This document shows positions 1-58,022 of a stretch of 58,022 nucleotides of DNA, piece by piece. Source of the stretch: Mucilaginibacter sp. (GTDB lineage: Bacteria; Bacteroidota; Bacteroidia; Sphingobacteriales; Sphingobacteriaceae); the NCBI GenBank assembly GCA_016763755.1, contig JAESTD010000031.1, positions 1 to 58,022 of the forward strand, given 5' to 3'. The stretch's first letter is position 1, and every line of letters begins with the position of its first letter. Under the pieces are notes generated by a model that had not been told where the DNA came from, did no database searches, and saw only the letters and a list, made by a program, of their open reading frames with translations. Position numbers and translations under genes: made by a program.

Positions 1-1428
1 AGCCGTAAATACGGCGGTACAGGCCTGGGGCTGTCTATCAGCAGGGAGTTGGCTACCCTGTTGGGTGGCGACATAAGCCTGAGCAGCGAGCCGGGCGTTG
101 GCAGCGAGTTTGTGCTTACCCTGCCATTTGTGGCGGTATTTGAAAACCACGAGGATGAAGCAGTGCCAACCGTTGAGAACTATCAGCCTGCCGCGCAGAA
201 TTTCCTGCAATCGGTACCCAAAAAGCAAACTGAGCCGGGGCATGAGCCTTTTGTGATAATTGTTGAGGATGACCCTAACTTTGCCATCATATTGCAGGAT
301 TACGCCCGTGACCATGGCTTTAAATCGGTAATGATAAATGAAGGTACCAACGCTGTTGAAACCATCAAGGAGCAACAGCCGGATGCGGTTGTTCTTGATA
401 TCATGCTGCCGGGCAAAGATGGCTGGCAGATATTGAAAGAATTAAAGCAGGATGAAGAAACGCTGCACATTCCGGTTCACCTGATGTCGGCCGGTGAGGC
501 TGCGGCTAACCGTGTGCGTAAAGAGGGCGCTATTAGCTTCCTTAAAAAGCCGGTTAATACCGAAACTCTTGATAAACTGTTTGGCGATATTATGGCCCGC
601 AGCGGTACCAAATTTACCCAGATCTTACTGGTTGAAGATCACAAAGCCCAAAGCCAGGCATTAAAAGACCTGATGCAAAGCCAGGGCATTACGGTAGATC
701 AGGCATTTGATGGCGAGTCGGCATTCCGTATGTTGCACGAGCACGATTACCAGTGCGTGATCCTTGATCTGAACCTTCCGGATATATCAGGACTTGATCT
801 TTTAGACAAAATTAAAGAGGTTGATAAATTTATTTCGTTACCGGTTATCATCAATACCGCTATGGAATTGGATAAAACCTCGGTAAATCGCTTAATGCAG
901 TACGCAAATGCGATGGTTGTTAAAACAAGTAAGTCATCTGATAGGTTAATAGACGAGGTGAACCTGTTCTTGAATAAGATTAGTGAAAATACCCCTCAAG
1001 CAGCAAATAGTACACAGCCGAAACAGAAAATGACAACTAAAGGAAAAGACGCGATAAAGGGTAAAAAGGTATTAATTGTTGATGATGACATGCGGAACAT
1101 CTTCGCATTAAGTAGCGCACTTGAAAGCTATGACCTGGTAGTGGAAATTGCAAATGATGGTGAAGAAGCTTTAACCAAACTTGAAGAGGTAACCGATATT
1201 GATATTGTATTAATGGATATCATGATGCCAAAAATGGATGGTTATGAGGCTACAAGGCAAATACGCAAGCAAAACAAATGGTTAAAGCTCCCTGTTATTG
1301 CCTTAACTGCAAAGGCCATGAAAGATGACCGCGAGAAATGTATTGCTGCCGGTGCTAATGATTACATCACCAAACCGGTTGACATGGACAGGCTGATATC
1401 GCTGATGCAGTTGTGGCTGGATAGTTAA
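1..1428 (+). CDS. Hybrid sensor histidine kinase, C-terminal part with three receiver domains (5' end outside window)
   Basis: The frame is open from base 1, so the listed TTG start at 49 is not real and the gene begins upstream. The first residues contain the G2 box of a histidine-kinase ATPase domain (GGTGLGLS). Three receiver domains follow at about residues 84-202, 205-325 and 355-475 of the fragment, with probable phospho-acceptor Asp in [18 protein letters not shown] and [12 protein letters not shown]. Multi-receiver hybrid kinases relay phosphate within one cytoplasmic or membrane-bound protein. The gene ends 3 nt before CheR and heads an apparent four-gene signalling operon. The sensory input region is not visible, so the stimulus cannot be inferred. 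Confidence 0.93.
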
Positions 1429-1431
1429 TTT

Positions 1432-2268
1432 ATGAAGATACCTGTTACTAAAGATACTATAACAAATACCCAACTAACAGAACTGATAGATATAGTAAAA
1501 AAGATCCACGGTTTTGATTTTAGTGATTACACAGAAGCTTCATTTAAAAGGCGGATAAGCCGTATCCTGATGCTTAAAAAGCTGGAGTTCTATGATCTTA
1601 AACATCTGCTTATTAATGATCATAATTTCTTTCAGTACTTTTTAGAGGAGATAACGGTAAACGTAACCGAGATGTTCCGCGACCCGGCTTTTTACAAAGC
1701 CCTGCGGAGCCAGGTGGTGCCTTACCTCTCAACTTATCAACATGTAAAGGTTTGGTGTGCAGGCTGTTCATCTGGTGAGGAAGCTTATTCGCTTGCGATC
1801 CTGCTTAAAGAGGAAAATTTGCTTAAGCGGTCTTTTATCTATGGTACAGATATTAATACCGAAGTTTTAAACGAGGCCAGGAAAGGTATCTACAGCCTCC
1901 GCAAAATAAAAAGTTACGCAGAAAACTATCTGTTTACCGGTTTGCCCGGCTCTTTAACAGATCATTTTACCATAGCTTATGACGCAGCTGCCATCCACAG
2001 CGAACTGAAACAAAACACGCTTTTCTCGGTACATAACCTCATTTCCGATACCGGTTTTAATGAGTTTCAGATGATCAGTTGCCGTAATGTGTTCATCTAT
2101 TTTGAAACCGAGCTGCAACACCGAATATTAGATCTTTTTTACAATAGTCTATGTCCGTTGGGCTATCTTTGCCTGGGTAATAAGGAAACCATCCGTTCAG
2201 ATGCTTTCCGGAAAAAGTTTAAAGTGATCAATCAAAAAGAAAATATCTATCAAAAAATTGGCTCTTGA
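1432..2268 (+). CDS. cheR: CheR-type protein-glutamate O-methyltransferase
   Basis: The product has 278 residues, the usual size of CheR, which methylates glutamates of receptor proteins using S-adenosylmethionine. An all-alpha N-terminal region (about 10-75) precedes the methyltransferase domain, with the SAM-binding motif WCAGCSSGEEAYS near residue 110 and the family motif SCRNVFIYF near residue 222. It begins 3 nt after the hybrid kinase stop and overlaps the CheB reading frame by 11 nt, so the genes are probably translationally coupled. No methyl-accepting receptor is visible nearby, so the substrate may be encoded elsewhere or may not be a classical chemoreceptor. Confidence 0.93.
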   Translation: MKIPVTKDTITNTQLTELIDIVKKIHGFDFSDYTEASFKRRISRILMLKKLEFYDLKHLLINDHNFFQYFLEEITVNVTEMFRDPAFYKALRSQVVPYLSTYQHVKVWCAGCSSGEEAYSLAILLKEENLLKRSFIYGTDINTEVLNEARKGIYSLRKIKSYAENYLFTGLPGSLTDHFTIAYDAAAIHSELKQNTLFSVHNLISDTGFNEFQMISCRNVFIYFETELQHRILDLFYNSLCPLGYLCLGNKETIRSDAFRKKFKVINQKENIYQKIGS

Positions 2269-2869
2269 TGATCAAATAAAACAACGCTGGCAAAGCGCAC
2301 GAATACTGCTTTTAGGCGGTTCGGCAGGCTCATTTAAGCTGTTGTTCAGGTTGGTGAAATTATTGCCGATGGATTTTAACAAAACAGTGATCATTGTTAT
2401 CCATCGTAAAAAGAACTTTTTTTCGGAGATAGAGAAACTGTTTGCCGAAAATAGCCGTATGTTACTGCGGGAAATTAGTGACAAAGAACCGGTACAATCG
2501 AACGCTATATATATAGCGCCGGCTAATTATCATTCCCTGGTAGAAAAAGAAGGCTATTTTAGTCTGGATGTATCAGAAGCAGTTTGGTATTCTAAACCAT
2601 CCATAGATGTAACTTTTGAAAGCGTGGCTGAGGTGTACAAAGATCGTGTAACAGCAGTTTTGTTTTCGGGAGCTAACCAGGATGGGGCAGGAGGATTACT
2701 CAAATTGCGGCAAAGCGGGGCGTTAACCATTGCACAGGATCCCGCTGATGCAGAAATGACTGAAATGCCGCAATCGGCAATTGACATCAATGCCGCTGAA
2801 TATATTTTATCTGCCGAACAAATTTTTGAGCTGATACAAACTACAACTGATACCCCCAATACAATTTAA
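2258..2869 (+). CDS. cheB: Stand-alone CheB-type protein-glutamate methylesterase
   Basis: This 203-residue protein is a CheB catalytic domain without the usual N-terminal receiver. The nucleophile motif GGSAGS lies near residue 20, a His in VIVIHRKK near residue 49, and the late Asp motif SGANQDGAGG near residue 140, consistent with the Ser-His-Asp triad. The start is TTG at 2258 inside the end of cheR. The next in-frame ATG (about residue 38) would delete the nucleophile motif, so TTG is preferred. Without its own receiver, its activity may depend on the neighbouring multi-receiver kinases (inference). It would reverse CheR methylation. Confidence 0.9.
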   Translation: MALDDQIKQRWQSARILLLGGSAGSFKLLFRLVKLLPMDFNKTVIIVIHRKKNFFSEIEKLFAENSRMLLREISDKEPVQSNAIYIAPANYHSLVEKEGYFSLDVSEAVWYSKPSIDVTFESVAEVYKDRVTAVLFSGANQDGAGGLLKLRQSGALTIAQDPADAEMTEMPQSAIDINAAEYILSAEQIFELIQTTTDTPNTI

Positions 2870-4819
2870 ATGACCCCAATCAATATCCTTATTGTTGACG
2901 ACAGAGAGGAAAATATTGTGGCCCTTGAGGCCTTGCTTACGCGTAGTGATATTAAGCTGTTTACAACAACTTCCCCCAATGATGCTTTAAAAATAGCCTG
3001 GGAAAATCAGATCTCTATCGCCCTTGTTGATGTTCAGATGCCTGAAATGGATGGCTTTGAACTGGTGGAGATGCTAAAGTCAAACCCGCGTACAAAGGAC
3101 ATCCTTGTAATATTTGTTACCGCAATTTCTAAGGAAGCCAAGTATGCCGTTAAGGGTTTTGGCGCCGGTGCTGTAGATTATCTATACAAGCCATTAGACC
3201 CATACATAACATCGGCAAAAGTTGATGCTTTTATACAACTTTGCCGTGCCCAGGACGAGGTAAAGCAAAAAAATGAAGAATTGCATAACCTGGCAGTTGT
3301 AGTAAAAAATAGCGCGGATATCATTTGCTCTGTTAACGCCGATACGCTTAGGATACAAACCATAAACCCGGCGGTAGAAACGATCTTAGGTTACACGCCC
3401 GAAGAGGCCCTCGGCAAAAGTATAGTTGATTTTGCAGTTGAGAACGATAGGCCGACTTTCAGGAAAAAACTGGGCGAGATCATCAAAGATAACCAAAGCT
3501 TTTCTGTAATGGAATTTCAGTTTGGTACGTTTAACAAAAGTGTGATATGGACAGAGTGCAGAGTTTCCTATCGTGCCCGTACCATATTCATGAATATAAG
3601 TGATGTATCGCCTCAGAAAAGCTATGAGCAGCAATTGATTAAATCAAAAGAAGCTGCAGAATATGGCAAAAAAGTTAAAGAGACTTTTTTAGCCAACATG
3701 AGCCATGAGTTACGCACGCCGGTTAACGGCATTATAGGCCTCACCAACCTTCTTAAGAAGACCGAGATTGACGAGCAGCAAGAAAGCTTACTTACTATGA
3801 TGGAAACCTCATCGCGCTCGTTATTGGGGGTAATAAATGATGTGCTGGACCTGTCGAAGATAGAGGCCGGCAAATTCAGTATTGTGCGTACGCCAAACAA
3901 TATACGCGATATTGTTAACAGCGTATACGGTTTGTTAAAATATCAGGCCGATGAGAAAAGTATAGAATTTATACAAGAGGTTGATAACGACGTGCCAAAA
4001 GTGCTGCAGGTAGATTCGTTACGATTGAACCAGATCTTGATGAACCTTATCAGCAATGCGCTTAAGTTTACCGATAGGGGGCATGTAAAGTTAAAAGTAT
4101 CGGTACTGCAAAAGGTTGATGATAGTAAAGTGAAACTTAAGTTTAGTGTGGAAGATACCGGTATCGGCATCCCTTCTGAACGATTAAGCAAGATCTTTGA
4201 ATCATTTGAACAGGCAGAGGATGATACTGCCAGCAAATATGGCGGTACAGGCCTTGGGCTTACCATCACCAAAAAGCTGATAGAACTTAAAGGCGGCGAA
4301 CTCACAACGAGCAGCAAAGTAGGAGAGGGAAGCGTATTTAACTTTACCAACTGGTTTAGCATAGCGCATGATAATAGTGCCCCTAAACCGGTTAAGGTTG
4401 GCAAAAAGTTAGCTCAATTTGTAGATACCCGGGTACTGATTGCCGAGGATAACATGATAAACCAGTTTATGGTATCTAAAATGCTGAAAGACTGGAACGT
4501 TGAGTACGAAATTGCAGATAACGGCAACAAGGTTATTGAAAAGCTGAAAGAAAGTGATTTTGACCTGGTATTGATGGATACCCACATGCCGGGACTGAAT
4601 GGTTATCAAGCTGCACGCACCATCCGTATGGATTTTGTTGAACCTAAACGTAGTGTACCGATTATCTCGTTATCGGCATCGGCATTTGAGCACGAGCAGG
4701 TTGAGGCAATGTCATCAGGTATGAATGATGTGCTGCCAAAACCCTTTGAAGCACATGAACTGCACAACAAGATGGTGAAGCTTTTAAAAAGTAAGGTAGA
4801 CACTAAAGCAACAGTGTAG
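2870..4819 (+). CDS. REC-PAS-HisKA-HATPase-REC hybrid histidine kinase
   Basis: The ATG directly follows the cheB stop codon. The 649 residues contain an N-terminal receiver (1-125, probable phospho-acceptor D54 in ALVDVQMPEMDG), a PAS domain (about 140-250), HisKA with H279 in ANMSHELRTP, HATPase with an N box near 387-400 and G2 box YGGTGLGLT near 457, and a C-terminal receiver (about 522-640, D570 in LVLMDTHMPG). No membrane segment is evident, so it is probably a soluble kinase that receives a signal through its N-terminal receiver, perhaps from the upstream hybrid kinase. Its last 17 bases overlap the 3' end of the convergent MGMT gene. Confidence 0.94.
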   Translation: MTPINILIVDDREENIVALEALLTRSDIKLFTTTSPNDALKIAWENQISIALVDVQMPEMDGFELVEMLKSNPRTKDILVIFVTAISKEAKYAVKGFGAGAVDYLYKPLDPYITSAKVDAFIQLCRAQDEVKQKNEELHNLAVVVKNSADIICSVNADTLRIQTINPAVETILGYTPEEALGKSIVDFAVENDRPTFRKKLGEIIKDNQSFSVMEFQFGTFNKSVIWTECRVSYRARTIFMNISDVSPQKSYEQQLIKSKEAAEYGKKVKETFLANMSHELRTPVNGIIGLTNLLKKTEIDEQQESLLTMMETSSRSLLGVINDVLDLSKIEAGKFSIVRTPNNIRDIVNSVYGLLKYQADEKSIEFIQEVDNDVPKVLQVDSLRLNQILMNLISNALKFTDRGHVKLKVSVLQKVDDSKVKLKFSVEDTGIGIPSERLSKIFESFEQAEDDTASKYGGTGLGLTITKKLIELKGGELTTSSKVGEGSVFNFTNWFSIAHDNSAPKPVKVGKKLAQFVDTRVLIAEDNMINQFMVSKMLKDWNVEYEIADNGNKVIEKLKESDFDLVLMDTHMPGLNGYQAARTIRMDFVEPKRSVPIISLSASAFEHEQVEAMSSGMNDVLPKPFEAHELHNKMVKLLKSKVDTKATV

Positions 4820-5291
4820 TTTGGCCTATGCCCAATACACGGGCTTCGTGTTCTAAAAGCCATTTTTTGCGCCAAATACCACCTGCATAGCCGGTTAAAC
4901 TGCCGTTAGCGCCAATAACGCGGTGGCAGGGAACGACGATCCATAAATGATTACGCCCGTTGGCTGCCGCAATAGCGCGGATAGCCAGCGGGTTTTGCAT
5001 TTTTTGCGACTGCTGTCCGTAAGTAATAGTGGTGCCATATGGGATGCGCAACAACTCCTGCCAAACTTCCTGTTGAAAATCTGAGCCCGGTTGCTTAAGC
5101 GGCAGATCAAACTCTTTACGTGTGCCGTCAAAATATTCATCTAATTGTTTAATGGCTTCATTTAACACGTCAACATCTGTCATCGTTGCTTCCAACCCCT
5201 TTTCATCGCGGATAGAAACCTTGCTGATGAAGCCATCTTCTTCGACAATATGAGTGATTCCTAATGGAGATCTGTAAAAAACCTCGGCCAT
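4803..5291 (-). CDS. ogt: Methylated-DNA--protein-cysteine S-methyltransferase (MGMT/Ogt)
   Basis: The enzyme transfers alkyl groups from O6-alkylguanine to its own cysteine. The 162 residues match single-domain MGMTs. The active-site motif PCHRV places the acceptor at C122, followed by GANGSLTGYAGG, and the helix-turn-helix region RIPYGTTITYG is present. No Ada regulatory domain is fused. The gene starts 7 nt downstream of the SDR gene on the same strand, so the two are probably cotranscribed. Its last 17 nt overlap the end of the opposing hybrid kinase gene. Confidence 0.95.
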   Translation of the reverse strand: MAEVFYRSPLGITHIVEEDGFISKVSIRDEKGLEATMTDVDVLNEAIKQLDEYFDGTRKEFDLPLKQPGSDFQQEVWQELLRIPYGTTITYGQQSQKMQNPLAIRAIAAANGRNHLWIVVPCHRVIGANGSLTGYAGGIWRKKWLLEHEARVLGIGQTTLLL

Positions 5292-5298
5292 AATTTGT

Positions 5299-6108
5299 TT
5301 ACTTCTGCTCGAATTTCAATAAGGATTTCAGGTAAACCTTACTCATCTTACTGCCAATAAATCGTGATGGCAAAAAGTTCATAAACACTTTCCCCACGCG
5401 ATTCATCAGCCCTGGTATATAGTTAAACTTGCGGCTAACAAATGCGTGTATGCCTTCTTTTGCAGCCTGTTTTACCGGCATCAGCCAGCCACGTAGTTCG
5501 CCAAATTCGTCGCCGTGGGTCATCTCGGTAGCAATGCCGCCGGGGGCAAAAACGGTGATGGCAAAGTCAGGATTGGCGAGTTCGTTATGCAGCGCATTGC
5601 CGAAGGCGTTAATAAATGCCTTGGTTGCCGAATAAGCTGTTTGGTATGGCACCGGGAAAAACCCCGACATACTTGATACCAGCATCAGTCCGCCTTCTTT
5701 TTTACTGTCCTCAAAATGTTTTACCAGTGCGTTGGTCATGCGCACCACACCGATAACGTTGGTTTTAAGGATGGCTTCAAATTTATCCCATTCTAATTGC
5801 CCGTGGCGGCCAAAGTAAGTAACGCCCGCATTAAGGATAGCACCATACAACTCACCATTGGAAAGGCTTTCAGCAACTACATGATCGGCACCTTCGGTGG
5901 TGGATAGGTCGGCAACAACAACTTTTACCTGGACGCCTGCGGCTTGTTCCAGTTCAACTTTTAGTTGTTCCAGTTTATCGGCGCGGCGTGCGGCTATTAT
6001 GAGGTTAGCTTTATGGATAATGGCCAGTTGCCGGGCCATTTCCTGCCCAAGCCCTGATGACGCTCCGGTAACCAATATCCATTTATTATTTAGCCGCAAA
6101 TTATTCAT
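5299..6108 (-). CDS. Short-chain dehydrogenase/reductase (SDR)
   Basis: This 269-residue classical SDR has the dinucleotide-binding motif TGASSGLG near residue 14, ILNAGV near residue 90 (NAG motif), an upstream Ser (SSMSG) and the catalytic YSATK. It should be a cytoplasmic NAD(P)H-dependent oxidoreductase. The substrate is not determinable, although the C-terminal stretch after residue 200 resembles SDRs acting on lipid-like substrates (weak inference). It lies just upstream of the MGMT gene in the same direction. Confidence 0.92.
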   Translation of the reverse strand: MNNLRLNNKWILVTGASSGLGQEMARQLAIIHKANLIIAARRADKLEQLKVELEQAAGVQVKVVVADLSTTEGADHVVAESLSNGELYGAILNAGVTYFGRHGQLEWDKFEAILKTNVIGVVRMTNALVKHFEDSKKEGGLMLVSSMSGFFPVPYQTAYSATKAFINAFGNALHNELANPDFAITVFAPGGIATEMTHGDEFGELRGWLMPVKQAAKEGIHAFVSRKFNYIPGLMNRVGKVFMNFLPSRFIGSKMSKVYLKSLLKFEQK

Positions 6109-6157
6109 GAGGCTAAGTTAGAATTTTTAGGCCGAAGTCTTTAGCAGATAGGCGATG

Positions 6158-6436
6158 TCATCTGATACAAAAATACAGTATAACCACTGCCATCACCTGT
6201 ATACAATAGGTGATGAAAAGCCTTAATGCACCTCTAATTTTCAAAGGAAGAAAAAGATAGACAACATAAGAAAACAGAAACATAACCAACGCCAAAACCG
6301 AAACTATCAAAAGATTTGGCCCTTCCGGATCGTTAATGAATGAGAACAGCGCTCTCGAACAAACAATGGCCGTTATCGCCAAAATTATCAGCGATATTCT
6401 TTTTGACTTGAAATGCAGATCTCTCGTATCATCCAT
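6158..6436 (-). CDS. Small predicted membrane protein of unknown function
   Basis: The product is 92 residues with a charged N-terminus (MDDTRDLHFKSKR) followed by about three hydrophobic segments (roughly 14-34, 41-64 and 68-90). I recognise no family. Regular spacing of hydrophobic segments and absence of an overlapping gene on the other strand support coding. It lies 49 nt upstream of the SDR on the same strand but need not be cotranscribed. Confidence 0.6.
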   Translation of the reverse strand: MDDTRDLHFKSKRISLIILAITAIVCSRALFSFINDPEGPNLLIVSVLALVMFLFSYVVYLFLPLKIRGALRLFITYCIQVMAVVILYFCIR

Positions 6437-6522
6437 AACCTAAAGTTAATGAATTTCAATATCTTATTGAAAATACATACCGGACTACGTTTTGCCCGCA
6501 ATAGCAAATTAAGTTTGGATTA

Positions 6523-6554
6523 GACTTAAGACTCCGAACTCCCGACTTAAGACT
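6523..6554. repeat. Direct repeat GACTTAAGACT, two copies at 21-bp period
   Basis: Two exact copies of the 11-mer GACTTAAGACT occur at 6523-6533 and 6544-6554, each containing the palindrome CTTAAG. They sit 20 nt upstream of the ccmB start. The phasing of two helical turns would suit a dimeric regulator, but similar short phrase repeats occur in other intergenic regions here, so this may simply be one of those. Confidence 0.6.
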
Positions 6555-6574
6555 TTTTACATTAAATTCGCAAC

Positions 6575-7258
6575 ATGAAACTGGCGGGGCAAACTATCGA
6601 GCTTTTAAAGAAGGAGATCATACTGGAGTGGCGTTCAAAATATGCCTTTAATGGTATCCTGCTTTATATCGTGTCTACCGTGTTTGTTTGTTATATCTCA
6701 TTCAACCTTAATCCGGGTTTTAAGCAAACGCCGGGATATCCAATAGTTTGGAATATATTGTTTTGGATCATTATGCTATTTGCCTCGGTAAACGCCATAG
6801 CCAAAAGTTTTTTGCAGGAGAGTAAGGCGCGCCTGCTTTATTATTATACCATTGCGCATCCTCAGGCTATTATCCTTTCAAAAACCATTTACAATACCCT
6901 GCTGATGTCGCTTTTAAGCATGTTGGCTTTGGTAGTTTACCTGTTGTTTTTCCCTAGCAAGGTTGATGATATTTTATACTATTTCATTACAGTATTATTA
7001 GGCAGTATGAGCTTTTCTACAGTGTTTACCATGATATCAGCTATAGCATCAAAAGCGGGTAATAATGGCACCCTGATGGCGATTTTGAGCTTCCCTGTAG
7101 TTATTCCGGTGATATTGCTGCTGGTAAAGGTAAGCAAAGCCGCCATGGATGGCATAGACCGTAGCCTCAGTTTAAATAATATTGGTATCCTGGTGGCAAT
7201 AAATGTGATCGTAATTGCCTCATCCCTCATATTATTCCCCTTTCTATGGCGCGACTGA
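6575..7258 (+). CDS. ccmB: Heme exporter protein CcmB (ABC transporter permease)
   Basis: The product is 227 residues with six hydrophobic segments, the length and topology of CcmB, the membrane component of the CcmABCD system that loads heme onto CcmE. The N-terminus LLKKEIILEWRSKYA and the segment ESKARLLYYYTIAHPQ resemble CcmB proteins. CcmC, CcmD, CcmE and CcmF genes follow within 7 kb, which supports the call. The ATPase CcmA is not in the window. The stop overlaps the next gene by 13 nt. Confidence 0.9.
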   Translation: MKLAGQTIELLKKEIILEWRSKYAFNGILLYIVSTVFVCYISFNLNPGFKQTPGYPIVWNILFWIIMLFASVNAIAKSFLQESKARLLYYYTIAHPQAIILSKTIYNTLLMSLLSMLALVVYLLFFPSKVDDILYYFITVLLGSMSFSTVFTMISAIASKAGNNGTLMAILSFPVVIPVILLLVKVSKAAMDGIDRSLSLNNIGILVAINVIVIASSLILFPFLWRD

Positions 7259-8439
7259 TACTTCGCTACATATTATTTATCTGTTTGCTAACGCCGATGG
7301 TTGCATTGGCACAAAACGGTGTTATCATCGGCAAAATAGTTGCTAATGGCACTACTAACCCGGTTGCTAAAGCCAGCGTGTTTTTAAACAATGCCTCTTA
7401 TGGTACGGCCACTGCAGATGATGGTACTTTTGCGCTTCGCGGAGTAAAGCCCGGTCAGTACGATTTGGTAGTTACCATCCTCGGGTACGAGGAATATACC
7501 CAAAAAGTGCAGGTGAACAACAACACGGTTGAGTTGAGCATCAGCCTTACACCTAAGGTAATGATGATGCGAGAGGTAGTAATAACCACCAACGCCGACT
7601 GGAAAAAGAATTACGAGCAATTTAAAAAAGAGTTTATTGGTAATGATGATGCCGCCAAACAATGCAAGGTTGCTAATCCGAGGATACTTAACCTTTCTTA
7701 CACTCGTAGAACGCAAACGCTTGAGGCATCTACCGATGAATTTTTAGAAGTGGAAAACTACGCGTTGGGCTACAAAGTGAAGTTTTTGTTAGCCGAGTTT
7801 ACCAGCAACAATATATCGGGCATTATCAGCTATGCGGGTAAAGCATTATTTGAAGACCTCCCGGGTAGTGCCGAACAGAAAAAGAAATGGAAGGCCAAAC
7901 GCGATGAAGCATATTATGGTTCGGCAAGGCATTTTTACAGGTCATTGTATAAAGACCGCCTGCAGCAAGAAGGTTTCGAGATCTATGATTTTATGCGCAG
8001 CCCGGATCCAAACCGCCCGCCAGAGTGGTTGATAAAGAAGAAGATCAAACAATTCTACGGCTTTAACCGCGACTCGGCCATGTACTGGATTGAGAAAGAG
8101 AATATGCCTAAATGGTATCAGGAGCATTTAACACGTCCTAATTTATCAGCAGCTGCTGTGTTACGCAGAACCGCCGAGCAAGGTATTTATGTAATCACCT
8201 TTCCGCATTATTTATACGTGGTGTATAACAAGCGTTTCGAAAAGGAGAATTTTAAAGATCTTTACCGCCCGCTGGATATGCCAAATTACGAAGCGAGCGT
8301 AATCACCCTCGGGGGAGATTTCGCTGCATTTGACATGAACGGTACGGTGGTAATGAATGCACCGCTTAACGAAGGCACATGGTCAAAATCAAAGCTGGCC
8401 GCCATGCTGCCGGTTGACTATGAACCATCAGATAAATAA
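7246..8439 (+). CDS. Secreted protein with carboxypeptidase-like regulatory domain
   Basis: The 397-residue product has a signal peptide (LLTPMVALAQ, cleavage near residue 22) and a carboxypeptidase-regulatory-like (CarboxypepD_reg) beta-sandwich at about 25-110, with TADDGTFALRGVKPGQY and ILGYEEY. The remaining part is of unknown function and has no TonB-dependent barrel. It overlaps ccmB by 13 nt, implying translational coupling within the cytochrome c maturation cluster. A role in heme handling cannot be claimed from sequence. It is probably periplasmic or outer-membrane associated. Confidence 0.85.
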   Translation: MARLILRYILFICLLTPMVALAQNGVIIGKIVANGTTNPVAKASVFLNNASYGTATADDGTFALRGVKPGQYDLVVTILGYEEYTQKVQVNNNTVELSISLTPKVMMMREVVITTNADWKKNYEQFKKEFIGNDDAAKQCKVANPRILNLSYTRRTQTLEASTDEFLEVENYALGYKVKFLLAEFTSNNISGIISYAGKALFEDLPGSAEQKKKWKAKRDEAYYGSARHFYRSLYKDRLQQEGFEIYDFMRSPDPNRPPEWLIKKKIKQFYGFNRDSAMYWIEKENMPKWYQEHLTRPNLSAAAVLRRTAEQGIYVITFPHYLYVVYNKRFEKENFKDLYRPLDMPNYEASVITLGGDFAAFDMNGTVVMNAPLNEGTWSKSKLAAMLPVDYEPSDK

Positions 8440-8666
8440 TCAATCGGTAATTGAGTCATCGAGTCATTAGGTCATTGGGGAATTTTGTTAATCTATTTCT
8501 ATTAGAATTTAGTATTTAAGATTTCTCGTTTAGGATTTACTAATACTCTACCCCAATCCTCATAACTTTTTCAATCCCTATGCTTGCATAGTATAACATT
8601 GCTAATTATGACGCAGGGCGTATAATCGCAAATATCTTATTGTTACATTTGCCCCATATTTTTGAT

Positions 8667-9344
8667 ATGAAGTTTATATATAAAACCTGGTGGAAGGTAT
8701 TGGCCGTAGTGCTGGTGTTCTACACACTCATATCCGGTCTGCTTTTTCAGGTACCCCGCCTGGATATCCTGCACGAAACAATCCGTAACCTGTATTTTCA
8801 CGTACCCATGTGGATGGCGATGTTAACCGCCCTGGTTATCTCGGTATACTACAGTATTTTATACCTGCGTACAGGTAAAGAGGAACATGATCTTGCCGCA
8901 GTGGAATGTGTAAATACCGGTATGATATTCTATGGCCTGGGACTAATAACCGGCATGCTTTGGGCTAAATATACTTGGGGCGAGTACTGGAGCGGTGACC
9001 CCAAGCAAAATAGCGCAGCTATAGCTTTTTTGCTTTATTGTGCTTACCTGGTGTTGCGTAACTCGATAGATGAGGAACAAACCCGCGCCAAGATCTCTGC
9101 TATCTACAATATCTTCGCATTCCCGATAATGATCGTGCTATTGTTTATACTGCCCCGTATGACCGATTCCCTGCACCCGGGTGGTGCCGGCGGTAACCCC
9201 GGCTTTAACAAATACGATCTTGACAGCCACATGCGCATGGTACTTTATCCCGCTTTTCTCGGATGGAGCCTGTTATCATTATGGATAGCCACCATCCGTT
9301 ACCGTATCCGTTTAATTGAACATAAAAAGAATGCCATCAACTAA
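8667..9344 (+). CDS. ccmC: Heme exporter/heme-handling protein CcmC (CcsA family)
   Basis: The track starts at a TTG (8640), but an in-frame ATG at 8667 gives MKFIYKTWWKVL and the usual N-terminus, leaving 225 residues. Six hydrophobic segments, the first periplasmic His in YFHVPMW and the second in DSHMRM fit CcmC, which presents heme to CcmE. The tryptophan-rich loop reads WGEYWSGDPKQNS rather than the canonical WD-containing form. The ccmD-like gene follows after 2 nt. The 227 nt upstream hold repeated GTCAT phrases and no gene. Confidence 0.9.
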   Translation: MKFIYKTWWKVLAVVLVFYTLISGLLFQVPRLDILHETIRNLYFHVPMWMAMLTALVISVYYSILYLRTGKEEHDLAAVECVNTGMIFYGLGLITGMLWAKYTWGEYWSGDPKQNSAAIAFLLYCAYLVLRNSIDEEQTRAKISAIYNIFAFPIMIVLLFILPRMTDSLHPGGAGGNPGFNKYDLDSHMRMVLYPAFLGWSLLSLWIATIRYRIRLIEHKKNAIN

Positions 9345-9346
9345 AA

Positions 9347-9583
9347 ATGAAGAGACTTTTAACCCTTATTGTACTGATGTTAAGCTTTGTTGCTGTTAGA
9401 GCGCAAACTGGTAAAAATGTTGAGATGGCTGACGCTTTGCGTGGTTCGGGCAAAATTTATGTTGTGGTAGCAACTATAGCTATTGTATTTGTTGGCCTTG
9501 CCATTTATCTGTTCAGCATAGACAGACGCCTAAAAAAAATCGAAAAAGAAAATTATATCAAAAACCAATCCTATTTTGTTTAA
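9347..9583 (+). CDS. ccmD: CcmD-like small membrane protein
   Basis: The product has 78 residues: a signal-like N-terminal hydrophobic segment (about 3-18, ending VRAQ), a short periplasmic stretch, one membrane segment (about 38-58) and a basic tail DRRLKKIEKEN. CcmD proteins are small, poorly conserved single-span peptides with basic cytoplasmic tails that stabilise CcmC-CcmE interaction. The position 2 nt after ccmC supports the assignment more than sequence does. Confidence 0.78.
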   Translation: MKRLLTLIVLMLSFVAVRAQTGKNVEMADALRGSGKIYVVVATIAIVFVGLAIYLFSIDRRLKKIEKENYIKNQSYFV

Positions 9584-9714
9584 ACCATGTTTTTCCTCTC
9601 GTAAAAGCATGGTGTAAAAGCAACACCAGATTTTTCTTATTTGCGATATTGGTAAAAAATACACCAAATTTGAGCACTTTTTTAAGAAATTGTTAAATAC
9701 CCAAAAAACTAAAT

Positions 9715-11151
9715 ATGAGTACGAATAACCCGACTGCGAACCAGGATACCCATTTCTTTGGTGACGTTTGTAAAAACTTCGATCACGCAGCGCAATTCAC
9801 TAAGCACGATGCAGGCTTATTAGATCAGATCAAGTCTTGTAACAGTGTTTACCGTTTCCGTTTCCCAATCCGTAAAGGCAATGGCTTTGAAGTTATCGAT
9901 GCATGGCGCGTTGAACACTCTCACCACCAGTCGCCAACCAAAGGCGGTATCCGTTACAGCGAAATGGTGAACGAAGACGAGGTAATGGCGCTTGCAGCAT
10001 TAATGACCTACAAATGTGCCATTGTAAACGTTCCGTTTGGTGGTGCTAAAGGCGGTATTAAAATTAACCCTAAAAATTACACTGTGGGCGAGTTAGAGAA
10101 CATAACCCGCCGCTATACAGTAGAACTGATAAAGAAAAACTTTATTGGCCCAAGCATTGACGTACCTGCACCTGACTATGGATCGGGCGAGCGCGAAATG
10201 AGCTGGATCGCCGATACTTATGCAACCATGAATCCTGGTCAGTTGGATGCATTAGGTGCAGTAACCGGTAAACCGATTGCACTGCACGGTATCGCTGGTC
10301 GTCGTGAAGCTACCGGCCGTGGTGTTGCTATTGCCATCCGCGAGTGTGTTAGCGTTGCCGAGGATATGGAAAGGATCGGTTTAACTACCGGCTTATCAGG
10401 CAAAAAGGTCATCGTACAGGGTTTGGGTAACGTAGGTTACTACTCAGCTAAATTCCTTTCAGAGTTTGGTGCCCTTATCGTAGGTATCTGCGAATTTGAA
10501 GGTGCTATTTACAATGCTGATGGTTTGGATGTTGAAGCTGTTTTCCAACATCGTAAAGCAACCGGGTCTATCCTGGGTTATGCAGGCGCAAAACAAGAGT
10601 TTAAAAACACCATGGAGGGCTTGGAGCAACCATGTGATATTCTTGTACCTGCAGCTTTAGAAAACCAGATAACCGTAAATAACATCCGTGCCATAAAAGC
10701 AAAAATTATTGCCGAAGGTGCAAACGGCCCAACCTCGCCAGAAGCTGAGGAGATCTTTTACCAAAATGGTGGTATGATCATCCCGGATATGTACGCCAAC
10801 GCAGGTGGTGTAACGGTATCATACTTTGAGTGGTTAAAAAACCTTAGTCACGTGGCATTTGGCCGCATGAACCGCCGTTTCGAGGAAAACTCTAACCTTA
10901 ACCTGGTAAACATGGTCGAAGGCATCACAGGTATCGCTTTAACACCAATACAACGTGCTACAATTGTTAAAGGTGCATCAGAGTTAGAGCTGGTAAACTC
11001 AGGACTGGAAGATACCATGATCCGCTCATACCACGAGATCCGCGAGATCTACAAGAGCAACCCTGACATTGGTACCCTGCGTAACGCAGCCATGGTTGGC
11101 GCTATCAACAAAATTGCGGTATCATACCAGAACCTTGGCGTATGGCCGTAA
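9715..11151 (+). CDS. gdhA: Glutamate dehydrogenase (Glu/Leu/Phe/Val dehydrogenase family)
   Basis: The 478-residue protein has the dimerisation/catalytic domain with the Lys-containing motif PFGGAKGGI (about 107-115), the active-site segment [14 protein letters not shown], and a nucleotide-binding Rossmann motif VQGLGNVG near residue 238. It should interconvert glutamate and 2-oxoglutarate plus ammonia. Length is in the range of hexameric GDH, and no long N- or C-terminal extension is present. It is inserted between ccmCD and ccmEF but has its own 131-nt upstream gap and its own terminator, so it is probably an independent unit. Coenzyme preference cannot be read reliably. Confidence 0.93.
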
Positions 11152-11203
11152 ATAGTGATTAGAGATTTGTTATTAGAGATTAGGTTCTCAATTGAGTATA
11201 TGA

Positions 11204-11227
11204 AAGCGGCAGGAATGCCGCTTTTTG
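11204..11227 (+). terminator. Rho-independent terminator after glutamate dehydrogenase
   Basis: AGCGGCA-GGAA-TGCCGCT forms a perfect 7-bp GC-rich stem followed by TTTTGCTTT, about 50 nt after the dehydrogenase stop. Confidence 0.82.
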
Positions 11228-11239
11228 CTTTCAACCACG

Positions 11240-11340
11240 TGTCATTTCGAACGAGCGACAGTGAGGAGAAATCTTGTTATAGGTGCAAATCTCTTCGCTT
11301 GGCTAACAAGATTTCTCCTCGTACCTCGTTCGAAATGACA
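11240..11340. repeat. Imperfect inverted repeat, REP-like family with TGTCATTTCGAACGAG ends
   Basis: The left arm TGTCATTTCGAACGAG...GAGGAGAAATCTTGTTA and the reverse complement of the right arm match over about 38 bases with a few mismatches, around a central segment of about 25 nt. A second member with the same terminal and internal words lies at 15284-15396. The track ORF 11155-11361 is only this repeat read as codons. Together with the terminator this explains most of the gap 11152-11480. Confidence 0.85.
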
Positions 11341-11480
11341 ATTTTGAAAAAAGTCTCCTAATACCCAATGACCCAATTTAATTAATAACAATTCTAAATA
11401 AGCAATATCGCTTGTAATAAACGTTATTAACTGTGCGTTTTGTATTTTTGCAAAACTGTTCCTTACAGCTGAATCCTCAA

Positions 11481-11891
11481 ATGAAAAAAAGCGCGATCTT
11501 CGGTATAGTAACTATTGCCATTGCAATAGCTGTTATTATAAGTACATACTCAAGCACAAGTACTTACGGTTCATTTAACGATGCCCGTAAAGATAATGCA
11601 GAGTTGCATGTGGTTGGTCACCTTAATAAAGGCAAACAATTGTATTATGATGCCACCAAAGATGCTAACTACTTCTCTTTCTACATGAAGGATAACAAAG
11701 GCGAGGAGTGTAAAGTGGTTTTTAATGGCACCAAGCCGCAGGATTTTGAGCGTTCGGAGCAAATTGTGCTAACCGGAACCATGAAAGGCAATGAATTTCA
11801 TGCATCAAAAATTTTGATGAAATGTCCTTCAAAATACACCGACGATAAATTGAACGTTGCTGAGTCTAAAACGCAAAGCGCCAGCATATAA
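11481..11891 (+). CDS. ccmE: Cytochrome c maturation protein CcmE (heme chaperone)
   Basis: The track start at 11433 is too early. The ATG at 11481 begins MKKSAIFGIVTIAIAIAV, a basic residue cluster plus signal anchor, giving 136 residues. The soluble part (about 35-120) resembles the CcmE beta-barrel, with LHVVGHLNKGKQL, SFYMKDNKGEECKVVFNG and VLTGTMKGNEFHASKILMKCPSKY. In CcmE a conserved His near the C-terminus binds heme covalently. The His in FHASKILMKCPSKY is the candidate region, but the canonical HxxxY spacing is not obvious. CcmF follows after 10 nt. Confidence 0.88.
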   Translation: MKKSAIFGIVTIAIAIAVIISTYSSTSTYGSFNDARKDNAELHVVGHLNKGKQLYYDATKDANYFSFYMKDNKGEECKVVFNGTKPQDFERSEQIVLTGTMKGNEFHASKILMKCPSKYTDDKLNVAESKTQSASI

Positions 11892-11901
11892 TTAGTTTTT
11901 A

Positions 11902-14415
11902 ATGGAGATAGCTTATCAGGGCGAACACCTGTTTCCGGGTAGTTTAGGCCAGTTTTTTATTGTTCTTGCATTCGGTTCCGCACTTTTCTCTTTCATCAGT
12001 TATTATTTTGCCACTACAGAAACCGCTGCAGATGCTGATAACTCTTGGCTTCGACTTGGCCGTATAGGCTATTGGTTAAACACCGTGTCAATTATAGGCA
12101 TGGGCGTTTGTTTGTTCTACATCCTTTATAACCACTATTTCGAATACCACTACGCATGGTCATACACCTCTAAAACACTGCCTACTTATTATCTGATATC
12201 AGGTTTTTGGAACGGACAGGAAGGTGGCTTTTTACTTTGGATGTTTTGGGGAGCTGTATTGGGTAATGTACTGATATGGAAAGCCAAAACCTGGGAAAAG
12301 TCGGTGATGACTACCATGGCGCTTTCGCAGGCCATATTGGGTACTATGATATTGGGTTTGCAGATAGGCAGCGCACACATAGGCAGTTCGCCGTTTTTAT
12401 TGCTGCGCGATGCAATGGCCGATGCCCCGATATTCAAAAGCGCCAACTACCTGGATTTTATAAAAGACGGCAAGGGCATGAACCCCTCGCTGCAAAATTA
12501 CTGGATGATCATCCACCCGCCGGTACTGTTCCTGGGGGTTGCATCATTGGTAGTGCCGTTTGCCTTTGCGGTTGCCGGATTATGGCAAAAACGCTTTAAG
12601 GAGTGGGTTCCGGCCGCTATCCCTTATGCATTGTTTGCCTGTATGATATTGGGCACAGGTATCATCATGGGCTCGTTCTGGGCTTACGAGTCATTAAACT
12701 TTGACGGCTTTTGGGCATGGGATCCGGTGGAAAATGCCTCTATCTTCCCTTGGCTGGTAATGGTGGCTTCGGTACACGTGCTTATTGTGTTTAAAAATAG
12801 CGGTCACTCATATTTTACGGCGGCATTTTTAACGCTGCTTACCTTTGTGCTGGAGTGGTATTCATCATTCCTGGCCCGTAGCGGTGTCCTGGGCGAAACT
12901 TCAGTACACGCGTTTACCGATCTTGGTTTGTTCTGGCAGTTGGTTATAGCGCTGGCTATCTTCTTTGGTATAATGGTTTATCTGCTGGTAAGCCGTTGGA
13001 AAGAAATGCCAATTACCAAAAAGGATGAGGACACTTACTCGCGCGAGTTTTGGATGTTTGTGGGTGCGGTGTTCCTATGCCTGTCGTGCCTGCAACTGGT
13101 GGTGGTAACATCCCTGCCGGTTTGGAACCTCATTTTTGGTACAAAATGGGCTCCACCTACTGATTCGGTTAAACAATACAACGTTTTCCAAGGCTCGTTT
13201 GCTGTGGTTATTGCACTGCTTACCGGCGTAACCCAATTCCTCAAGTATAAAAAGACTGATATTACCCGCTTCTTTATCACCACCGGCGTTTACCTGCTTT
13301 TTGCAGCGCTTGTCACAGCTTTAGTGGTTTATGCAACCGGTTTATATAAACTGAATTTCGTTTTCAGCCTGGTGATGCTTGGCGCACTTTATAGTGTGTT
13401 TGCCAATGGCAAGATCTTGTCTGATGCTATTAAAGGTAAATTTAAACTTGCAGGTTCTGCGGTATCGCACATCGGTTTTGGTTTGCTTTTGGTGGGTGCG
13501 CTCATCGCAGCCGGTACCAAAAAAGTAGTATCGATAAACGAACAGGGCGAAGAGCATATTGCCGAATCGTACAAAGAAGAGAACCCTAAAGAGAACCTGT
13601 TGCTTTACCTTAATCAGCCTATTAAAATGGGCGAGTACATGGTAACCTTTAAGGGCGATACCATCGAGGGTGCGCAGCATTTGTTCAATATAGATTATCA
13701 GCGAGTAAAAGATGGTAAGGTGACTGAGGAGTTCAGGCTGAGGCCGAACGTGATTCAGTCGCAGGGTGGTATGTCGTCATCGCCGGATACAAAGCACTAT
13801 TTGTTCCGCGATATGTACACCCACATCACCATGACCAACGTGATTAAAGCCGATGCTCAGGAAGAAGAGGCCGATCATGACCATGCCAATGCTGATGCCG
13901 ACGATAAGAACTATGACGCCCCTGTAGCGCACGAGGTTGCCGTTGGTGATACCATACCATACCGCGACGGTATTATTGTGCTGAAAGGCCTGAACAAAGA
14001 TGTTAAAATGAAAGACCTGCCGCTGGCTGACAAGGACATAGCAGTAGGAGCCCAATTGGAAGTTACTACCCAGGGTAAAACCTATAAAACCGAGCCTGTG
14101 TACCTGATAAAAGGCCGCAACGTATTCGATTTCGGCAAGAAACTGGAAGAGGCCGGTTTGAAATTGCGTTTCTCTAAAATAGTGCCCGATAAAGGCAAAG
14201 TAGAGATAATGGTTTACCAACAGCCGGAGAGTAAGAAGAAATTCATCGTAATGAAAGCAGTTGAGTTCCCATACATCAACTTCCTTTGGGCAGGTACCAT
14301 CATTATGGTTATCGGTTTTTTTATGTCGATACTGAGAAGGAATAAAGAACTGCGCGTTCAGCCTGCGGCTGCTGCTGCGCAAGTCAAAAGTCAAAAATCA
14401 AAAGTCAAAAAATAG
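11902..14415 (+). CDS. ccmF: Cytochrome c heme lyase CcmF/CcsA-type
   Basis: The 837-residue polytopic protein has the WWD heme-binding signature FDGFWAWDPVENAS near residue 270, conserved histidines in IHPPVLFLG and VHAFTDLG, and a long periplasmic region (about 545-800) before a last membrane segment. CcmF attaches heme to apocytochrome c at the periplasmic face. A His/Asp-rich insert (EEADHDHANADADD) lies near residue 660. The last residues (QVKSQKSKVKK) are encoded by short AGTCAAAA-type repeats, suggesting that a repeat extended the 3' end. It is probably cotranscribed with ccmE. Confidence 0.94.
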   Translation: MEIAYQGEHLFPGSLGQFFIVLAFGSALFSFISYYFATTETAADADNSWLRLGRIGYWLNTVSIIGMGVCLFYILYNHYFEYHYAWSYTSKTLPTYYLISGFWNGQEGGFLLWMFWGAVLGNVLIWKAKTWEKSVMTTMALSQAILGTMILGLQIGSAHIGSSPFLLLRDAMADAPIFKSANYLDFIKDGKGMNPSLQNYWMIIHPPVLFLGVASLVVPFAFAVAGLWQKRFKEWVPAAIPYALFACMILGTGIIMGSFWAYESLNFDGFWAWDPVENASIFPWLVMVASVHVLIVFKNSGHSYFTAAFLTLLTFVLEWYSSFLARSGVLGETSVHAFTDLGLFWQLVIALAIFFGIMVYLLVSRWKEMPITKKDEDTYSREFWMFVGAVFLCLSCLQLVVVTSLPVWNLIFGTKWAPPTDSVKQYNVFQGSFAVVIALLTGVTQFLKYKKTDITRFFITTGVYLLFAALVTALVVYATGLYKLNFVFSLVMLGALYSVFANGKILSDAIKGKFKLAGSAVSHIGFGLLLVGALIAAGTKKVVSINEQGEEHIAESYKEENPKENLLLYLNQPIKMGEYMVTFKGDTIEGAQHLFNIDYQRVKDGKVTEEFRLRPNVIQSQGGMSSSPDTKHYLFRDMYTHITMTNVIKADAQEEEADHDHANADADDKNYDAPVAHEVAVGDTIPYRDGIIVLKGLNKDVKMKDLPLADKDIAVGAQLEVTTQGKTYKTEPVYLIKGRNVFDFGKKLEEAGLKLRFSKIVPDKGKVEIMVYQQPESKKKFIVMKAVEFPYINFLWAGTIIMVIGFFMSILRRNKELRVQPAAAAAQVKSQKSKVKK

Positions 14416-14446
14416 GATTAAGATCCATACAACAATATTTCGCGGA

Positions 14447-14473
14447 GAGCACAAAGGGATTAACTTTGTGCTC
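14447..14473 (+). terminator. Possible terminator hairpin after ccmF
   Basis: GAGCACAAAG-GGATTAA-CTTTGTGCTC is a perfect 10-bp stem with a 7-nt loop, 31 nt after the ccmF stop. The following T content is modest (TTTGTG), so it may act as an mRNA-end hairpin rather than a strong terminator. It covers the TTG that the track uses as the start of the next gene. Confidence 0.6.
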
Positions 14474-14483
14474 TTTGTGTTAT

Positions 14484-15212
14484 ATGACTTTAGCTTATCC
14501 TGATAAAGAATTGTTTGCTGTTAACGGCCATGCTGTTGTGAAGGATGTTTTCAATGCCGCCGAACTTTCGGCTATTTTGGCCGCGATAGCCGATGCGGAT
14601 AAAACTAATAACACCTTCCGCAAAACAGATGCCCTGTTTGCCATAAGGCAGGTGCTGAAAGAAGTGCCGGCATTAACTAAGCTGATTTTTAATGAAAGGT
14701 TCAAAGCCGTTATTGATAATCTGTTTGGAGATGGCTACTTCGTTGTAAAATCCATCTATTTTGATAAGCCGCCCACTTCCAACTGGTTTGTTGCCTGGCA
14801 TCAGGATTTGACGATCTCTGTTGATAAACGGATCGAGCTAAATGGCTACGGCCCATGGACGGTGAAGCAAAATCAGCTTGCCGTACAACCGCCTATAAAT
14901 ATTCTTCAGGACAATTTTACCGTACGCATCCATCTGGATGATGCCGATGAAGGCAATGGGGCGCTAAAGGTGATACCCGGTTCGCATCTTAAAGATATTT
15001 ATCGCCCGGAAACTATAGATTGGCAAACTGAGCAGCCGCATACCTGTGTGGTAGGTGCAGGCGGCGTAATGATTATGCGACCATTGCTGATGCATGCCTC
15101 AGGCCGTACCACAAATAATAGACCGCGTAAGGTTATCCATATTGAGTTTAGCAGGGCAGAATTACCGCACGAGATAAGATGGTCTGAGCGGATGGATATG
15201 GACGTGTTTTAG
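14484..15212 (+). CDS. Phytanoyl-CoA dioxygenase (PhyH) family protein
   Basis: The ATG at 14484 (MTLAYPDKELF) is preferred over the track TTG at 14466, which lies in a hairpin; this gives 242 residues. The Fe(II)-binding HxD is visible in WHQDLT (about residue 110) and a distal His in MHASGRTTNNRPRK with a probable 2-oxoglutarate-binding Arg after it. The motif GNGALKVIPGSH is typical of PhyH-like 2-oxoglutarate-dependent oxygenases. The substrate is unknown. The gene stands alone between ccmF and a repeat-rich gap. Confidence 0.87.
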   Translation: MTLAYPDKELFAVNGHAVVKDVFNAAELSAILAAIADADKTNNTFRKTDALFAIRQVLKEVPALTKLIFNERFKAVIDNLFGDGYFVVKSIYFDKPPTSNWFVAWHQDLTISVDKRIELNGYGPWTVKQNQLAVQPPINILQDNFTVRIHLDDADEGNGALKVIPGSHLKDIYRPETIDWQTEQPHTCVVGAGGVMIMRPLLMHASGRTTNNRPRKVIHIEFSRAELPHEIRWSERMDMDVF

Positions 15213-15283
15213 TTGCACCATAGTAAATAAAAAGCGTCATTGCGAAGAACGGAGCAATCTCTTTCGGCCAAGTTATACCAGCC

Positions 15284-15396
15284 TGTCATTTCGAACGAGC
15301 GGTAGCGAGGAGAAATCTTCTGCACCGTAAGTATCGCCCGTAGAAGATTTCTCCTCACGGCCTCGCTCATCCCACGCCTGTTCGTTCGAAATGACA
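15284..15396. repeat. Imperfect inverted repeat, same family as 11240-11340
   Basis: The element begins TGTCATTTCGAACGAGCGGTAGCGAGGAGAAATCTTC and ends with the reverse complement words GAAGATTTCTCCTC and GTTCGAAATGACA. The right arm carries an extra segment (CATCCCACGCCTG) relative to the first copy. Just before it, GCGTCATTGCGAAGAACGGAGCAATCT (about 15235) looks like one arm of a related variant. The minus-strand track ORF 15209-15496 is repeat sequence. Confidence 0.85.
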
Positions 15397-15642
15397 TGAA
15401 TAGGAAATCTGCTTTACGGATAGTGGCGGATATCGGCCCGTTGATTAAGGCCTGAAGGCGTATGATCCCCCCGGCTGGCGGACCGGCCGCAGGCAACGCC
15501 CATGCAATATCAAGTCAATCTTTAAATCCTTTAATCATGGTTCCAAACAATTGAACTCTCCACATCCCTTTAACTTTTCCACAATCCCCATTATCCACAA
15601 GCAATAAATTAAATTAGCGGATTAATAAAAACGAGGACAAAA
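15397..15642. other. Gene-free gap upstream of mutS with three TCCACA motifs
   Basis: Together with the preceding repeat this forms a 430-nt gap without a gene. It holds a short GC-rich stretch (about 15460-15510) and three TCCACA-containing 9-mers at 15556 (CTCTCCACA), 15575 (TTTTCCACA) and 15591 (TTATCCACA). The last matches the DnaA-box consensus. No hairpin with a U tract is seen. Confidence 0.5.
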
Positions 15643-18252
15643 TTGGCTAAGAGCGATACGAAAGAAACGCCGTTAATGCAGCAATACAACGCCATAAAGG
15701 CGAAATATCCCGGCGCATTGCTGCTGTTTCGTGTGGGTGATTTTTATGAAACTTTTGGTGCCGATGCCATCAAGGCCTCGGGTATTTTGGGCATCACCTT
15801 AACCCGTCGTGCCAATGGTGCAGCTTCGCATATCGAGCTGGCCGGTTTTCCGCACCATTCGCTGGAGACATATTTGCCTAAGCTGGTCCGTGCAGGACAG
15901 CGGGTAGCTATTTGCGACCAACTGGAAGATCCAAAATCTGTTAAAGGAATTGTTAAACGCGGTGTTACCGAATTGGTTACCACAGGCGTTGCTGTCAGCG
16001 ACAACATCCTTCAGCAAAAAAGTAACAACTACCTGGCCTCGTTATATTTTGAGAAGAATAGTATCGGCATTGCGTTGATAGATATTTCAACGGGCGAATT
16101 TCTTACTGCCCAGGGTAGCGTAAACTATATTGATAAACTGCTGCAAAGCTATTCGCCTAGTGAAGTGATTTTCCCGAAAAGTCGCAAAGGCGATTTTAAC
16201 GGTAGCTTTGGTGACCGCTTTTACACCTATATGTTGGATGAATGGCCTTACAGCGGCGATTACGCCAATGAAACCCTGCTAAAGCATTTCGGCGTAAAAT
16301 CACTCAAAGGCTTCGGTATAGATAAATTAAGTTTGGGTATAGTGGCTGCCGGTGTAGCGCTGCATTACCTGAATGAGACCGAGCACCGCAACCTGCAGCA
16401 TATATCGGCTATTAGCAGGATTGAGGAAGACCGCTACCTTTGGCTTGACAGGTTCAGCATCCGCAACCTGGAATTGGTAGGCTCGGCCAATGAGAATGCT
16501 ACTACGCTTGTTGATGTACTGGACAATACCTGCTCGCCTATGGGAGCCCGTATGCTTCGACGATGGATTGTGATGCCGCTTAAAGAAATTAAGCCCATAC
16601 AGGACAGATTAGGTGTTGTAGAATATCTGATAGCGGAGGAAGAACTGCGCGAAGAACTCCAGAACCAGATCCGCCAGATAGGAGACCTGGAAAGGCTGAT
16701 ATCAAAGATAGGTCTGCAAAAAGCAAATCCGCGTGAGGTTTGCCAGCTTAAAAAAGCTTTGCTGGCTATTGAAAGCATCAAGAAAACTGCAGAGTCGTCA
16801 TTGAGCGATCCGCTTAAAGCCATCGGCGATCAGCTGAATCCATGTGCTTCGATCTGCGAGAAAATAGCACGTGAGTTACATCCGGAGCCACCGGTAATGA
16901 TGGTAAAGGGTATGGTAATGAACGATGGAATCAGCGAGGAACTTGACCGGCTGCGTAAGATCGCCTTCGGTGGGAAAGGCTATTTGCTGGAGATTCAAAA
17001 ACGTGAGGCGGAGGCTACAGGGATTCCATCATTGAAGGTATCGTTCAATAACGTGTTTGGTTATTATTTAGAGGTTACCCACAGTCACCGCGATAAAGTA
17101 CCTGCGGATTGGATCCGTAAGCAAACGCTGGTGAATGCCGAGCGATATATTACTCCCGAACTTAAAGAATACGAAGAACAAATATTAGGTGCCGAGGAAA
17201 AGATCCTGGCGCTGGAAACCAAACTATACAACGATCTGCTGTACACGCTTGCTGAATATATAAAGCCCATACAGCTTAATGCATCGCTGATAGCGCGTTT
17301 GGATGTGCTACTTAATTTTGCTACCATATCCATCAAAAACTACTACGTTAAGCCAAATGTTAACGACACACGTGTGCTGGACATCAAAGGTGGCCGACAT
17401 CCGGTTATAGAAAAGAACCTGCCATTAGGCGAGGAGTATATCACCAATGATGTTTTCCTCGATTCGGAGTCGCAGCAGATCATTATCATTACCGGCCCTA
17501 ACATGGCGGGTAAATCGGCATTGTTGAGGCAGACCGGTTTGATCGTGCTGATGGCGCAGATGGGTTGTTTCGTGCCCGCCAAATCGGCATCAGTAGGTTT
17601 GGTTGATAAGATATTTACCAGGGTAGGGGCATCGGATAACCTTTCGTCGGGCGAATCGACCTTTATGGTAGAGATGAACGAGACGGCCAGCATCCTTAAT
17701 AACCTTAGCGACCGTAGTTTGATCCTTTTGGATGAGATAGGCCGTGGTACTTCAACGTACGACGGTATCTCTATTGCCTGGGCTATCGCCGAGTTTTTGC
17801 ATAACCACCCGGCCGCAAAAGCCAAAACGCTTTTTGCCACCCACTATCATGAATTGAATGAGCTGAGCAACAGCTTCAACCGTATCAAAAACTATAATGT
17901 ATCGGTTAAGGAAGTAGGCCAGCAGATCATCTTCCTGCGTAAACTGGTGCCGGGCGGCAGCGAACACAGCTTCGGGATCCACGTGGCTAAACTGGCCGGT
18001 ATGCCACCGAAGGTTTTAACCCGCGCCAACGAGATCTTAAAGAAACTGGAAAACGAACGTACCGGCGGGGAGCATATCAAAGAAAGCATTCGCAAGGTGC
18101 AAAAGCAAGCGGTACAAATGCAGATGTTCTCCATAGATGACCCTGTATTAGTAAAGATCCGCGATACGCTGAACAACCTTGATGTAAATACCCTTACCCC
18201 GGTTGAGGCTTTGATGAAGCTGGATGAGATACAGAGGCTGATAAAAAGTTAG
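15643..18252 (+). CDS. mutS: DNA mismatch repair protein MutS
   Basis: MutS recognises mismatches and starts mismatch repair. The 869 residues contain the mismatch-contacting motif FRVGDFYETFG near residue 27, the connector and lever domains, Walker A GPNMAGKSA near residue 620, the STFMVEMNETA signature, Walker B LILLDEIGRGTSTYDG and the switch ATHYHEL. The start is a TTG (MAKSDTKETP) preceded by GAGGA about 8 nt upstream. The next ATG is residue 12 and would also keep the mismatch motif. The gene is complete and stands alone. Confidence 0.97.
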   Translation: MAKSDTKETPLMQQYNAIKAKYPGALLLFRVGDFYETFGADAIKASGILGITLTRRANGAASHIELAGFPHHSLETYLPKLVRAGQRVAICDQLEDPKSVKGIVKRGVTELVTTGVAVSDNILQQKSNNYLASLYFEKNSIGIALIDISTGEFLTAQGSVNYIDKLLQSYSPSEVIFPKSRKGDFNGSFGDRFYTYMLDEWPYSGDYANETLLKHFGVKSLKGFGIDKLSLGIVAAGVALHYLNETEHRNLQHISAISRIEEDRYLWLDRFSIRNLELVGSANENATTLVDVLDNTCSPMGARMLRRWIVMPLKEIKPIQDRLGVVEYLIAEEELREELQNQIRQIGDLERLISKIGLQKANPREVCQLKKALLAIESIKKTAESSLSDPLKAIGDQLNPCASICEKIARELHPEPPVMMVKGMVMNDGISEELDRLRKIAFGGKGYLLEIQKREAEATGIPSLKVSFNNVFGYYLEVTHSHRDKVPADWIRKQTLVNAERYITPELKEYEEQILGAEEKILALETKLYNDLLYTLAEYIKPIQLNASLIARLDVLLNFATISIKNYYVKPNVNDTRVLDIKGGRHPVIEKNLPLGEEYITNDVFLDSESQQIIIITGPNMAGKSALLRQTGLIVLMAQMGCFVPAKSASVGLVDKIFTRVGASDNLSSGESTFMVEMNETASILNNLSDRSLILLDEIGRGTSTYDGISIAWAIAEFLHNHPAAKAKTLFATHYHELNELSNSFNRIKNYNVSVKEVGQQIIFLRKLVPGGSEHSFGIHVAKLAGMPPKVLTRANEILKKLENERTGGEHIKESIRKVQKQAVQMQMFSIDDPVLVKIRDTLNNLDVNTLTPVEALMKLDEIQRLIKS

Positions 18253-18268
18253 GTTTATTCACAGCGCG

Positions 18269-18363
18269 TCATTGCGAGGAGGCCTCTCCTAAATCCTCTC
18301 CAAAGGAGAGGACTTTAAAGAATGTTTTCAGAACCCTCTCCTTTGGAGAGGGAAGGGTGAGGC
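18269..18363. repeat. Inverted repeat with nested CCTCTCCAAAGGAGAGG palindromes
   Basis: Starting with GTCATTGCGAGGAGGCCTC, the region contains two arms each carrying CTCTCC(A/T)...GGAGAG palindromes (about 18294-18311 and 18334-18351). The arms are imperfect reverse complements ending in GCCTCTCC and GGTGAGGC. It lies between mutS and the NlpC/P60 gene. It differs in sequence from the TGTCATTTCGAACGAG family but shares the GTCATT lead-in. Confidence 0.78.
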
Positions 18364-18430
18364 TTAAAGATTGTTAAAATGTTTAAAATATCCTTTGTAA
18401 CATTTTACCCATTCCGGATATCTTTAGGGC

Positions 18431-19042
18431 ATGATATCTACCCGTTGTTATAGGCTGCTTTTGTTTTGCGCGGCCATTGCCATATTTTCTTCCTGCTCGC
18501 ATAAACTAACACCACGCAAAAGTGCCGATTATAGTAATGGCGCTATCCCGGTAAAGCGTGGACCTTATGTGCTGGAGAAGCCGGATAAAAGTATAGCAGA
18601 GAAATACTCTACCATGATGGGTATCAACAGAGGGGATATCCAAAACGGACGACTCTACAGCTTTATAGACGAATGGTATGGTACACCTTACCGTTTCGGC
18701 GGTTTGGATAAAGATGGTGTAGACTGTTCGGGCCTGGTGTATTTATTAGAGATGCAGGTGTATGACCAATCGGTGCCACGTACTTGCGCTACGCAGGTTA
18801 ACATTATAAAAAGAAAATACGAGGAAGAATTGCAAGAAGGCGACTTGGTGTTTTTCGATTTTGATGGTAAGCAGTATAGCCATGTAGGTGTTTATCTGCA
18901 AAATGGCTATTTCGTGCATGCCAGTACGCGCAAAGGTGTTATCATTGCCCGATTGCGCGATAATGGCATCTATAAGTTTTTCTCGCGGGCGGGTTCTGTG
19001 ATGGTTGATAGTACGGCCACAGCACAAAGCGGCGGCCAATAA
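18431..19042 (+). CDS. NlpC/P60 family C40 cysteine peptidase, lipoprotein
   Basis: The 203-residue protein has a lipoprotein-type signal (LLLFCAAIAIFSSC, lipid Cys near residue 24). The NlpC/P60 domain at about 75-190 has the catalytic Cys in DKDGVDCSGLVY, the catalytic His in YSHVGVYL and a later polar residue in FVHAST. Such enzymes cleave D-glutamyl-diaminopimelate bonds in peptidoglycan in the periplasm. No SH3 domain is present. A possible promoter-like TATCTTTA lies only 4 nt before the ATG, so its function is doubtful. Confidence 0.92.
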   Translation: MISTRCYRLLLFCAAIAIFSSCSHKLTPRKSADYSNGAIPVKRGPYVLEKPDKSIAEKYSTMMGINRGDIQNGRLYSFIDEWYGTPYRFGGLDKDGVDCSGLVYLLEMQVYDQSVPRTCATQVNIIKRKYEEELQEGDLVFFDFDGKQYSHVGVYLQNGYFVHASTRKGVIIARLRDNGIYKFFSRAGSVMVDSTATAQSGGQ

Positions 19043-19093
19043 CTTGATATTAAAAAAAGCCTCAAATTAAGATATTTCTTAACTTTGAGGCCT

Positions 19094-19216
19094 ATGCCGA
19101 AGGAAAAGCACGATTACTCTTTCTGGACAAAATACAAACGCTTTGCCGGTACCGAGATAATGCTTTATGTGATCATGATCGTTGGTATTATACTCGGCAT
19201 TATCATCTTTAGTTAG
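19094..19216 (+). CDS. 40-residue single-span membrane peptide
   Basis: This ORF is below the track cutoff. ATG at 19094 gives MPKEKHDYSFWTKYKR, then a hydrophobic segment from about residue 21 to 39 (EIMLYVIMIVGIILGIIIF) and TAG at 19216. A basic aromatic N-terminus plus one membrane span is typical of genuine small membrane proteins. It follows the NlpC/P60 gene by 51 nt and overlaps the convergent DUF3857 gene by 8 nt. A near-perfect hairpin (GCCTCAAATTAAG...CTTAACTTTGAGGC, 19059-19092) ends directly before the start, which could be a terminator for the upstream gene or a translational control. Function unknown. Confidence 0.6.
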   Translation: MPKEKHDYSFWTKYKRFAGTEIMLYVIMIVGIILGIIIFS

Positions 19217-21131
19217 CAGACCAGTTTTTTACTAACGATACGGTATAGATATCGTTATCGGCTATTTTTTGATAAAATTCAACCAATTTGGCGTAGAGGT
19301 CTTTATCATAGGTGCCGTCTATAATTTCCAAACTACGTTTGTAAATCAATTCCCCATCGGCAACGCTAACACTCGCTTTGTATTTGCCGAAAGGTTGGTT
19401 AAGTGATACATTCCACGGCTCAATATCGGCGTGATAACCTTTGGGTAAGGTATAAGTTATCTCATCCTCGTCCGTGTAGCCCCGGTTAATATAAACCGGG
19501 TTTGTGCGGTTACGCACATCTTTTATCGATCGGCTTCGGTTTAAAGGATTAAGAGAAAAATAAAGTTTGCCGTTATCTGCCGATGCAAAATCAGCTGCGT
19601 TAAGTTTGATGGTTTCTATAGATACCGGCATCTCAAGTTTATCCTGTTTAAGATTAAATTTTTCTATATCGAGATTAGTGATGTGGTTGTACATCTTCCG
19701 GAGGGTTTTAACCTGCTCGGTAAATTGCTCGCCTACCAATTTTTCGGGGTTATCATATTGCGTGCCCTTATAAATTGTAACCATGCTGCCGCTCATGTCA
19801 CCGTTATCTGCTATGTTAAATTGAGCGTTACGTGTTTGCAGGTTTTGGGCTGCGGTGTATTTTGGGGTATGCATCAGTTTACCACCCTCTGGAGTACAAG
19901 CTAAAACAGTGCGATCATCCGTAAAATCGCTTAAAAAACCGAAGGGTATCTTCTGACTAGTGCATTCCAGGTAAGTAGTATCATTTTTGAAAGGGAGGCA
20001 AAGGATGATGTGGTTGCCCTGATCCATTGTAGCAAAGTCATTAAGCAGGCTAACCTTTTTGCCCGCACCTGCTTCAACAACACAATACCATGATGGAATA
20101 TTGGCTGCTTCTAACAAAGCTTGTGTATAATTCACTAAACCTTTGCAATCCCCGTAGTTTAACCTGTCAACCTCAGATGCAGGGTAGGGCTGGAAACCTC
20201 CAATACCTATCTGCACGCTAATGTAACGGGTTTTTCCCTGCATATATTCGTATATCTTTTTGGCTTTTTGTTTAGGATCTGTAAGGTCGGCGGTTAATTC
20301 TTTTACCTGTTCTTTGGTTGTTTGTGGTATCTCCCTGCGGCCTTTAAGCAGGTTATCGTATATCCAATGGCCAAGCTCATTCCAGTTATTGTAAGCGCCG
20401 GGTATGCCGCTATAACTAAAAAAAATCGGCGCTACCTTTACCTTGCTGTAATAATTTTCGGCAATGGGGCTGTATGGTTCGCTGCGATAAGCCTTAAGGT
20501 TACTTACTTCCCAGTTATAGGTAGTTAGTCCTTCTTTGGTAGCGCCGACAGTCATTTTTGCCGGCATATTAATTTCCTTGTAGTTGATCTTAAAATCAGG
20601 CTTGCAGGCAAATGTGTATCTACTTTTTTCAACCGCTACTGCAGGTTCCGGGATGGGGCGCCAGTCTGGCAATACGAGTGTTTGTTTAGAACGCATCTCT
20701 AACTCATACTCAATTGTGTAAGGATATGCCGCTATGGATGGCAAATAATGTTTAACCCGCGAATCCTGGTACAAAGAAAAACCATCGGATGTGGCATTAT
20801 CTTCAAAATTCTTTTCAGAAAATTTGTTAACCAATTTACCAAATTCGTCATAAGTTGAACCTTTTATACTCTTTATGGCATTGCCTTTATCATAAAAAAC
20901 TACGATCTCGGCGATGTCATCTCCGTTTTTATTGAGGATCGTAACCGCTTTTTTGATATGATAGATGGTGTTTCCTGCATCCTTGATCTCGGTAATAACG
21001 CTTTGATTGCGTATAACTGCACTTGCATAGGGCAACAGGTCTTTAGATATAAGGTTAACAGCGTAATTATCCTGCCCTTTGCTGACTATCGCCGGCAGCA
21101 AAAGCATCAACAAACTATAAACACGTTTCAT
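19209..21131 (-). CDS. DUF3857/transglutaminase-like domain protein
   Basis: The 640-residue product has a signal peptide (LLMLLLPAIVSKGQ), an N-terminal DUF3857 beta-rich region (about 40-230) and a transglutaminase-like core (about 265-400) with a candidate catalytic Cys in NYGDCKGLVN, His in QGNHIILC and an acidic residue in TTYLECTSQ. A C-terminal DUF-like region follows. It is probably periplasmic or surface exposed. Its start overlaps the stop of the upstream homologue by 4 nt (ATGA type), so the pair is translationally coupled. The substrate is unknown. Confidence 0.88.
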   Translation of the reverse strand: MKRVYSLLMLLLPAIVSKGQDNYAVNLISKDLLPYASAVIRNQSVITEIKDAGNTIYHIKKAVTILNKNGDDIAEIVVFYDKGNAIKSIKGSTYDEFGKLVNKFSEKNFEDNATSDGFSLYQDSRVKHYLPSIAAYPYTIEYELEMRSKQTLVLPDWRPIPEPAVAVEKSRYTFACKPDFKINYKEINMPAKMTVGATKEGLTTYNWEVSNLKAYRSEPYSPIAENYYSKVKVAPIFFSYSGIPGAYNNWNELGHWIYDNLLKGRREIPQTTKEQVKELTADLTDPKQKAKKIYEYMQGKTRYISVQIGIGGFQPYPASEVDRLNYGDCKGLVNYTQALLEAANIPSWYCVVEAGAGKKVSLLNDFATMDQGNHIILCLPFKNDTTYLECTSQKIPFGFLSDFTDDRTVLACTPEGGKLMHTPKYTAAQNLQTRNAQFNIADNGDMSGSMVTIYKGTQYDNPEKLVGEQFTEQVKTLRKMYNHITNLDIEKFNLKQDKLEMPVSIETIKLNAADFASADNGKLYFSLNPLNRSRSIKDVRNRTNPVYINRGYTDEDEITYTLPKGYHADIEPWNVSLNQPFGKYKASVSVADGELIYKRSLEIIDGTYDKDLYAKLVEFYQKIADNDIYTVSLVKNWSAN

Positions 21132-23101
21132 GATTTTTTCTTGAACACAATTTCAGCTTTTTCTGAGGCGATTATTTTATTATACAACTCTTTTAGGTAC
21201 GGATATTCTTCCGGCGCATATATAGCTTTATCAAACTGAATCACGTTTGAGTAAGAAAAATTATTACCCTCGCCAATAAAATCTGTTATAAAGCGGCCGC
21301 CTTTGTTTGGGAGGCCTATGTTGGCTTGCTGCGGCGCACTTTCGATACCATAACCAGCGGGCAGGTGCATGGTTATATTGTATCGGGCTGTTGATGGCAT
21401 ACCACGGTCAACAGGATATGTTCTATCCTGTAACTTGAAAGGATTATCAACCAACCTGTCAAAGATGATCGGGTTAAAGGCCATCCGGTCATGGTTAAGG
21501 CCATTGTAAAGATCAATTTCTATTTCGTATTTTTCGCTAAGTGGTTGATCAAGGCTATCCAGATTGCCGAACTCCGATTTAATGATCTTAACATGGTTTA
21601 AACGTTCGTCAAGATTTTCAACATATTCATCCGTAGAGTTGAACTTTTTAATGGCCAGGCGTTTTAAATAAGCATCATAACCGCTTGAGTAGGTTACAAG
21701 GCTGCCCGTTAACTTTCCGTTGCTTTGCAAAGTAAGGTCAAATGCGCTTGTGGTAGTTTTACGTTGCTTATCGCCAAGATCTATCCAATATGATGGCTTA
21801 TCAAAACTGATAACACGGCCCTGGTCGTTGAGGCAGCGCATAGGCAACATGCCAAATGCCAAGAGCGGATCGGTTGCATCAAGCAAATATTCGTCAGTGC
21901 CAATGGTTGCTTTGGCAACTACGTAATCAAAATCGCGCTCAATGGGATAAAGCCTGTTCACTATACCGTTGTCACGGGTAGATAGTAACACTGCATCCGT
22001 TTTAATGCCTGCCGACTTAAGTGCAGCAACTAATGCAAGGTTTATATCTCCGCAATCGCCACTATGGGTATCAAGCGCTTTACGTATGTTTTCACTCCCG
22101 GTTGATCTGATGTTGTTCCACTTAATGGTTTTCTGGATATATTGATATACTGCGATAGCTTTCGAAAGGTCATCGTTGGCGTTAGCAATTACAGGCAGTA
22201 GATAAGGTTTCATCAGGTTCTTTTTGATCTGCGAACCAAAGTACTCCGAATGTTTAAGATTAAAGTCTATATCTGCCCACTCTTTTGTTACGCGTTGTTT
22301 AACTCCGGTAAACGGATTTACATACTCTTGCAAATTAAAGTAAATAGCTGAGAGGAAGTTTTTTGACGCAGTCATATAATCTTCAGCAATCATCGCCGGC
22401 ACGTCTTTTATACCGTAAACCATAAAAGAGCAATCGCATTTTGCGCCGTGCGAGGTGAAGCACTCGCGTTCTACTTCGGCCTTGTTCTTGGTAAGCTTAA
22501 GACTGCCGCGTATTGAAGCATTATAAGTCCAAAAAGCCGGGATATGTACCTCATACTCTGAGTACTGTTTTGGGATGTCATCCTGAAATTCCCATGACGG
22601 GAAACTGTAAAAACCCGGAATTATTTTTGTGTAAGAGTATTCAATAATGCAACCGTTACGAAGGTTCGGAAGAGCAAATTTTACTTCTTTCCAATATTTA
22701 TTTATGGTTGTGGTATATATTTTTTTTGGATCAAGTTCGGCTACTTGTACAGCACCGTTATCATCTATATAAGTGGTAGTTGCTTTAATATCGGTGACAT
22801 CTTCTATTATGTCTTCATAACTACGGAAAGATATAGATACCGTTCCCTTATCAAACGCTTTACTATCAAATATTTTAACTTTAGTGTGGTATTTGAAAAA
22901 CATGTTGATATGTTCGTTATTGCCCATATCAATGCGCGTGGATCCAAATTCGTTGATAACATAAGCGTGAGCTGACGTATCGTTTTTATAAGATTTTTGT
23001 TGTAGCTCTTCAATAGCGAACTTGCCGAATGGGAAATCTTGGGCTTGCGCTAAGGTGGCAACACAAATGATTACCAGCAGATTGAGTAAAAATTTATTCA
23101 T
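21128..23101 (-). CDS. DUF3857/transglutaminase-like domain protein (paralogue)
   Basis: The 657-residue protein has a signal peptide (LVIICVATLAQAQ), DUF3857 (about 45-230) and a transglutaminase-like domain (about 290-420). The candidate Cys is retained in HSGDCGDINLAL and an Asp in YLLDATDP, but the position where a catalytic His is expected reads FDYVVAK, so the triad may be incomplete. It is first in a two-gene operon with the 640-residue homologue; the two are clearly related in architecture but diverged. Location is probably periplasmic. Confidence 0.88.
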   Translation of the reverse strand: MNKFLLNLLVIICVATLAQAQDFPFGKFAIEELQQKSYKNDTSAHAYVINEFGSTRIDMGNNEHINMFFKYHTKVKIFDSKAFDKGTVSISFRSYEDIIEDVTDIKATTTYIDDNGAVQVAELDPKKIYTTTINKYWKEVKFALPNLRNGCIIEYSYTKIIPGFYSFPSWEFQDDIPKQYSEYEVHIPAFWTYNASIRGSLKLTKNKAEVERECFTSHGAKCDCSFMVYGIKDVPAMIAEDYMTASKNFLSAIYFNLQEYVNPFTGVKQRVTKEWADIDFNLKHSEYFGSQIKKNLMKPYLLPVIANANDDLSKAIAVYQYIQKTIKWNNIRSTGSENIRKALDTHSGDCGDINLALVAALKSAGIKTDAVLLSTRDNGIVNRLYPIERDFDYVVAKATIGTDEYLLDATDPLLAFGMLPMRCLNDQGRVISFDKPSYWIDLGDKQRKTTTSAFDLTLQSNGKLTGSLVTYSSGYDAYLKRLAIKKFNSTDEYVENLDERLNHVKIIKSEFGNLDSLDQPLSEKYEIEIDLYNGLNHDRMAFNPIIFDRLVDNPFKLQDRTYPVDRGMPSTARYNITMHLPAGYGIESAPQQANIGLPNKGGRFITDFIGEGNNFSYSNVIQFDKAIYAPEEYPYLKELYNKIIASEKAEIVFKKKS

Positions 23102-23206
23102 ATAGTTTAGGCATTAATTGTGGACTTGAAAATATTAAAAATTACTTAAAATTTAATAAGAAAAATGATACTGTTTTTAACACCTTTGTATTACTTATAA
23201 GTTATA

Positions 23207-24235
23207 ATGAAACTACAATTAAAGCGTCCGCTTGCATTTTTTGACCTTGAGACCACCGGCACCAATATTGGTGCTGATCGAATAGTTGAAATATCTGTTA
23301 TTAAGTTACATCCTGATGGTACCGACGAGGCACGTACCTGGCGGGTACACCCTGGTATACCTATTCCGTTGGAGTCGTCTTTGGTACATGGTATTTACAA
23401 TGAACACATTGCTGAAGAAAAGCAGTTTGAGGAACTGGGTCAGGAAATAGCCGATTTTATCCACGAGAGTGACCTTGCAGGGTATAACTCCAACAAATTC
23501 GATATCCCGATGCTGATGGAAGAGTTTTTACGCGCCGGTGTTAATTTCGACCTTGATAAGCGTCATTTTGTTGATGTGCAGAACATTTTCCACCAGATGG
23601 AGCAACGCACGCTTAAGGCTGCTTACCAGTTCTACTGCCAGAAAGAGATCATTAACGCGCACTCTGCTGAGGCCGACACCCGCGCTACGATGGAAGTTTT
23701 GCTGGCGCAGATAGAGAAGTATGCAGATGTGGAATGGGAAGATAAAAAAGGTAACCGAAGCAAGCCAGTTGTAGGCGATGTGGAAGCATTGCATAAATTT
23801 ACTAACCTTAGTCGCCCGGTTGATTTTGCCGGCCGTATGGTTTATAACGAAGAAGGTGAAGAGCTGATAAACTTTGGCAAACACAAAGGCAAACGTGTAG
23901 AAGATGTGCTGAATGTAGAGCCAAGTTATTACTCGTGGATGATGCAGGGCGATTTCCCGCTTTATACCAAACGTAAATTAGAAGAAATATATAAACGTTG
24001 GAACGCCAAGAAAGCTGCCGAGCGCTATCAGAACAGGGCACAGCAAGCCGCTAATCAAGGCGAAGGCCAGCAAGCTAAACCCGCGTTCCAAAACAATGCG
24101 CCCAAAAGCAGCCCTAATGTGAATCAACAAAGCAGCCAGCAATACAATAAACCTTTTAAAAAGAAAGAGGAGCCTGCCAAGCCGGTTGATGATGATATGC
24201 TGGCACAACTGGCTATGAAGTTTAAGAAGGGGTGA
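23207..24235 (+). CDS. 3'-5' exonuclease, DnaQ/DEDDh type
   Basis: The 342-residue protein begins with a DEDDh exonuclease domain (about 8-175): FFDLETTG (Exo I), GYNSNKFDIPML (Exo II) and HSAEADTRAT (Exo III). A second small domain (about 220-265) with INFGKHKGKRVEDV and PSYYSWMMQGDFP resembles the C-terminal domain of exonuclease X-like proteins. The tail is Gln/Asn/Lys-rich and probably disordered. It may act in repair or as an epsilon-like proofreading subunit; the substrate is not resolvable. Confidence 0.92.
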   Translation: MKLQLKRPLAFFDLETTGTNIGADRIVEISVIKLHPDGTDEARTWRVHPGIPIPLESSLVHGIYNEHIAEEKQFEELGQEIADFIHESDLAGYNSNKFDIPMLMEEFLRAGVNFDLDKRHFVDVQNIFHQMEQRTLKAAYQFYCQKEIINAHSAEADTRATMEVLLAQIEKYADVEWEDKKGNRSKPVVGDVEALHKFTNLSRPVDFAGRMVYNEEGEELINFGKHKGKRVEDVLNVEPSYYSWMMQGDFPLYTKRKLEEIYKRWNAKKAAERYQNRAQQAANQGEGQQAKPAFQNNAPKSSPNVNQQSSQQYNKPFKKKEEPAKPVDDDMLAQLAMKFKKG

Positions 24236-24296
24236 GTTTGGAGATTAGTTACCGGTGATCAGAGATTCGTTCTCTGCCTTCATCAATAAACAAAGT

Positions 24297-24372
24297 TGTC
24301 ATTCTGAGCGATAGCGAAGAATCTTTCAGCTTGCAATAAATGCAGAAAGATGCTTCGTTCCTCAGCATGACA
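24297..24372. repeat. Inverted repeat, TGTCATTCTGAGCGA variant
   Basis: Left arm TGTCATTCTGAGCGATAGCGAAGAATCTTTC and right arm GAAAGATGCTTCGTTCCTCAGCATGACA are imperfect reverse complements around a short loop. The overall plan (TGTCATT ends, GAAG/AATCTTT core) matches the other repeat elements, but the words differ. It separates the convergent exonuclease and queG genes. Confidence 0.8.
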
Positions 24373-24390
24373 ATTTTTTTATCCTAATCT

Positions 24391-25329
24391 CTAATCACTT
24401 TTCCGAAGGAAAGAGATATTCCTCGTCAGTCCCTCGAACTTTGTCCGTTTAACCGCTGAGTTCTTAAAAACTTTTTGAAACACCTCAGTGGTAATATCTT
24501 CCCAATCTTGTTTTTTTAAGCCGTGCAGATCGGGGTGAGGCTGAAAGGCTGATTCAGTGTGCAGCACCGAAAAGCGGTTCCATGGGCATACATCCTGGCA
24601 TACATCGCAGCCAAACATCCAGTTATCCATTTTGCCTTTAAACTCCTGTGGTATCTCGTTCTTTAGCTCTATGGTCAGATAAGAGATACAACGGCTGCCA
24701 TCAACAATATAAGGGCCTACAATGGCATCAGTAGGGCATGCATCAATGCAGCGGGTACAATCACCGCAATGGTCGGCAGTAGGGGCGGTATCATAGGCCA
24801 ATTCAATATCTACGATCAACTCTGCCAGGAAGAAAAACGAACCTGATCTTTTGCTGATAAGGTTAGTGTTTTTACCAACCCAACCCAGCCCGGCTTTTTT
24901 AGCCCAGGCTTTATCCAGCACCGGGGCCGAATCCACAAAGGCGCGTCCGCCAACTTCGCCTATTTTCTCATTTATGACCAGTAATAGTAACTTTAACTTA
25001 TCCTTTATAACTGTATGATAGTCAGTTCCATAAGCGTACTTAGATATCTTGGGGGATGATGGGTCATCCTGAAGTGTATCGGTATAATAATTAAGTCCGA
25101 GGGAGATAACCGATCTTGCACCATCTACCAGCAGGCGCGGGTCAAGCCGTTTATCGAAGTAGTTTTCCATGTACTTCATTTCGCCGTGCATGCCTTTGTT
25201 TAGCCAAGCCTCAAGGCGGGGTGCTTCTTCTTCCAGGAACTCAGCCTTTGAAATACCGCAGAACAAAAAACCGAGGTTTTTAGCCTCAGCTTTTATCAGC
25301 TGCGAATATTCATTTAGCTTATTGTTCAT
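24391..25329 (-). CDS. queG: Epoxyqueuosine reductase QueG
   Basis: QueG reduces epoxyqueuosine to queuosine in tRNA using cobalamin and iron-sulfur clusters. The 312 residues contain the two 4Fe-4S motifs [16 protein letters not shown] (about 192-207) and [11 protein letters not shown] (about 245-255), and the upstream segment [22 protein letters not shown] with the catalytic-region Asp. Length fits Bacteroidota QueG, which lack the long C-terminal HEAT-like extension. The gene is monocistronic and divergent from the 96-residue protein. Confidence 0.95.
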
Positions 25330-25479
25330 AACGTTGCAAAGATACAGATAAACCCGATTGTGGTATGGCTTTTGGTGTGTTTAACCAAAACTGATAACGC
25401 CACGATTTATTAGAGACAGACGCCGTTACAGAAAAAGATAAAAGATCAATTAATTATATACATCTAAAAACACATCACC

Positions 25480-25770
25480 ATGGAAGAATACTCAGGCGGG
25501 TTTGACAGGGCCAATGATCAGGGCCAGAACCACGACATAAAAGGAAACGTAAAGAACGTGAACAATGAAACGCTTAAACAGGATGAAGATAACCAAAATG
25601 CTAATCCCGATCTGGCTAAGGAAATACCAACCATTACACCGGAGACGGCAGTAGGGGCAACAACAGAAACACCGATCTCTGAACTGCCCAACGACGTACC
25701 GGAACTGGAAAACCCTACCGACCAGACATCCTCAAACAAAGGACAAGGCCCGGCAGGTGAGGACCTATAA
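25480..25770 (+). CDS. Acidic low-complexity protein of unknown function
   Basis: The 96-residue product (MEEYSGGFDRANDQGQNHD...) is hydrophilic and acidic, rich in Asn, Glu, Pro and Thr, with no hydrophobic segment, so it is probably intrinsically disordered and cytoplasmic. I recognise no family. A clear start, position in a gap between two confident genes, and a strong terminator directly behind it support reality. The reverse-strand ORF over the same bases is a shadow. Confidence 0.65.
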   Translation: MEEYSGGFDRANDQGQNHDIKGNVKNVNNETLKQDEDNQNANPDLAKEIPTITPETAVGATTETPISELPNDVPELENPTDQTSSNKGQGPAGEDL

Positions 25771-25773
25771 TTG

Positions 25774-25807
25774 AAAGTCCCTTCATAAACTCTGAAGGGA
25801 CTTTTTA
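25774..25807 (+). terminator. Rho-independent terminator after the acidic protein gene
   Basis: AAGTCCCTTCA-TAAACTC-TGAAGGGACTT forms an 11-bp stem followed by TTTTATT, 4 nt after the stop codon. It may also serve the convergent NTF2-like gene. Confidence 0.88.
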
Positions 25808-25808
25808 T

Positions 25809-26282
25809 TCATTTTGCTGCATGATAAAGCCGAGAGTTTGAGTAAGTAGCCTCGCTCACAATCTGATCATTTTTGATCTTGAAGATACTGCAATTACGCA
25901 GATCATACCGGATGGGGCTGTTGAGTTTATCGTGTAAGCCAATCACATCGTACTCCACTATCATGGTACTATCGTTGTTGATCACGTTATCAACCAAGTA
26001 TTTGGCATCGGGCGATACGTAGAAAATCTGGTGGAACATCTGGTCAGCGCCTTGGCGTCCATAACTTTCGCCATCCCAATCGTTAGTTGTTATTTTAGCT
26101 TTGTCGGCATATTGATTAATCAAGTCGGTGAGGTTATGATCGTTAAGATACTGAAAATGCAGGTCTATTAATTTGCGTGATTGTCCGCCGGGCACAACAG
26201 CCGGTTTTTCGGGTTCCTGATTACAGGCAGCAAACAAGGCGATCGTTACAGTTGCAAAAATGGTTCGCAGGGTATTGGTCAT
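25809..26282 (-). CDS. NTF2-like (SnoaL-type) fold lipoprotein
   Basis: The track start at 26345 lies in the terminator of the upstream gene. The ATG at 26282 gives MTNTLRTIFATVTIALFAAC, a lipoprotein signal with lipid Cys near residue 20, and a 157-residue product. The mature part (RKLIDLHFQYLNDHNL, DWDGESYGRQGADQMF, SPIRYDLRNCSIFKIKNDQI) has the pattern of the SnoaL/NTF2-like fold used by many small enzymes and binding proteins. No catalytic residue can be assigned. Membrane-anchored, facing the periplasm. Confidence 0.78.
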   Translation of the reverse strand: MTNTLRTIFATVTIALFAACNQEPEKPAVVPGGQSRKLIDLHFQYLNDHNLTDLINQYADKAKITTNDWDGESYGRQGADQMFHQIFYVSPDAKYLVDNVINNDSTMIVEYDVIGLHDKLNSPIRYDLRNCSIFKIKNDQIVSEATYSNSRLYHAAK

Positions 26283-26313
26283 GAAGCTAAAATAGTTAAG
26301 ATAGGTTAAAAAC

Positions 26314-26342
26314 AAAAGCCCTTCCGGGTCACGAAAGGGCTT
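26314..26342 (-). terminator. Rho-independent terminator of the polysaccharide deacetylase gene
   Basis: On the minus strand AAGCCCTT...AAGGGCTT with a 10-nt GC-rich loop region is followed by TTGTTTTT, about 18 nt after the deacetylase stop. Confidence 0.85.
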
Positions 26343-26359
26343 CATTCTATTTGATTATT

Positions 26360-27232
26360 TTAGAAACTGTTTCTGATGCTGTTGCTTAGCGTTCTTGCGC
26401 TCCAGTATCCACTATCTAAAATACGGCGCAGGGTAAACTTCGGTTCATTAGGGTCGCGTTTGTCTGCTAACTGGAATGCGCCAAGGAAGCCGCGTTTTTT
26501 TAGCTCAGGTATACCCTGCGCGTTCCATAAACCAAATGGATACGCAAACCAGGTGATTTTTTTGCCGGTAATTTCTTCTAATTTCTTAGTCGGCTTATCT
26601 AACTGGGTTTCCCAATCCTTACCCTGGAATTTTTTGAAGTTGTGATGATCCCATGTGTGTGAACCGATGATATGGCCTGCATCGCTCAATTGTTTGATCA
26701 TCTCCTTGGTCATGTAATGCGGGCGGCCAATAGATACCGTCATCACAAAGAACACACCTTTAAAGCCATATTTCTTCATTTCGGGCGCAGCAATGGTAAA
26801 CTGGTCAAGATCGGTATCATCAAAGGTAAGCATGATAGGTTTCGATGGCAATTTTGCACCATTTACCAGGTAGTTGTAATATTCATCGGGCAAAATAGTA
26901 TGGTAGCCGCTATCAGCCAGCATTTTCATATGCTCTTTAAAGGCTGCAATTTGTACAATGTAGTCTTTGGCACCTTTTGAATCAGTTGGTTTCCAGTCGC
27001 GGATCTGGTGATAACAAATAACCGGTACCTGTTTTTTAGCCATTACAGCTGCTTTATCGATAGCGCCTTTTGCAACCTGTGCCACCGGCGATTTAGTGTT
27101 TTCAGTAGCGGCAGCGGCACGTTCTGCGCTGTCGGTCTTAACAGATTTGTCGGAGCTTGCCGGTTTAGACTGGCACGAAAGCATGCCCACAACGAACAGG
27201 GGCAGCAATGCCGAAAATTGTTTCATCATCAT
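26360..27232 (-). CDS. Polysaccharide deacetylase family lipoprotein (CE4-like)
   Basis: The 290-residue product has a lipoprotein signal (LLPLFVVGMLSC, Cys near residue 20), a Ser/Ala-rich linker and a NodB-homology domain from about residue 70. The metal-binding Asp pair lies in LTFDDTD and the His pair in SHTWDHHNF, the standard CE4 motifs; VICYHQI precedes them. These enzymes remove acetyl groups from N-acetylated glycans such as peptidoglycan or poly-GlcNAc. It is monocistronic, with its own terminator. Confidence 0.92.
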   Translation of the reverse strand: MMMKQFSALLPLFVVGMLSCQSKPASSDKSVKTDSAERAAAATENTKSPVAQVAKGAIDKAAVMAKKQVPVICYHQIRDWKPTDSKGAKDYIVQIAAFKEHMKMLADSGYHTILPDEYYNYLVNGAKLPSKPIMLTFDDTDLDQFTIAAPEMKKYGFKGVFFVMTVSIGRPHYMTKEMIKQLSDAGHIIGSHTWDHHNFKKFQGKDWETQLDKPTKKLEEITGKKITWFAYPFGLWNAQGIPELKKRGFLGAFQLADKRDPNEPKFTLRRILDSGYWSARTLSNSIRNSF

Positions 27233-27338
27233 ACAGTAGCAATATTTAAGGTCGCTAAATTAGAATATTTTACCCGCGCAATATTAACTGTTAATAAAAT
27301 TTAATAAGTTTCTAATTCGCTTAACATGGGCGGGAAAT

Positions 27339-27370
27339 AACAAAGCCCCGGCATATACCGGGGCTTTGTT
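27339..27370. terminator. Strong terminator of the PUL 3' end
   Basis: AACAAAGCCCCGG-CATATA-CCGGGGCTTTGTT is a perfect 13-bp stem. On the minus strand it lies 15 nt after the Gfo/Idh/MocA stop. The A/T flanks allow bidirectional use, but no plus-strand gene ends here. Confidence 0.88.
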
Positions 27371-27385
27371 TACAAAACAATGCTT

Positions 27386-28549
27386 TTAAAGCGTTATGCG
27401 TTTGCCTTCTGCAATGGAACGTTTTGCGGCATCCAGTATCTGCATTACTATCATGTTATTGCGTAACGACGACCTGTCCGTAATACCCAGCATTCGGTTT
27501 TGCACTACCGATTGCAGGTATGATATTGGGTTATCATTTGGTGAAGTCAAAGCCGGTGCCACTGAAGTAACCGCCGGAAATTTATCGATATGCGTAAGCA
27601 CATTCTCCTTATCAAATGCATGCATATACCCCTCATCTCCAAAAACCTCGAGATCTTTGATAGAGTACGGCCAATTCCACGACGCTTCGATTATGCCGGT
27701 AGCCGTTGGATATTCCAGGATGATGGTAGCGTCGTCCTCAACCTTTGGATAGGTTTGGGGCTTATAATGGCGCGCAATGGCGGTAACCGCGGTAGGGCGC
27801 TGCCCGTTCATTAACCAGGTGAACAAATTGGCGCCATAGCAGCCAAAATCATTGAGTGCACCGGCACCGTTTTGATCAGGGTCGGTCAGCCAATCCGTGA
27901 AGTCCTTACTGCAATTGATCTCTTTTGGCCCTTCGTGGCCGTCATGCGCTACCATTTTGCGGATCTGCCCGAGGCTGTCCTTCCGTGCTACATCACGGAT
28001 GCGGCGGTAGGATGGATACCAGGTAGTTTCATAATTTGTGAGCAGCTTAATGTAGTATTTTAAAGCTAAAAACTCCATACGCTTAGCTTGGGCAAGCGTG
28101 GCAGCCAAAGGCTTCTCAACCATTACCGATATACCCAAAGGTGCGCAAACTTCAACAACATCAATATGTTTGGCAACCGGGTTATAACCTAAAACTACAT
28201 CAGGTTTACGGGTAGTAGCCATGGTTTTAAGATCGTCAAAAAACAACGAATCGGGGATATTGTATTGCTGCTGCAAGCGGGCGCGCAGGTTTTTGTTTGC
28301 CTCGGCTATGCCTACAATGTTCACTTTGCCATCGCGATAATCGCTCAGTATCAAGTGCACATGGTCGTGCGATAAACCTGCTATCCCCAGTTTCATGGTG
28401 CTGAGCATTACCGGCTTCGCGGGCGTAACAATTGCCTTTGCCATCGCAGGGGGCATGATACCTGTAGCTTTTGGGGTTTGCGCCACCGAGGTAGCAACAA
28501 ATGCCCCAAAAGCCAAAGCAAAGCATAAAAGTGTTTTTGCAAGCTTCAT
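27386..28549 (-). CDS. Exported Gfo/Idh/MocA family oxidoreductase
   Basis: The 387-residue product starts with a clear signal peptide (LLCFALAFGAFVATSVAQ) and a short Pro/Ala linker, then a Rossmann domain (LGIAGLSHDHVHL near residue 53; VMVEKPLAAT near residue 138) and a C-terminal beta domain with WLTDPDQNGAGALNDFGCYG. Family members use NAD(P) as oxidoreductases, and some (GH109 and related) use tightly held NAD to hydrolyse glycosides. Export plus a position 11 nt behind a GH92 gene suggests periplasmic sugar processing. The glycosidase option is inference. Confidence 0.87.
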   Translation of the reverse strand: MKLAKTLLCFALAFGAFVATSVAQTPKATGIMPPAMAKAIVTPAKPVMLSTMKLGIAGLSHDHVHLILSDYRDGKVNIVGIAEANKNLRARLQQQYNIPDSLFFDDLKTMATTRKPDVVLGYNPVAKHIDVVEVCAPLGISVMVEKPLAATLAQAKRMEFLALKYYIKLLTNYETTWYPSYRRIRDVARKDSLGQIRKMVAHDGHEGPKEINCSKDFTDWLTDPDQNGAGALNDFGCYGANLFTWLMNGQRPTAVTAIARHYKPQTYPKVEDDATIILEYPTATGIIEASWNWPYSIKDLEVFGDEGYMHAFDKENVLTHIDKFPAVTSVAPALTSPNDNPISYLQSVVQNRMLGITDRSSLRNNMIVMQILDAAKRSIAEGKRITL

Positions 28550-28560
28550 AGCTTATCTGA

Positions 28561-30846
28561 TTATTTTTTATCTGTTGATAATGAATAAGGTACATCAGCC
28601 GGTTTTGAGCCTCTTGCTTTATTCGGCGTAGCCGACATGTTGAAGTTCAGCACTTCGCCTTGTACCAAAGCTTTGTGGCTTAACCAGTTGTTTGTGTAAG
28701 GCTTGCCATTCACTGTCAGTGAAGTTACAAACCTGTTATCGGCGCTGTTATTTGCAGCATTGATAGTAACAGTTTTGCCGTTCTCCAGTTTTAAAGTAAT
28801 CTTTTTAAACAATGGAGCACCTAATACATATTGGTCTGTTGCCGGGGTAACCGGGTAAAAGCCCATTGCCGAGAATACATACCAGGCAGATGTTTGACCG
28901 TTATCTTCATCGCCACAGTAACCATCAGGTGTGGCTTTATACATTTTATTGATCACATCGCGCACATGCAATTGGGTTTTCCATGGCTCGCCTGCGTAGT
29001 TGTACAAGTAAATCATGTGTTGGATAGGCTGGTTACCGTGGGCATACTGACCCATGCCTGCAATCTGCATCTCGCGGATCTCGTGGATCACCTGGCCGTA
29101 ATAGCTATCGTCAAATACCGGTGGCAAGGTAAATACCGAATCCAGCTTTGCGTTGAAATTTTTGTTACCACCCATCAGATCTATCAAACCTTGTACATCC
29201 TGGAAAACACTCCAGGTGTAATGCCAGCTATTACCTTCAGTAAAGGCGTCACCCCATTTGAATGGATTGAAAGGCGACTGGAACTGTCCATCCTTGTTTT
29301 TACCGCGCATAAAACGAGTTGATGGGTCAAACAGGTTTTTGTAGTTCATGGCGCGTTTCTTATAAACATCGGTCTCAGATGCCGGACGACCAAGTGCTTT
29401 GCCTAACTGGTAAATAGTAAAGTCGTCATAAGCATATTCTAACGTACGGGCAGCGTTCTCGTTGATCTTTACATCGTAAGGTACATAACCCAACTTGTTG
29501 TAATACTCAACACCATCACGGCCTGTTGCTTCAGGGCCGTCGTTATTGGCACCGTGTAGCAAAGCTTGATAAAGTGTATTAATATCATAACCACGGCCAC
29601 CTTTTATATAAGCATCAGACACTACGGAAGCAGAGTTATTACCAACCATTACATCAGAGTAACCCGGGCTGCTCCACTCAGGCAACCAGCCGCCTTCTTT
29701 GTAATCGTTTACCAAACCCTGCTGCATCTCTTTATTAATTGATGGATACACCAGGTTTAAGAAAGGATATAAGGCACGGAAAGTATCCCAAAAACCGGTA
29801 CCGGCAAATTTGTAACCCGGCAACACGTCGCCGTTTTGTGCGCTCCAGTGTACAGGATTACCTTTTGCATCCAACTCATACATTTTGTTAGGGAAGAACA
29901 GCATTCGGTACAAACAAGAATAGAAAGTGCGGATCTGATCTACCGAACCACCTTCAACCGCTATTCGGCTTAAGGTTTTGTTCCAGGTAGCTTTTGCTTT
30001 CTGTTTGGTGGCATCAAAGCTATCGTTAGCTAATTCGCGCTTAAGGTTCAGTTCTGCTTGTTCTTCGCTGATAAAAGATGAAGCGACACGCAGGTTCACT
30101 TTTTCGCCTTTAGCGGTCTTAAAGCCTATAACAGCCAATACGTGCTTGTCTTTTAATTCATTGCCATCTTTTAGTACGCTATCTGCGTACACTTGAGAAG
30201 TTGTGATGGCTTTATCTACATAGATAACAAAGTAGTTTCTAAAATTTTTAAGCGGGCCGCGGGCATATTTGGTAGAGTAGCCTACAATTTTCCTCTCGTT
30301 AGGTAATACTTTGATGTATGAACCTTTATCAAAAGCATCTACAACGATGTATGAACTATCTGTTTTAGGGTATGTAAACCTGAATTGAGCAGCGCGCTCA
30401 GTAGGGGCAATCTCTGTTGTAACGTCATGGTCCGCAAGGTACACGCTGTAATAATAAGGTTTAGAAACCTCTGCCTTATGAGAGAACCAGCTTTCGCGGC
30501 CTTTTTGCGTTACTTTAAGTTTGCCTGTTAAGGGCATGATTGCAAACTGGCCATAATCATTCATCCACGGAGATGGCTGGTGGGTTTGCTTAAAGCCGTT
30601 TATCTTGTACGAATCATAGGTGTATTGCCAGCCATCGCCCATTTTACCGGTTTGCGGCGTCCAAAAATTCATGCCCCATGGTACGGCAACAGCAGGGTAG
30701 GTGTTACCGTTACTCAAATCGTATTTTGATTGGGTACCCATTAACGGGTTTATCCACTCTACAGGGTCTGCAACCTTAGTTACCTGTTGGGCAAAAGTTT
30801 GTGCAGTAAAGCAAAGTGAACTTAAAAAGAGTAGTCCTTTTTTCAT
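28561..30846 (-). CDS. GH92 family alpha-mannosidase
   Basis: GH92 enzymes are calcium-dependent exo-acting alpha-mannosidases. The 761 residues have a signal peptide (LLFLSSLCFTAQTFA), an N-terminal beta-sandwich beginning NPLMGTQSKYDLSNGNTYP, and an (alpha/alpha)6 catalytic region with acidic motifs VIHEIREMQ and YCGDEDNGQTSAW, both in expected positions. The loop often written GNEPSHH in this family reads GNQPIQH, which may alter linkage specificity. It sits between susD and the Gfo/Idh/MocA gene, after a hairpin, so the locus probably targets mannose-containing glycans such as N-glycans or yeast mannan. Confidence 0.93.
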   Translation of the reverse strand: MKKGLLFLSSLCFTAQTFAQQVTKVADPVEWINPLMGTQSKYDLSNGNTYPAVAVPWGMNFWTPQTGKMGDGWQYTYDSYKINGFKQTHQPSPWMNDYGQFAIMPLTGKLKVTQKGRESWFSHKAEVSKPYYYSVYLADHDVTTEIAPTERAAQFRFTYPKTDSSYIVVDAFDKGSYIKVLPNERKIVGYSTKYARGPLKNFRNYFVIYVDKAITTSQVYADSVLKDGNELKDKHVLAVIGFKTAKGEKVNLRVASSFISEEQAELNLKRELANDSFDATKQKAKATWNKTLSRIAVEGGSVDQIRTFYSCLYRMLFFPNKMYELDAKGNPVHWSAQNGDVLPGYKFAGTGFWDTFRALYPFLNLVYPSINKEMQQGLVNDYKEGGWLPEWSSPGYSDVMVGNNSASVVSDAYIKGGRGYDINTLYQALLHGANNDGPEATGRDGVEYYNKLGYVPYDVKINENAARTLEYAYDDFTIYQLGKALGRPASETDVYKKRAMNYKNLFDPSTRFMRGKNKDGQFQSPFNPFKWGDAFTEGNSWHYTWSVFQDVQGLIDLMGGNKNFNAKLDSVFTLPPVFDDSYYGQVIHEIREMQIAGMGQYAHGNQPIQHMIYLYNYAGEPWKTQLHVRDVINKMYKATPDGYCGDEDNGQTSAWYVFSAMGFYPVTPATDQYVLGAPLFKKITLKLENGKTVTINAANNSADNRFVTSLTVNGKPYTNNWLSHKALVQGEVLNFNMSATPNKARGSKPADVPYSLSTDKK

Positions 30847-30880
30847 CAGTTAAGTATAGCTAAATGTAAACAGCCGTAAA

Positions 30881-30915
30881 TATAAAAGACCGGCTGTTAA
30901 AGCCGGTCTTTTATA
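30881..30915 (-). terminator. Perfect 15-bp hairpin after susD (first PUL)
   Basis: TATAAAAGACCGGCT-GTTAA-AGCCGGTCTTTTATA, 13 nt after the susD stop on the minus strand, followed by T/A-rich sequence. It separates susCD from GH92 and could be a partial terminator or a 3'-end stabiliser. Confidence 0.85.
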
Positions 30916-30928
30916 TTGTAATTTTTAC

Positions 30929-32425
30929 TTACCAACCCGTATTTTGAGTCAAATTCTTATTGGTAGCTATTTCGCGTTGCGGAATAGGCCACAAATAATA
31001 TTGTTCTTTAAAGGTAACACCTTGTTCTGTTGGTGTTGTGGTTGCTAAGCCAAAAACGTTGGTTTTAGGATTATATGTTTGGTGCGTACGTTGCACATCA
31101 AAGTAGGCTTTATTTTCATAAGCCAGCTCGTGGTAGCGCTCTTTCCAGATAGCTATCCTTAACTGGTCTTTCGTTAATCCACTCAAACCTGCCAGTTTAG
31201 CACGGGCACGGATCGGATTGATCGCGTCGTAAACATCCTGGCTTGGGCCGCCAACTTCGTTTTGCGCTTCGGCGTAAATAAGCATTACTTCGGGTAAACG
31301 TAGTAAAGTCCAGTTCTCATCACAAATCCCGCTACCCAACGCACTCTCTAAGTGGAAGTACTTGTACAACGCATGCGAACCAAAGTTGATGATGGTTGAT
31401 GGTTCTTTGTCTTTAGGGTAGCTTGAGAAGTAAAACTGACGCTCCTGGGTACGAAAATCTCCGGCTTCATAGCTTGCTACAAAATCGTTGGTTGGTATCA
31501 TGGCACCAAGGTGGTCACCGTATGCACCAACCTGTAAGTTAAATGGCAGGGTTAACTGCGCTATAGCGTTGTCTCTTACACCTACAAGGTAATTTACCTG
31601 GAAGATAAGCTCACCCTGATTTTTATGTGCATTATCATGCAAATAAGCGTAGTCAGTAAACAAGGTGTACATCGGGATAACGTCTTTGGCCTCGGCAGCA
31701 GCTTTTGCATAGTTCTCAGTTTGCTGTAACGGGAAACCTGCAGTTGTTAGGTAAACACTTGCCAACAGGCTTTTTATAGCACCCAGGGATACTTTACCGG
31801 TTTGGTCGGTGTTAGGAAGACCCATGGTTTTAGCGGTTTCAAGATCTGATATGATCTGTTTGTAAACATCAGCTTGCGCGGTTCTTGATGCATACAAATC
31901 CGGATCGCTTACTTCCTGCGGCTTAACCACCAACGGCACATCTCCATATAACCTTACCAGATGGTAGTAGAAGAACGCACGCAGAAAATACACCTGCCCA
32001 AGCAGGTTGTTTTTTGCTGCATCATCTATACTCATATTCGGGATGCGGTCTAACGCTAAGTTTGCATTAGCGATAGCGCTGTAGCTGTTTTTCCAAACGG
32101 TTTCGAAGCCCGGATTAACAGGGTCGGTACGTTGGTTTATCACGTTGCCATTGTTAACACTCTGGCCCAATGATGTAGCGTGGCCCGCAAAAAGCTCTAT
32201 TGTGATAAAAGGAGCTTCGCCGTATGCATCGCCATTTTGGAACATATACAGGTAAGTGTATATACCATTAACAAATGATGTAGCCTGGCCTATGTTGTTA
32301 AAATAGTTAGACTTATCATTATTACTGAAGTTTTTCTCTTCAAGGTATTTCTTACAGCTTGTTGTAACTGTAAGCGTTAGCAGAACTAACAAACCTATAC
32401 TATATTTTTTGATATTGATTTTCAT
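30929..32425 (-). CDS. susD: SusD/RagB family nutrient-binding outer-membrane lipoprotein
   Basis: The 498-residue lipoprotein has a signal ending LTVTTSC (lipid Cys near residue 24) followed by KKYLEEKNFSN, typical of SusD. TPR-like helices (FLRAFFYYHLVRLYGDVPLV) and the C-terminal RPEVMLIYAEAQNEVGG-type motif (LRLPEVMLIYAEAQ) are present, as is NPIRARAKLAGL. SusD caps the SusC barrel and binds oligosaccharide at the cell surface. It is 22 nt downstream of susC. The ligand is inferred to be a mannoside from GH92. Confidence 0.94.
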   Translation of the reverse strand: MKINIKKYSIGLLVLLTLTVTTSCKKYLEEKNFSNNDKSNYFNNIGQATSFVNGIYTYLYMFQNGDAYGEAPFITIELFAGHATSLGQSVNNGNVINQRTDPVNPGFETVWKNSYSAIANANLALDRIPNMSIDDAAKNNLLGQVYFLRAFFYYHLVRLYGDVPLVVKPQEVSDPDLYASRTAQADVYKQIISDLETAKTMGLPNTDQTGKVSLGAIKSLLASVYLTTAGFPLQQTENYAKAAAEAKDVIPMYTLFTDYAYLHDNAHKNQGELIFQVNYLVGVRDNAIAQLTLPFNLQVGAYGDHLGAMIPTNDFVASYEAGDFRTQERQFYFSSYPKDKEPSTIINFGSHALYKYFHLESALGSGICDENWTLLRLPEVMLIYAEAQNEVGGPSQDVYDAINPIRARAKLAGLSGLTKDQLRIAIWKERYHELAYENKAYFDVQRTHQTYNPKTNVFGLATTTPTEQGVTFKEQYYLWPIPQREIATNKNLTQNTGW

Positions 32426-32447
32426 GATCGATATAGATTTGAATTAA

Positions 32448-35400
32448 TTAAAAGCTTGCATTTACCCCAAGTACAAAGGTTCTTGGTTTTGGATAATCAT
32501 AGAACTGGATGTTTTGGGTAAAGTTGCTCGATTGTCCCTGGTTGTAGTTAGCATTACCGTTGTAAGTTGATACCTCAGGGTCGTAACCAGTGTATTTGGT
32601 TATCACGAACAGGTTTTGCGCCTGTGCATAGATACGTAACCTGGTCAGCTTGATTTTATCCAGTACAGATTTATCAAAGGTGTAACCAAGCGTTACTGCA
32701 CGGCCGCGGATGAAGTTACCACTCTCAACTTTGGTTGAGTAGATCTCGGTTTGGTAACGTACATACGCCGGTCTGGTCTCTGCTATAAAGGTGTTTTGGT
32801 GCTCAGGTGTCCATGCATCTAAAACGGTGGCATAGCTGTTTGCCTGGCCGGTACGATCCTGGCCTGAGTGTTTGGTCAGGTTCATGATCTGGTTACCGTA
32901 GTTAAACTGAAGCTCGATACCTAAATCGATGTTTTTGTATGAGAAGTTATTGGTAAAGGTACCGTATCCGTCAGGGATAGATTTACCAAGGATAACTTTA
33001 TCATCAGCAGTAACTTTGCCATCGCCGTTGGTATCTTGTATTTTCAGATCACCAGGCAGTAAGCCGTAAGAGGCTGCCTGCGTTGCTTCTGCAGTACCCC
33101 AGGTGCCTAATACTTTGTAACCAAAGAATTGGCCGGCCGGACCGCCAACGCGCATCAGGTTAAATTGCGACAAGAAGTTAGGGTCAAGGAAAATATCGTC
33201 GTTAGACTCTCCCAATTGCAGGATCTTGTTTTTCAGGAACGATATATTGAATGAGGTAGTCCAGCTGAAATCATTGGTTTTGATGTTCTGGGTATTGATA
33301 GATAGCTCGATACCTTTGTTTTCCAGTTTACCAACGTTTTTAAATACAGTTTGGAAGCCACTGCTCTCAGGTAGTGGTGCTCTTAACAATAAAGCCTGTG
33401 TTTTTTTCAGGAACGCATCTGCATCAATGGTAACACGGTTGTTGAACAAACCAAATGATACACCTAAGTTATACTCGTTGGTTTTTTCCCAGCTTAAGCC
33501 AGGGTTACCAATGGTGGTAAGTGTTGTACCGGTAGCTTGTGCACCGCCTAACACATAGTTAGTAGTATTGATCTGTGCAAGTGATTGATAGGTAGGTATC
33601 TCCGAGTTACCCGTAACACCGTAGCTTAAACGGAATTTAAGGTCAGAAATAGCTTTGTTATCCTTCATAAATTCTTCCTGCGACACTCTCCATGCAAATG
33701 CTGCAGAGGGGAAGAAACCGTATTTATGGTCGGCACCAACCCTTGAGGTACCATCCGCGCGGCCGGTTAAGGTGAACAAATACCTATCCATAAGGTTGTA
33801 ATTTACCCTACCGTAGAAAGATTGCATTTGCCATGCGTTGTAACCTGAAATAGGAACTCCGGGGATTGCACCTGCACCCAGGTTATAATATTGATAGAAA
33901 TCATCAGATAAACCACGGGTTGAACCGTAAGCTCTTAATTCCTGATAATTTTGGCGTTCTGTACCTAATACAACGTTTAAGCTATGTATTTTATTAAAAG
34001 TTGCGTTGTAAGTAAAGTAGTTTTGCCATTGCCAGAAAGTACGGTTGTACTCATCGATAGATGCTGAGCTGTATTTCTGATCGGCAGTTGCACCGCCTAC
34101 CAAACCGCTTGCAAAGCGAGGGATATAGTTACCAGATGTAGTAACACCCAGCACACTGCGGAACTCTAAACCTTTAAACAGGTTAATGTTGGCATAACCG
34201 TTACCGCTAAATACGCGTACGCGGGCAAGTTCCTGTATCTCGTTTGCTTGTGCAACCGGGTTGTCGCCGCCTTCCATGTTAGGGTAGTCGGTACGTTTAC
34301 CATAGCTGCCATCAGGGTAACGGATAGGGATGATCGGGATCATCTCTACCAACATACGCGGGATGTTGTTACCACCGGTGCCGTAATTACCAGCGCGTTG
34401 GTCCTGGGCGTTATAATTTAAAGTTGCTCCGATCTTTAACCATGGTTTTACCTGGTTATCGATGGTTAAACGTGCGTTGTAACGCTTTAAATAGCTGTTA
34501 AGGATAATACCCTGGTCATCGGCATAGTTTAAGAACAAGCCGTAGTTGATGTTTTCTGAACCACCTGTTACTGATACGTTGTGATTTTGGCTAACCGCAT
34601 TGCGGGTGGTAGCATCCTGCCAATCAACGTCATAAAGAGGGTTGAGGTTAGCATCAAATAATTTACCGATCAGCGGTGTACGTAGTTTCACCGGATCCTG
34701 ATCTACATACTTGCCATCAGCCCAGCCCTGAGGGTCATATTTCTGGATATTTGCGTAAGCTTTATCTTCAAGCGCTAAAAACTCTTTTGCATTTAATACA
34801 TCCAATTTTTTAGCGATGTGGCCAACGCTTACATAACCATCATAGCTTACTGTGCTCGGGCGGTTTTTAGCACCACGTTTGGTGGTTATCAAAATTACAC
34901 CGTTAGCACCACGTGTACCGTAGATAGCTGTTGATGATGCATCTTTCAAAACGTCGATAGAAGCAACATCATTAGGGTTGATAGAGTTACCACCTTCAGT
35001 CCAGATGATACCGTCAACCACATAAAGCGGATCGGTACTGGTATTGATAGAGCTGTAACCGCGTATACGGATACGGGTGTTACCGCCCGGTTCGCCCGAG
35101 TTTTGCGAAACGTTTACCCCGGCAATTTTACCGGCAAGTTCCTGCTCAAGGTTGGTTTGCGGCCTTTCTTGCAATGCTTTGCATTAACACTACCTACAGA
35201 ACCGGTAAGGTCTACGCGTTTTTGTGTACCGTAACCTACCACAACAACCTCGTTCAAAGCTTTTGACTCTTCGGCCATGGTTACGTTAATTACGTTGCGG
35301 TTTGAGATGGCTATTTCCTGAGTAGTATAGCCCAGAAAACTGAACACTAACGTTCCGTTACCATCCGGTACGGTCAATTTAAATTTACCGGAAGCATCGG

Positions 35401-35875
35401 TAGTTATACCAACGTCGGTACCTTTTAATTTAACGTTAACGCCTGGTAGCGGGCCCTTGGCATCACTAACCGTACCGGTTATGTCAAGCGCCTTAAATTC
35501 GGCCTGTACAGTGTTTTCTTCACGCTTTTTTACTACAATGGTTTCCTGGAAAATTTTGTAGGTAAGTGGCTGATCTTTAAAAGCCTGGTCAAGCGCCTGG
35601 GTTACAGATACCTGGTCAACTTCGATATTGATGCCGCCTGCTTTTGCAACATCTTGCTTATCATACATAAAATGGTATCCCGTTTGCTTCTCTATCAAAC
35701 GGAGGATCTTCTCAACTGAGGCATTCTTTTGGCGCAACGATACAGTTTGACTGAACGTTTTTGCGCTAACATTGGTTAGTGCTGCAATTATTAAAATAGC
35801 AGTGAATTTCATGACCAATAAAACTTTGGACAGTTTAGACCATGCCAAGGGCACGGCCTTAGGATTAAAATTCAT
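32448..35875 (-). pseudogene. susC: SusC/RagA TonB-dependent transporter with STN domain, split by a single-base deletion
   Basis: Two track ORFs (35114-35944 and 32448-35174) are halves of one gene. The N-terminal half (ATG at 35875, MNFNPKAVPLAWSK) has a signal segment, an STN domain (about 50-125), a carboxypeptidase-like domain (about 150-230) and TonB-plug start NEVVVVGYGTQ, ending VNAKHCKKGRKP. The second half resumes with QERPQTNLEQELAGKIAGV. Adding one base near 35178-35182 restores VNAKALQERPQTN, the normal SusC sequence. The rest of the plug and the barrel are intact to FVLGVNASF. An STN domain implies signalling to the adjacent FecR. Either a real null allele or a consensus error. 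Confidence 0.9.
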
Positions 35876-36105
35876 AAGTTTGTGTGTTTGGGTTAAACAT
35901 AAAGTTTCAATTCGTCGATTGCGATGGAGTGGGAACCCAGGCATTTATGCCGGGAAGTGGGTCGAAACACTTTCCGGTTTTTTTGCCCTGTACAACCCCG
36001 TAGGGAGTGGTTTACCCTGACCGTTTAACTTTTGAGGCGTATTTTTTTTATCATAACTGGTTTAAATTTGAGATTGTGGATTATGTGGTATTATTTATTA
36101 CTTGG

Positions 36106-37296
36106 TTAGTTCACTATAATTTCTTCGCCCTTTAAGCTGATGTCTATACCTGCGTATTTTAGCATGTTCAGCAACTCAGAAGCTTTTACATTTCTTGATA
36201 TTCTGCCATTAAATTCTTTATCCGGCACCTGATGCAGGTATTTTATATCAACATCATACCAACGGGCGGCCTGGCGCAGTATTACGTCTATCTTTGCATC
36301 GCTAAACTGAAAGATGCCGTTTTTCCATGCTACCTCGTCATCAAGGTTAACATCATTCAATACTGTATTTTTTCCGTTGTTATTTATCTGGGCTTGCTGC
36401 CCTGGTATTAGCTTCGCGCTAAAGTTACCGCTGTTAATTTTTACAGCGCCCTCAAGCAGGGTGGTTTTCATAACCTGCTCGTCATCGTAGGCCATAACAT
36501 TAAAATGTGTTCCCAACACTTCAATGTCTGCACGATGTGTCTTAACCATAAAAGGCATGTTCTTGTTTTTGGTAACTTCAAAATAAACCTCACCTGTAAT
36601 ACTTATTTGCCGGTTTTTGCCCGTAAAGTGTGTCGGAAATGTGATAGATGAAGCTGAATTTAACCAGGCCTGAGTGCCATCAGGTAAAACTATCTGGTAC
36701 TGCCCGCCGCGCGGTGTGTTTATGGTGTTTATTACCGGCGTATTCGATTGATCGTTATAAGCGGTCATGTCGTACACTATCCGGCCATCATTGGTTTTTT
36801 TAACAAAGGTATTCCCTTCCTCTGCTATGGTGCCATCTGCGGCATCATCAAGTACAATGGTTTTACCATTGGCAAGCTTTAAAGTGGCTTTGTTGCCGCC
36901 GGGCAATGCATCATTATAAAGTCTTTTCTTTTTAGCAACTAAAACAGGTTTTGCTATTTGTACGGTTTGATGTTGGTATAAAACCACACCTGTAACTAAT
37001 AAAATGGCAGCTGCAGATAGTATAGGGATCCATCCCCTGAATTTTCTGCGTATCGGAGATGAAGGGTTACCTTTTTTTTGCAGTATGCTTTGCAACATGC
37101 GTTGCGTTTTTACATCCCCAAATATATCTTCGTCGATCTCAAGGTCGTCCCATGATTTTTTGATGAGTACGGATAGTTCATCGTCGGTAGTGCCGGCGTC
37201 AATTACGGCAAACAACTCGTCGCGTTCTTGCGGCGTAGCAGTTTTTTTGTAAAAGCGTTCAAAAAGGTATTGCAACCTAAACCTGGATGTACTCAT
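36106..37296 (-). CDS. FecR-type anti-sigma factor
   Basis: The 396-residue protein has a cytoplasmic N-terminal region (about 1-85) that would bind the sigma factor, one membrane segment (about 88-105, WIPILSAAAILLVTGVVLY), a FecR domain (about 185-285, TPRGGQYQIVLPDGTQAWLN) and a C-terminal DUF4974/STN-like domain (about 320-396). In such systems ligand-loaded SusC signals through its STN domain to FecR, which releases the ECF sigma factor. It lies between the sigma gene and susC, the standard order. Confidence 0.95.
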   Translation of the reverse strand: MSTSRFRLQYLFERFYKKTATPQERDELFAVIDAGTTDDELSVLIKKSWDDLEIDEDIFGDVKTQRMLQSILQKKGNPSSPIRRKFRGWIPILSAAAILLVTGVVLYQHQTVQIAKPVLVAKKKRLYNDALPGGNKATLKLANGKTIVLDDAADGTIAEEGNTFVKKTNDGRIVYDMTAYNDQSNTPVINTINTPRGGQYQIVLPDGTQAWLNSASSITFPTHFTGKNRQISITGEVYFEVTKNKNMPFMVKTHRADIEVLGTHFNVMAYDDEQVMKTTLLEGAVKINSGNFSAKLIPGQQAQINNNGKNTVLNDVNLDDEVAWKNGIFQFSDAKIDVILRQAARWYDVDIKYLHQVPDKEFNGRISRNVKASELLNMLKYAGIDISLKGEEIIVN

Positions 37297-37395
37297 TAAA
37301 TGTTTTTCAATAATTGGTAGTGTAAAAGCCGGGGAAGCTTTTTATATAAGACACTAATGGCGGTAAAAAAGGGGGTATAGTGTCTCGGATTTTTT

Positions 37396-37974
37396 TTAAA
37401 AAAATATCGAGGCCAAAACGATCAGTGCTGAAATATTGCCGTACGATTGCACAAAACTGGTAATTGAATGGGTAGCTCCCTGCAGGTATTTCTTCACCGT
37501 TTCTCGCGAGAGGCCCATGTGTGCGGCAATCTCATCATACTTTAAACGATCATGGCGGCTTAGCAGGTAAACCTTTTGTTGTTGAGGTGGCAAATGATCA
37601 ATGGCCATATCAAGTAACTGATAATAATCATTGGTTGGCGATGTTTCGTCAGTTATCAAATTCAGTACGTTATTGTCAAGGCTTGTTTCGTAGGCGCGTT
37701 CTTTGGCCAGTTTGCGCAAGCAATTCAATGCGTGGTTTTTTGACACTACAAAAAGATACGCCTTAAAATTATCTACAGAAGTAAGTGTTTCGCGATTGAT
37801 CCATATCTTCAAAAAAACATCTTGCACAACTTCCTCAGTCAATTCTACAGAATCCGTAATGCGAAAAATATGGGAACCCAACAGCCGGTGATATACACCA
37901 AAAAGCTCGCTAAAAGCATTCTCATTTCCACGAGATACTTCTAAAAGGAGTTCTTTTTCGTTTGGTAGCGCCAT
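37396..37974 (-). CDS. ECF RNA polymerase sigma factor (Bacteroidota FecI-like)
   Basis: The 192-residue product has sigma region 2 (about 15-85, EEVVQDVFLKIWINRE) and region 4 (about 120-175, YLLSRHDRLKYDEIAAHMGLSRETVKKYL) with the helix-turn-helix. A hydrophobic C-terminal tail (ISALIVLASIFF) follows. It is the first gene of the PUL regulatory module and probably activates susC, with release controlled by the adjacent FecR protein. The 168 nt upstream are A/T-rich and hold no gene. Confidence 0.95.
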   Translation of the reverse strand: MALPNEKELLLEVSRGNENAFSELFGVYHRLLGSHIFRITDSVELTEEVVQDVFLKIWINRETLTSVDNFKAYLFVVSKNHALNCLRKLAKERAYETSLDNNVLNLITDETSPTNDYYQLLDMAIDHLPPQQQKVYLLSRHDRLKYDEIAAHMGLSRETVKKYLQGATHSITSFVQSYGNISALIVLASIFF

Positions 37975-38142
37975 TTTTTGAGGTAGAATTGGTGCACCAA
38001 ATAATTAAATAAAAATTACAAAAGCAACTTAAAAATTCTTAATCGTTAAAATTTTGTCGTATTGCGTAAAATTTACACATTTATAAATATTTGATTTACA
38101 ATAACTTATAAATATGTAACTAAAAAGCATCTTGAATTAATT

Positions 38143-39164
38143 CTAAAACAAGGAAGGTGTGCCGCCGGGTTTTATTTTGCCTAAATGGCGATATGCGGCT
38201 TCTGTAACTTCGCGACCCCGGGCAGTGCGCATCAAGAAACCTTCCTGTATCAGGAACGGTTCGTAAACTTCTTCAATGGTGCCTTCGTCCTCGCCAACAG
38301 CAGTGGCAATCGTTTTAAGGCCAACAGGGCCACCCTTAAACTTATTGATAATAGTAGCTAATATTTTATTGTCCATTTCGTCTAAGCCATGCTCATCTAC
38401 ATTGAGGGCATTAAGGGCATATTGGGCAATTTCGGTATCAATTTTACCGTTGCCTTTTATCTGGGCAAAATCGCGGGTACGGCGCAGTAGGGCGTTTGCA
38501 ATACGCGGAGTGCCACGGCTGCGGCGGGCTATTTCATAAGCGCCCTCATCGGTGATCGGCGTACGTAGGATAGAGGCCGAACGCAGCACAATAGTAGTTA
38601 ACAGTTTAGCATCATAATATTCTAAACGGCTGTTGATACCGAACCTTGCACGAAGCGGAGCAGTTATAAGCCCGAGCGCGTAGTAGCGCCCACAAGCGTG
38701 AACGGATTAAGCGAGATCTGCACGGAGCGTGCATTGGGGCCACTCTCCAACATAATATCTATCTTAAAATCTTCCATAGCCGAGTACAAATATTCCTCAA
38801 CCAGCGGACTTAAGCGGTGTATCTCGTCAATAAAAAGGATGTCGCCTGTTTCGAGATTGGTAAGCAGTCCGGCCAAATCACCAGGTTTGTCCAATACGGG
38901 GCCCGAGGTAATTTTAATGCCTACGCCCATTTCATTGGCAATAATGTGCGAAAGGGTAGTTTTTCCCAATCCCGGCGGGCCATGCAGCAGCACATGATCT
39001 AAAGCCTCGCCACGCAAACGGGCAGCCTGCACAAAAATCCGCAAGTTAGCCAGTATACTGTGCTGACCGGTAAAATCCTCAAACGCAGCAGGGCGCAATA
39101 CTTTTTCAATATCACGATCGGTAGGAGTAAGACGTTCGCCATCGGGATCAAGGTGCTCGTTCAT
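38143..39164 (-). pseudogene. ruvB: Holliday junction branch-migration helicase RuvB, split by a single-base deletion
   Basis: RuvB is the AAA+ motor of RuvABC. The ORF 38664-39164 gives the N-terminal half with Walker [13 protein letters not shown] and Walker [12 protein letters not shown] and ends VGATTRSGL. Translation then meets a stop. The continuation [18 protein letters not shown] is in another frame and joins ORF 38143-38589, which carries the sensor/arginine region and winged-helix domain ([33 protein letters not shown]). Inserting one base near 38665 restores [14 protein letters not shown] and about 340 residues, normal for RuvB. Because ruvB is almost universal, a consensus error is likely. 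Confidence 0.92.
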
Positions 39165-39327
39165 GTGCTTTTAGCTGTGATTAGTTGATCAGTGATTTGT
39201 TATTAGTTATCAGTGATTCATTCAAAGCTATGTAAAATACTATAAATTTTAGTACTAATAACCGATTAACTGATTACAAATAACCGACGAACTAAATACT
39301 TTTGACTTTAAACTTTCAACTTAAGAG

Positions 39328-40059
39328 TTATCCCTCCGGATACTTCCTGAAAATGCTGTTGATCTTCATCTGTATCACGCCAAAGAAAGCTTCTTTGAAA
39401 ATACCCGATGACATTTTTGAGGTGCCGGCTGTGCGGTCTGTAAATATGATTGGTACTTCAACCACCTTAAAATTGTGTTTAATGGTGGTGTACTTCATTT
39501 CTATCTGGAAGGCGTACCCAACAAATTTTATCTTGTCGAGGTTAAGGGTTTCAAGCACTGCGCGTTTGTAGCACATAAAGCCGGCGGTAGCATCCTGCAC
39601 ATCTATACCCGTTATAAAACGCACATATACTGATGCGAAAAAGCTCATCAATACCCTGCTCATTGGCCAATTAACCACATTTACACCTTTGATATATCTT
39701 GACCCGACGGCCGCATCAGCCCCCTCTATACAGGCGTCGCGCAAGCGAAGCAAATCATCGGGGTTGTGCGAGAAATCGGCATCCATCTCAAAAATAAAAT
39801 CATAATGGCGGGCTACAGCCCATTTAAAACCGTGGATGTACGCTGTGCCAAGTCCCTGTTTCCCGGCTCGCTCTTCTATATGCAATCGTTCGGGGTACTC
39901 GGGTTGAAGGCTTTTAACAATGTTTGCTGTACCATCGGGCGACCCATCGTCAATTATAAGCAGGTGAAAATCATGCGGAAGGCTAAATACTTTACGGATC
40001 ATCCGTTCTATATTCTCCTTCTCGTTATAGGTGGGGATTATAACGATACTATCTGGCAC
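39328..40059 (-). CDS. Polyprenol-phosphate mannosyltransferase-like GT2 (DPM1-like)
   Basis: The 243-residue GT2 enzyme has VIIPTYNEKENIERM at the N-terminus, LLIIDDGSPDGTA near residue 35 and the DxD motif EMDADFSHNPDDL near residue 92, plus GSRYIKGVNVVNWP, characteristic of the dolichol-phosphate-mannose-synthase group. No C-terminal membrane domain is present, as in the soluble DPM1 form. It would transfer a hexose, probably mannose, from GDP-sugar to polyprenyl phosphate at the cytoplasmic membrane face. A short gap (39165-39327) of TGATTAGT-type phrases separates it from ruvB. Confidence 0.9.
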   Translation of the reverse strand: MPDSIVIIPTYNEKENIERMIRKVFSLPHDFHLLIIDDGSPDGTANIVKSLQPEYPERLHIEERAGKQGLGTAYIHGFKWAVARHYDFIFEMDADFSHNPDDLLRLRDACIEGADAAVGSRYIKGVNVVNWPMSRVLMSFFASVYVRFITGIDVQDATAGFMCYKRAVLETLNLDKIKFVGYAFQIEMKYTTIKHNFKVVEVPIIFTDRTAGTSKMSSGIFKEAFFGVIQMKINSIFRKYPEG

Positions 40060-40125
40060 AGTAGCTACTTGGTTTTTAAAATTATGCGGGCGCTAAAATA
40101 GTTGATTTTAGCCCTGCTTTATAAA

Positions 40126-40158
40126 ATAAAAGCAGGAATTGTATAACGTTCCTGCTTC
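40126..40158 (-). terminator. Rho-independent terminator of the POT transporter gene
   Basis: On the minus strand AAGCAGGAA-10 nt-TTCCTGCTT is followed by TTATTTTAT, about 18 nt after the transporter stop. Confidence 0.8.
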
Positions 40159-40175
40159 TCAATTTAATATATTGT

Positions 40176-41672
40176 TTACAAACTATTTGTGTTTGCGGCT
40201 ACCTCGCCGTCAATAACGGGGTCTGTAATGTAGTTTCGTTCTTTCATTCGCGGTGATACAATGAAGAAGATCACAACAAAAACTAATATAAAACCGACAA
40301 AGAACCACTCGTAATTGGCACCTTTAAGGTTTGTAGCCCACCAGCCACCATCCTCAATCAAACCGTTAACTACAGCTGTGATCAGGTTACCGAATGATAC
40401 TACCAGGAACCATATCCCGGTCATGGTGCTTTTCATTGATTTTGGCGAGTGGGTGTAAGCATACTCTAAACCGGTAATGGAAACCAAAACTTCGGCTGCA
40501 GACAGAACAAGGAAGGCCAAAACCTGCCACCAGATAGAAGGTGAACCGCCATGATCTAAATTGGTATGTATTACTCCAATGATCACGAATGACAAAGCTG
40601 TTAATACTAAGCCTGTACCAAGCCTGCGCAATGGCGTTGTTTTTATACCGTGCTTATCGAACCATGGATAAATTACGTAGTTGAACAGAGGGATAAACAT
40701 CAACAAGAACACAGTATTGAAGGTAGAGAGCTGTCCCGGATATATGGTGAACTTAGCAAAGCCAACGTTAACTACACGATCCATTTTTTCGGCATACAAA
40801 GTCCATTCAGATAAGCATTGGTCCCACACAGCCCAAAAGGCAAGCGCAAAAAAGAATACCATCATTACGCGGTAAACGGCTTTTACGCCTTCTACGCGTT
40901 CCGGGTCAAAGCTATTTTTAGCTACATCAAGGAAAGCTTCGCCTTTTTTGCGCTGGCTGCCATGGGTAAGCGCATACCAGGTAATGAAAACCAGGTTATT
41001 ACGGTTTACGCCCTGCGGTGGTACTTTAACGTATTTTTTGCGGCCTGAGAAGAAAATTATAGTTGCCAAAGCCATCAAAATACCGGGAATACCGAACGCC
41101 CATTTTGGCCCGAAGTGTTCGTAAGTCCATGGAATAGCCACGGTAGAGATCATAGAGCCTGCATTGATGCTGAAGTAGAACCAACCGTAAACTTTAGATA
41201 GCAGATCCTGATTTGTTGCATCAAACTGGTCGCCAACGTTGGCAGATACGCATGATTTGATGCCCCCGGCGCCAATTGCTACTACAAGTAACCCTAATTC
41301 AAAACCGGTAAGACCGCCATCAAATGTTGCCAGCATTACGTGGCCTATACAGTAAATGATAGATACATATAATATCAACTTATATTTTCCTGTAAACCAA
41401 TCGGCGATCATCCCGCCCACAAACGGCAGTGCATAGGCTACCATCACAAACAAATGGTGCAGCTTGTTGGCATGTGCGTTTGCCTGATCAGTCAACGCAT
41501 GATTATCTGTAGGGTTAAAGAATTGATTTACTAAAAACAGCGTAAGTACGGAGCGCATCCCGTAAAAGCTGAAGCGTTCTGCAGCTTCATTACCTATAAT
41601 GTATGGGACGCTTTTAGGAAATCGGGATTTTGGTTTTACTGATGTAATAACCGGATCTTGGGTTTCTTGCAT
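40176..41672 (-). CDS. Proton-dependent oligopeptide transporter (POT/PTR family MFS)
   Basis: The 498-residue protein has 12 or more membrane segments. N-terminal motif ERFSFYGMRSVLTLFLVNQFF contains the POT signature ExxERFxYYG-like element, and the second signature is in VVAIGAGGIKSCVSANVGDQF. It should import di- or tripeptides with protons across the inner membrane. No neighbouring gene suggests a particular peptide. The gene is monocistronic with its own terminator. Confidence 0.92.
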   Translation of the reverse strand: MQETQDPVITSVKPKSRFPKSVPYIIGNEAAERFSFYGMRSVLTLFLVNQFFNPTDNHALTDQANAHANKLHHLFVMVAYALPFVGGMIADWFTGKYKLILYVSIIYCIGHVMLATFDGGLTGFELGLLVVAIGAGGIKSCVSANVGDQFDATNQDLLSKVYGWFYFSINAGSMISTVAIPWTYEHFGPKWAFGIPGILMALATIIFFSGRKKYVKVPPQGVNRNNLVFITWYALTHGSQRKKGEAFLDVAKNSFDPERVEGVKAVYRVMMVFFFALAFWAVWDQCLSEWTLYAEKMDRVVNVGFAKFTIYPGQLSTFNTVFLLMFIPLFNYVIYPWFDKHGIKTTPLRRLGTGLVLTALSFVIIGVIHTNLDHGGSPSIWWQVLAFLVLSAAEVLVSITGLEYAYTHSPKSMKSTMTGIWFLVVSFGNLITAVVNGLIEDGGWWATNLKGANYEWFFVGFILVFVVIFFIVSPRMKERNYITDPVIDGEVAANTNSL

Positions 41673-41786
41673 TATTGTTTAAATATCAGGGGCTAAAAAT
41701 AGTATAAATAAATTTAACCGAAATTTTATACCGAGATTATTACAGTTAATGCCGGTATTGTTTGGTTAAACATCGTACTCAATATT

Positions 41787-42713
41787 TTAATTCCGTTTAC
41801 GCAGCGGCACAGATTTTCTATCGGCTCGCGACTGTATTTTGGGGTCTACAAAACCATCATCGGCTTGCTGAGGTATGTTGCGCATATCAAGGTTTTCAAC
41901 AAACTGCCATTGGCCGTTTTGCAGGCGATAACCATCGTATGAGAGGTCAGGCCCAAAGGTTTCCGGTCGGTCTTTCATTTTCTCGTCGGGTGCACTAAGA
42001 TGGTCAAACACGATCAGATTTTGCTCCGACACGTGGCGTAATAGCATCGATACCTGGCGGGCATACTCAAACACTATGCGTTTTGCATTCTTTCTTTCTT
42101 TATCGCCTGTAAATACCGGCATGCCCAGTACAGGTTTATCTTCTCTATCGAAAGATAAAACCTCGATTACTTTTTTGGTTGAGCGAACATTATTGCCTTT
42201 CCAGCCAAGTAGCACGTAATAAGGCCTTGCTGCGCTAACGCGTACGATTTTATAGTATTGAGCGCCATACCATTTGCGGTTATCTGTTACAGTATCCTGC
42301 GGATTTTTTATAAAAGGTGTGTAATCCTCCAACGGGTACATCTGCAGACGGTCGCCGGTATTCATTTGTATGGTGCCGTAATAGCGGTAGCTGCCATCCT
42401 GGTTCATAACCGGCCAGGTAAATATTCTGAAACGGTTGTCAGGTGCATTTAATATGCTTACGGTTTTCAGTGAATCAAATTGAAAATTAAACGAATGGGG
42501 TACTTTCAATGCAGCAACCAACATGCGTATAAACTTATAGTTGGCGTTTTTGCGCTCCACATCAACAGTATCATTGATAAACTTTTTGCCAAGGATGCGC
42601 AAGCTATCCTGATACACGCGCAGGTTTTTGAGATTGGTAGCCTCATCATTGTGCTGTGCAAACGCTGTGTTTAGCCCACAAAAAAGAATAAGCGCAATTA
42701 AAAAACCTTTCAT
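41787..42713 (-). CDS. Secreted protein of unknown function
   Basis: The 308-residue product has a signal peptide (IALILFCGLNTAFAQ) and a mature part rich in charged and aromatic residues (FRIFTWPVMNQDGSYRYYG, YYKIVRVSAARPYYVLLGWKGNN, VFEYARQVSMLLRH). I do not recognise a named family, but the compositional pattern and the repeated beta-strand-like elements indicate a folded periplasmic protein. The C-terminus is basic (RADRKSVPLRKRN). It precedes the POT gene by 114 nt without evident coupling. Confidence 0.72.
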   Translation of the reverse strand: MKGFLIALILFCGLNTAFAQHNDEATNLKNLRVYQDSLRILGKKFINDTVDVERKNANYKFIRMLVAALKVPHSFNFQFDSLKTVSILNAPDNRFRIFTWPVMNQDGSYRYYGTIQMNTGDRLQMYPLEDYTPFIKNPQDTVTDNRKWYGAQYYKIVRVSAARPYYVLLGWKGNNVRSTKKVIEVLSFDREDKPVLGMPVFTGDKERKNAKRIVFEYARQVSMLLRHVSEQNLIVFDHLSAPDEKMKDRPETFGPDLSYDGYRLQNGQWQFVENLDMRNIPQQADDGFVDPKIQSRADRKSVPLRKRN

Positions 42714-42773
42714 TAAAATTTAAATGATATCTATTAACGATAAACCGCCTGCAAAATTATAGCAATTTGCCGT

Positions 42774-43952
42774 TTACGCAAGGTTTTCTATCACCAATGC
42801 ACTTGCGCCGCCACCGCCATTACAAATGCCTGCCGCACCGTATTTACCTTTGTTTTGCTGCAGCACGTTAATCAGCGTAACAATGATTCGCGCACCCGAT
42901 GCACCCAGCGGATGGCCAATGGCTACTGCACCACCGTTAACATTAACCTTTGCAGGATCAAGTCCCAATATTTTATTGTTGGCAACAGATACTACAGAGA
43001 ATGCTTCGTTTATTTCGTAAAAATCAATCTGGTCTGCTGATAACCCCGCTTTGTGCAAAGCCAGCGGGATAGCTTTTGAAGGCGCAGTAGTAAAATGCTC
43101 AGGCGCTTGTTGTGCATCTGCAAACGATACAACTTTTGCCAAAGGTTTTATACCTAAGGCATCAGCCTTCTCTTTGCTCATCAACACCAGGGCAGCCGCA
43201 CCATCGTTCAATGTTGATGCATTAGCGGCTGTAACGGTACCATCTTTCTTAAATACTGGTTTAATGAATGGGATCTTATCGAATTTTACCGTGCCAGGTT
43301 CTTCATCTTCGGCAAATAAAGTAACCTCACCTTTTCTATCTTTCAGTTCAACGGGAGTGATCTCGGCTTTGAATTTACCATCTGCCTGAGATTGCTGCGC
43401 CCGTTTGTATGATTCTATAGCAAAAGCGTCCTGATCTTCGCGGGTTACTTTACAGTCAACAGCGCAGAGCTCTGCTGCCGAGCCCATATGAAAATCATTG
43501 TAAACATCCCAAAGGCCATCTTTAACCAAACCATCGGTTATCTGGCCGTGGCCTAAACGGTAACCGTTGCGGGCTTTATCTAAGTAATAAGGCACATTGC
43601 TCATGCTTTCAAAACCGCCGGCAACAATTACATCATTATCGCCGTTGGCAATACTTTGGGCAGCAAGCATAATAGCTTTCATGCCCGATGCACATACTTT
43701 GTTTATAGTAGTAGCAGGCATATGTGGCAAACCGGCAAACACGGCAGCCTGGGTGGCTGGTGCCTGCCCCAAATTGGCCGACAATACGTTGCCCATGTAA
43801 ACTTCTTGTATATCCGATGGTTGCGAACCGGCCTTTTCAACTGCTGATTTAATTGCAATGGCACCTAATTGCGTTGCCGATAACGATGCTAAACTGCCAC
43901 CAAAACTGCCGATAGGGGTGCGGGTAGCCGATACGATATAAACTTCTTTCAT
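42774..43952 (-). CDS. Acetyl-CoA C-acyltransferase (thiolase)
   Basis: The 392-residue protein has all three thiolase signatures: nucleophilic Cys in TTINKVCASGMKAI near residue 88, the His motif NGGAVAIGHPLGASGARI near 350 and the second Cys in GICNGGGGASAL near 379. It condenses or cleaves acyl-CoA in the cytoplasm (fatty-acid oxidation or acetoacetyl-CoA formation). No other beta-oxidation gene is adjacent, so biosynthetic or degradative role is open. Confidence 0.96.
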   Translation of the reverse strand: MKEVYIVSATRTPIGSFGGSLASLSATQLGAIAIKSAVEKAGSQPSDIQEVYMGNVLSANLGQAPATQAAVFAGLPHMPATTINKVCASGMKAIMLAAQSIANGDNDVIVAGGFESMSNVPYYLDKARNGYRLGHGQITDGLVKDGLWDVYNDFHMGSAAELCAVDCKVTREDQDAFAIESYKRAQQSQADGKFKAEITPVELKDRKGEVTLFAEDEEPGTVKFDKIPFIKPVFKKDGTVTAANASTLNDGAAALVLMSKEKADALGIKPLAKVVSFADAQQAPEHFTTAPSKAIPLALHKAGLSADQIDFYEINEAFSVVSVANNKILGLDPAKVNVNGGAVAIGHPLGASGARIIVTLINVLQQNKGKYGAAGICNGGGGASALVIENLA

Positions 43953-44023
43953 GATAGAAACAGCGATTTTATAATGGTTATGAGCAAAGTTAGGATTTTT
44001 AAATTACTATGCATGCATAATAA

Positions 44024-44194
44024 TTATTCTGTATCCCTTTTTTTCTTCGCTGTTTTTTTACGCGCTTTTAAAGCTACCTGAAGCAGAAATTCTATTTGCC
44101 CGTTGGTGCTGCGAAATTCATCGGCAGCCCACAGCTCAACTTCTTTGAGCATATCCGGATTAATGCGTAAAACAAATGCTTTTTTCTCTGCCAT
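44024..44194 (-). CDS. Arc/ribbon-helix-helix-like small protein
   Basis: This 56-residue ORF is below the track cutoff. ATG at 44194 gives MAEKKAFVLRINPDMLKEVE, then LWAADEFRSTNGQIEFLLQVALKARKK and a Lys-rich tail. A beta strand followed by two helices is the ribbon-helix-helix pattern of Arc-like DNA-binding proteins, and RINPDMLKEVELWAADEFRSTNGQIEFLL is typical. It starts 5 nt after the 179-residue protein and lies in the same orientation, forming a three-gene set with the SPFH gene. It may autoregulate that set; DNA binding is inferred from family pattern only. Confidence 0.75.
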   Translation of the reverse strand: MAEKKAFVLRINPDMLKEVELWAADEFRSTNGQIEFLLQVALKARKKTAKKKRDTE

Positions 44195-44199
44195 AACAA

Positions 44200-44739
44200 T
44201 TATTGGCCGGCCGCTGCGCCGGCTGCCTGTGCTTGCCGTAATAATATAAAATGCACGCCTATCATGGCTAATAAGCCTGTATCGGGTTTGCCTTGTTGCT
44301 GATTATCGGGTGATAAAATAACACTGAAAGCTTTCTTGATACTCCACGCTATCTGTTTCAATTCAAGGATATCACCATAGGGTTCGCTACTTAGTGTATA
44401 CGCGCGACTGAATAACTTTTTGAACAAGTAGGTGGCTTCAAAGCCGTTATCCATTCGCAAGGTTACGTCACGCGTCCAGGTGGCGGGTTCCAGTTCGCCA
44501 ATGGTTTCGTCCTCGCCACGGTTTAGCATCATAATACGGCTTAGCATTGATTTTCGCTTAATGGTGAACATCCCTGCGTTACTTTCAATGATGGCATAAC
44601 GCTTAAACGTACCTTTATAACTGAGGCGGGCATACATAAACTGACCGTCGCCCAATTGATAATACGGCCGCCACCAGCCAAAGCGGGTAACCGTAAGTTC
44701 GCTGGTACGCAGGCTGCCGATGTCTCTTAAAACGTCCAT
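44200..44739 (-). CDS. Conserved hypothetical protein linked to SPFH gene
   Basis: The 179-residue product begins MDVLRDIGSLRTSELTVTRF and has beta-strand-rich segments (YARLSYKGTFKRYAIIESNAGMFTIKRK, VTLRMDNGFEATYLFKKLF) with no signal peptide. A hydrophobic stretch lies near the C-terminus (LLAMIGVHFILL). I do not recognise the family. It is 4 nt downstream of the SPFH gene and 5 nt upstream of the Arc-like gene, so all three are probably cotranscribed. Confidence 0.72.
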   Translation of the reverse strand: MDVLRDIGSLRTSELTVTRFGWWRPYYQLGDGQFMYARLSYKGTFKRYAIIESNAGMFTIKRKSMLSRIMMLNRGEDETIGELEPATWTRDVTLRMDNGFEATYLFKKLFSRAYTLSSEPYGDILELKQIAWSIKKAFSVILSPDNQQQGKPDTGLLAMIGVHFILLRQAQAAGAAAGQ

Positions 44740-44743
44740 GCTA

Positions 44744-45604
44744 TTAATGGTAAAGTGTACCGGTGTTTACAATGGGGTTAACACTTTTATCGCCACAAAG
44801 TACAACCAGCAAATTGCTCACCATAGCGGCTTTACGTTCTTCGACTAATTCAATTATATTCTTTTCTTCCATTTTTTGCAGAGCCATTTCAACCATACCT
44901 ACGGCACCTTCTACAATCAGTTTACGTGCCGATATAATGGCGGCTGCTTGCTGGCGCTGTAACATAGCGTGGGCAATTTCGGGCGCGTAGGCCAGGTGCG
45001 AGATACGGGCTTCTAATACGTCTATACCCGCACGTTCTAAACGCTCGTTCAGTTCAGTTTCCAGCATAGCGCTAACCTGCTCTGCACCACCGCGCAGGGT
45101 AATACTCGCCGTATCATCTTCGTTAATATGATCATAAGGGAAAGAGTTAGCCAGGTGGCGCACCGCGGCCTCGCTTTGTATGTTCACGTATTGTATGTAA
45201 TTCTCTACCGCAAAAACGGCTTTGGCGGTGTCTTTAATTTGCCATACAATAACAGCAGCTATCTCTATAGGGTTACCTGCGTTATCGTTAACCTTTAGTT
45301 GCTGCCCGTTTAGGTTGAATGCCTTTAACGATACTTTCTTTTTTACAGTGAAAGGATTTACCCAAAAAAAGCCGTCTTGCTTAACCGTGCCGGTATATTT
45401 ACCAAAAAGGGTAAGTACTTTTGATTCGTTTGGATTTACTATAGTAAGGCCCGGTAGTATCAGGAAATAATTTACCACACAAATGATAACACCAATTGCG
45501 TGCTGCTGTGCCCAAAAGCAAAATGCGGCGGCGCCGGTTAATATCAATACTAAAACGAAGGCCAGGTAGCCAGATGGTGCTGTGATAACTCGTTCGGTGT
45601 TCAT
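44744..45604 (-). CDS. SPFH/Band 7 domain membrane protein
   Basis: The 286-residue protein has two hydrophobic segments (about 12-30 and 35-55), then the SPFH core with GLTIVNPNESKVLTLFGKY, EIAAVIVWQIKDTAKAVFAVENY and LNERLERAGIDVLEARISHLAYAPEIAHAM. SPFH proteins oligomerise into membrane scaffolds. The C-terminal part (QRQQAAAIISARKLIVEGAVGMVE) resembles the usual coiled region but is short, and no NfeD partner is present. It is the first gene of the three-gene unit with the unknown and Arc-like proteins. Confidence 0.93.
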   Translation of the reverse strand: MNTERVITAPSGYLAFVLVLILTGAAAFCFWAQQHAIGVIICVVNYFLILPGLTIVNPNESKVLTLFGKYTGTVKQDGFFWVNPFTVKKKVSLKAFNLNGQQLKVNDNAGNPIEIAAVIVWQIKDTAKAVFAVENYIQYVNIQSEAAVRHLANSFPYDHINEDDTASITLRGGAEQVSAMLETELNERLERAGIDVLEARISHLAYAPEIAHAMLQRQQAAAIISARKLIVEGAVGMVEMALQKMEEKNIIELVEERKAAMVSNLLVVLCGDKSVNPIVNTGTLYH

Positions 45605-45716
45605 GGTTTTGTAGATTTAAAATGATATCATAAAGATATCAAATTTGGATTGATAAAAGCAAGAACAATTACGTAAAACAGAAACTTATGCTAATTTTGA
45701 TTGGTTAAACACTGAT

Positions 45717-47783
45717 ATGGCAAAACTTACAACATCACGGCAAAAGGCTTTACTACGCAAGTATGCGCTAAACGTCAAGTTTTTAATGATGCTGGTGAGT
45801 ATTGTGCTCATTGTTTATACTTTACCTAAACAGGCTAAATTTGGCTACGAGTTTGAGAAAGGCCGCATCTGGAACCAGCGCGACCTGGTATCACCCTATA
45901 ACTTTGCCATCCTCAAAACCAACGCCGAAATTGATGCCGACCGTAAAGCCGCTTTAACTACGGTTACCCCGGTTTATCAGCGTAATAACGATGTCGGCGT
46001 ACAGCAACAAGAAGGTTTTAGGAACGACCTCGAGATAAAATGGCACAATGCTGGATTTCCGGATAAAATGAAGGCTATTTATTTACAAACCGGTCTTACT
46101 GTTCTTAATACGGCTTATGACATCGGAATACTTAAACTTAATTCAAAATATCAGATAGGGGGTAAAGATTACGGTGTTACCGTTTTAAGCGATAACGTAG
46201 CCGCCGACAAAAGTACTGCTGACCTTTTAACCCGCGAACGCGCTGTTGAATTTGCAGACGCTGAGATCGGTAAAGTAAAAACACTTGATAAGGCATTTTT
46301 GCTTGACCTGGTGCAAGACCGACTGGAACCTAACCTCTCGTTTGACGCAAAACTTACCGCCCGCCTTGAACGAGAAGTGACTGAGAATCTTTCCATCACC
46401 CGCGGTATGGTGCAAAAGGGGGAAACTATTATTACCAAAGGGTCCGTAATTAATGATGAAGCTTACCAAAAGCTGGCGTCATACAAAAAAGCTTTTGAAG
46501 ATAACTCCCGTAACAACGGTAATCGCGGGCTTGTGCTGTTAGGCCAGTTTTTACTGGCGGGCATCACCATATCATTGCTGATGATATTCCTGTACCTGTT
46601 CCGTAGGGATATTTATGAGGATAACCGTTTGGTGAGTTTGATATTATTGGTTATAACTGCCATGCTGGCCACGCTGTCTTTAGCTATAAAGCTGGAACTG
46701 CCAAACTTCTATTACATCCCTTATTGTATTGTACCTATCATTATCAGGATATTGTTTGATACGCGTTTGGCACTTAACATCCACCTGTTGGTAGTATTAA
46801 TAGCCGGTTTTTTTGTACCTAACAGCTTTGAGTTTGCTTTTTATGAGATAACGGCGGGTATGGTGTCTATATATAGCATCAAGAACCTGATAAGACGAGA
46901 GCAGTTCCTGATATCTGCGCTGATTATAACTTTTACTTACTTCGTGTCTTTTCTGGGTATCTCGCTTATTCGAGAGGGTTCTTTCGTCACTATTGATTGG
47001 GTAGAGTTTATACCCTTTGCAGTGAGTGTGCTGTTAACCCTGCTTGCTTATCCGTTGATCTATCTGTTTGAGAAAGTATTTGCCATAACATCGGAGTTAA
47101 CATTAATTGAGTTAACCAATACCAACGCACCATTACTGCGCGAGATGGCCTTCAGTGCGCCGGGCACATTCCAGCACTCGTTACAGGTTGCCAACCTTGC
47201 CGAGAATGCTATATATGCCATCGGTGGTAACGCGCTGCTGGTTAGGGCAGGGGCTTTGTACCATGATATTGGTAAGATGGAGAACCCATTGTTCTTCATC
47301 GAAAACCAGATATCGGGTTTTAACCCGCATGATAAACTGCCTTATGAGGAGAGCGCTCAGATCATTATCCGGCACGTAAGTAAAGGTATTGAGATGGCAC
47401 GCAAAGCTAATTTGCCCGAGATCGTGATTGACTTTATCCGCACGCACCACGGAAACACCCGGGTGGATTATTTTTACCAATCTTTTTTGAAGAATTTTCC
47501 CGAAAAATTTATAAACGAGAACATTTTTCGCTATCCCGGACCAATTCCATTCACCAAAGAAGCCGGTGTTTTAATGCTTGCCGACTCGATCGAGGCTGCT
47601 TCGCGCTCATTGAAAGAACCCGATGAAGAATCCATCAGCATACTGGTTGATCGCATTGTGAAATACAAACTCGACCAAAACCAATTGAACGACAGTAATA
47701 TAACTTTGAAAGATCTGGAAACGATAAAACAGATCTTTAAACGAATGCTGATGAGCATTTATCACGTGCGGATCGATTATTAA
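45717..47783 (+). CDS. pgpH: 7TM-HD family phosphodiesterase (PgpH-like)
   Basis: The 688-residue protein has an N-terminal membrane segment (about 20-40), an extracytoplasmic 7TMR-HDED-like domain (about 45-265), seven membrane segments (about 270-460) and a C-terminal HD domain with FQHSLQVANLAEN, the signature LYHDIGKMENP and FIRTHHGNTRVDYFY. PgpH homologues hydrolyse cyclic-di-AMP. The domain order is complete, and the HD residues are retained. It is monocistronic, followed by the tRNA-Ser promoter. Confidence 0.94.
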   Translation: MAKLTTSRQKALLRKYALNVKFLMMLVSIVLIVYTLPKQAKFGYEFEKGRIWNQRDLVSPYNFAILKTNAEIDADRKAALTTVTPVYQRNNDVGVQQQEGFRNDLEIKWHNAGFPDKMKAIYLQTGLTVLNTAYDIGILKLNSKYQIGGKDYGVTVLSDNVAADKSTADLLTRERAVEFADAEIGKVKTLDKAFLLDLVQDRLEPNLSFDAKLTARLEREVTENLSITRGMVQKGETIITKGSVINDEAYQKLASYKKAFEDNSRNNGNRGLVLLGQFLLAGITISLLMIFLYLFRRDIYEDNRLVSLILLVITAMLATLSLAIKLELPNFYYIPYCIVPIIIRILFDTRLALNIHLLVVLIAGFFVPNSFEFAFYEITAGMVSIYSIKNLIRREQFLISALIITFTYFVSFLGISLIREGSFVTIDWVEFIPFAVSVLLTLLAYPLIYLFEKVFAITSELTLIELTNTNAPLLREMAFSAPGTFQHSLQVANLAENAIYAIGGNALLVRAGALYHDIGKMENPLFFIENQISGFNPHDKLPYEESAQIIIRHVSKGIEMARKANLPEIVIDFIRTHHGNTRVDYFYQSFLKNFPEKFINENIFRYPGPIPFTKEAGVLMLADSIEAASRSLKEPDEESISILVDRIVKYKLDQNQLNDSNITLKDLETIKQIFKRMLMSIYHVRIDY

Positions 47784-47799
47784 AAATCTGATAATTTTT

Positions 47800-47829
47800 T
47801 TTGTCGGCATTGCCGAATTACTATATTTG
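47800..47829 (+). promoter_or_regulatory. Bacteroidota-type promoter of tRNA-Ser
   Basis: TTTG at 47800-47803 and TATATTTG at 47822-47829 match the -33 TTTG and -7 TAnnTTTG elements with an 18-nt spacer, placing transcription start about 30 nt before the tRNA. Confidence 0.7.
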
Positions 47830-47867
47830 CAGTCCCTGAAAAAGGGGGATGTTTCTTTAAAAAACAT

Positions 47868-47954
47868 GGTGAGGTGCCTGAGAGGCCGAAAGGATCAGTT
47901 TGCTAAACTGACGTACGGGAAACTGTACCGAGGGTTCGAATCCCTCCCTCACCG
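47868..47954 (+). tRNA. tRNA-Ser (anticodon GCU)
   Basis: An 87-nt class II tRNA: acceptor GGTGAGG pairs with CCTCACC, anticodon stem-loop CAGTTTGCTAAACTG gives anticodon GCT (serine AGC/AGU), a long variable arm follows, and the T arm contains GGTTCGAATCC. CCA is not encoded (GCAT follows). Confidence 0.96.
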
Positions 47955-47978
47955 CATAAAGTATATCAACCTATGGAG

Positions 47979-48008
47979 AACGCCTCAAATCGTATGATTT
48001 GGGGCGTT
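47979..48008 (+). terminator. Terminator after tRNA-Ser
   Basis: AACGCCTCAAATC-GTAT-GATTTGGGGCGTT forms a 13-bp stem with one G-T pair, followed by TCTGTTATAT, 24 nt past the tRNA. Confidence 0.75.
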
Positions 48009-48011
48009 TCT

Positions 48012-48783
48012 GTTATATATGTATTCCATTTTTATGCAATCCATCTTGATCTAAGCTATGTCTCTTGCGAGGCCTGATCAGCTCTTGTAAATAGGAACAG
48101 TTTATATTTATTTGGATCCCTTGCCGAGTTTAAGTTAAGGATTTTATATAAAGCAAATTTTTTAATGACGATGACAAAATAGCTCAACTTCCTGCAAATC
48201 GTGCTTAACTAACTGTCGAAATTTATTGTCATCATTGTTTTAGTACTTGGTCGGATCTAATCCTTCCGGGTTGATTTCAGGTGATGGGTCGTAAGGAAAC
48301 CCATCAGAGAAAAATTGATGAAGCCTCTCAAATTTGAGAGGCTTTTTACTTATCCGATGCTTTACTGTTTACGATCCACTACTCTTGATCGTCAACCAGG
48401 GGTTTTGATTTACGCTCATTGGTAAAATAAAATGCGGGACGCTGTATTTCTACAGTTAAATCTCTTTTAAGTTGTAAGCTGCAAAAAATGCTAAATGTCT
48501 TGCAAATTATCGTAAATAAATACCATAACGCAATGCATATTTTCGACAATTCCCATATCTGTTGTGAAGCGTTCTGATTTATAAGCGAATTATTTAATGA
48601 ATTGATAATCATAAAATTTGTCACTTAAACTAATTGCCTATGTAATAAACCCCTACTACTCGTCTTTTCGCCATCGGCAAATCGCTGATCACTTAGCCAT
48701 ATCATTCCATTATAATGCCTTAAGCAATAAGGGACTATGGTAAAATGAAACTGAAAAACTAATTAACTTTAAAAATCAATAGT
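48012..48783. other. A/T-rich gap without a confident gene, containing an orphan hairpin
   Basis: No complete gene is supported between the tRNA terminator and susC. At 48321-48344, AAGCCTCTCAAA-TTTGAGAGGCTT followed by TTTTTAC looks like a terminator without a gene in front. On the minus strand a 41-codon open frame (48240-48365) lacking any usual start ends ...INPEGLDPTKY and looks protein-like. The track ORF at 48379-48624 (minus) is A/T-rich with no recognisable domain. Decayed genes or an unrecognised small RNA are possible. Confidence 0.5.
48321..48349 (+). terminator. Orphan terminator-like hairpin
   Basis: A perfect 12-bp palindromic stem AAGCCTCTCAAA/TTTGAGAGGCTT is followed by a T run on the plus strand, with no recognised plus-strand gene upstream. 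Confidence 0.6.
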
Positions 48784-51700
48784 ATGAAATTTATTAAACA
48801 CCCAACGGGTGTAAAGAATAAATGCGGGCTATCTTCAAGAAAGTCGGTATTTATAATGAATTTGACACTTGCTTTAACCGTGCCTGTTGCATTGCCAAGC
48901 ATTGCAAGCGCATTCCCGCTAACAAAAGCAACCGTTAATGTAGATAAGCTTGTAAACTTTGCCGTTATAAAAGGTAAAGTATTAGATGAGAACGGTGCCC
49001 CATTGCCAGGTGTATCGGTAAGTGTAAAAGGCACCTCAGGTGGTGCTGTAACTGATGCAAGCGGTAATTTCTCAGTAAATGCTCCAGACAATGCAACCTT
49101 AGTATTTTCTTTTATTGGCTATCAATCTCAGGAAGTAGCCGTTGCAGGTAAAACTGTGATCAATGTTACTATGGTCCCGTCAGCAAAAGGGCTTAACGAG
49201 GTTGTAGTTACTGCACTTGGTATAACCAAAGAACAAAAAAAATTAGGCTATTCGGTATCTACCGTAAATGGGGATGCACTTAATAAAGCTAAAGAGAGTA
49301 ACGTTGCTTTATCACTTCAAGGCCGCGTAGCCGGTTTAAGTGTTGGTGCATCAAACGGTGGCCCGGGTTCGTCTGCACGTGTTTTATTACGTGGTTTAAC
49401 CAGCTTTACAGCACAAAGCCCTCTATATGTAATAAATGGTGTGCCTATGGATAATACCCAGAGAGGTGCATCAGGAGAATGGGGTGGTGCTGATTACGGT
49501 GATGGTATCTCTAACATCAACCCTGATGATATTGAGTCAATGACTGTTCTTAAAGGCCAGACAGCATCTGCTCTTTACGGCTCACGTGCAATCAACGGTG
49601 TTATTTTGATCACTACTAAATCAGGCAAGAAAAATGCCGGTTTTGGTGTTGAACTTAACAGCAACATACAGTTTGACCAGCCAGTTGATAATACCGATTT
49701 TCAACAAGTTTACGGCCAGGGTATACAAGGCAACAAGCCAACAACGCTTGATGCAGCCCGTCTCTCAGGAAACCTTGCATGGGGTTCCAAGATGGACGGC
49801 TCTGATGTTATGCAAATCGATGGTAAAACACATAAATATTCTCCGGTAAGCAATTATATCGATTTCTATCGTACCGCGCCATCATTTACTAACACCGTTG
49901 CGTTCACTAATGGTGGCCCTAACGGTGCCTTCAGGTTATCGTTATCAGATCTGCGTGCAAATTCAATTGTACAAAACAGCTATCTTGATAGGAAAACCTT
50001 CAATTTTAACGGAAGCCAACAGGTTACTCCTAAATTAAACATCAATGTTGTAGCCAACTACGTATTAGAAAGTTCTAAAAACAGATCTGGCTTAAGTGAC
50101 GGTCCGGGTAACCCTAACAACGTACAATTCCTTGCTCCTAACCAGGATCAGGCTACTTTGGCTCCGGGTGTTAATGCTGACGGTAAAGAGTTAACCTTTA
50201 CTGATGACAGTTATGTAACTAACCCTTATTTTGCTGCAAACTATTTCCAAAAGAATGTTAAGAGAGATCGTTTTATCTCTTCTTTATCAGCGAAATACGA
50301 CCTTACAAAATGGATATACGCACAAGCGCGTTTAGGTTATGATAAAAGTAACGATGAGCGTATAGATCTTGAACCTACAGGAACTGCGTACCGCAATGAT
50401 AATGGTACCATGAACCAGTCAAACAACCAAATCACAGAATTTAATGCCGACGTGTTGCTTAATGCCAAGCACGATATCGTTAAAGACCTGTTGAATTTAG
50501 ACTTAAGCATCGGTGGAAACATCCGTAAATCAAGCTACACCGGTACTTACATCAATGGTCAAAACGGGTTTATCATCCCTTATTTCTACAGTTTAAAAAA
50601 CTTTACTACTCGTGATTCCGGCCCTTTAACTGAGGATCCGTTTAGCAAAAAACAAGTAAACTCAGCATATTATTCAGCTGACTTTTCGGTAAAAGATTAC
50701 CTGGTAGTGAGCACCACCGGCCGATATGATACTTACAGTACTATATCTAACTCAGTTGGGCGTGGCATATTCTCTCCATCGGTATCAGGTAGTTTCATTT
50801 TCTCTGAGCTTTATAAAATGAACAATGTTGACTTGGGTAAAGTGCGTTTATCATTTGCACAAACAAGTAACGATGCGGCAGCATTTGCCAACACGGTTTA
50901 TTATAACTTAAACAACGCCATTAATGGTGTGCCAACAGCCGGTTTCAGCAGTCAGCTTCCTAACTTGTTCTTAGCACCTTTCAGGTTAAAAGAGCTTGAG
51001 GCTGGTTTAGAAATGAAATTCTGGGGTGATAGACTGGGTTTTGACCTTGCTTTCTTCTCACGTAAAACTAAAAATGAGATCATTAACGCTAACATTGATT
51101 GGTCGACAGGTTATACCAACCGTTATATCGGTACCGGCTCTACACAAAACCGCGGTATTGAGGTTGAGATACATGGCTCACCAGTTAGAACGTCTTCATT
51201 TAGCTGGACACCTGCACTTAACTTTACTTACGTTAAGAATAAGATCCTTCAAACAGATGGCGGAGACAATGGCAACGTAACTTTTGGTACCTACCGCCCA
51301 TTAAATGCTAACCTTGCGTTAGTAGCAGGTTTACCGGGCCCTCAGATCCTTGCTTACGATTACAAGCGCGATGCATCAGGAAATATAGTTATCGGATCGG
51401 ATGGCATACCCGTACGTGGCGATCTTAAGCCAATGGGTTCAACCATTCCAAAAATGTACGGTGGTTTAAATAACACGTTCAACTATAAACAATTTAACCT
51501 TGGGTTCTTAATTGATTACCGTTTTGGTGCTAAAGTGCTTTCGGGTACTGAGTATTACAGCATCTTTAGAGGTTTAAACAAATTAACTCTTGAAGGCCGC
51601 GAAACCGGCGTTGTAGCAGTAGGTGTTACCGAAAGCGGCGCGCAAAATACACAAAATGTATCTGCCCAAACTTACTACCAGGGTTTAGCGCGTAACATAT

Positions 51701-51972
51701 CAGCATCTAACGTATTAAACGGCGATTTCATCAAACTTCGTCAGGTTACTTTAGGCTATGTTTTCAACGCACCAATGTTAAGAGGTACGCCTTTCAGCAG
51801 TATAGGCGTATCAGCAGTGGCTCGTAACCTTTGGACGATCATGAAACACACCAAAAACATCGACCCGGAATCAGGTTTCTCAAACGATGTTAGATACACA
51901 GGTATTGAAGGCACCAGCTTACCTTTCACCAGAACTTATGGTTTAAACCTAAACTTTAAATTCAAAAACTAA
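48784..51972 (+). CDS. susC: SusC/RagA family TonB-dependent outer-membrane transporter
   Basis: The 1062-residue protein has a signal region (about 20-45, TLALTVPVALPSIASA), a carboxypeptidase-like domain (about 60-135, GKVLDENGAPLPGVSVSVKG), the TonB-plug motif NEVVVTALGITKEQKKLGYS, plug core SLQGRVAGLSVG and MTVLKGQTASALYGSRA, and a long barrel ending LNLNFKFKN. There is no STN domain and no sigma/anti-sigma pair next to it, unlike the first PUL, so regulation differs. It should import a substrate bound by the SusD 5 nt downstream. Confidence 0.95.
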   Translation: MKFIKHPTGVKNKCGLSSRKSVFIMNLTLALTVPVALPSIASAFPLTKATVNVDKLVNFAVIKGKVLDENGAPLPGVSVSVKGTSGGAVTDASGNFSVNAPDNATLVFSFIGYQSQEVAVAGKTVINVTMVPSAKGLNEVVVTALGITKEQKKLGYSVSTVNGDALNKAKESNVALSLQGRVAGLSVGASNGGPGSSARVLLRGLTSFTAQSPLYVINGVPMDNTQRGASGEWGGADYGDGISNINPDDIESMTVLKGQTASALYGSRAINGVILITTKSGKKNAGFGVELNSNIQFDQPVDNTDFQQVYGQGIQGNKPTTLDAARLSGNLAWGSKMDGSDVMQIDGKTHKYSPVSNYIDFYRTAPSFTNTVAFTNGGPNGAFRLSLSDLRANSIVQNSYLDRKTFNFNGSQQVTPKLNINVVANYVLESSKNRSGLSDGPGNPNNVQFLAPNQDQATLAPGVNADGKELTFTDDSYVTNPYFAANYFQKNVKRDRFISSLSAKYDLTKWIYAQARLGYDKSNDERIDLEPTGTAYRNDNGTMNQSNNQITEFNADVLLNAKHDIVKDLLNLDLSIGGNIRKSSYTGTYINGQNGFIIPYFYSLKNFTTRDSGPLTEDPFSKKQVNSAYYSADFSVKDYLVVSTTGRYDTYSTISNSVGRGIFSPSVSGSFIFSELYKMNNVDLGKVRLSFAQTSNDAAAFANTVYYNLNNAINGVPTAGFSSQLPNLFLAPFRLKELEAGLEMKFWGDRLGFDLAFFSRKTKNEIINANIDWSTGYTNRYIGTGSTQNRGIEVEIHGSPVRTSSFSWTPALNFTYVKNKILQTDGGDNGNVTFGTYRPLNANLALVAGLPGPQILAYDYKRDASGNIVIGSDGIPVRGDLKPMGSTIPKMYGGLNNTFNYKQFNLGFLIDYRFGAKVLSGTEYYSIFRGLNKLTLEGRETGVVAVGVTESGAQNTQNVSAQTYYQGLARNISASNVLNGDFIKLRQVTLGYVFNAPMLRGTPFSSIGVSAVARNLWTIMKHTKNIDPESGFSNDVRYTGIEGTSLPFTRTYGLNLNFKFKN

Positions 51973-51977
51973 AACAG

Positions 51978-53570
51978 ATGAAAAAAAGATATTTTTTTAG
52001 TTGTCTGGTAGCTGGAGCTACATTTATGTCCAGCTGTACCAAGAATTTTGATGAGATCAATACGAACCCGAATAAAACTACGGCAGACCTTATCAATCCA
52101 AACTATTTCATGTCGCAGGCGCAGATCACTTTCTCGCAAACCGGCTATGATCAGTTGTTGTTCCAAAGCATGTGGACGCAGTCGTTAGCATCAACTTTTA
52201 GCTATTACAGCAACGGTGATAAGTATGTATTAGGCGGTAGCGGTACCGGTTATTATAACCGTACCTGGAACCGTGCCTACAGCGCACTTACTTTGGTTGA
52301 TGAAATGAAGAATTTGATCAAAGACAAGCCTGAGTACACCAACCTTGACGCTTGTGGTTCAATTTTACGTGTGCTTTTTATGCAGCGCATTACAGACCTG
52401 TACGGCGATGCTCCGTATAGCGAAGAGGGTCTTGCAAAGAGCGGTAATTTTACACCTAAGTTTGATAAACAGCAAGATATTTACAATGCTATGTTATCAC
52501 AGCTTGAAACTGCTATCGCTGCACTTGATGCGTCTAAAGCTGCGCCAACAACCGATCTTTTTTACAAAGGCAATATTCCTCAGTGGAAACGGATGGGTTA
52601 TTCATTGATGTTGAGATTGGCAATGCGTTTAACAAAAGTTTCTCCGGACCTTGCCAAAACATGGGCCGAGAAAGCTTACGCAGGCGGCACCATGACTAGC
52701 GCTTCAGACGATGTTAAGGTAATGGCTGATGCTAACAATGCTACCAGCAGTAATTCTGATGCATTATTGGTAACAGATGATTTCCGCGAAGTACGCTGGG
52801 GTAAAACTTTGATGGATTACTTAAAAGCAAACAATGACCCACGTATCAGCGCAATAGCTGAGATCACCAATGGTAATGGTAAAAAGGCTAACGAAGATAG
52901 AACTGTTGTTGGTAACAATGCCGCTGCTTTGCAATTAGGTTTGCCAAACGGCTATGATCTGTTAGGTGGTAATACCGATATTTCAAAAGCTCCGGGTTAC
53001 CCGGGTGCAACCCCTGCTGCAGATGGTACAGATGCACCTGCACCGCTGGGTAAATACTCTCGCCCGCGTTTAAGAGTGTATGATGATAAAGGCAGCGCTA
53101 ACTTTATCTACACCTACGGCGAATCTGAATTATTATTGGCAGAAGCCGCTTCAAGAGGATGGAATACAGGCGTGGCTGCTACACACTTTGCAAACGCTTT
53201 AGCGGCAGACATGAAATCATTAGCAGGTTATAACGCAACACCTACCGCTGTAGTTAGTGACGCTGATATTGCAATTTATGTTGCTGCGCATCCGTTAGTT
53301 GCGGGCACTGCATTACAACAGATCAATACAGAGTACTGGGTTGCCACCTCAACCACTTTTGATTTTAACGAGACATTCGCTAACTGGAGAAGATCTGGTT
53401 TCCCTGTGTTAACCCCGGTTACTTACCAGGGCCAATACATCACAAGCCAGGTGCCACGCAGAATGCCTTATCCTATTACACTACCACAGCAAAACGGTGC
53501 TAATTATGCCGCTGCTGTCTCAAGTCAGGGTGCAGATAACTTTGCTACCCGTGTTTGGTGGGATAAATAA
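51978..53570 (+). CDS. susD: SusD/RagB-like outer-membrane lipoprotein (SusD-like_2 type)
   Basis: The 530-residue lipoprotein has a signal ending ATFMSSC (lipid Cys near residue 20) and the typical opening KNFDEINTNPNKTT of the second SusD subgroup. Conserved features include RVLFMQRITDLYGDAPYSEEG, the helical repeat region and YGESELLLAEAASRGW. It is the surface ligand-binding partner of the preceding SusC; gap 5 nt. The substrate is unknown because no glycoside hydrolase follows. Confidence 0.94.
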   Translation: MKKRYFFSCLVAGATFMSSCTKNFDEINTNPNKTTADLINPNYFMSQAQITFSQTGYDQLLFQSMWTQSLASTFSYYSNGDKYVLGGSGTGYYNRTWNRAYSALTLVDEMKNLIKDKPEYTNLDACGSILRVLFMQRITDLYGDAPYSEEGLAKSGNFTPKFDKQQDIYNAMLSQLETAIAALDASKAAPTTDLFYKGNIPQWKRMGYSLMLRLAMRLTKVSPDLAKTWAEKAYAGGTMTSASDDVKVMADANNATSSNSDALLVTDDFREVRWGKTLMDYLKANNDPRISAIAEITNGNGKKANEDRTVVGNNAAALQLGLPNGYDLLGGNTDISKAPGYPGATPAADGTDAPAPLGKYSRPRLRVYDDKGSANFIYTYGESELLLAEAASRGWNTGVAATHFANALAADMKSLAGYNATPTAVVSDADIAIYVAAHPLVAGTALQQINTEYWVATSTTFDFNETFANWRRSGFPVLTPVTYQGQYITSQVPRRMPYPITLPQQNGANYAAAVSSQGADNFATRVWWDK

Positions 53571-53587
53571 TAACTCCGATTTTAGTT

Positions 53588-53622
53588 AAATAGTAAAGAG
53601 GCTATATGCCTCTTTACTATTT
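53588..53622 (+). terminator. Perfect 15-bp hairpin after susD (second locus)
   Basis: AAATAGTAAAGAGGC-TATAT-GCCTCTTTACTATTT with a 5-nt loop, 17 nt after the susD stop, followed by ACTTTTAAG. Same stem and loop size as the hairpin after the first susD but different sequence. May be a partial terminator ahead of the FG-GAP gene. Confidence 0.85.
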
Positions 53623-53640
53623 ACTTTTAAGCTTGATATA

Positions 53641-56600
53641 GTGTTGAAGATCCCTGATTCTTTCCGTTGCTTGCTCATAATTGCAGCCTTTTGCTTCCCT
53701 AAGGCCCTTTCTGCGCAAACGTTATTTAAACTATTGCCTTCCACTCAAACCAGTATTAAATTCAGTAACGACATTGCTGAAACAGAATCTTTAAACGTTT
53801 TATCATACGAATACTTCTACAATGGGGCAGGTGTTGCCGTTGGCGACATCAACAATGATGGCCTGCCCGACCTGTATTTTACAGGCAACATGAAACCTGA
53901 TAAGCTGTACCTTAACCTTGGCGGCTTAAAATTTAAAGACATTACCCGCGAAGCCGGATCTGGCTTAGAAGGGCGTAACAATGGTTGGAAAACTGGTGTA
54001 ACCATGGCCGATGTAAACGGCGATGGTTTAGTAGATATCTATGTTTGCTATTCTGGCAAAAAAGATGATGCCATACGCGCCAACCAACTTTTCATCAACA
54101 AAGGAAATAACAAGTTCGAGGAACAAGCTGCCGCATATGGCCTTGCCGATGTAGGCTACAGTACCCAGGCCGTATTTTTTGATTACGACAACGACGGCGA
54201 CCTGGACATGTTCCTGCTGAACCACAATATAAAAAAGCTCGATAACATGGAGCTTGCCCGGTACAAAGATCAAACGGACCTGCTGGCGAGTAACAAACTC
54301 TACCGTAATGATAATGGCAAGTTTACGGAGGTATCAAAAAGCGCCGGAATTATCCAAAACCCGCTCACCTTCGGTTTAGGTGTAGCGGTATCAGACATTA
54401 ACAAAGATGGCTGGCTGGATATCTACGTTACCAACGATTATAACGAACCCGACTACATCTACATTAATACCCATAACGGCAAATTTGAAGAACGTTCAAA
54501 AGAAATGCTGAGACACATGTCACATTTCTCTATGGGGGTAGATGTGGCAGATTATAATAACGATGGCCTGCCCGATATCTTAACATTGGATATGCTGCCT
54601 GCAGATAACCACAGGCAAAAATCATTACAATTACAGGAAAACTATGAGTCTTTCGCATTGATGCAAAACCAGGGTTTGTATAACCAATACATGCGCAACA
54701 TGCTGCAGTTGAATAATGGCGACGGCACATTTAGCGAGATCGGTCAGTTGGCAGGTATTTCTAATACCGACTGGAGCTGGTGCCCCTTGTTTGCTGATTT
54801 TGATAATGATGGTTATAAAGACCTGTTCATATCAAACGGTTACCTGCGCGACTATACCAACAAAGATTTTTTACGGTATTGGGGTGATTACAAAATTAAA
54901 AAAGCGATGGCCAACGAGCCATTCTTGCTGATGGATCTGGTGCAAGCGATGCCATCTACGCCGGTGCCTGATTATATCTTCCGAAATAACCACGATCTTA
55001 CTTTCAGCAATAAACAAGTGGAGTGGGGGCTCGATCAGCAAAATATTTCAGGAGGCGCGGTATATGCCGACCTGGATAATGACGGGGACCTTGACCTTGT
55101 GGTAAATGCCATTAACCAACCGGCTTCTGTCTATCAAAATAACAGTATTGAGAATTTCAAAACCCATTATATTGCTTTTAAACTGAAGGGCGAGGGTCAA
55201 AACACTGCTGCCATTGGGTCTAAAATATACCTGTATACCGCGGCGGGTACCCAGAACCAGGAATTGATACCAGGTAGGGGATACTTGTCATCGGTTTCAA
55301 CCACGCTTAACTTTGGTTTAGGCAGCCAAACCAAAATTGATTCGGTAAAGATCATTTGGCCGAACCAAACGGTACAGTATTTAAAGGATATTAAGGCCGA
55401 TCAGCAGATAACTGTTTCTCCCAAACCAACGGACATGGCTGGTCTGGATGCTGCACCACAAAAGCTGTTAAGCGAGGTTAAACCACTTATAGCTTACAAA
55501 CCCGATGAGGCAACCGACAATGATTTTAAGCGCCAACTACTGATGACGTTTATGTATTCCAGAACATCACCGGTTATGGCCAAGGCCGATGTTAATGGCG
55601 ATAAGCTGGAAGATATTTTTGTAAGCGGCGAAAAAAATAGTCCTGGTAAATTATTTATTCAGCAAAAAGGTGGCACTTACCAGCTTGTTGAGTTGGTGCG
55701 TGGTTATGAGGAAAATATAGGTTCCATTGCTGCGGCGGTATTCTTTGATGCCAACGGAGATGGCAAACCCGACTTGTATCTTGCAAAAGGTGGTTATGCT
55801 AACTATGAACCTAATACTGCCAACCTGCAGGATGAACTTTATTTAAATGAAGGTAATGGCCGTTTCGTACTAACAAAAACAGGTTTACCAACTCTTAACG
55901 CAAACAGCAAAAGCTGTGTTGTTCCATGCGATTTTGATGGAGATGGCGACATTGATCTCTTTGTGGGCGGAAGGGTAATCCCAGGCAAATACCCTGTCAC
56001 TCCGCAAAGCTACTTATTGATAAATGATGGTAAAGCGCATTTCACTGTGGCCGATGTGCCATTTGCCAAAATAGGTATGGTTACCGATGCGCAATGGGTT
56101 GATCTTAACAACGATAAGCGCAAGGATCTGGTGCTGTGCGGCGAAATGATGCCAATAACCATATTCCTAAACACGGCTAAGGGCTTTGAAGATCACACTG
56201 TTGATTATTTTGCATCACCACAAAAAGGCTTTTGGTTTAAAATGGCCTTTGCAGATGTGAATGGCGATGGCACGCCTGATCTGATTGCCGGCAATCTTGG
56301 CCAAAATTCTCAGATCCACGCATCGGAAAAAGAACCGGCAGAACTTTACTATGCCGATTTTGACGATAATGGTTCTATCGATCCATTCCTCAATTTTTAT
56401 GTTGATGGTAAAAGCTATCCCTTCGTAAGCCGCGATGAAATAAATGAGCAGATCTACTCAATGCGTCGCAGATTTACTTCATACAAAGCGTACGCAGATG
56501 CTTCGATGAAAGAAATACTGAATGCTGACGAATTGGCTAAGGCGCAAAAGCTTCTGGCCAACACCACTGCAACTACCTTATTTATTAACAAGGGCGGTAA

Positions 56601-56925
56601 ATTTACCCAAGCCGAATTGCCTTTAGATGCACAATTTGCTCCTGTTACGCAGATACTCACCAATGATTTCGATAAAGACGGTAAGCAGGATATTTTATTG
56701 CTCGGCAACAGATCAGATAACCGTTTAAAGATAGGCAGTATGGATGCTAATTATGGCGTGCTATTGAAAGGAGATGGTAAAGGTGGATTTACCTACATCA
56801 CACAACCCGTATCAGGTCTGTCAGTAACAGGAGATGTGAAATCCGCAGTAGAGACCAGGGTAGATAATGTGAATTATTTGATCATCGGGACATCCGGCAA
56901 CCCACTTCAATTTTTTAAACGATGA
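53641..56925 (+). CDS. FG-GAP/VCBS repeat protein with ASPIC/UnbV domain
   Basis: The start is GTG at 53641. The 1094-residue product has a signal peptide (LIIAAFCFPKALSAQ) and two sets of FG-GAP/VCBS repeats with Ca-binding loops such as DINNDGLPDLY, DVNGDGLVDIY, DYDNDGDLDMF and DFDNDGYKDLF (about 60-470 and 660-1060). An ASPIC/UnbV domain lies at about 515-590 (IGSKIYLYTAAG, RGYLSSVSTTLNFGLG, DSVKIIWPN). Such beta-propeller proteins are secreted or surface bound. It overlaps the next gene by 4 nt, so both are coupled to the SusCD pair. Function unknown. Confidence 0.92.
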   Translation: MLKIPDSFRCLLIIAAFCFPKALSAQTLFKLLPSTQTSIKFSNDIAETESLNVLSYEYFYNGAGVAVGDINNDGLPDLYFTGNMKPDKLYLNLGGLKFKDITREAGSGLEGRNNGWKTGVTMADVNGDGLVDIYVCYSGKKDDAIRANQLFINKGNNKFEEQAAAYGLADVGYSTQAVFFDYDNDGDLDMFLLNHNIKKLDNMELARYKDQTDLLASNKLYRNDNGKFTEVSKSAGIIQNPLTFGLGVAVSDINKDGWLDIYVTNDYNEPDYIYINTHNGKFEERSKEMLRHMSHFSMGVDVADYNNDGLPDILTLDMLPADNHRQKSLQLQENYESFALMQNQGLYNQYMRNMLQLNNGDGTFSEIGQLAGISNTDWSWCPLFADFDNDGYKDLFISNGYLRDYTNKDFLRYWGDYKIKKAMANEPFLLMDLVQAMPSTPVPDYIFRNNHDLTFSNKQVEWGLDQQNISGGAVYADLDNDGDLDLVVNAINQPASVYQNNSIENFKTHYIAFKLKGEGQNTAAIGSKIYLYTAAGTQNQELIPGRGYLSSVSTTLNFGLGSQTKIDSVKIIWPNQTVQYLKDIKADQQITVSPKPTDMAGLDAAPQKLLSEVKPLIAYKPDEATDNDFKRQLLMTFMYSRTSPVMAKADVNGDKLEDIFVSGEKNSPGKLFIQQKGGTYQLVELVRGYEENIGSIAAAVFFDANGDGKPDLYLAKGGYANYEPNTANLQDELYLNEGNGRFVLTKTGLPTLNANSKSCVVPCDFDGDGDIDLFVGGRVIPGKYPVTPQSYLLINDGKAHFTVADVPFAKIGMVTDAQWVDLNNDKRKDLVLCGEMMPITIFLNTAKGFEDHTVDYFASPQKGFWFKMAFADVNGDGTPDLIAGNLGQNSQIHASEKEPAELYYADFDDNGSIDPFLNFYVDGKSYPFVSRDEINEQIYSMRRRFTSYKAYADASMKEILNADELAKAQKLLANTTATTLFINKGGKFTQAELPLDAQFAPVTQILTNDFDKDGKQDILLLGNRSDNRLKIGSMDANYGVLLKGDGKGGFTYITQPVSGLSVTGDVKSAVETRVDNVNYLIIGTSGNPLQFFKR

Positions 56926-58022
56926 AGTGTTTTAAACCATATCTGTTGTTAGCGCTTGCGTTTGTTAATACGTTAACCGCTGGGGCACAAAGCCGTAAAA
57001 CCTATCCGGATTATTTGCAGCCGGATCATGCGGTAAATGCACTTACTATGGTGATGATCCATGATGTGGTTAGTCCGCCGGTTGCTGCACGGTATTATGC
57101 TTACTGCATGATGGGAGCTTATAATCTGGTGAATGCCAATAATAAGAGTATTCCTGCTCTGCAAAAGATCATTAAGTCCTATAAAACTGGAGGCGCTTTA
57201 GATACGCTCAAGGTTACGTATGATTATAAAATAGCATCATACTATTCAATACTGGAGTTAGGTAAAAAGTTATTGCCATCAGGCCCCTTGCTTGAGGATG
57301 ATCAGAATCAATTTGTATCGCTGCTAAAGAAAACCGGGGTAAAGCAGGATGTAATAGACAACTCTGTAAAAGCAGCGCTAATTGCTTCAAAGGACGTGTT
57401 AGCTTTCGCCAAAACGGATAATTACAACAAACTAAGTACCCTCAAAAGATACACACCTTCTAAAGACGACGGCAAATGGTATCCAACACCGCCAGGATAT
57501 TTTGAAGCGGTAGAACCAAATTGGCGTACTGTAAGAGTACTTTTGCTTGACTCAGCGAAACAATGCAAGCCGGGGAAGCTTACACCATTCAGTAAAGATT
57601 CTACTTCGGCATTCTACAAACAGGTAATGGCGGTGTATGATCAATCTAAACACCTTACGGTAGAACAGCTTAACCAAGCCCTGTTCTGGGATTGTAACCC
57701 TTTTGCCATTACCACATCCGGCCACATGGCTATTGGTTTCAAGAAGATAAGCCCGGGCGGGCATTGGATGCATGTTACCGGCTTGGTTTCTAAACAAGCA
57801 AAATTAAGTTTCGACCAAACCATTGCAGCACTTACCATTGAGGGTGCAACCCTCATGGATGCCTTTATCAGTTGCTGGGACGAGAAATATAACAGTGACC
57901 GCATTCGCCCCGAAACATATATCAATAAATATATAGATGTCACCTGGCAGCCGGTATTGCAAACGCCGCCGTTCCCTGAATATACCAGCGGGCACGCAGT
58001 AATTTCAAATGCATCAGCAGAG
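56922..58022 (+). CDS. Vanadium-dependent haloperoxidase/PAP2-like phosphatase, 5' part (3' end outside window)
   Basis: The frame is absent from the track because it has no stop before the window end. ATG at 56922 overlaps the previous stop (ATGA). The 367 visible residues start with a signal peptide (YLLLALAFVNTLTAGAQ), continue with a helical region (WMHVTGLVSKQAK, ATLMDAFISCWDEKYNSDRIRP) and end in PEYTSGHAVISNASAE, where SGH is the PAP2/haloperoxidase signature, with the Lys/Arg motif KYNSDRIRPETY before it. Members bind vanadate and oxidise halides or are acid-phosphatase-like. Coupling to the FG-GAP gene is seen directly. Confidence 0.88.
   Translation, partial: MKCFKPYLLLALAFVNTLTAGAQSRKTYPDYLQPDHAVNALTMVMIHDVVSPPVAARYYAYCMMGAYNLVNANNKSIPALQKIIKSYKTGGALDTLKVTYDYKIASYYSILELGKKLLPSGPLLEDDQNQFVSLLKKTGVKQDVIDNSVKAALIASKDVLAFAKTDNYNKLSTLKRYTPSKDDGKWYPTPPGYFEAVEPNWRTVRVLLLDSAKQCKPGKLTPFSKDSTSAFYKQVMAVYDQSKHLTVEQLNQALFWDCNPFAITTSGHMAIGFKKISPGGHWMHVTGLVSKQAKLSFDQTIAALTIEGATLMDAFISCWDEKYNSDRIRPETYINKYIDVTWQPVLQTPPFPEYTSGHAVISNASAE

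Follow-up and report, generated by a model that had tools for sequence, protein, structure and literature searches.

How does a haloperoxidase-like gene come to lie behind a SusCD-type importer and a giant secreted repeat protein, and what could these proteins do together? The question was raised by the 58,022-nt stretch of Mucilaginibacter sp. DNA analyzed here (the window), which is the whole of contig C297 in an 87%-complete genome of 349 contigs. An earlier note had regarded the four genes at its downstream end as an importer lacking carbohydrate enzymes, joined to a protein pair of unassigned function. In the analysis below, the locus is extended beyond the contig edge, the enzyme and its partner are placed in their families, and the linkage of the two is followed across Bacteroidota.

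Gene order at the contig edge and beyond

The four genes, all on the plus strand, were recovered by sequence and domain searches where the earlier note had placed them. The gene of a SusC/RagA TonB-linked outer-membrane pore (1062 aa; positions 48,784–51,972; TIGR04056, E = 2.2e-176, with CarbopepD_reg_2 and Plug domains) adjoins that of a SusD-like_2 substrate-binding lipoprotein (530 aa; 51,978–53,570; PF12771, E = 3.4e-61), i.e., the SusCD pair by which a polysaccharide-utilization locus (PUL) is recognized. The gap that follows harbors a perfect terminator- or attenuator-like hairpin on the same strand (53,592–53,618; predicted folding energy −20 kcal/mol), and a stem of at least 8 bp is present at the equivalent site in 17 of 29 related gaps. 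Downstream lies the GTG-initiated gene of a CRTAC1-like FG-GAP/UnbV_ASPIC protein (1094 aa; 53,641–56,925), a putative double beta-propeller assigned by Pfam and, by sequence and fold, by PDB 9etn. Its TGA shares 4 nt with the ATG of the next gene (ATGA, 56,922–56,925), in agreement with the start/stop coupling reported before. This last gene (56,922–58,022) codes for the first 367 residues of a vanadium haloperoxidase (HPO) of the ZgVIPO1 type and is still open at the contig end.

The continuation was sought by querying the same genome with downstream DNA from a relative (locus L046, HPO 84% identical). The single match was the extreme end of another contig, C48. Its sequence starts in frame, about five codons past the last codon of the window, and codes for GDNFSFTDNTEIPFGSSQRSFKSFRQAAAEASMSRFYGGIHYMESI..., the missing C-terminus of the HPO including the SRx5H motif (SRFYGGIH). 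Extension past position 58,022, which the earlier note had proposed as a way to see the full active site, thus recovered the second His/Arg motif. On the same strand, the HPO end is followed by genes of GH29 (479 aa), GH20 (772 aa) and GH92 (759 aa) enzymes, with a GH3 enzyme and an AraC regulator next. C297 and C48 have zero sequence overlap, and we infer their join from reading frame and synteny. Each of the other three close HPO paralogues of this genome is complete on its own contig, so the C48 tail belongs to none of them. In the close relatives L046 and L047, the gene order is HPO–GH29–GH2–GH20. Together with the C48 glycosidases, this arrangement turns the alleged SusCD system without carbohydrate enzymes into an artefact of the contig edge, and the idea has to be corrected: given the join, GH29, GH20, GH92 and GH3 enzymes and an AraC regulator are linked to SusCD.

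The enzyme and its FG-GAP partner

The Pfam match of the enzyme is PF01569 (PAP2). A profile of 39 members of the HPO family, compared with solved structures, matched the full length of ZgVIPO1 (4cit), the vanadium iodoperoxidase from Zobellia galactanivorans (E = 1e-179). The other significant solved matches of this profile were haloperoxidases or homologues such as NapH3, and there was no PAP2 phosphatase among them. The model of the Mucilaginibacter glaciei orthologue (L086; pLDDT 90.3) displays the two-bundle vanadium haloperoxidase (VHPO) fold over ~450 aa, with a TM-score of 0.91 by target length and 39–40% identity to 4usz/4cit. Acid phosphatases gave weak matches to the HPO model, limited to the core (TM 0.3 by query, E > 5e-4). 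Assignment to the PAP2 acid phosphatases, which possess a single small PAP2 bundle, was therefore disfavored, the nearest proteins by both sequence and fold being haloperoxidases.

The motifs of the vanadate pocket are split between the two contigs: K-x6-RP and TSGH lie inside the window, SRx5H on C48. The positions of ZgVIPO1 Trp321, Lys324, Arg331, Phe353, His360, Arg410 and His416 are invariant in 135 homologues (those of Trp321 and Phe353 are occupied by Trp318 and Phe350), and the position of Tyr263 is Phe in 112 of the 135. A broken or degenerate pocket was discarded on these grounds. Hence, the haloperoxidase reading of the earlier note is upheld and narrowed to the ZgVIPO1 subfamily. 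As judged from the alignments and the predicted structure, the enzyme is a vanadium iodoperoxidase in fold and pocket; by analogy, vanadate-dependent halide-peroxidase chemistry is probable for it. At the same time, the VHPO homologue NapH3 catalyzes an alpha-hydroxyketone rearrangement (PDB title, 8cxl), so members of this group are capable of chemistry other than halide oxidation.

The FG-GAP protein contains nine FG-GAP_3 stretches, a UnbV_ASPIC domain (E = 1e-22) and 12 DxDxDG-type loops; the loops suggest calcium binding. In its predicted structure (pLDDT 92.8, pTM 0.92), beta-strand repeats flank the UnbV/ASPIC domain on both sides, an arrangement interpreted as two propellers. Among solved structures, CRTAC1 (9etn) comes closest in both sequence and fold, and the combination of FG-GAP repeats with a UnbV_ASPIC domain makes the protein CRTAC1-like. 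On the basis of the predicted double-propeller fold, binding or presentation of a substrate by this protein is plausible. A simple lipobox pattern was found in 51 of 122 FG-GAP proteins and in 52 of 123 HPO proteins, so some members of both families are lipoproteins by this signature; the pair in the window look like ordinary secreted proteins.

Linkage of the pair and its glycan context

For the neighborhood survey, 120 loci were picked by the enzyme alone, and genes within six positions of it were considered. An FG-GAP gene was present in 113 of the 120 loci; in 98 it was the immediate upstream neighbor of the HPO gene on the same strand, the median intergenic distance being −1 nt, and in 56 loci this distance was zero or negative. 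By contrast, none of the 20 control loci built around remote VHPO relatives, drawn from the same family and mostly from the same genomes, had an FG-GAP gene nearby. The co-occurrence in Bacteroidota is thus non-random. Neither outcome that the earlier note had named as refuting its idea (random co-occurrence, or a missing second His/Arg motif) was borne out by the data. The expectation of the earlier note that related combinations occur elsewhere in the phylum was borne out: the pair recurs across many Bacteroidota genera and persists where SusCD is swapped or absent. In the genome carrying a 98%-identical copy of ZgVIPO1, three FG-GAP genes immediately precede the HPO gene. The possibility that ZgVIPO1 is without an FG-GAP partner, the FG-GAP matches from the genome survey lying 250 kb away, was dismissed when the locus itself was read.

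The same tendency is seen at the level of whole genomes. Among 151 genomes of the family, all 41 with a strong HPO match also have the FG-GAP protein, and a single genome has the FG-GAP protein only. In a sample of 396 genomes of the phylum, the FG-GAP protein is present in 70 of the 74 HPO genomes (the four exceptions are divergent matches), but 46 genomes possess it without HPO, suggesting that the enzyme tends to come with the scaffold more than the scaffold with the enzyme. Where HPO-free genomes were sampled, the FG-GAP gene still adjoins SusC at 16 of 19 loci. The distances within the HPO and FG-GAP families correlate at 0.85, and at 0.67 after removing SusC, with the proviso that these coupling tests ignore shared ancestry and that species are not independent samples; Fisher values computed for the coupling therefore exaggerate its independence.

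In Sphingobacteriaceae, 13 of 18 orthologous loci carry at least two of the GH29, GH2, GH3, GH92 and GH20 families, whereas such a set was absent from every locus of the two controls (0/19 and 0/20). The nearest solved relatives of the glycosidases are fucosidases, exo-glucosaminidase/beta-mannosidase and beta-xylosidase; by family assignment, exo-glycosidases for fucose, GlcNAc, mannose and xylose are represented. Four loci also encode a protein of the Asparaginase_2 family, to which glycosylasparaginase belongs. The same GH families have been shown biochemically to degrade plant N-glycans in Bacteroides (PMC9522356). A search for glycan-releasing enzymes in this 87%-complete genome, confined to the PNGase A and PNGase F families, detected neither. 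Other paralogue groups of the pair carry GH35, GH2 LacZ, GH65, trehalase or sulfatase, and no glycosidases were seen at many loci outside Sphingobacteriaceae. One fixed substrate for all pairs was rejected, since the partner glycosidases differ between paralogue groups. The FG-GAP/HPO pair therefore resembles a module that can be reused in different loci more than a specialist for N-glycans, and its function need not be bound to N-glycans.

Proposed function, rival readings and known systems

It is about an even call whether the locus is a PUL for an N-glycan-like glycoconjugate equipped with an exported halide-oxidizing enzyme and a CRTAC1-like double-propeller scaffold. Our inferences on halide oxidation in this bacterium, on the substrate and on the part played by the scaffold are as follows. 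The SusCD pair would import oligosaccharides, and the glycosidases would remove fucose, GlcNAc, mannose and perhaps xylose. As a rigid double-propeller scaffold, the FG-GAP protein could hold the substrate and/or the enzyme. The exported vanadate-dependent HPO would use H2O2 to produce a local oxidant (from iodide, by analogy with ZgVIPO1), which might modify or unmask the glycoconjugate while ambient H2O2 is consumed. That the halide peroxidase acts directly on the glycoconjugate is a tentative proposition, on the doubtful side. A stricter version, very improbable, assigns the release of glycans in this PUL to the HPO: the hypohalous acid it generates close to the substrate held by the FG-GAP protein would cleave the Asn-linked carboxamide in a Hofmann-type reaction, replacing PNGase or ENGase. 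The presence of N-glycan-type exo-glycosidases in this genome along with the failure to find PNGase speaks in its favor, and the release of N-glycans by hypochlorite and hypobromite in glycomics provides the chemical precedent (PMC9512068). Its low probability stems from the same work, where hypoiodite was ineffective and the hypohalites needed alkaline conditions (PMC9512068). The closest characterized relative of the enzyme being an iodoperoxidase also counts against oxidative release.

A possible but less favored explanation is that the enzyme, carried along in surface loci, handles halide or H2O2, i.e., accumulates iodine or removes peroxide at a host surface, and that the glycan genes share its promoter but not its chemistry. 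It would fit the upregulation of Zobellia vIPO3 on Ascophyllum nodosum vs. alginate, which forms part of a response to algal defences (PMC9296495), as well as Arenibacter C-21, which has at least five ZgVIPO1 homologues and whose iodine uptake requires calcium and either H2O2 or an iodide-oxidizing system (PMC5064120). The variable partner glycosidases point the same way; still, the recurrent SusCD and glycosidase neighbors and the obligate large FG-GAP partner are left unexplained. Rather unlikely is the removal of phosphate from phosphorylated glycans, e.g., phosphomannan, before import. VHPO and PAP2 enzymes share the K-x6-RP/SGH/Rx5H pocket, the Pfam match is to PAP2, the apo form of a fungal vanadium chloroperoxidase (VCPO) catalyzes dephosphorylation (PDB title, 3bb0), and GH92 mannosidases are close by. 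Nevertheless, the whole-length and fold match to ZgVIPO1, the weak, core-limited matches of acid phosphatases, their absence from the profile search and the invariant ZgVIPO1-type Trp318 and Phe350 argue for a haloperoxidase. The phosphorylated substrate entertained in the earlier note has no specific support. An accidental neighborhood of large families is scarcely credible: Bacteroidota are rich in SusCD and FG-GAP proteins and species are not independent samples, but the control with distant VHPO relatives (0/20) rejects chance, as do the genome-level co-occurrence, the start/stop overlaps and the retention of the pair irrespective of SusCD.

Taken separately, PULs, CRTAC1-like proteins and vanadium iodoperoxidases are already known; no description of their combination was found in the open-access literature, which is not proof of absence. 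The structurally solved vanadium iodoperoxidases of Bacteroidota now gain a genomic context as partners of giant CRTAC1-like putative double-propeller proteins. The frequent location of the pairs inside glycan-harvesting loci connects glycan uptake to halogen/peroxide chemistry throughout a large phylum, and the roles of both protein families become directly testable by gene deletion.

Compared with known systems, the enzyme shares the core helical bundle and catalytic motifs with PAP2 acid phosphatases of the PhoN/PhoC type, but these are half its size, lack the VCPO_2nd bundle and match it weakly in structure. ZgVIPO1 (4cit, 4usz) is similar in whole-length homology, fold, all vanadate-pocket residues and the position of its 98%-identical copy directly downstream of FG-GAP genes; it differs in sequence (~40% identity) and in Tyr263, replaced by Phe in most family members, and in the stretch read of the Zobellia-like locus three FG-GAP genes but no glycosidase were recognized. 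The plant N-glycan PULs of Bacteroides (PMC9522356) have in common with the present locus SusCD together with GH29, GH20, GH92 and GH3 (GH2 in its relatives), but the latter adds the HPO and the FG-GAP double propeller and comes from a genome where PNGase A/F was not found. Finally, CRTAC1 (cartilage acidic protein 1, 9etn) also combines an FG-GAP propeller with a UnbV/ASPIC domain, whereas the present protein is bacterial and secreted, is ~1100 aa long and has FG-GAP repeats before as well as after UnbV.

Hairpin between SusD and the FG-GAP/UnbV gene

The intergenic gap between the SusD gene and the gene for the giant FG-GAP/UnbV protein harbors a perfect hairpin (53592-53618). Of 29 related loci, 17 have a stem of at least 8 bp at the corresponding position. 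The hairpin may set the expression of SusCD above that of FG-GAP/UnbV and the haloperoxidase-family gene (HPO).

Other features of the window

A second polysaccharide-utilization locus (25809-37974) lies on the minus strand, i.e., opposite to the FG-GAP/HPO locus, and comprises genes for an ECF sigma factor, FecR, SusCD, a GH92 mannosidase, a GFO/IDH/MocA oxidoreductase, a polysaccharide deacetylase, and a SnoaL-like protein. Its SusC gene (32448-35944, minus) is split by a frameshift into two ORFs of 276 and 908 aa. Likewise on the minus strand, ruvB (38143-39164) is divided by a frameshift over two ORFs in different frames, probably through an assembly or sequencing error of the draft genome.

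Gene neighborhoods in related genomes

In certain FG-GAP/HPO loci (L077, L078, L148, L151, L154, L155, L159, L160, L165), one protein weakly matches both Cu2_monoox_C and Haem_bd, accompanied in several of them by an AhpC/TSA (thioredoxin-like) gene, hinting at additional redox steps in some loci. Near FG-GAP and HPO, the Dyadobacter loci L096, L099, L100, and L101 encode a protein of DUF7133-HEAT-cytochrome c architecture that also matches GDSL, and L075 and L076 encode one of glucose/sorbosone-dehydrogenase-cytochrome c architecture. One group of distant vanadium haloperoxidases (ca. 515-545 aa; L069 on contig C169 of genome G000, L186-L200, L202) shares a conserved neighborhood from which FG-GAP is absent.

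FG-GAP/UnbV giants also adjoin SusCD in genomes lacking a ZgVIPO1-type HPO (L206-L225); hence, they may be a general accessory to certain SusCD loci.
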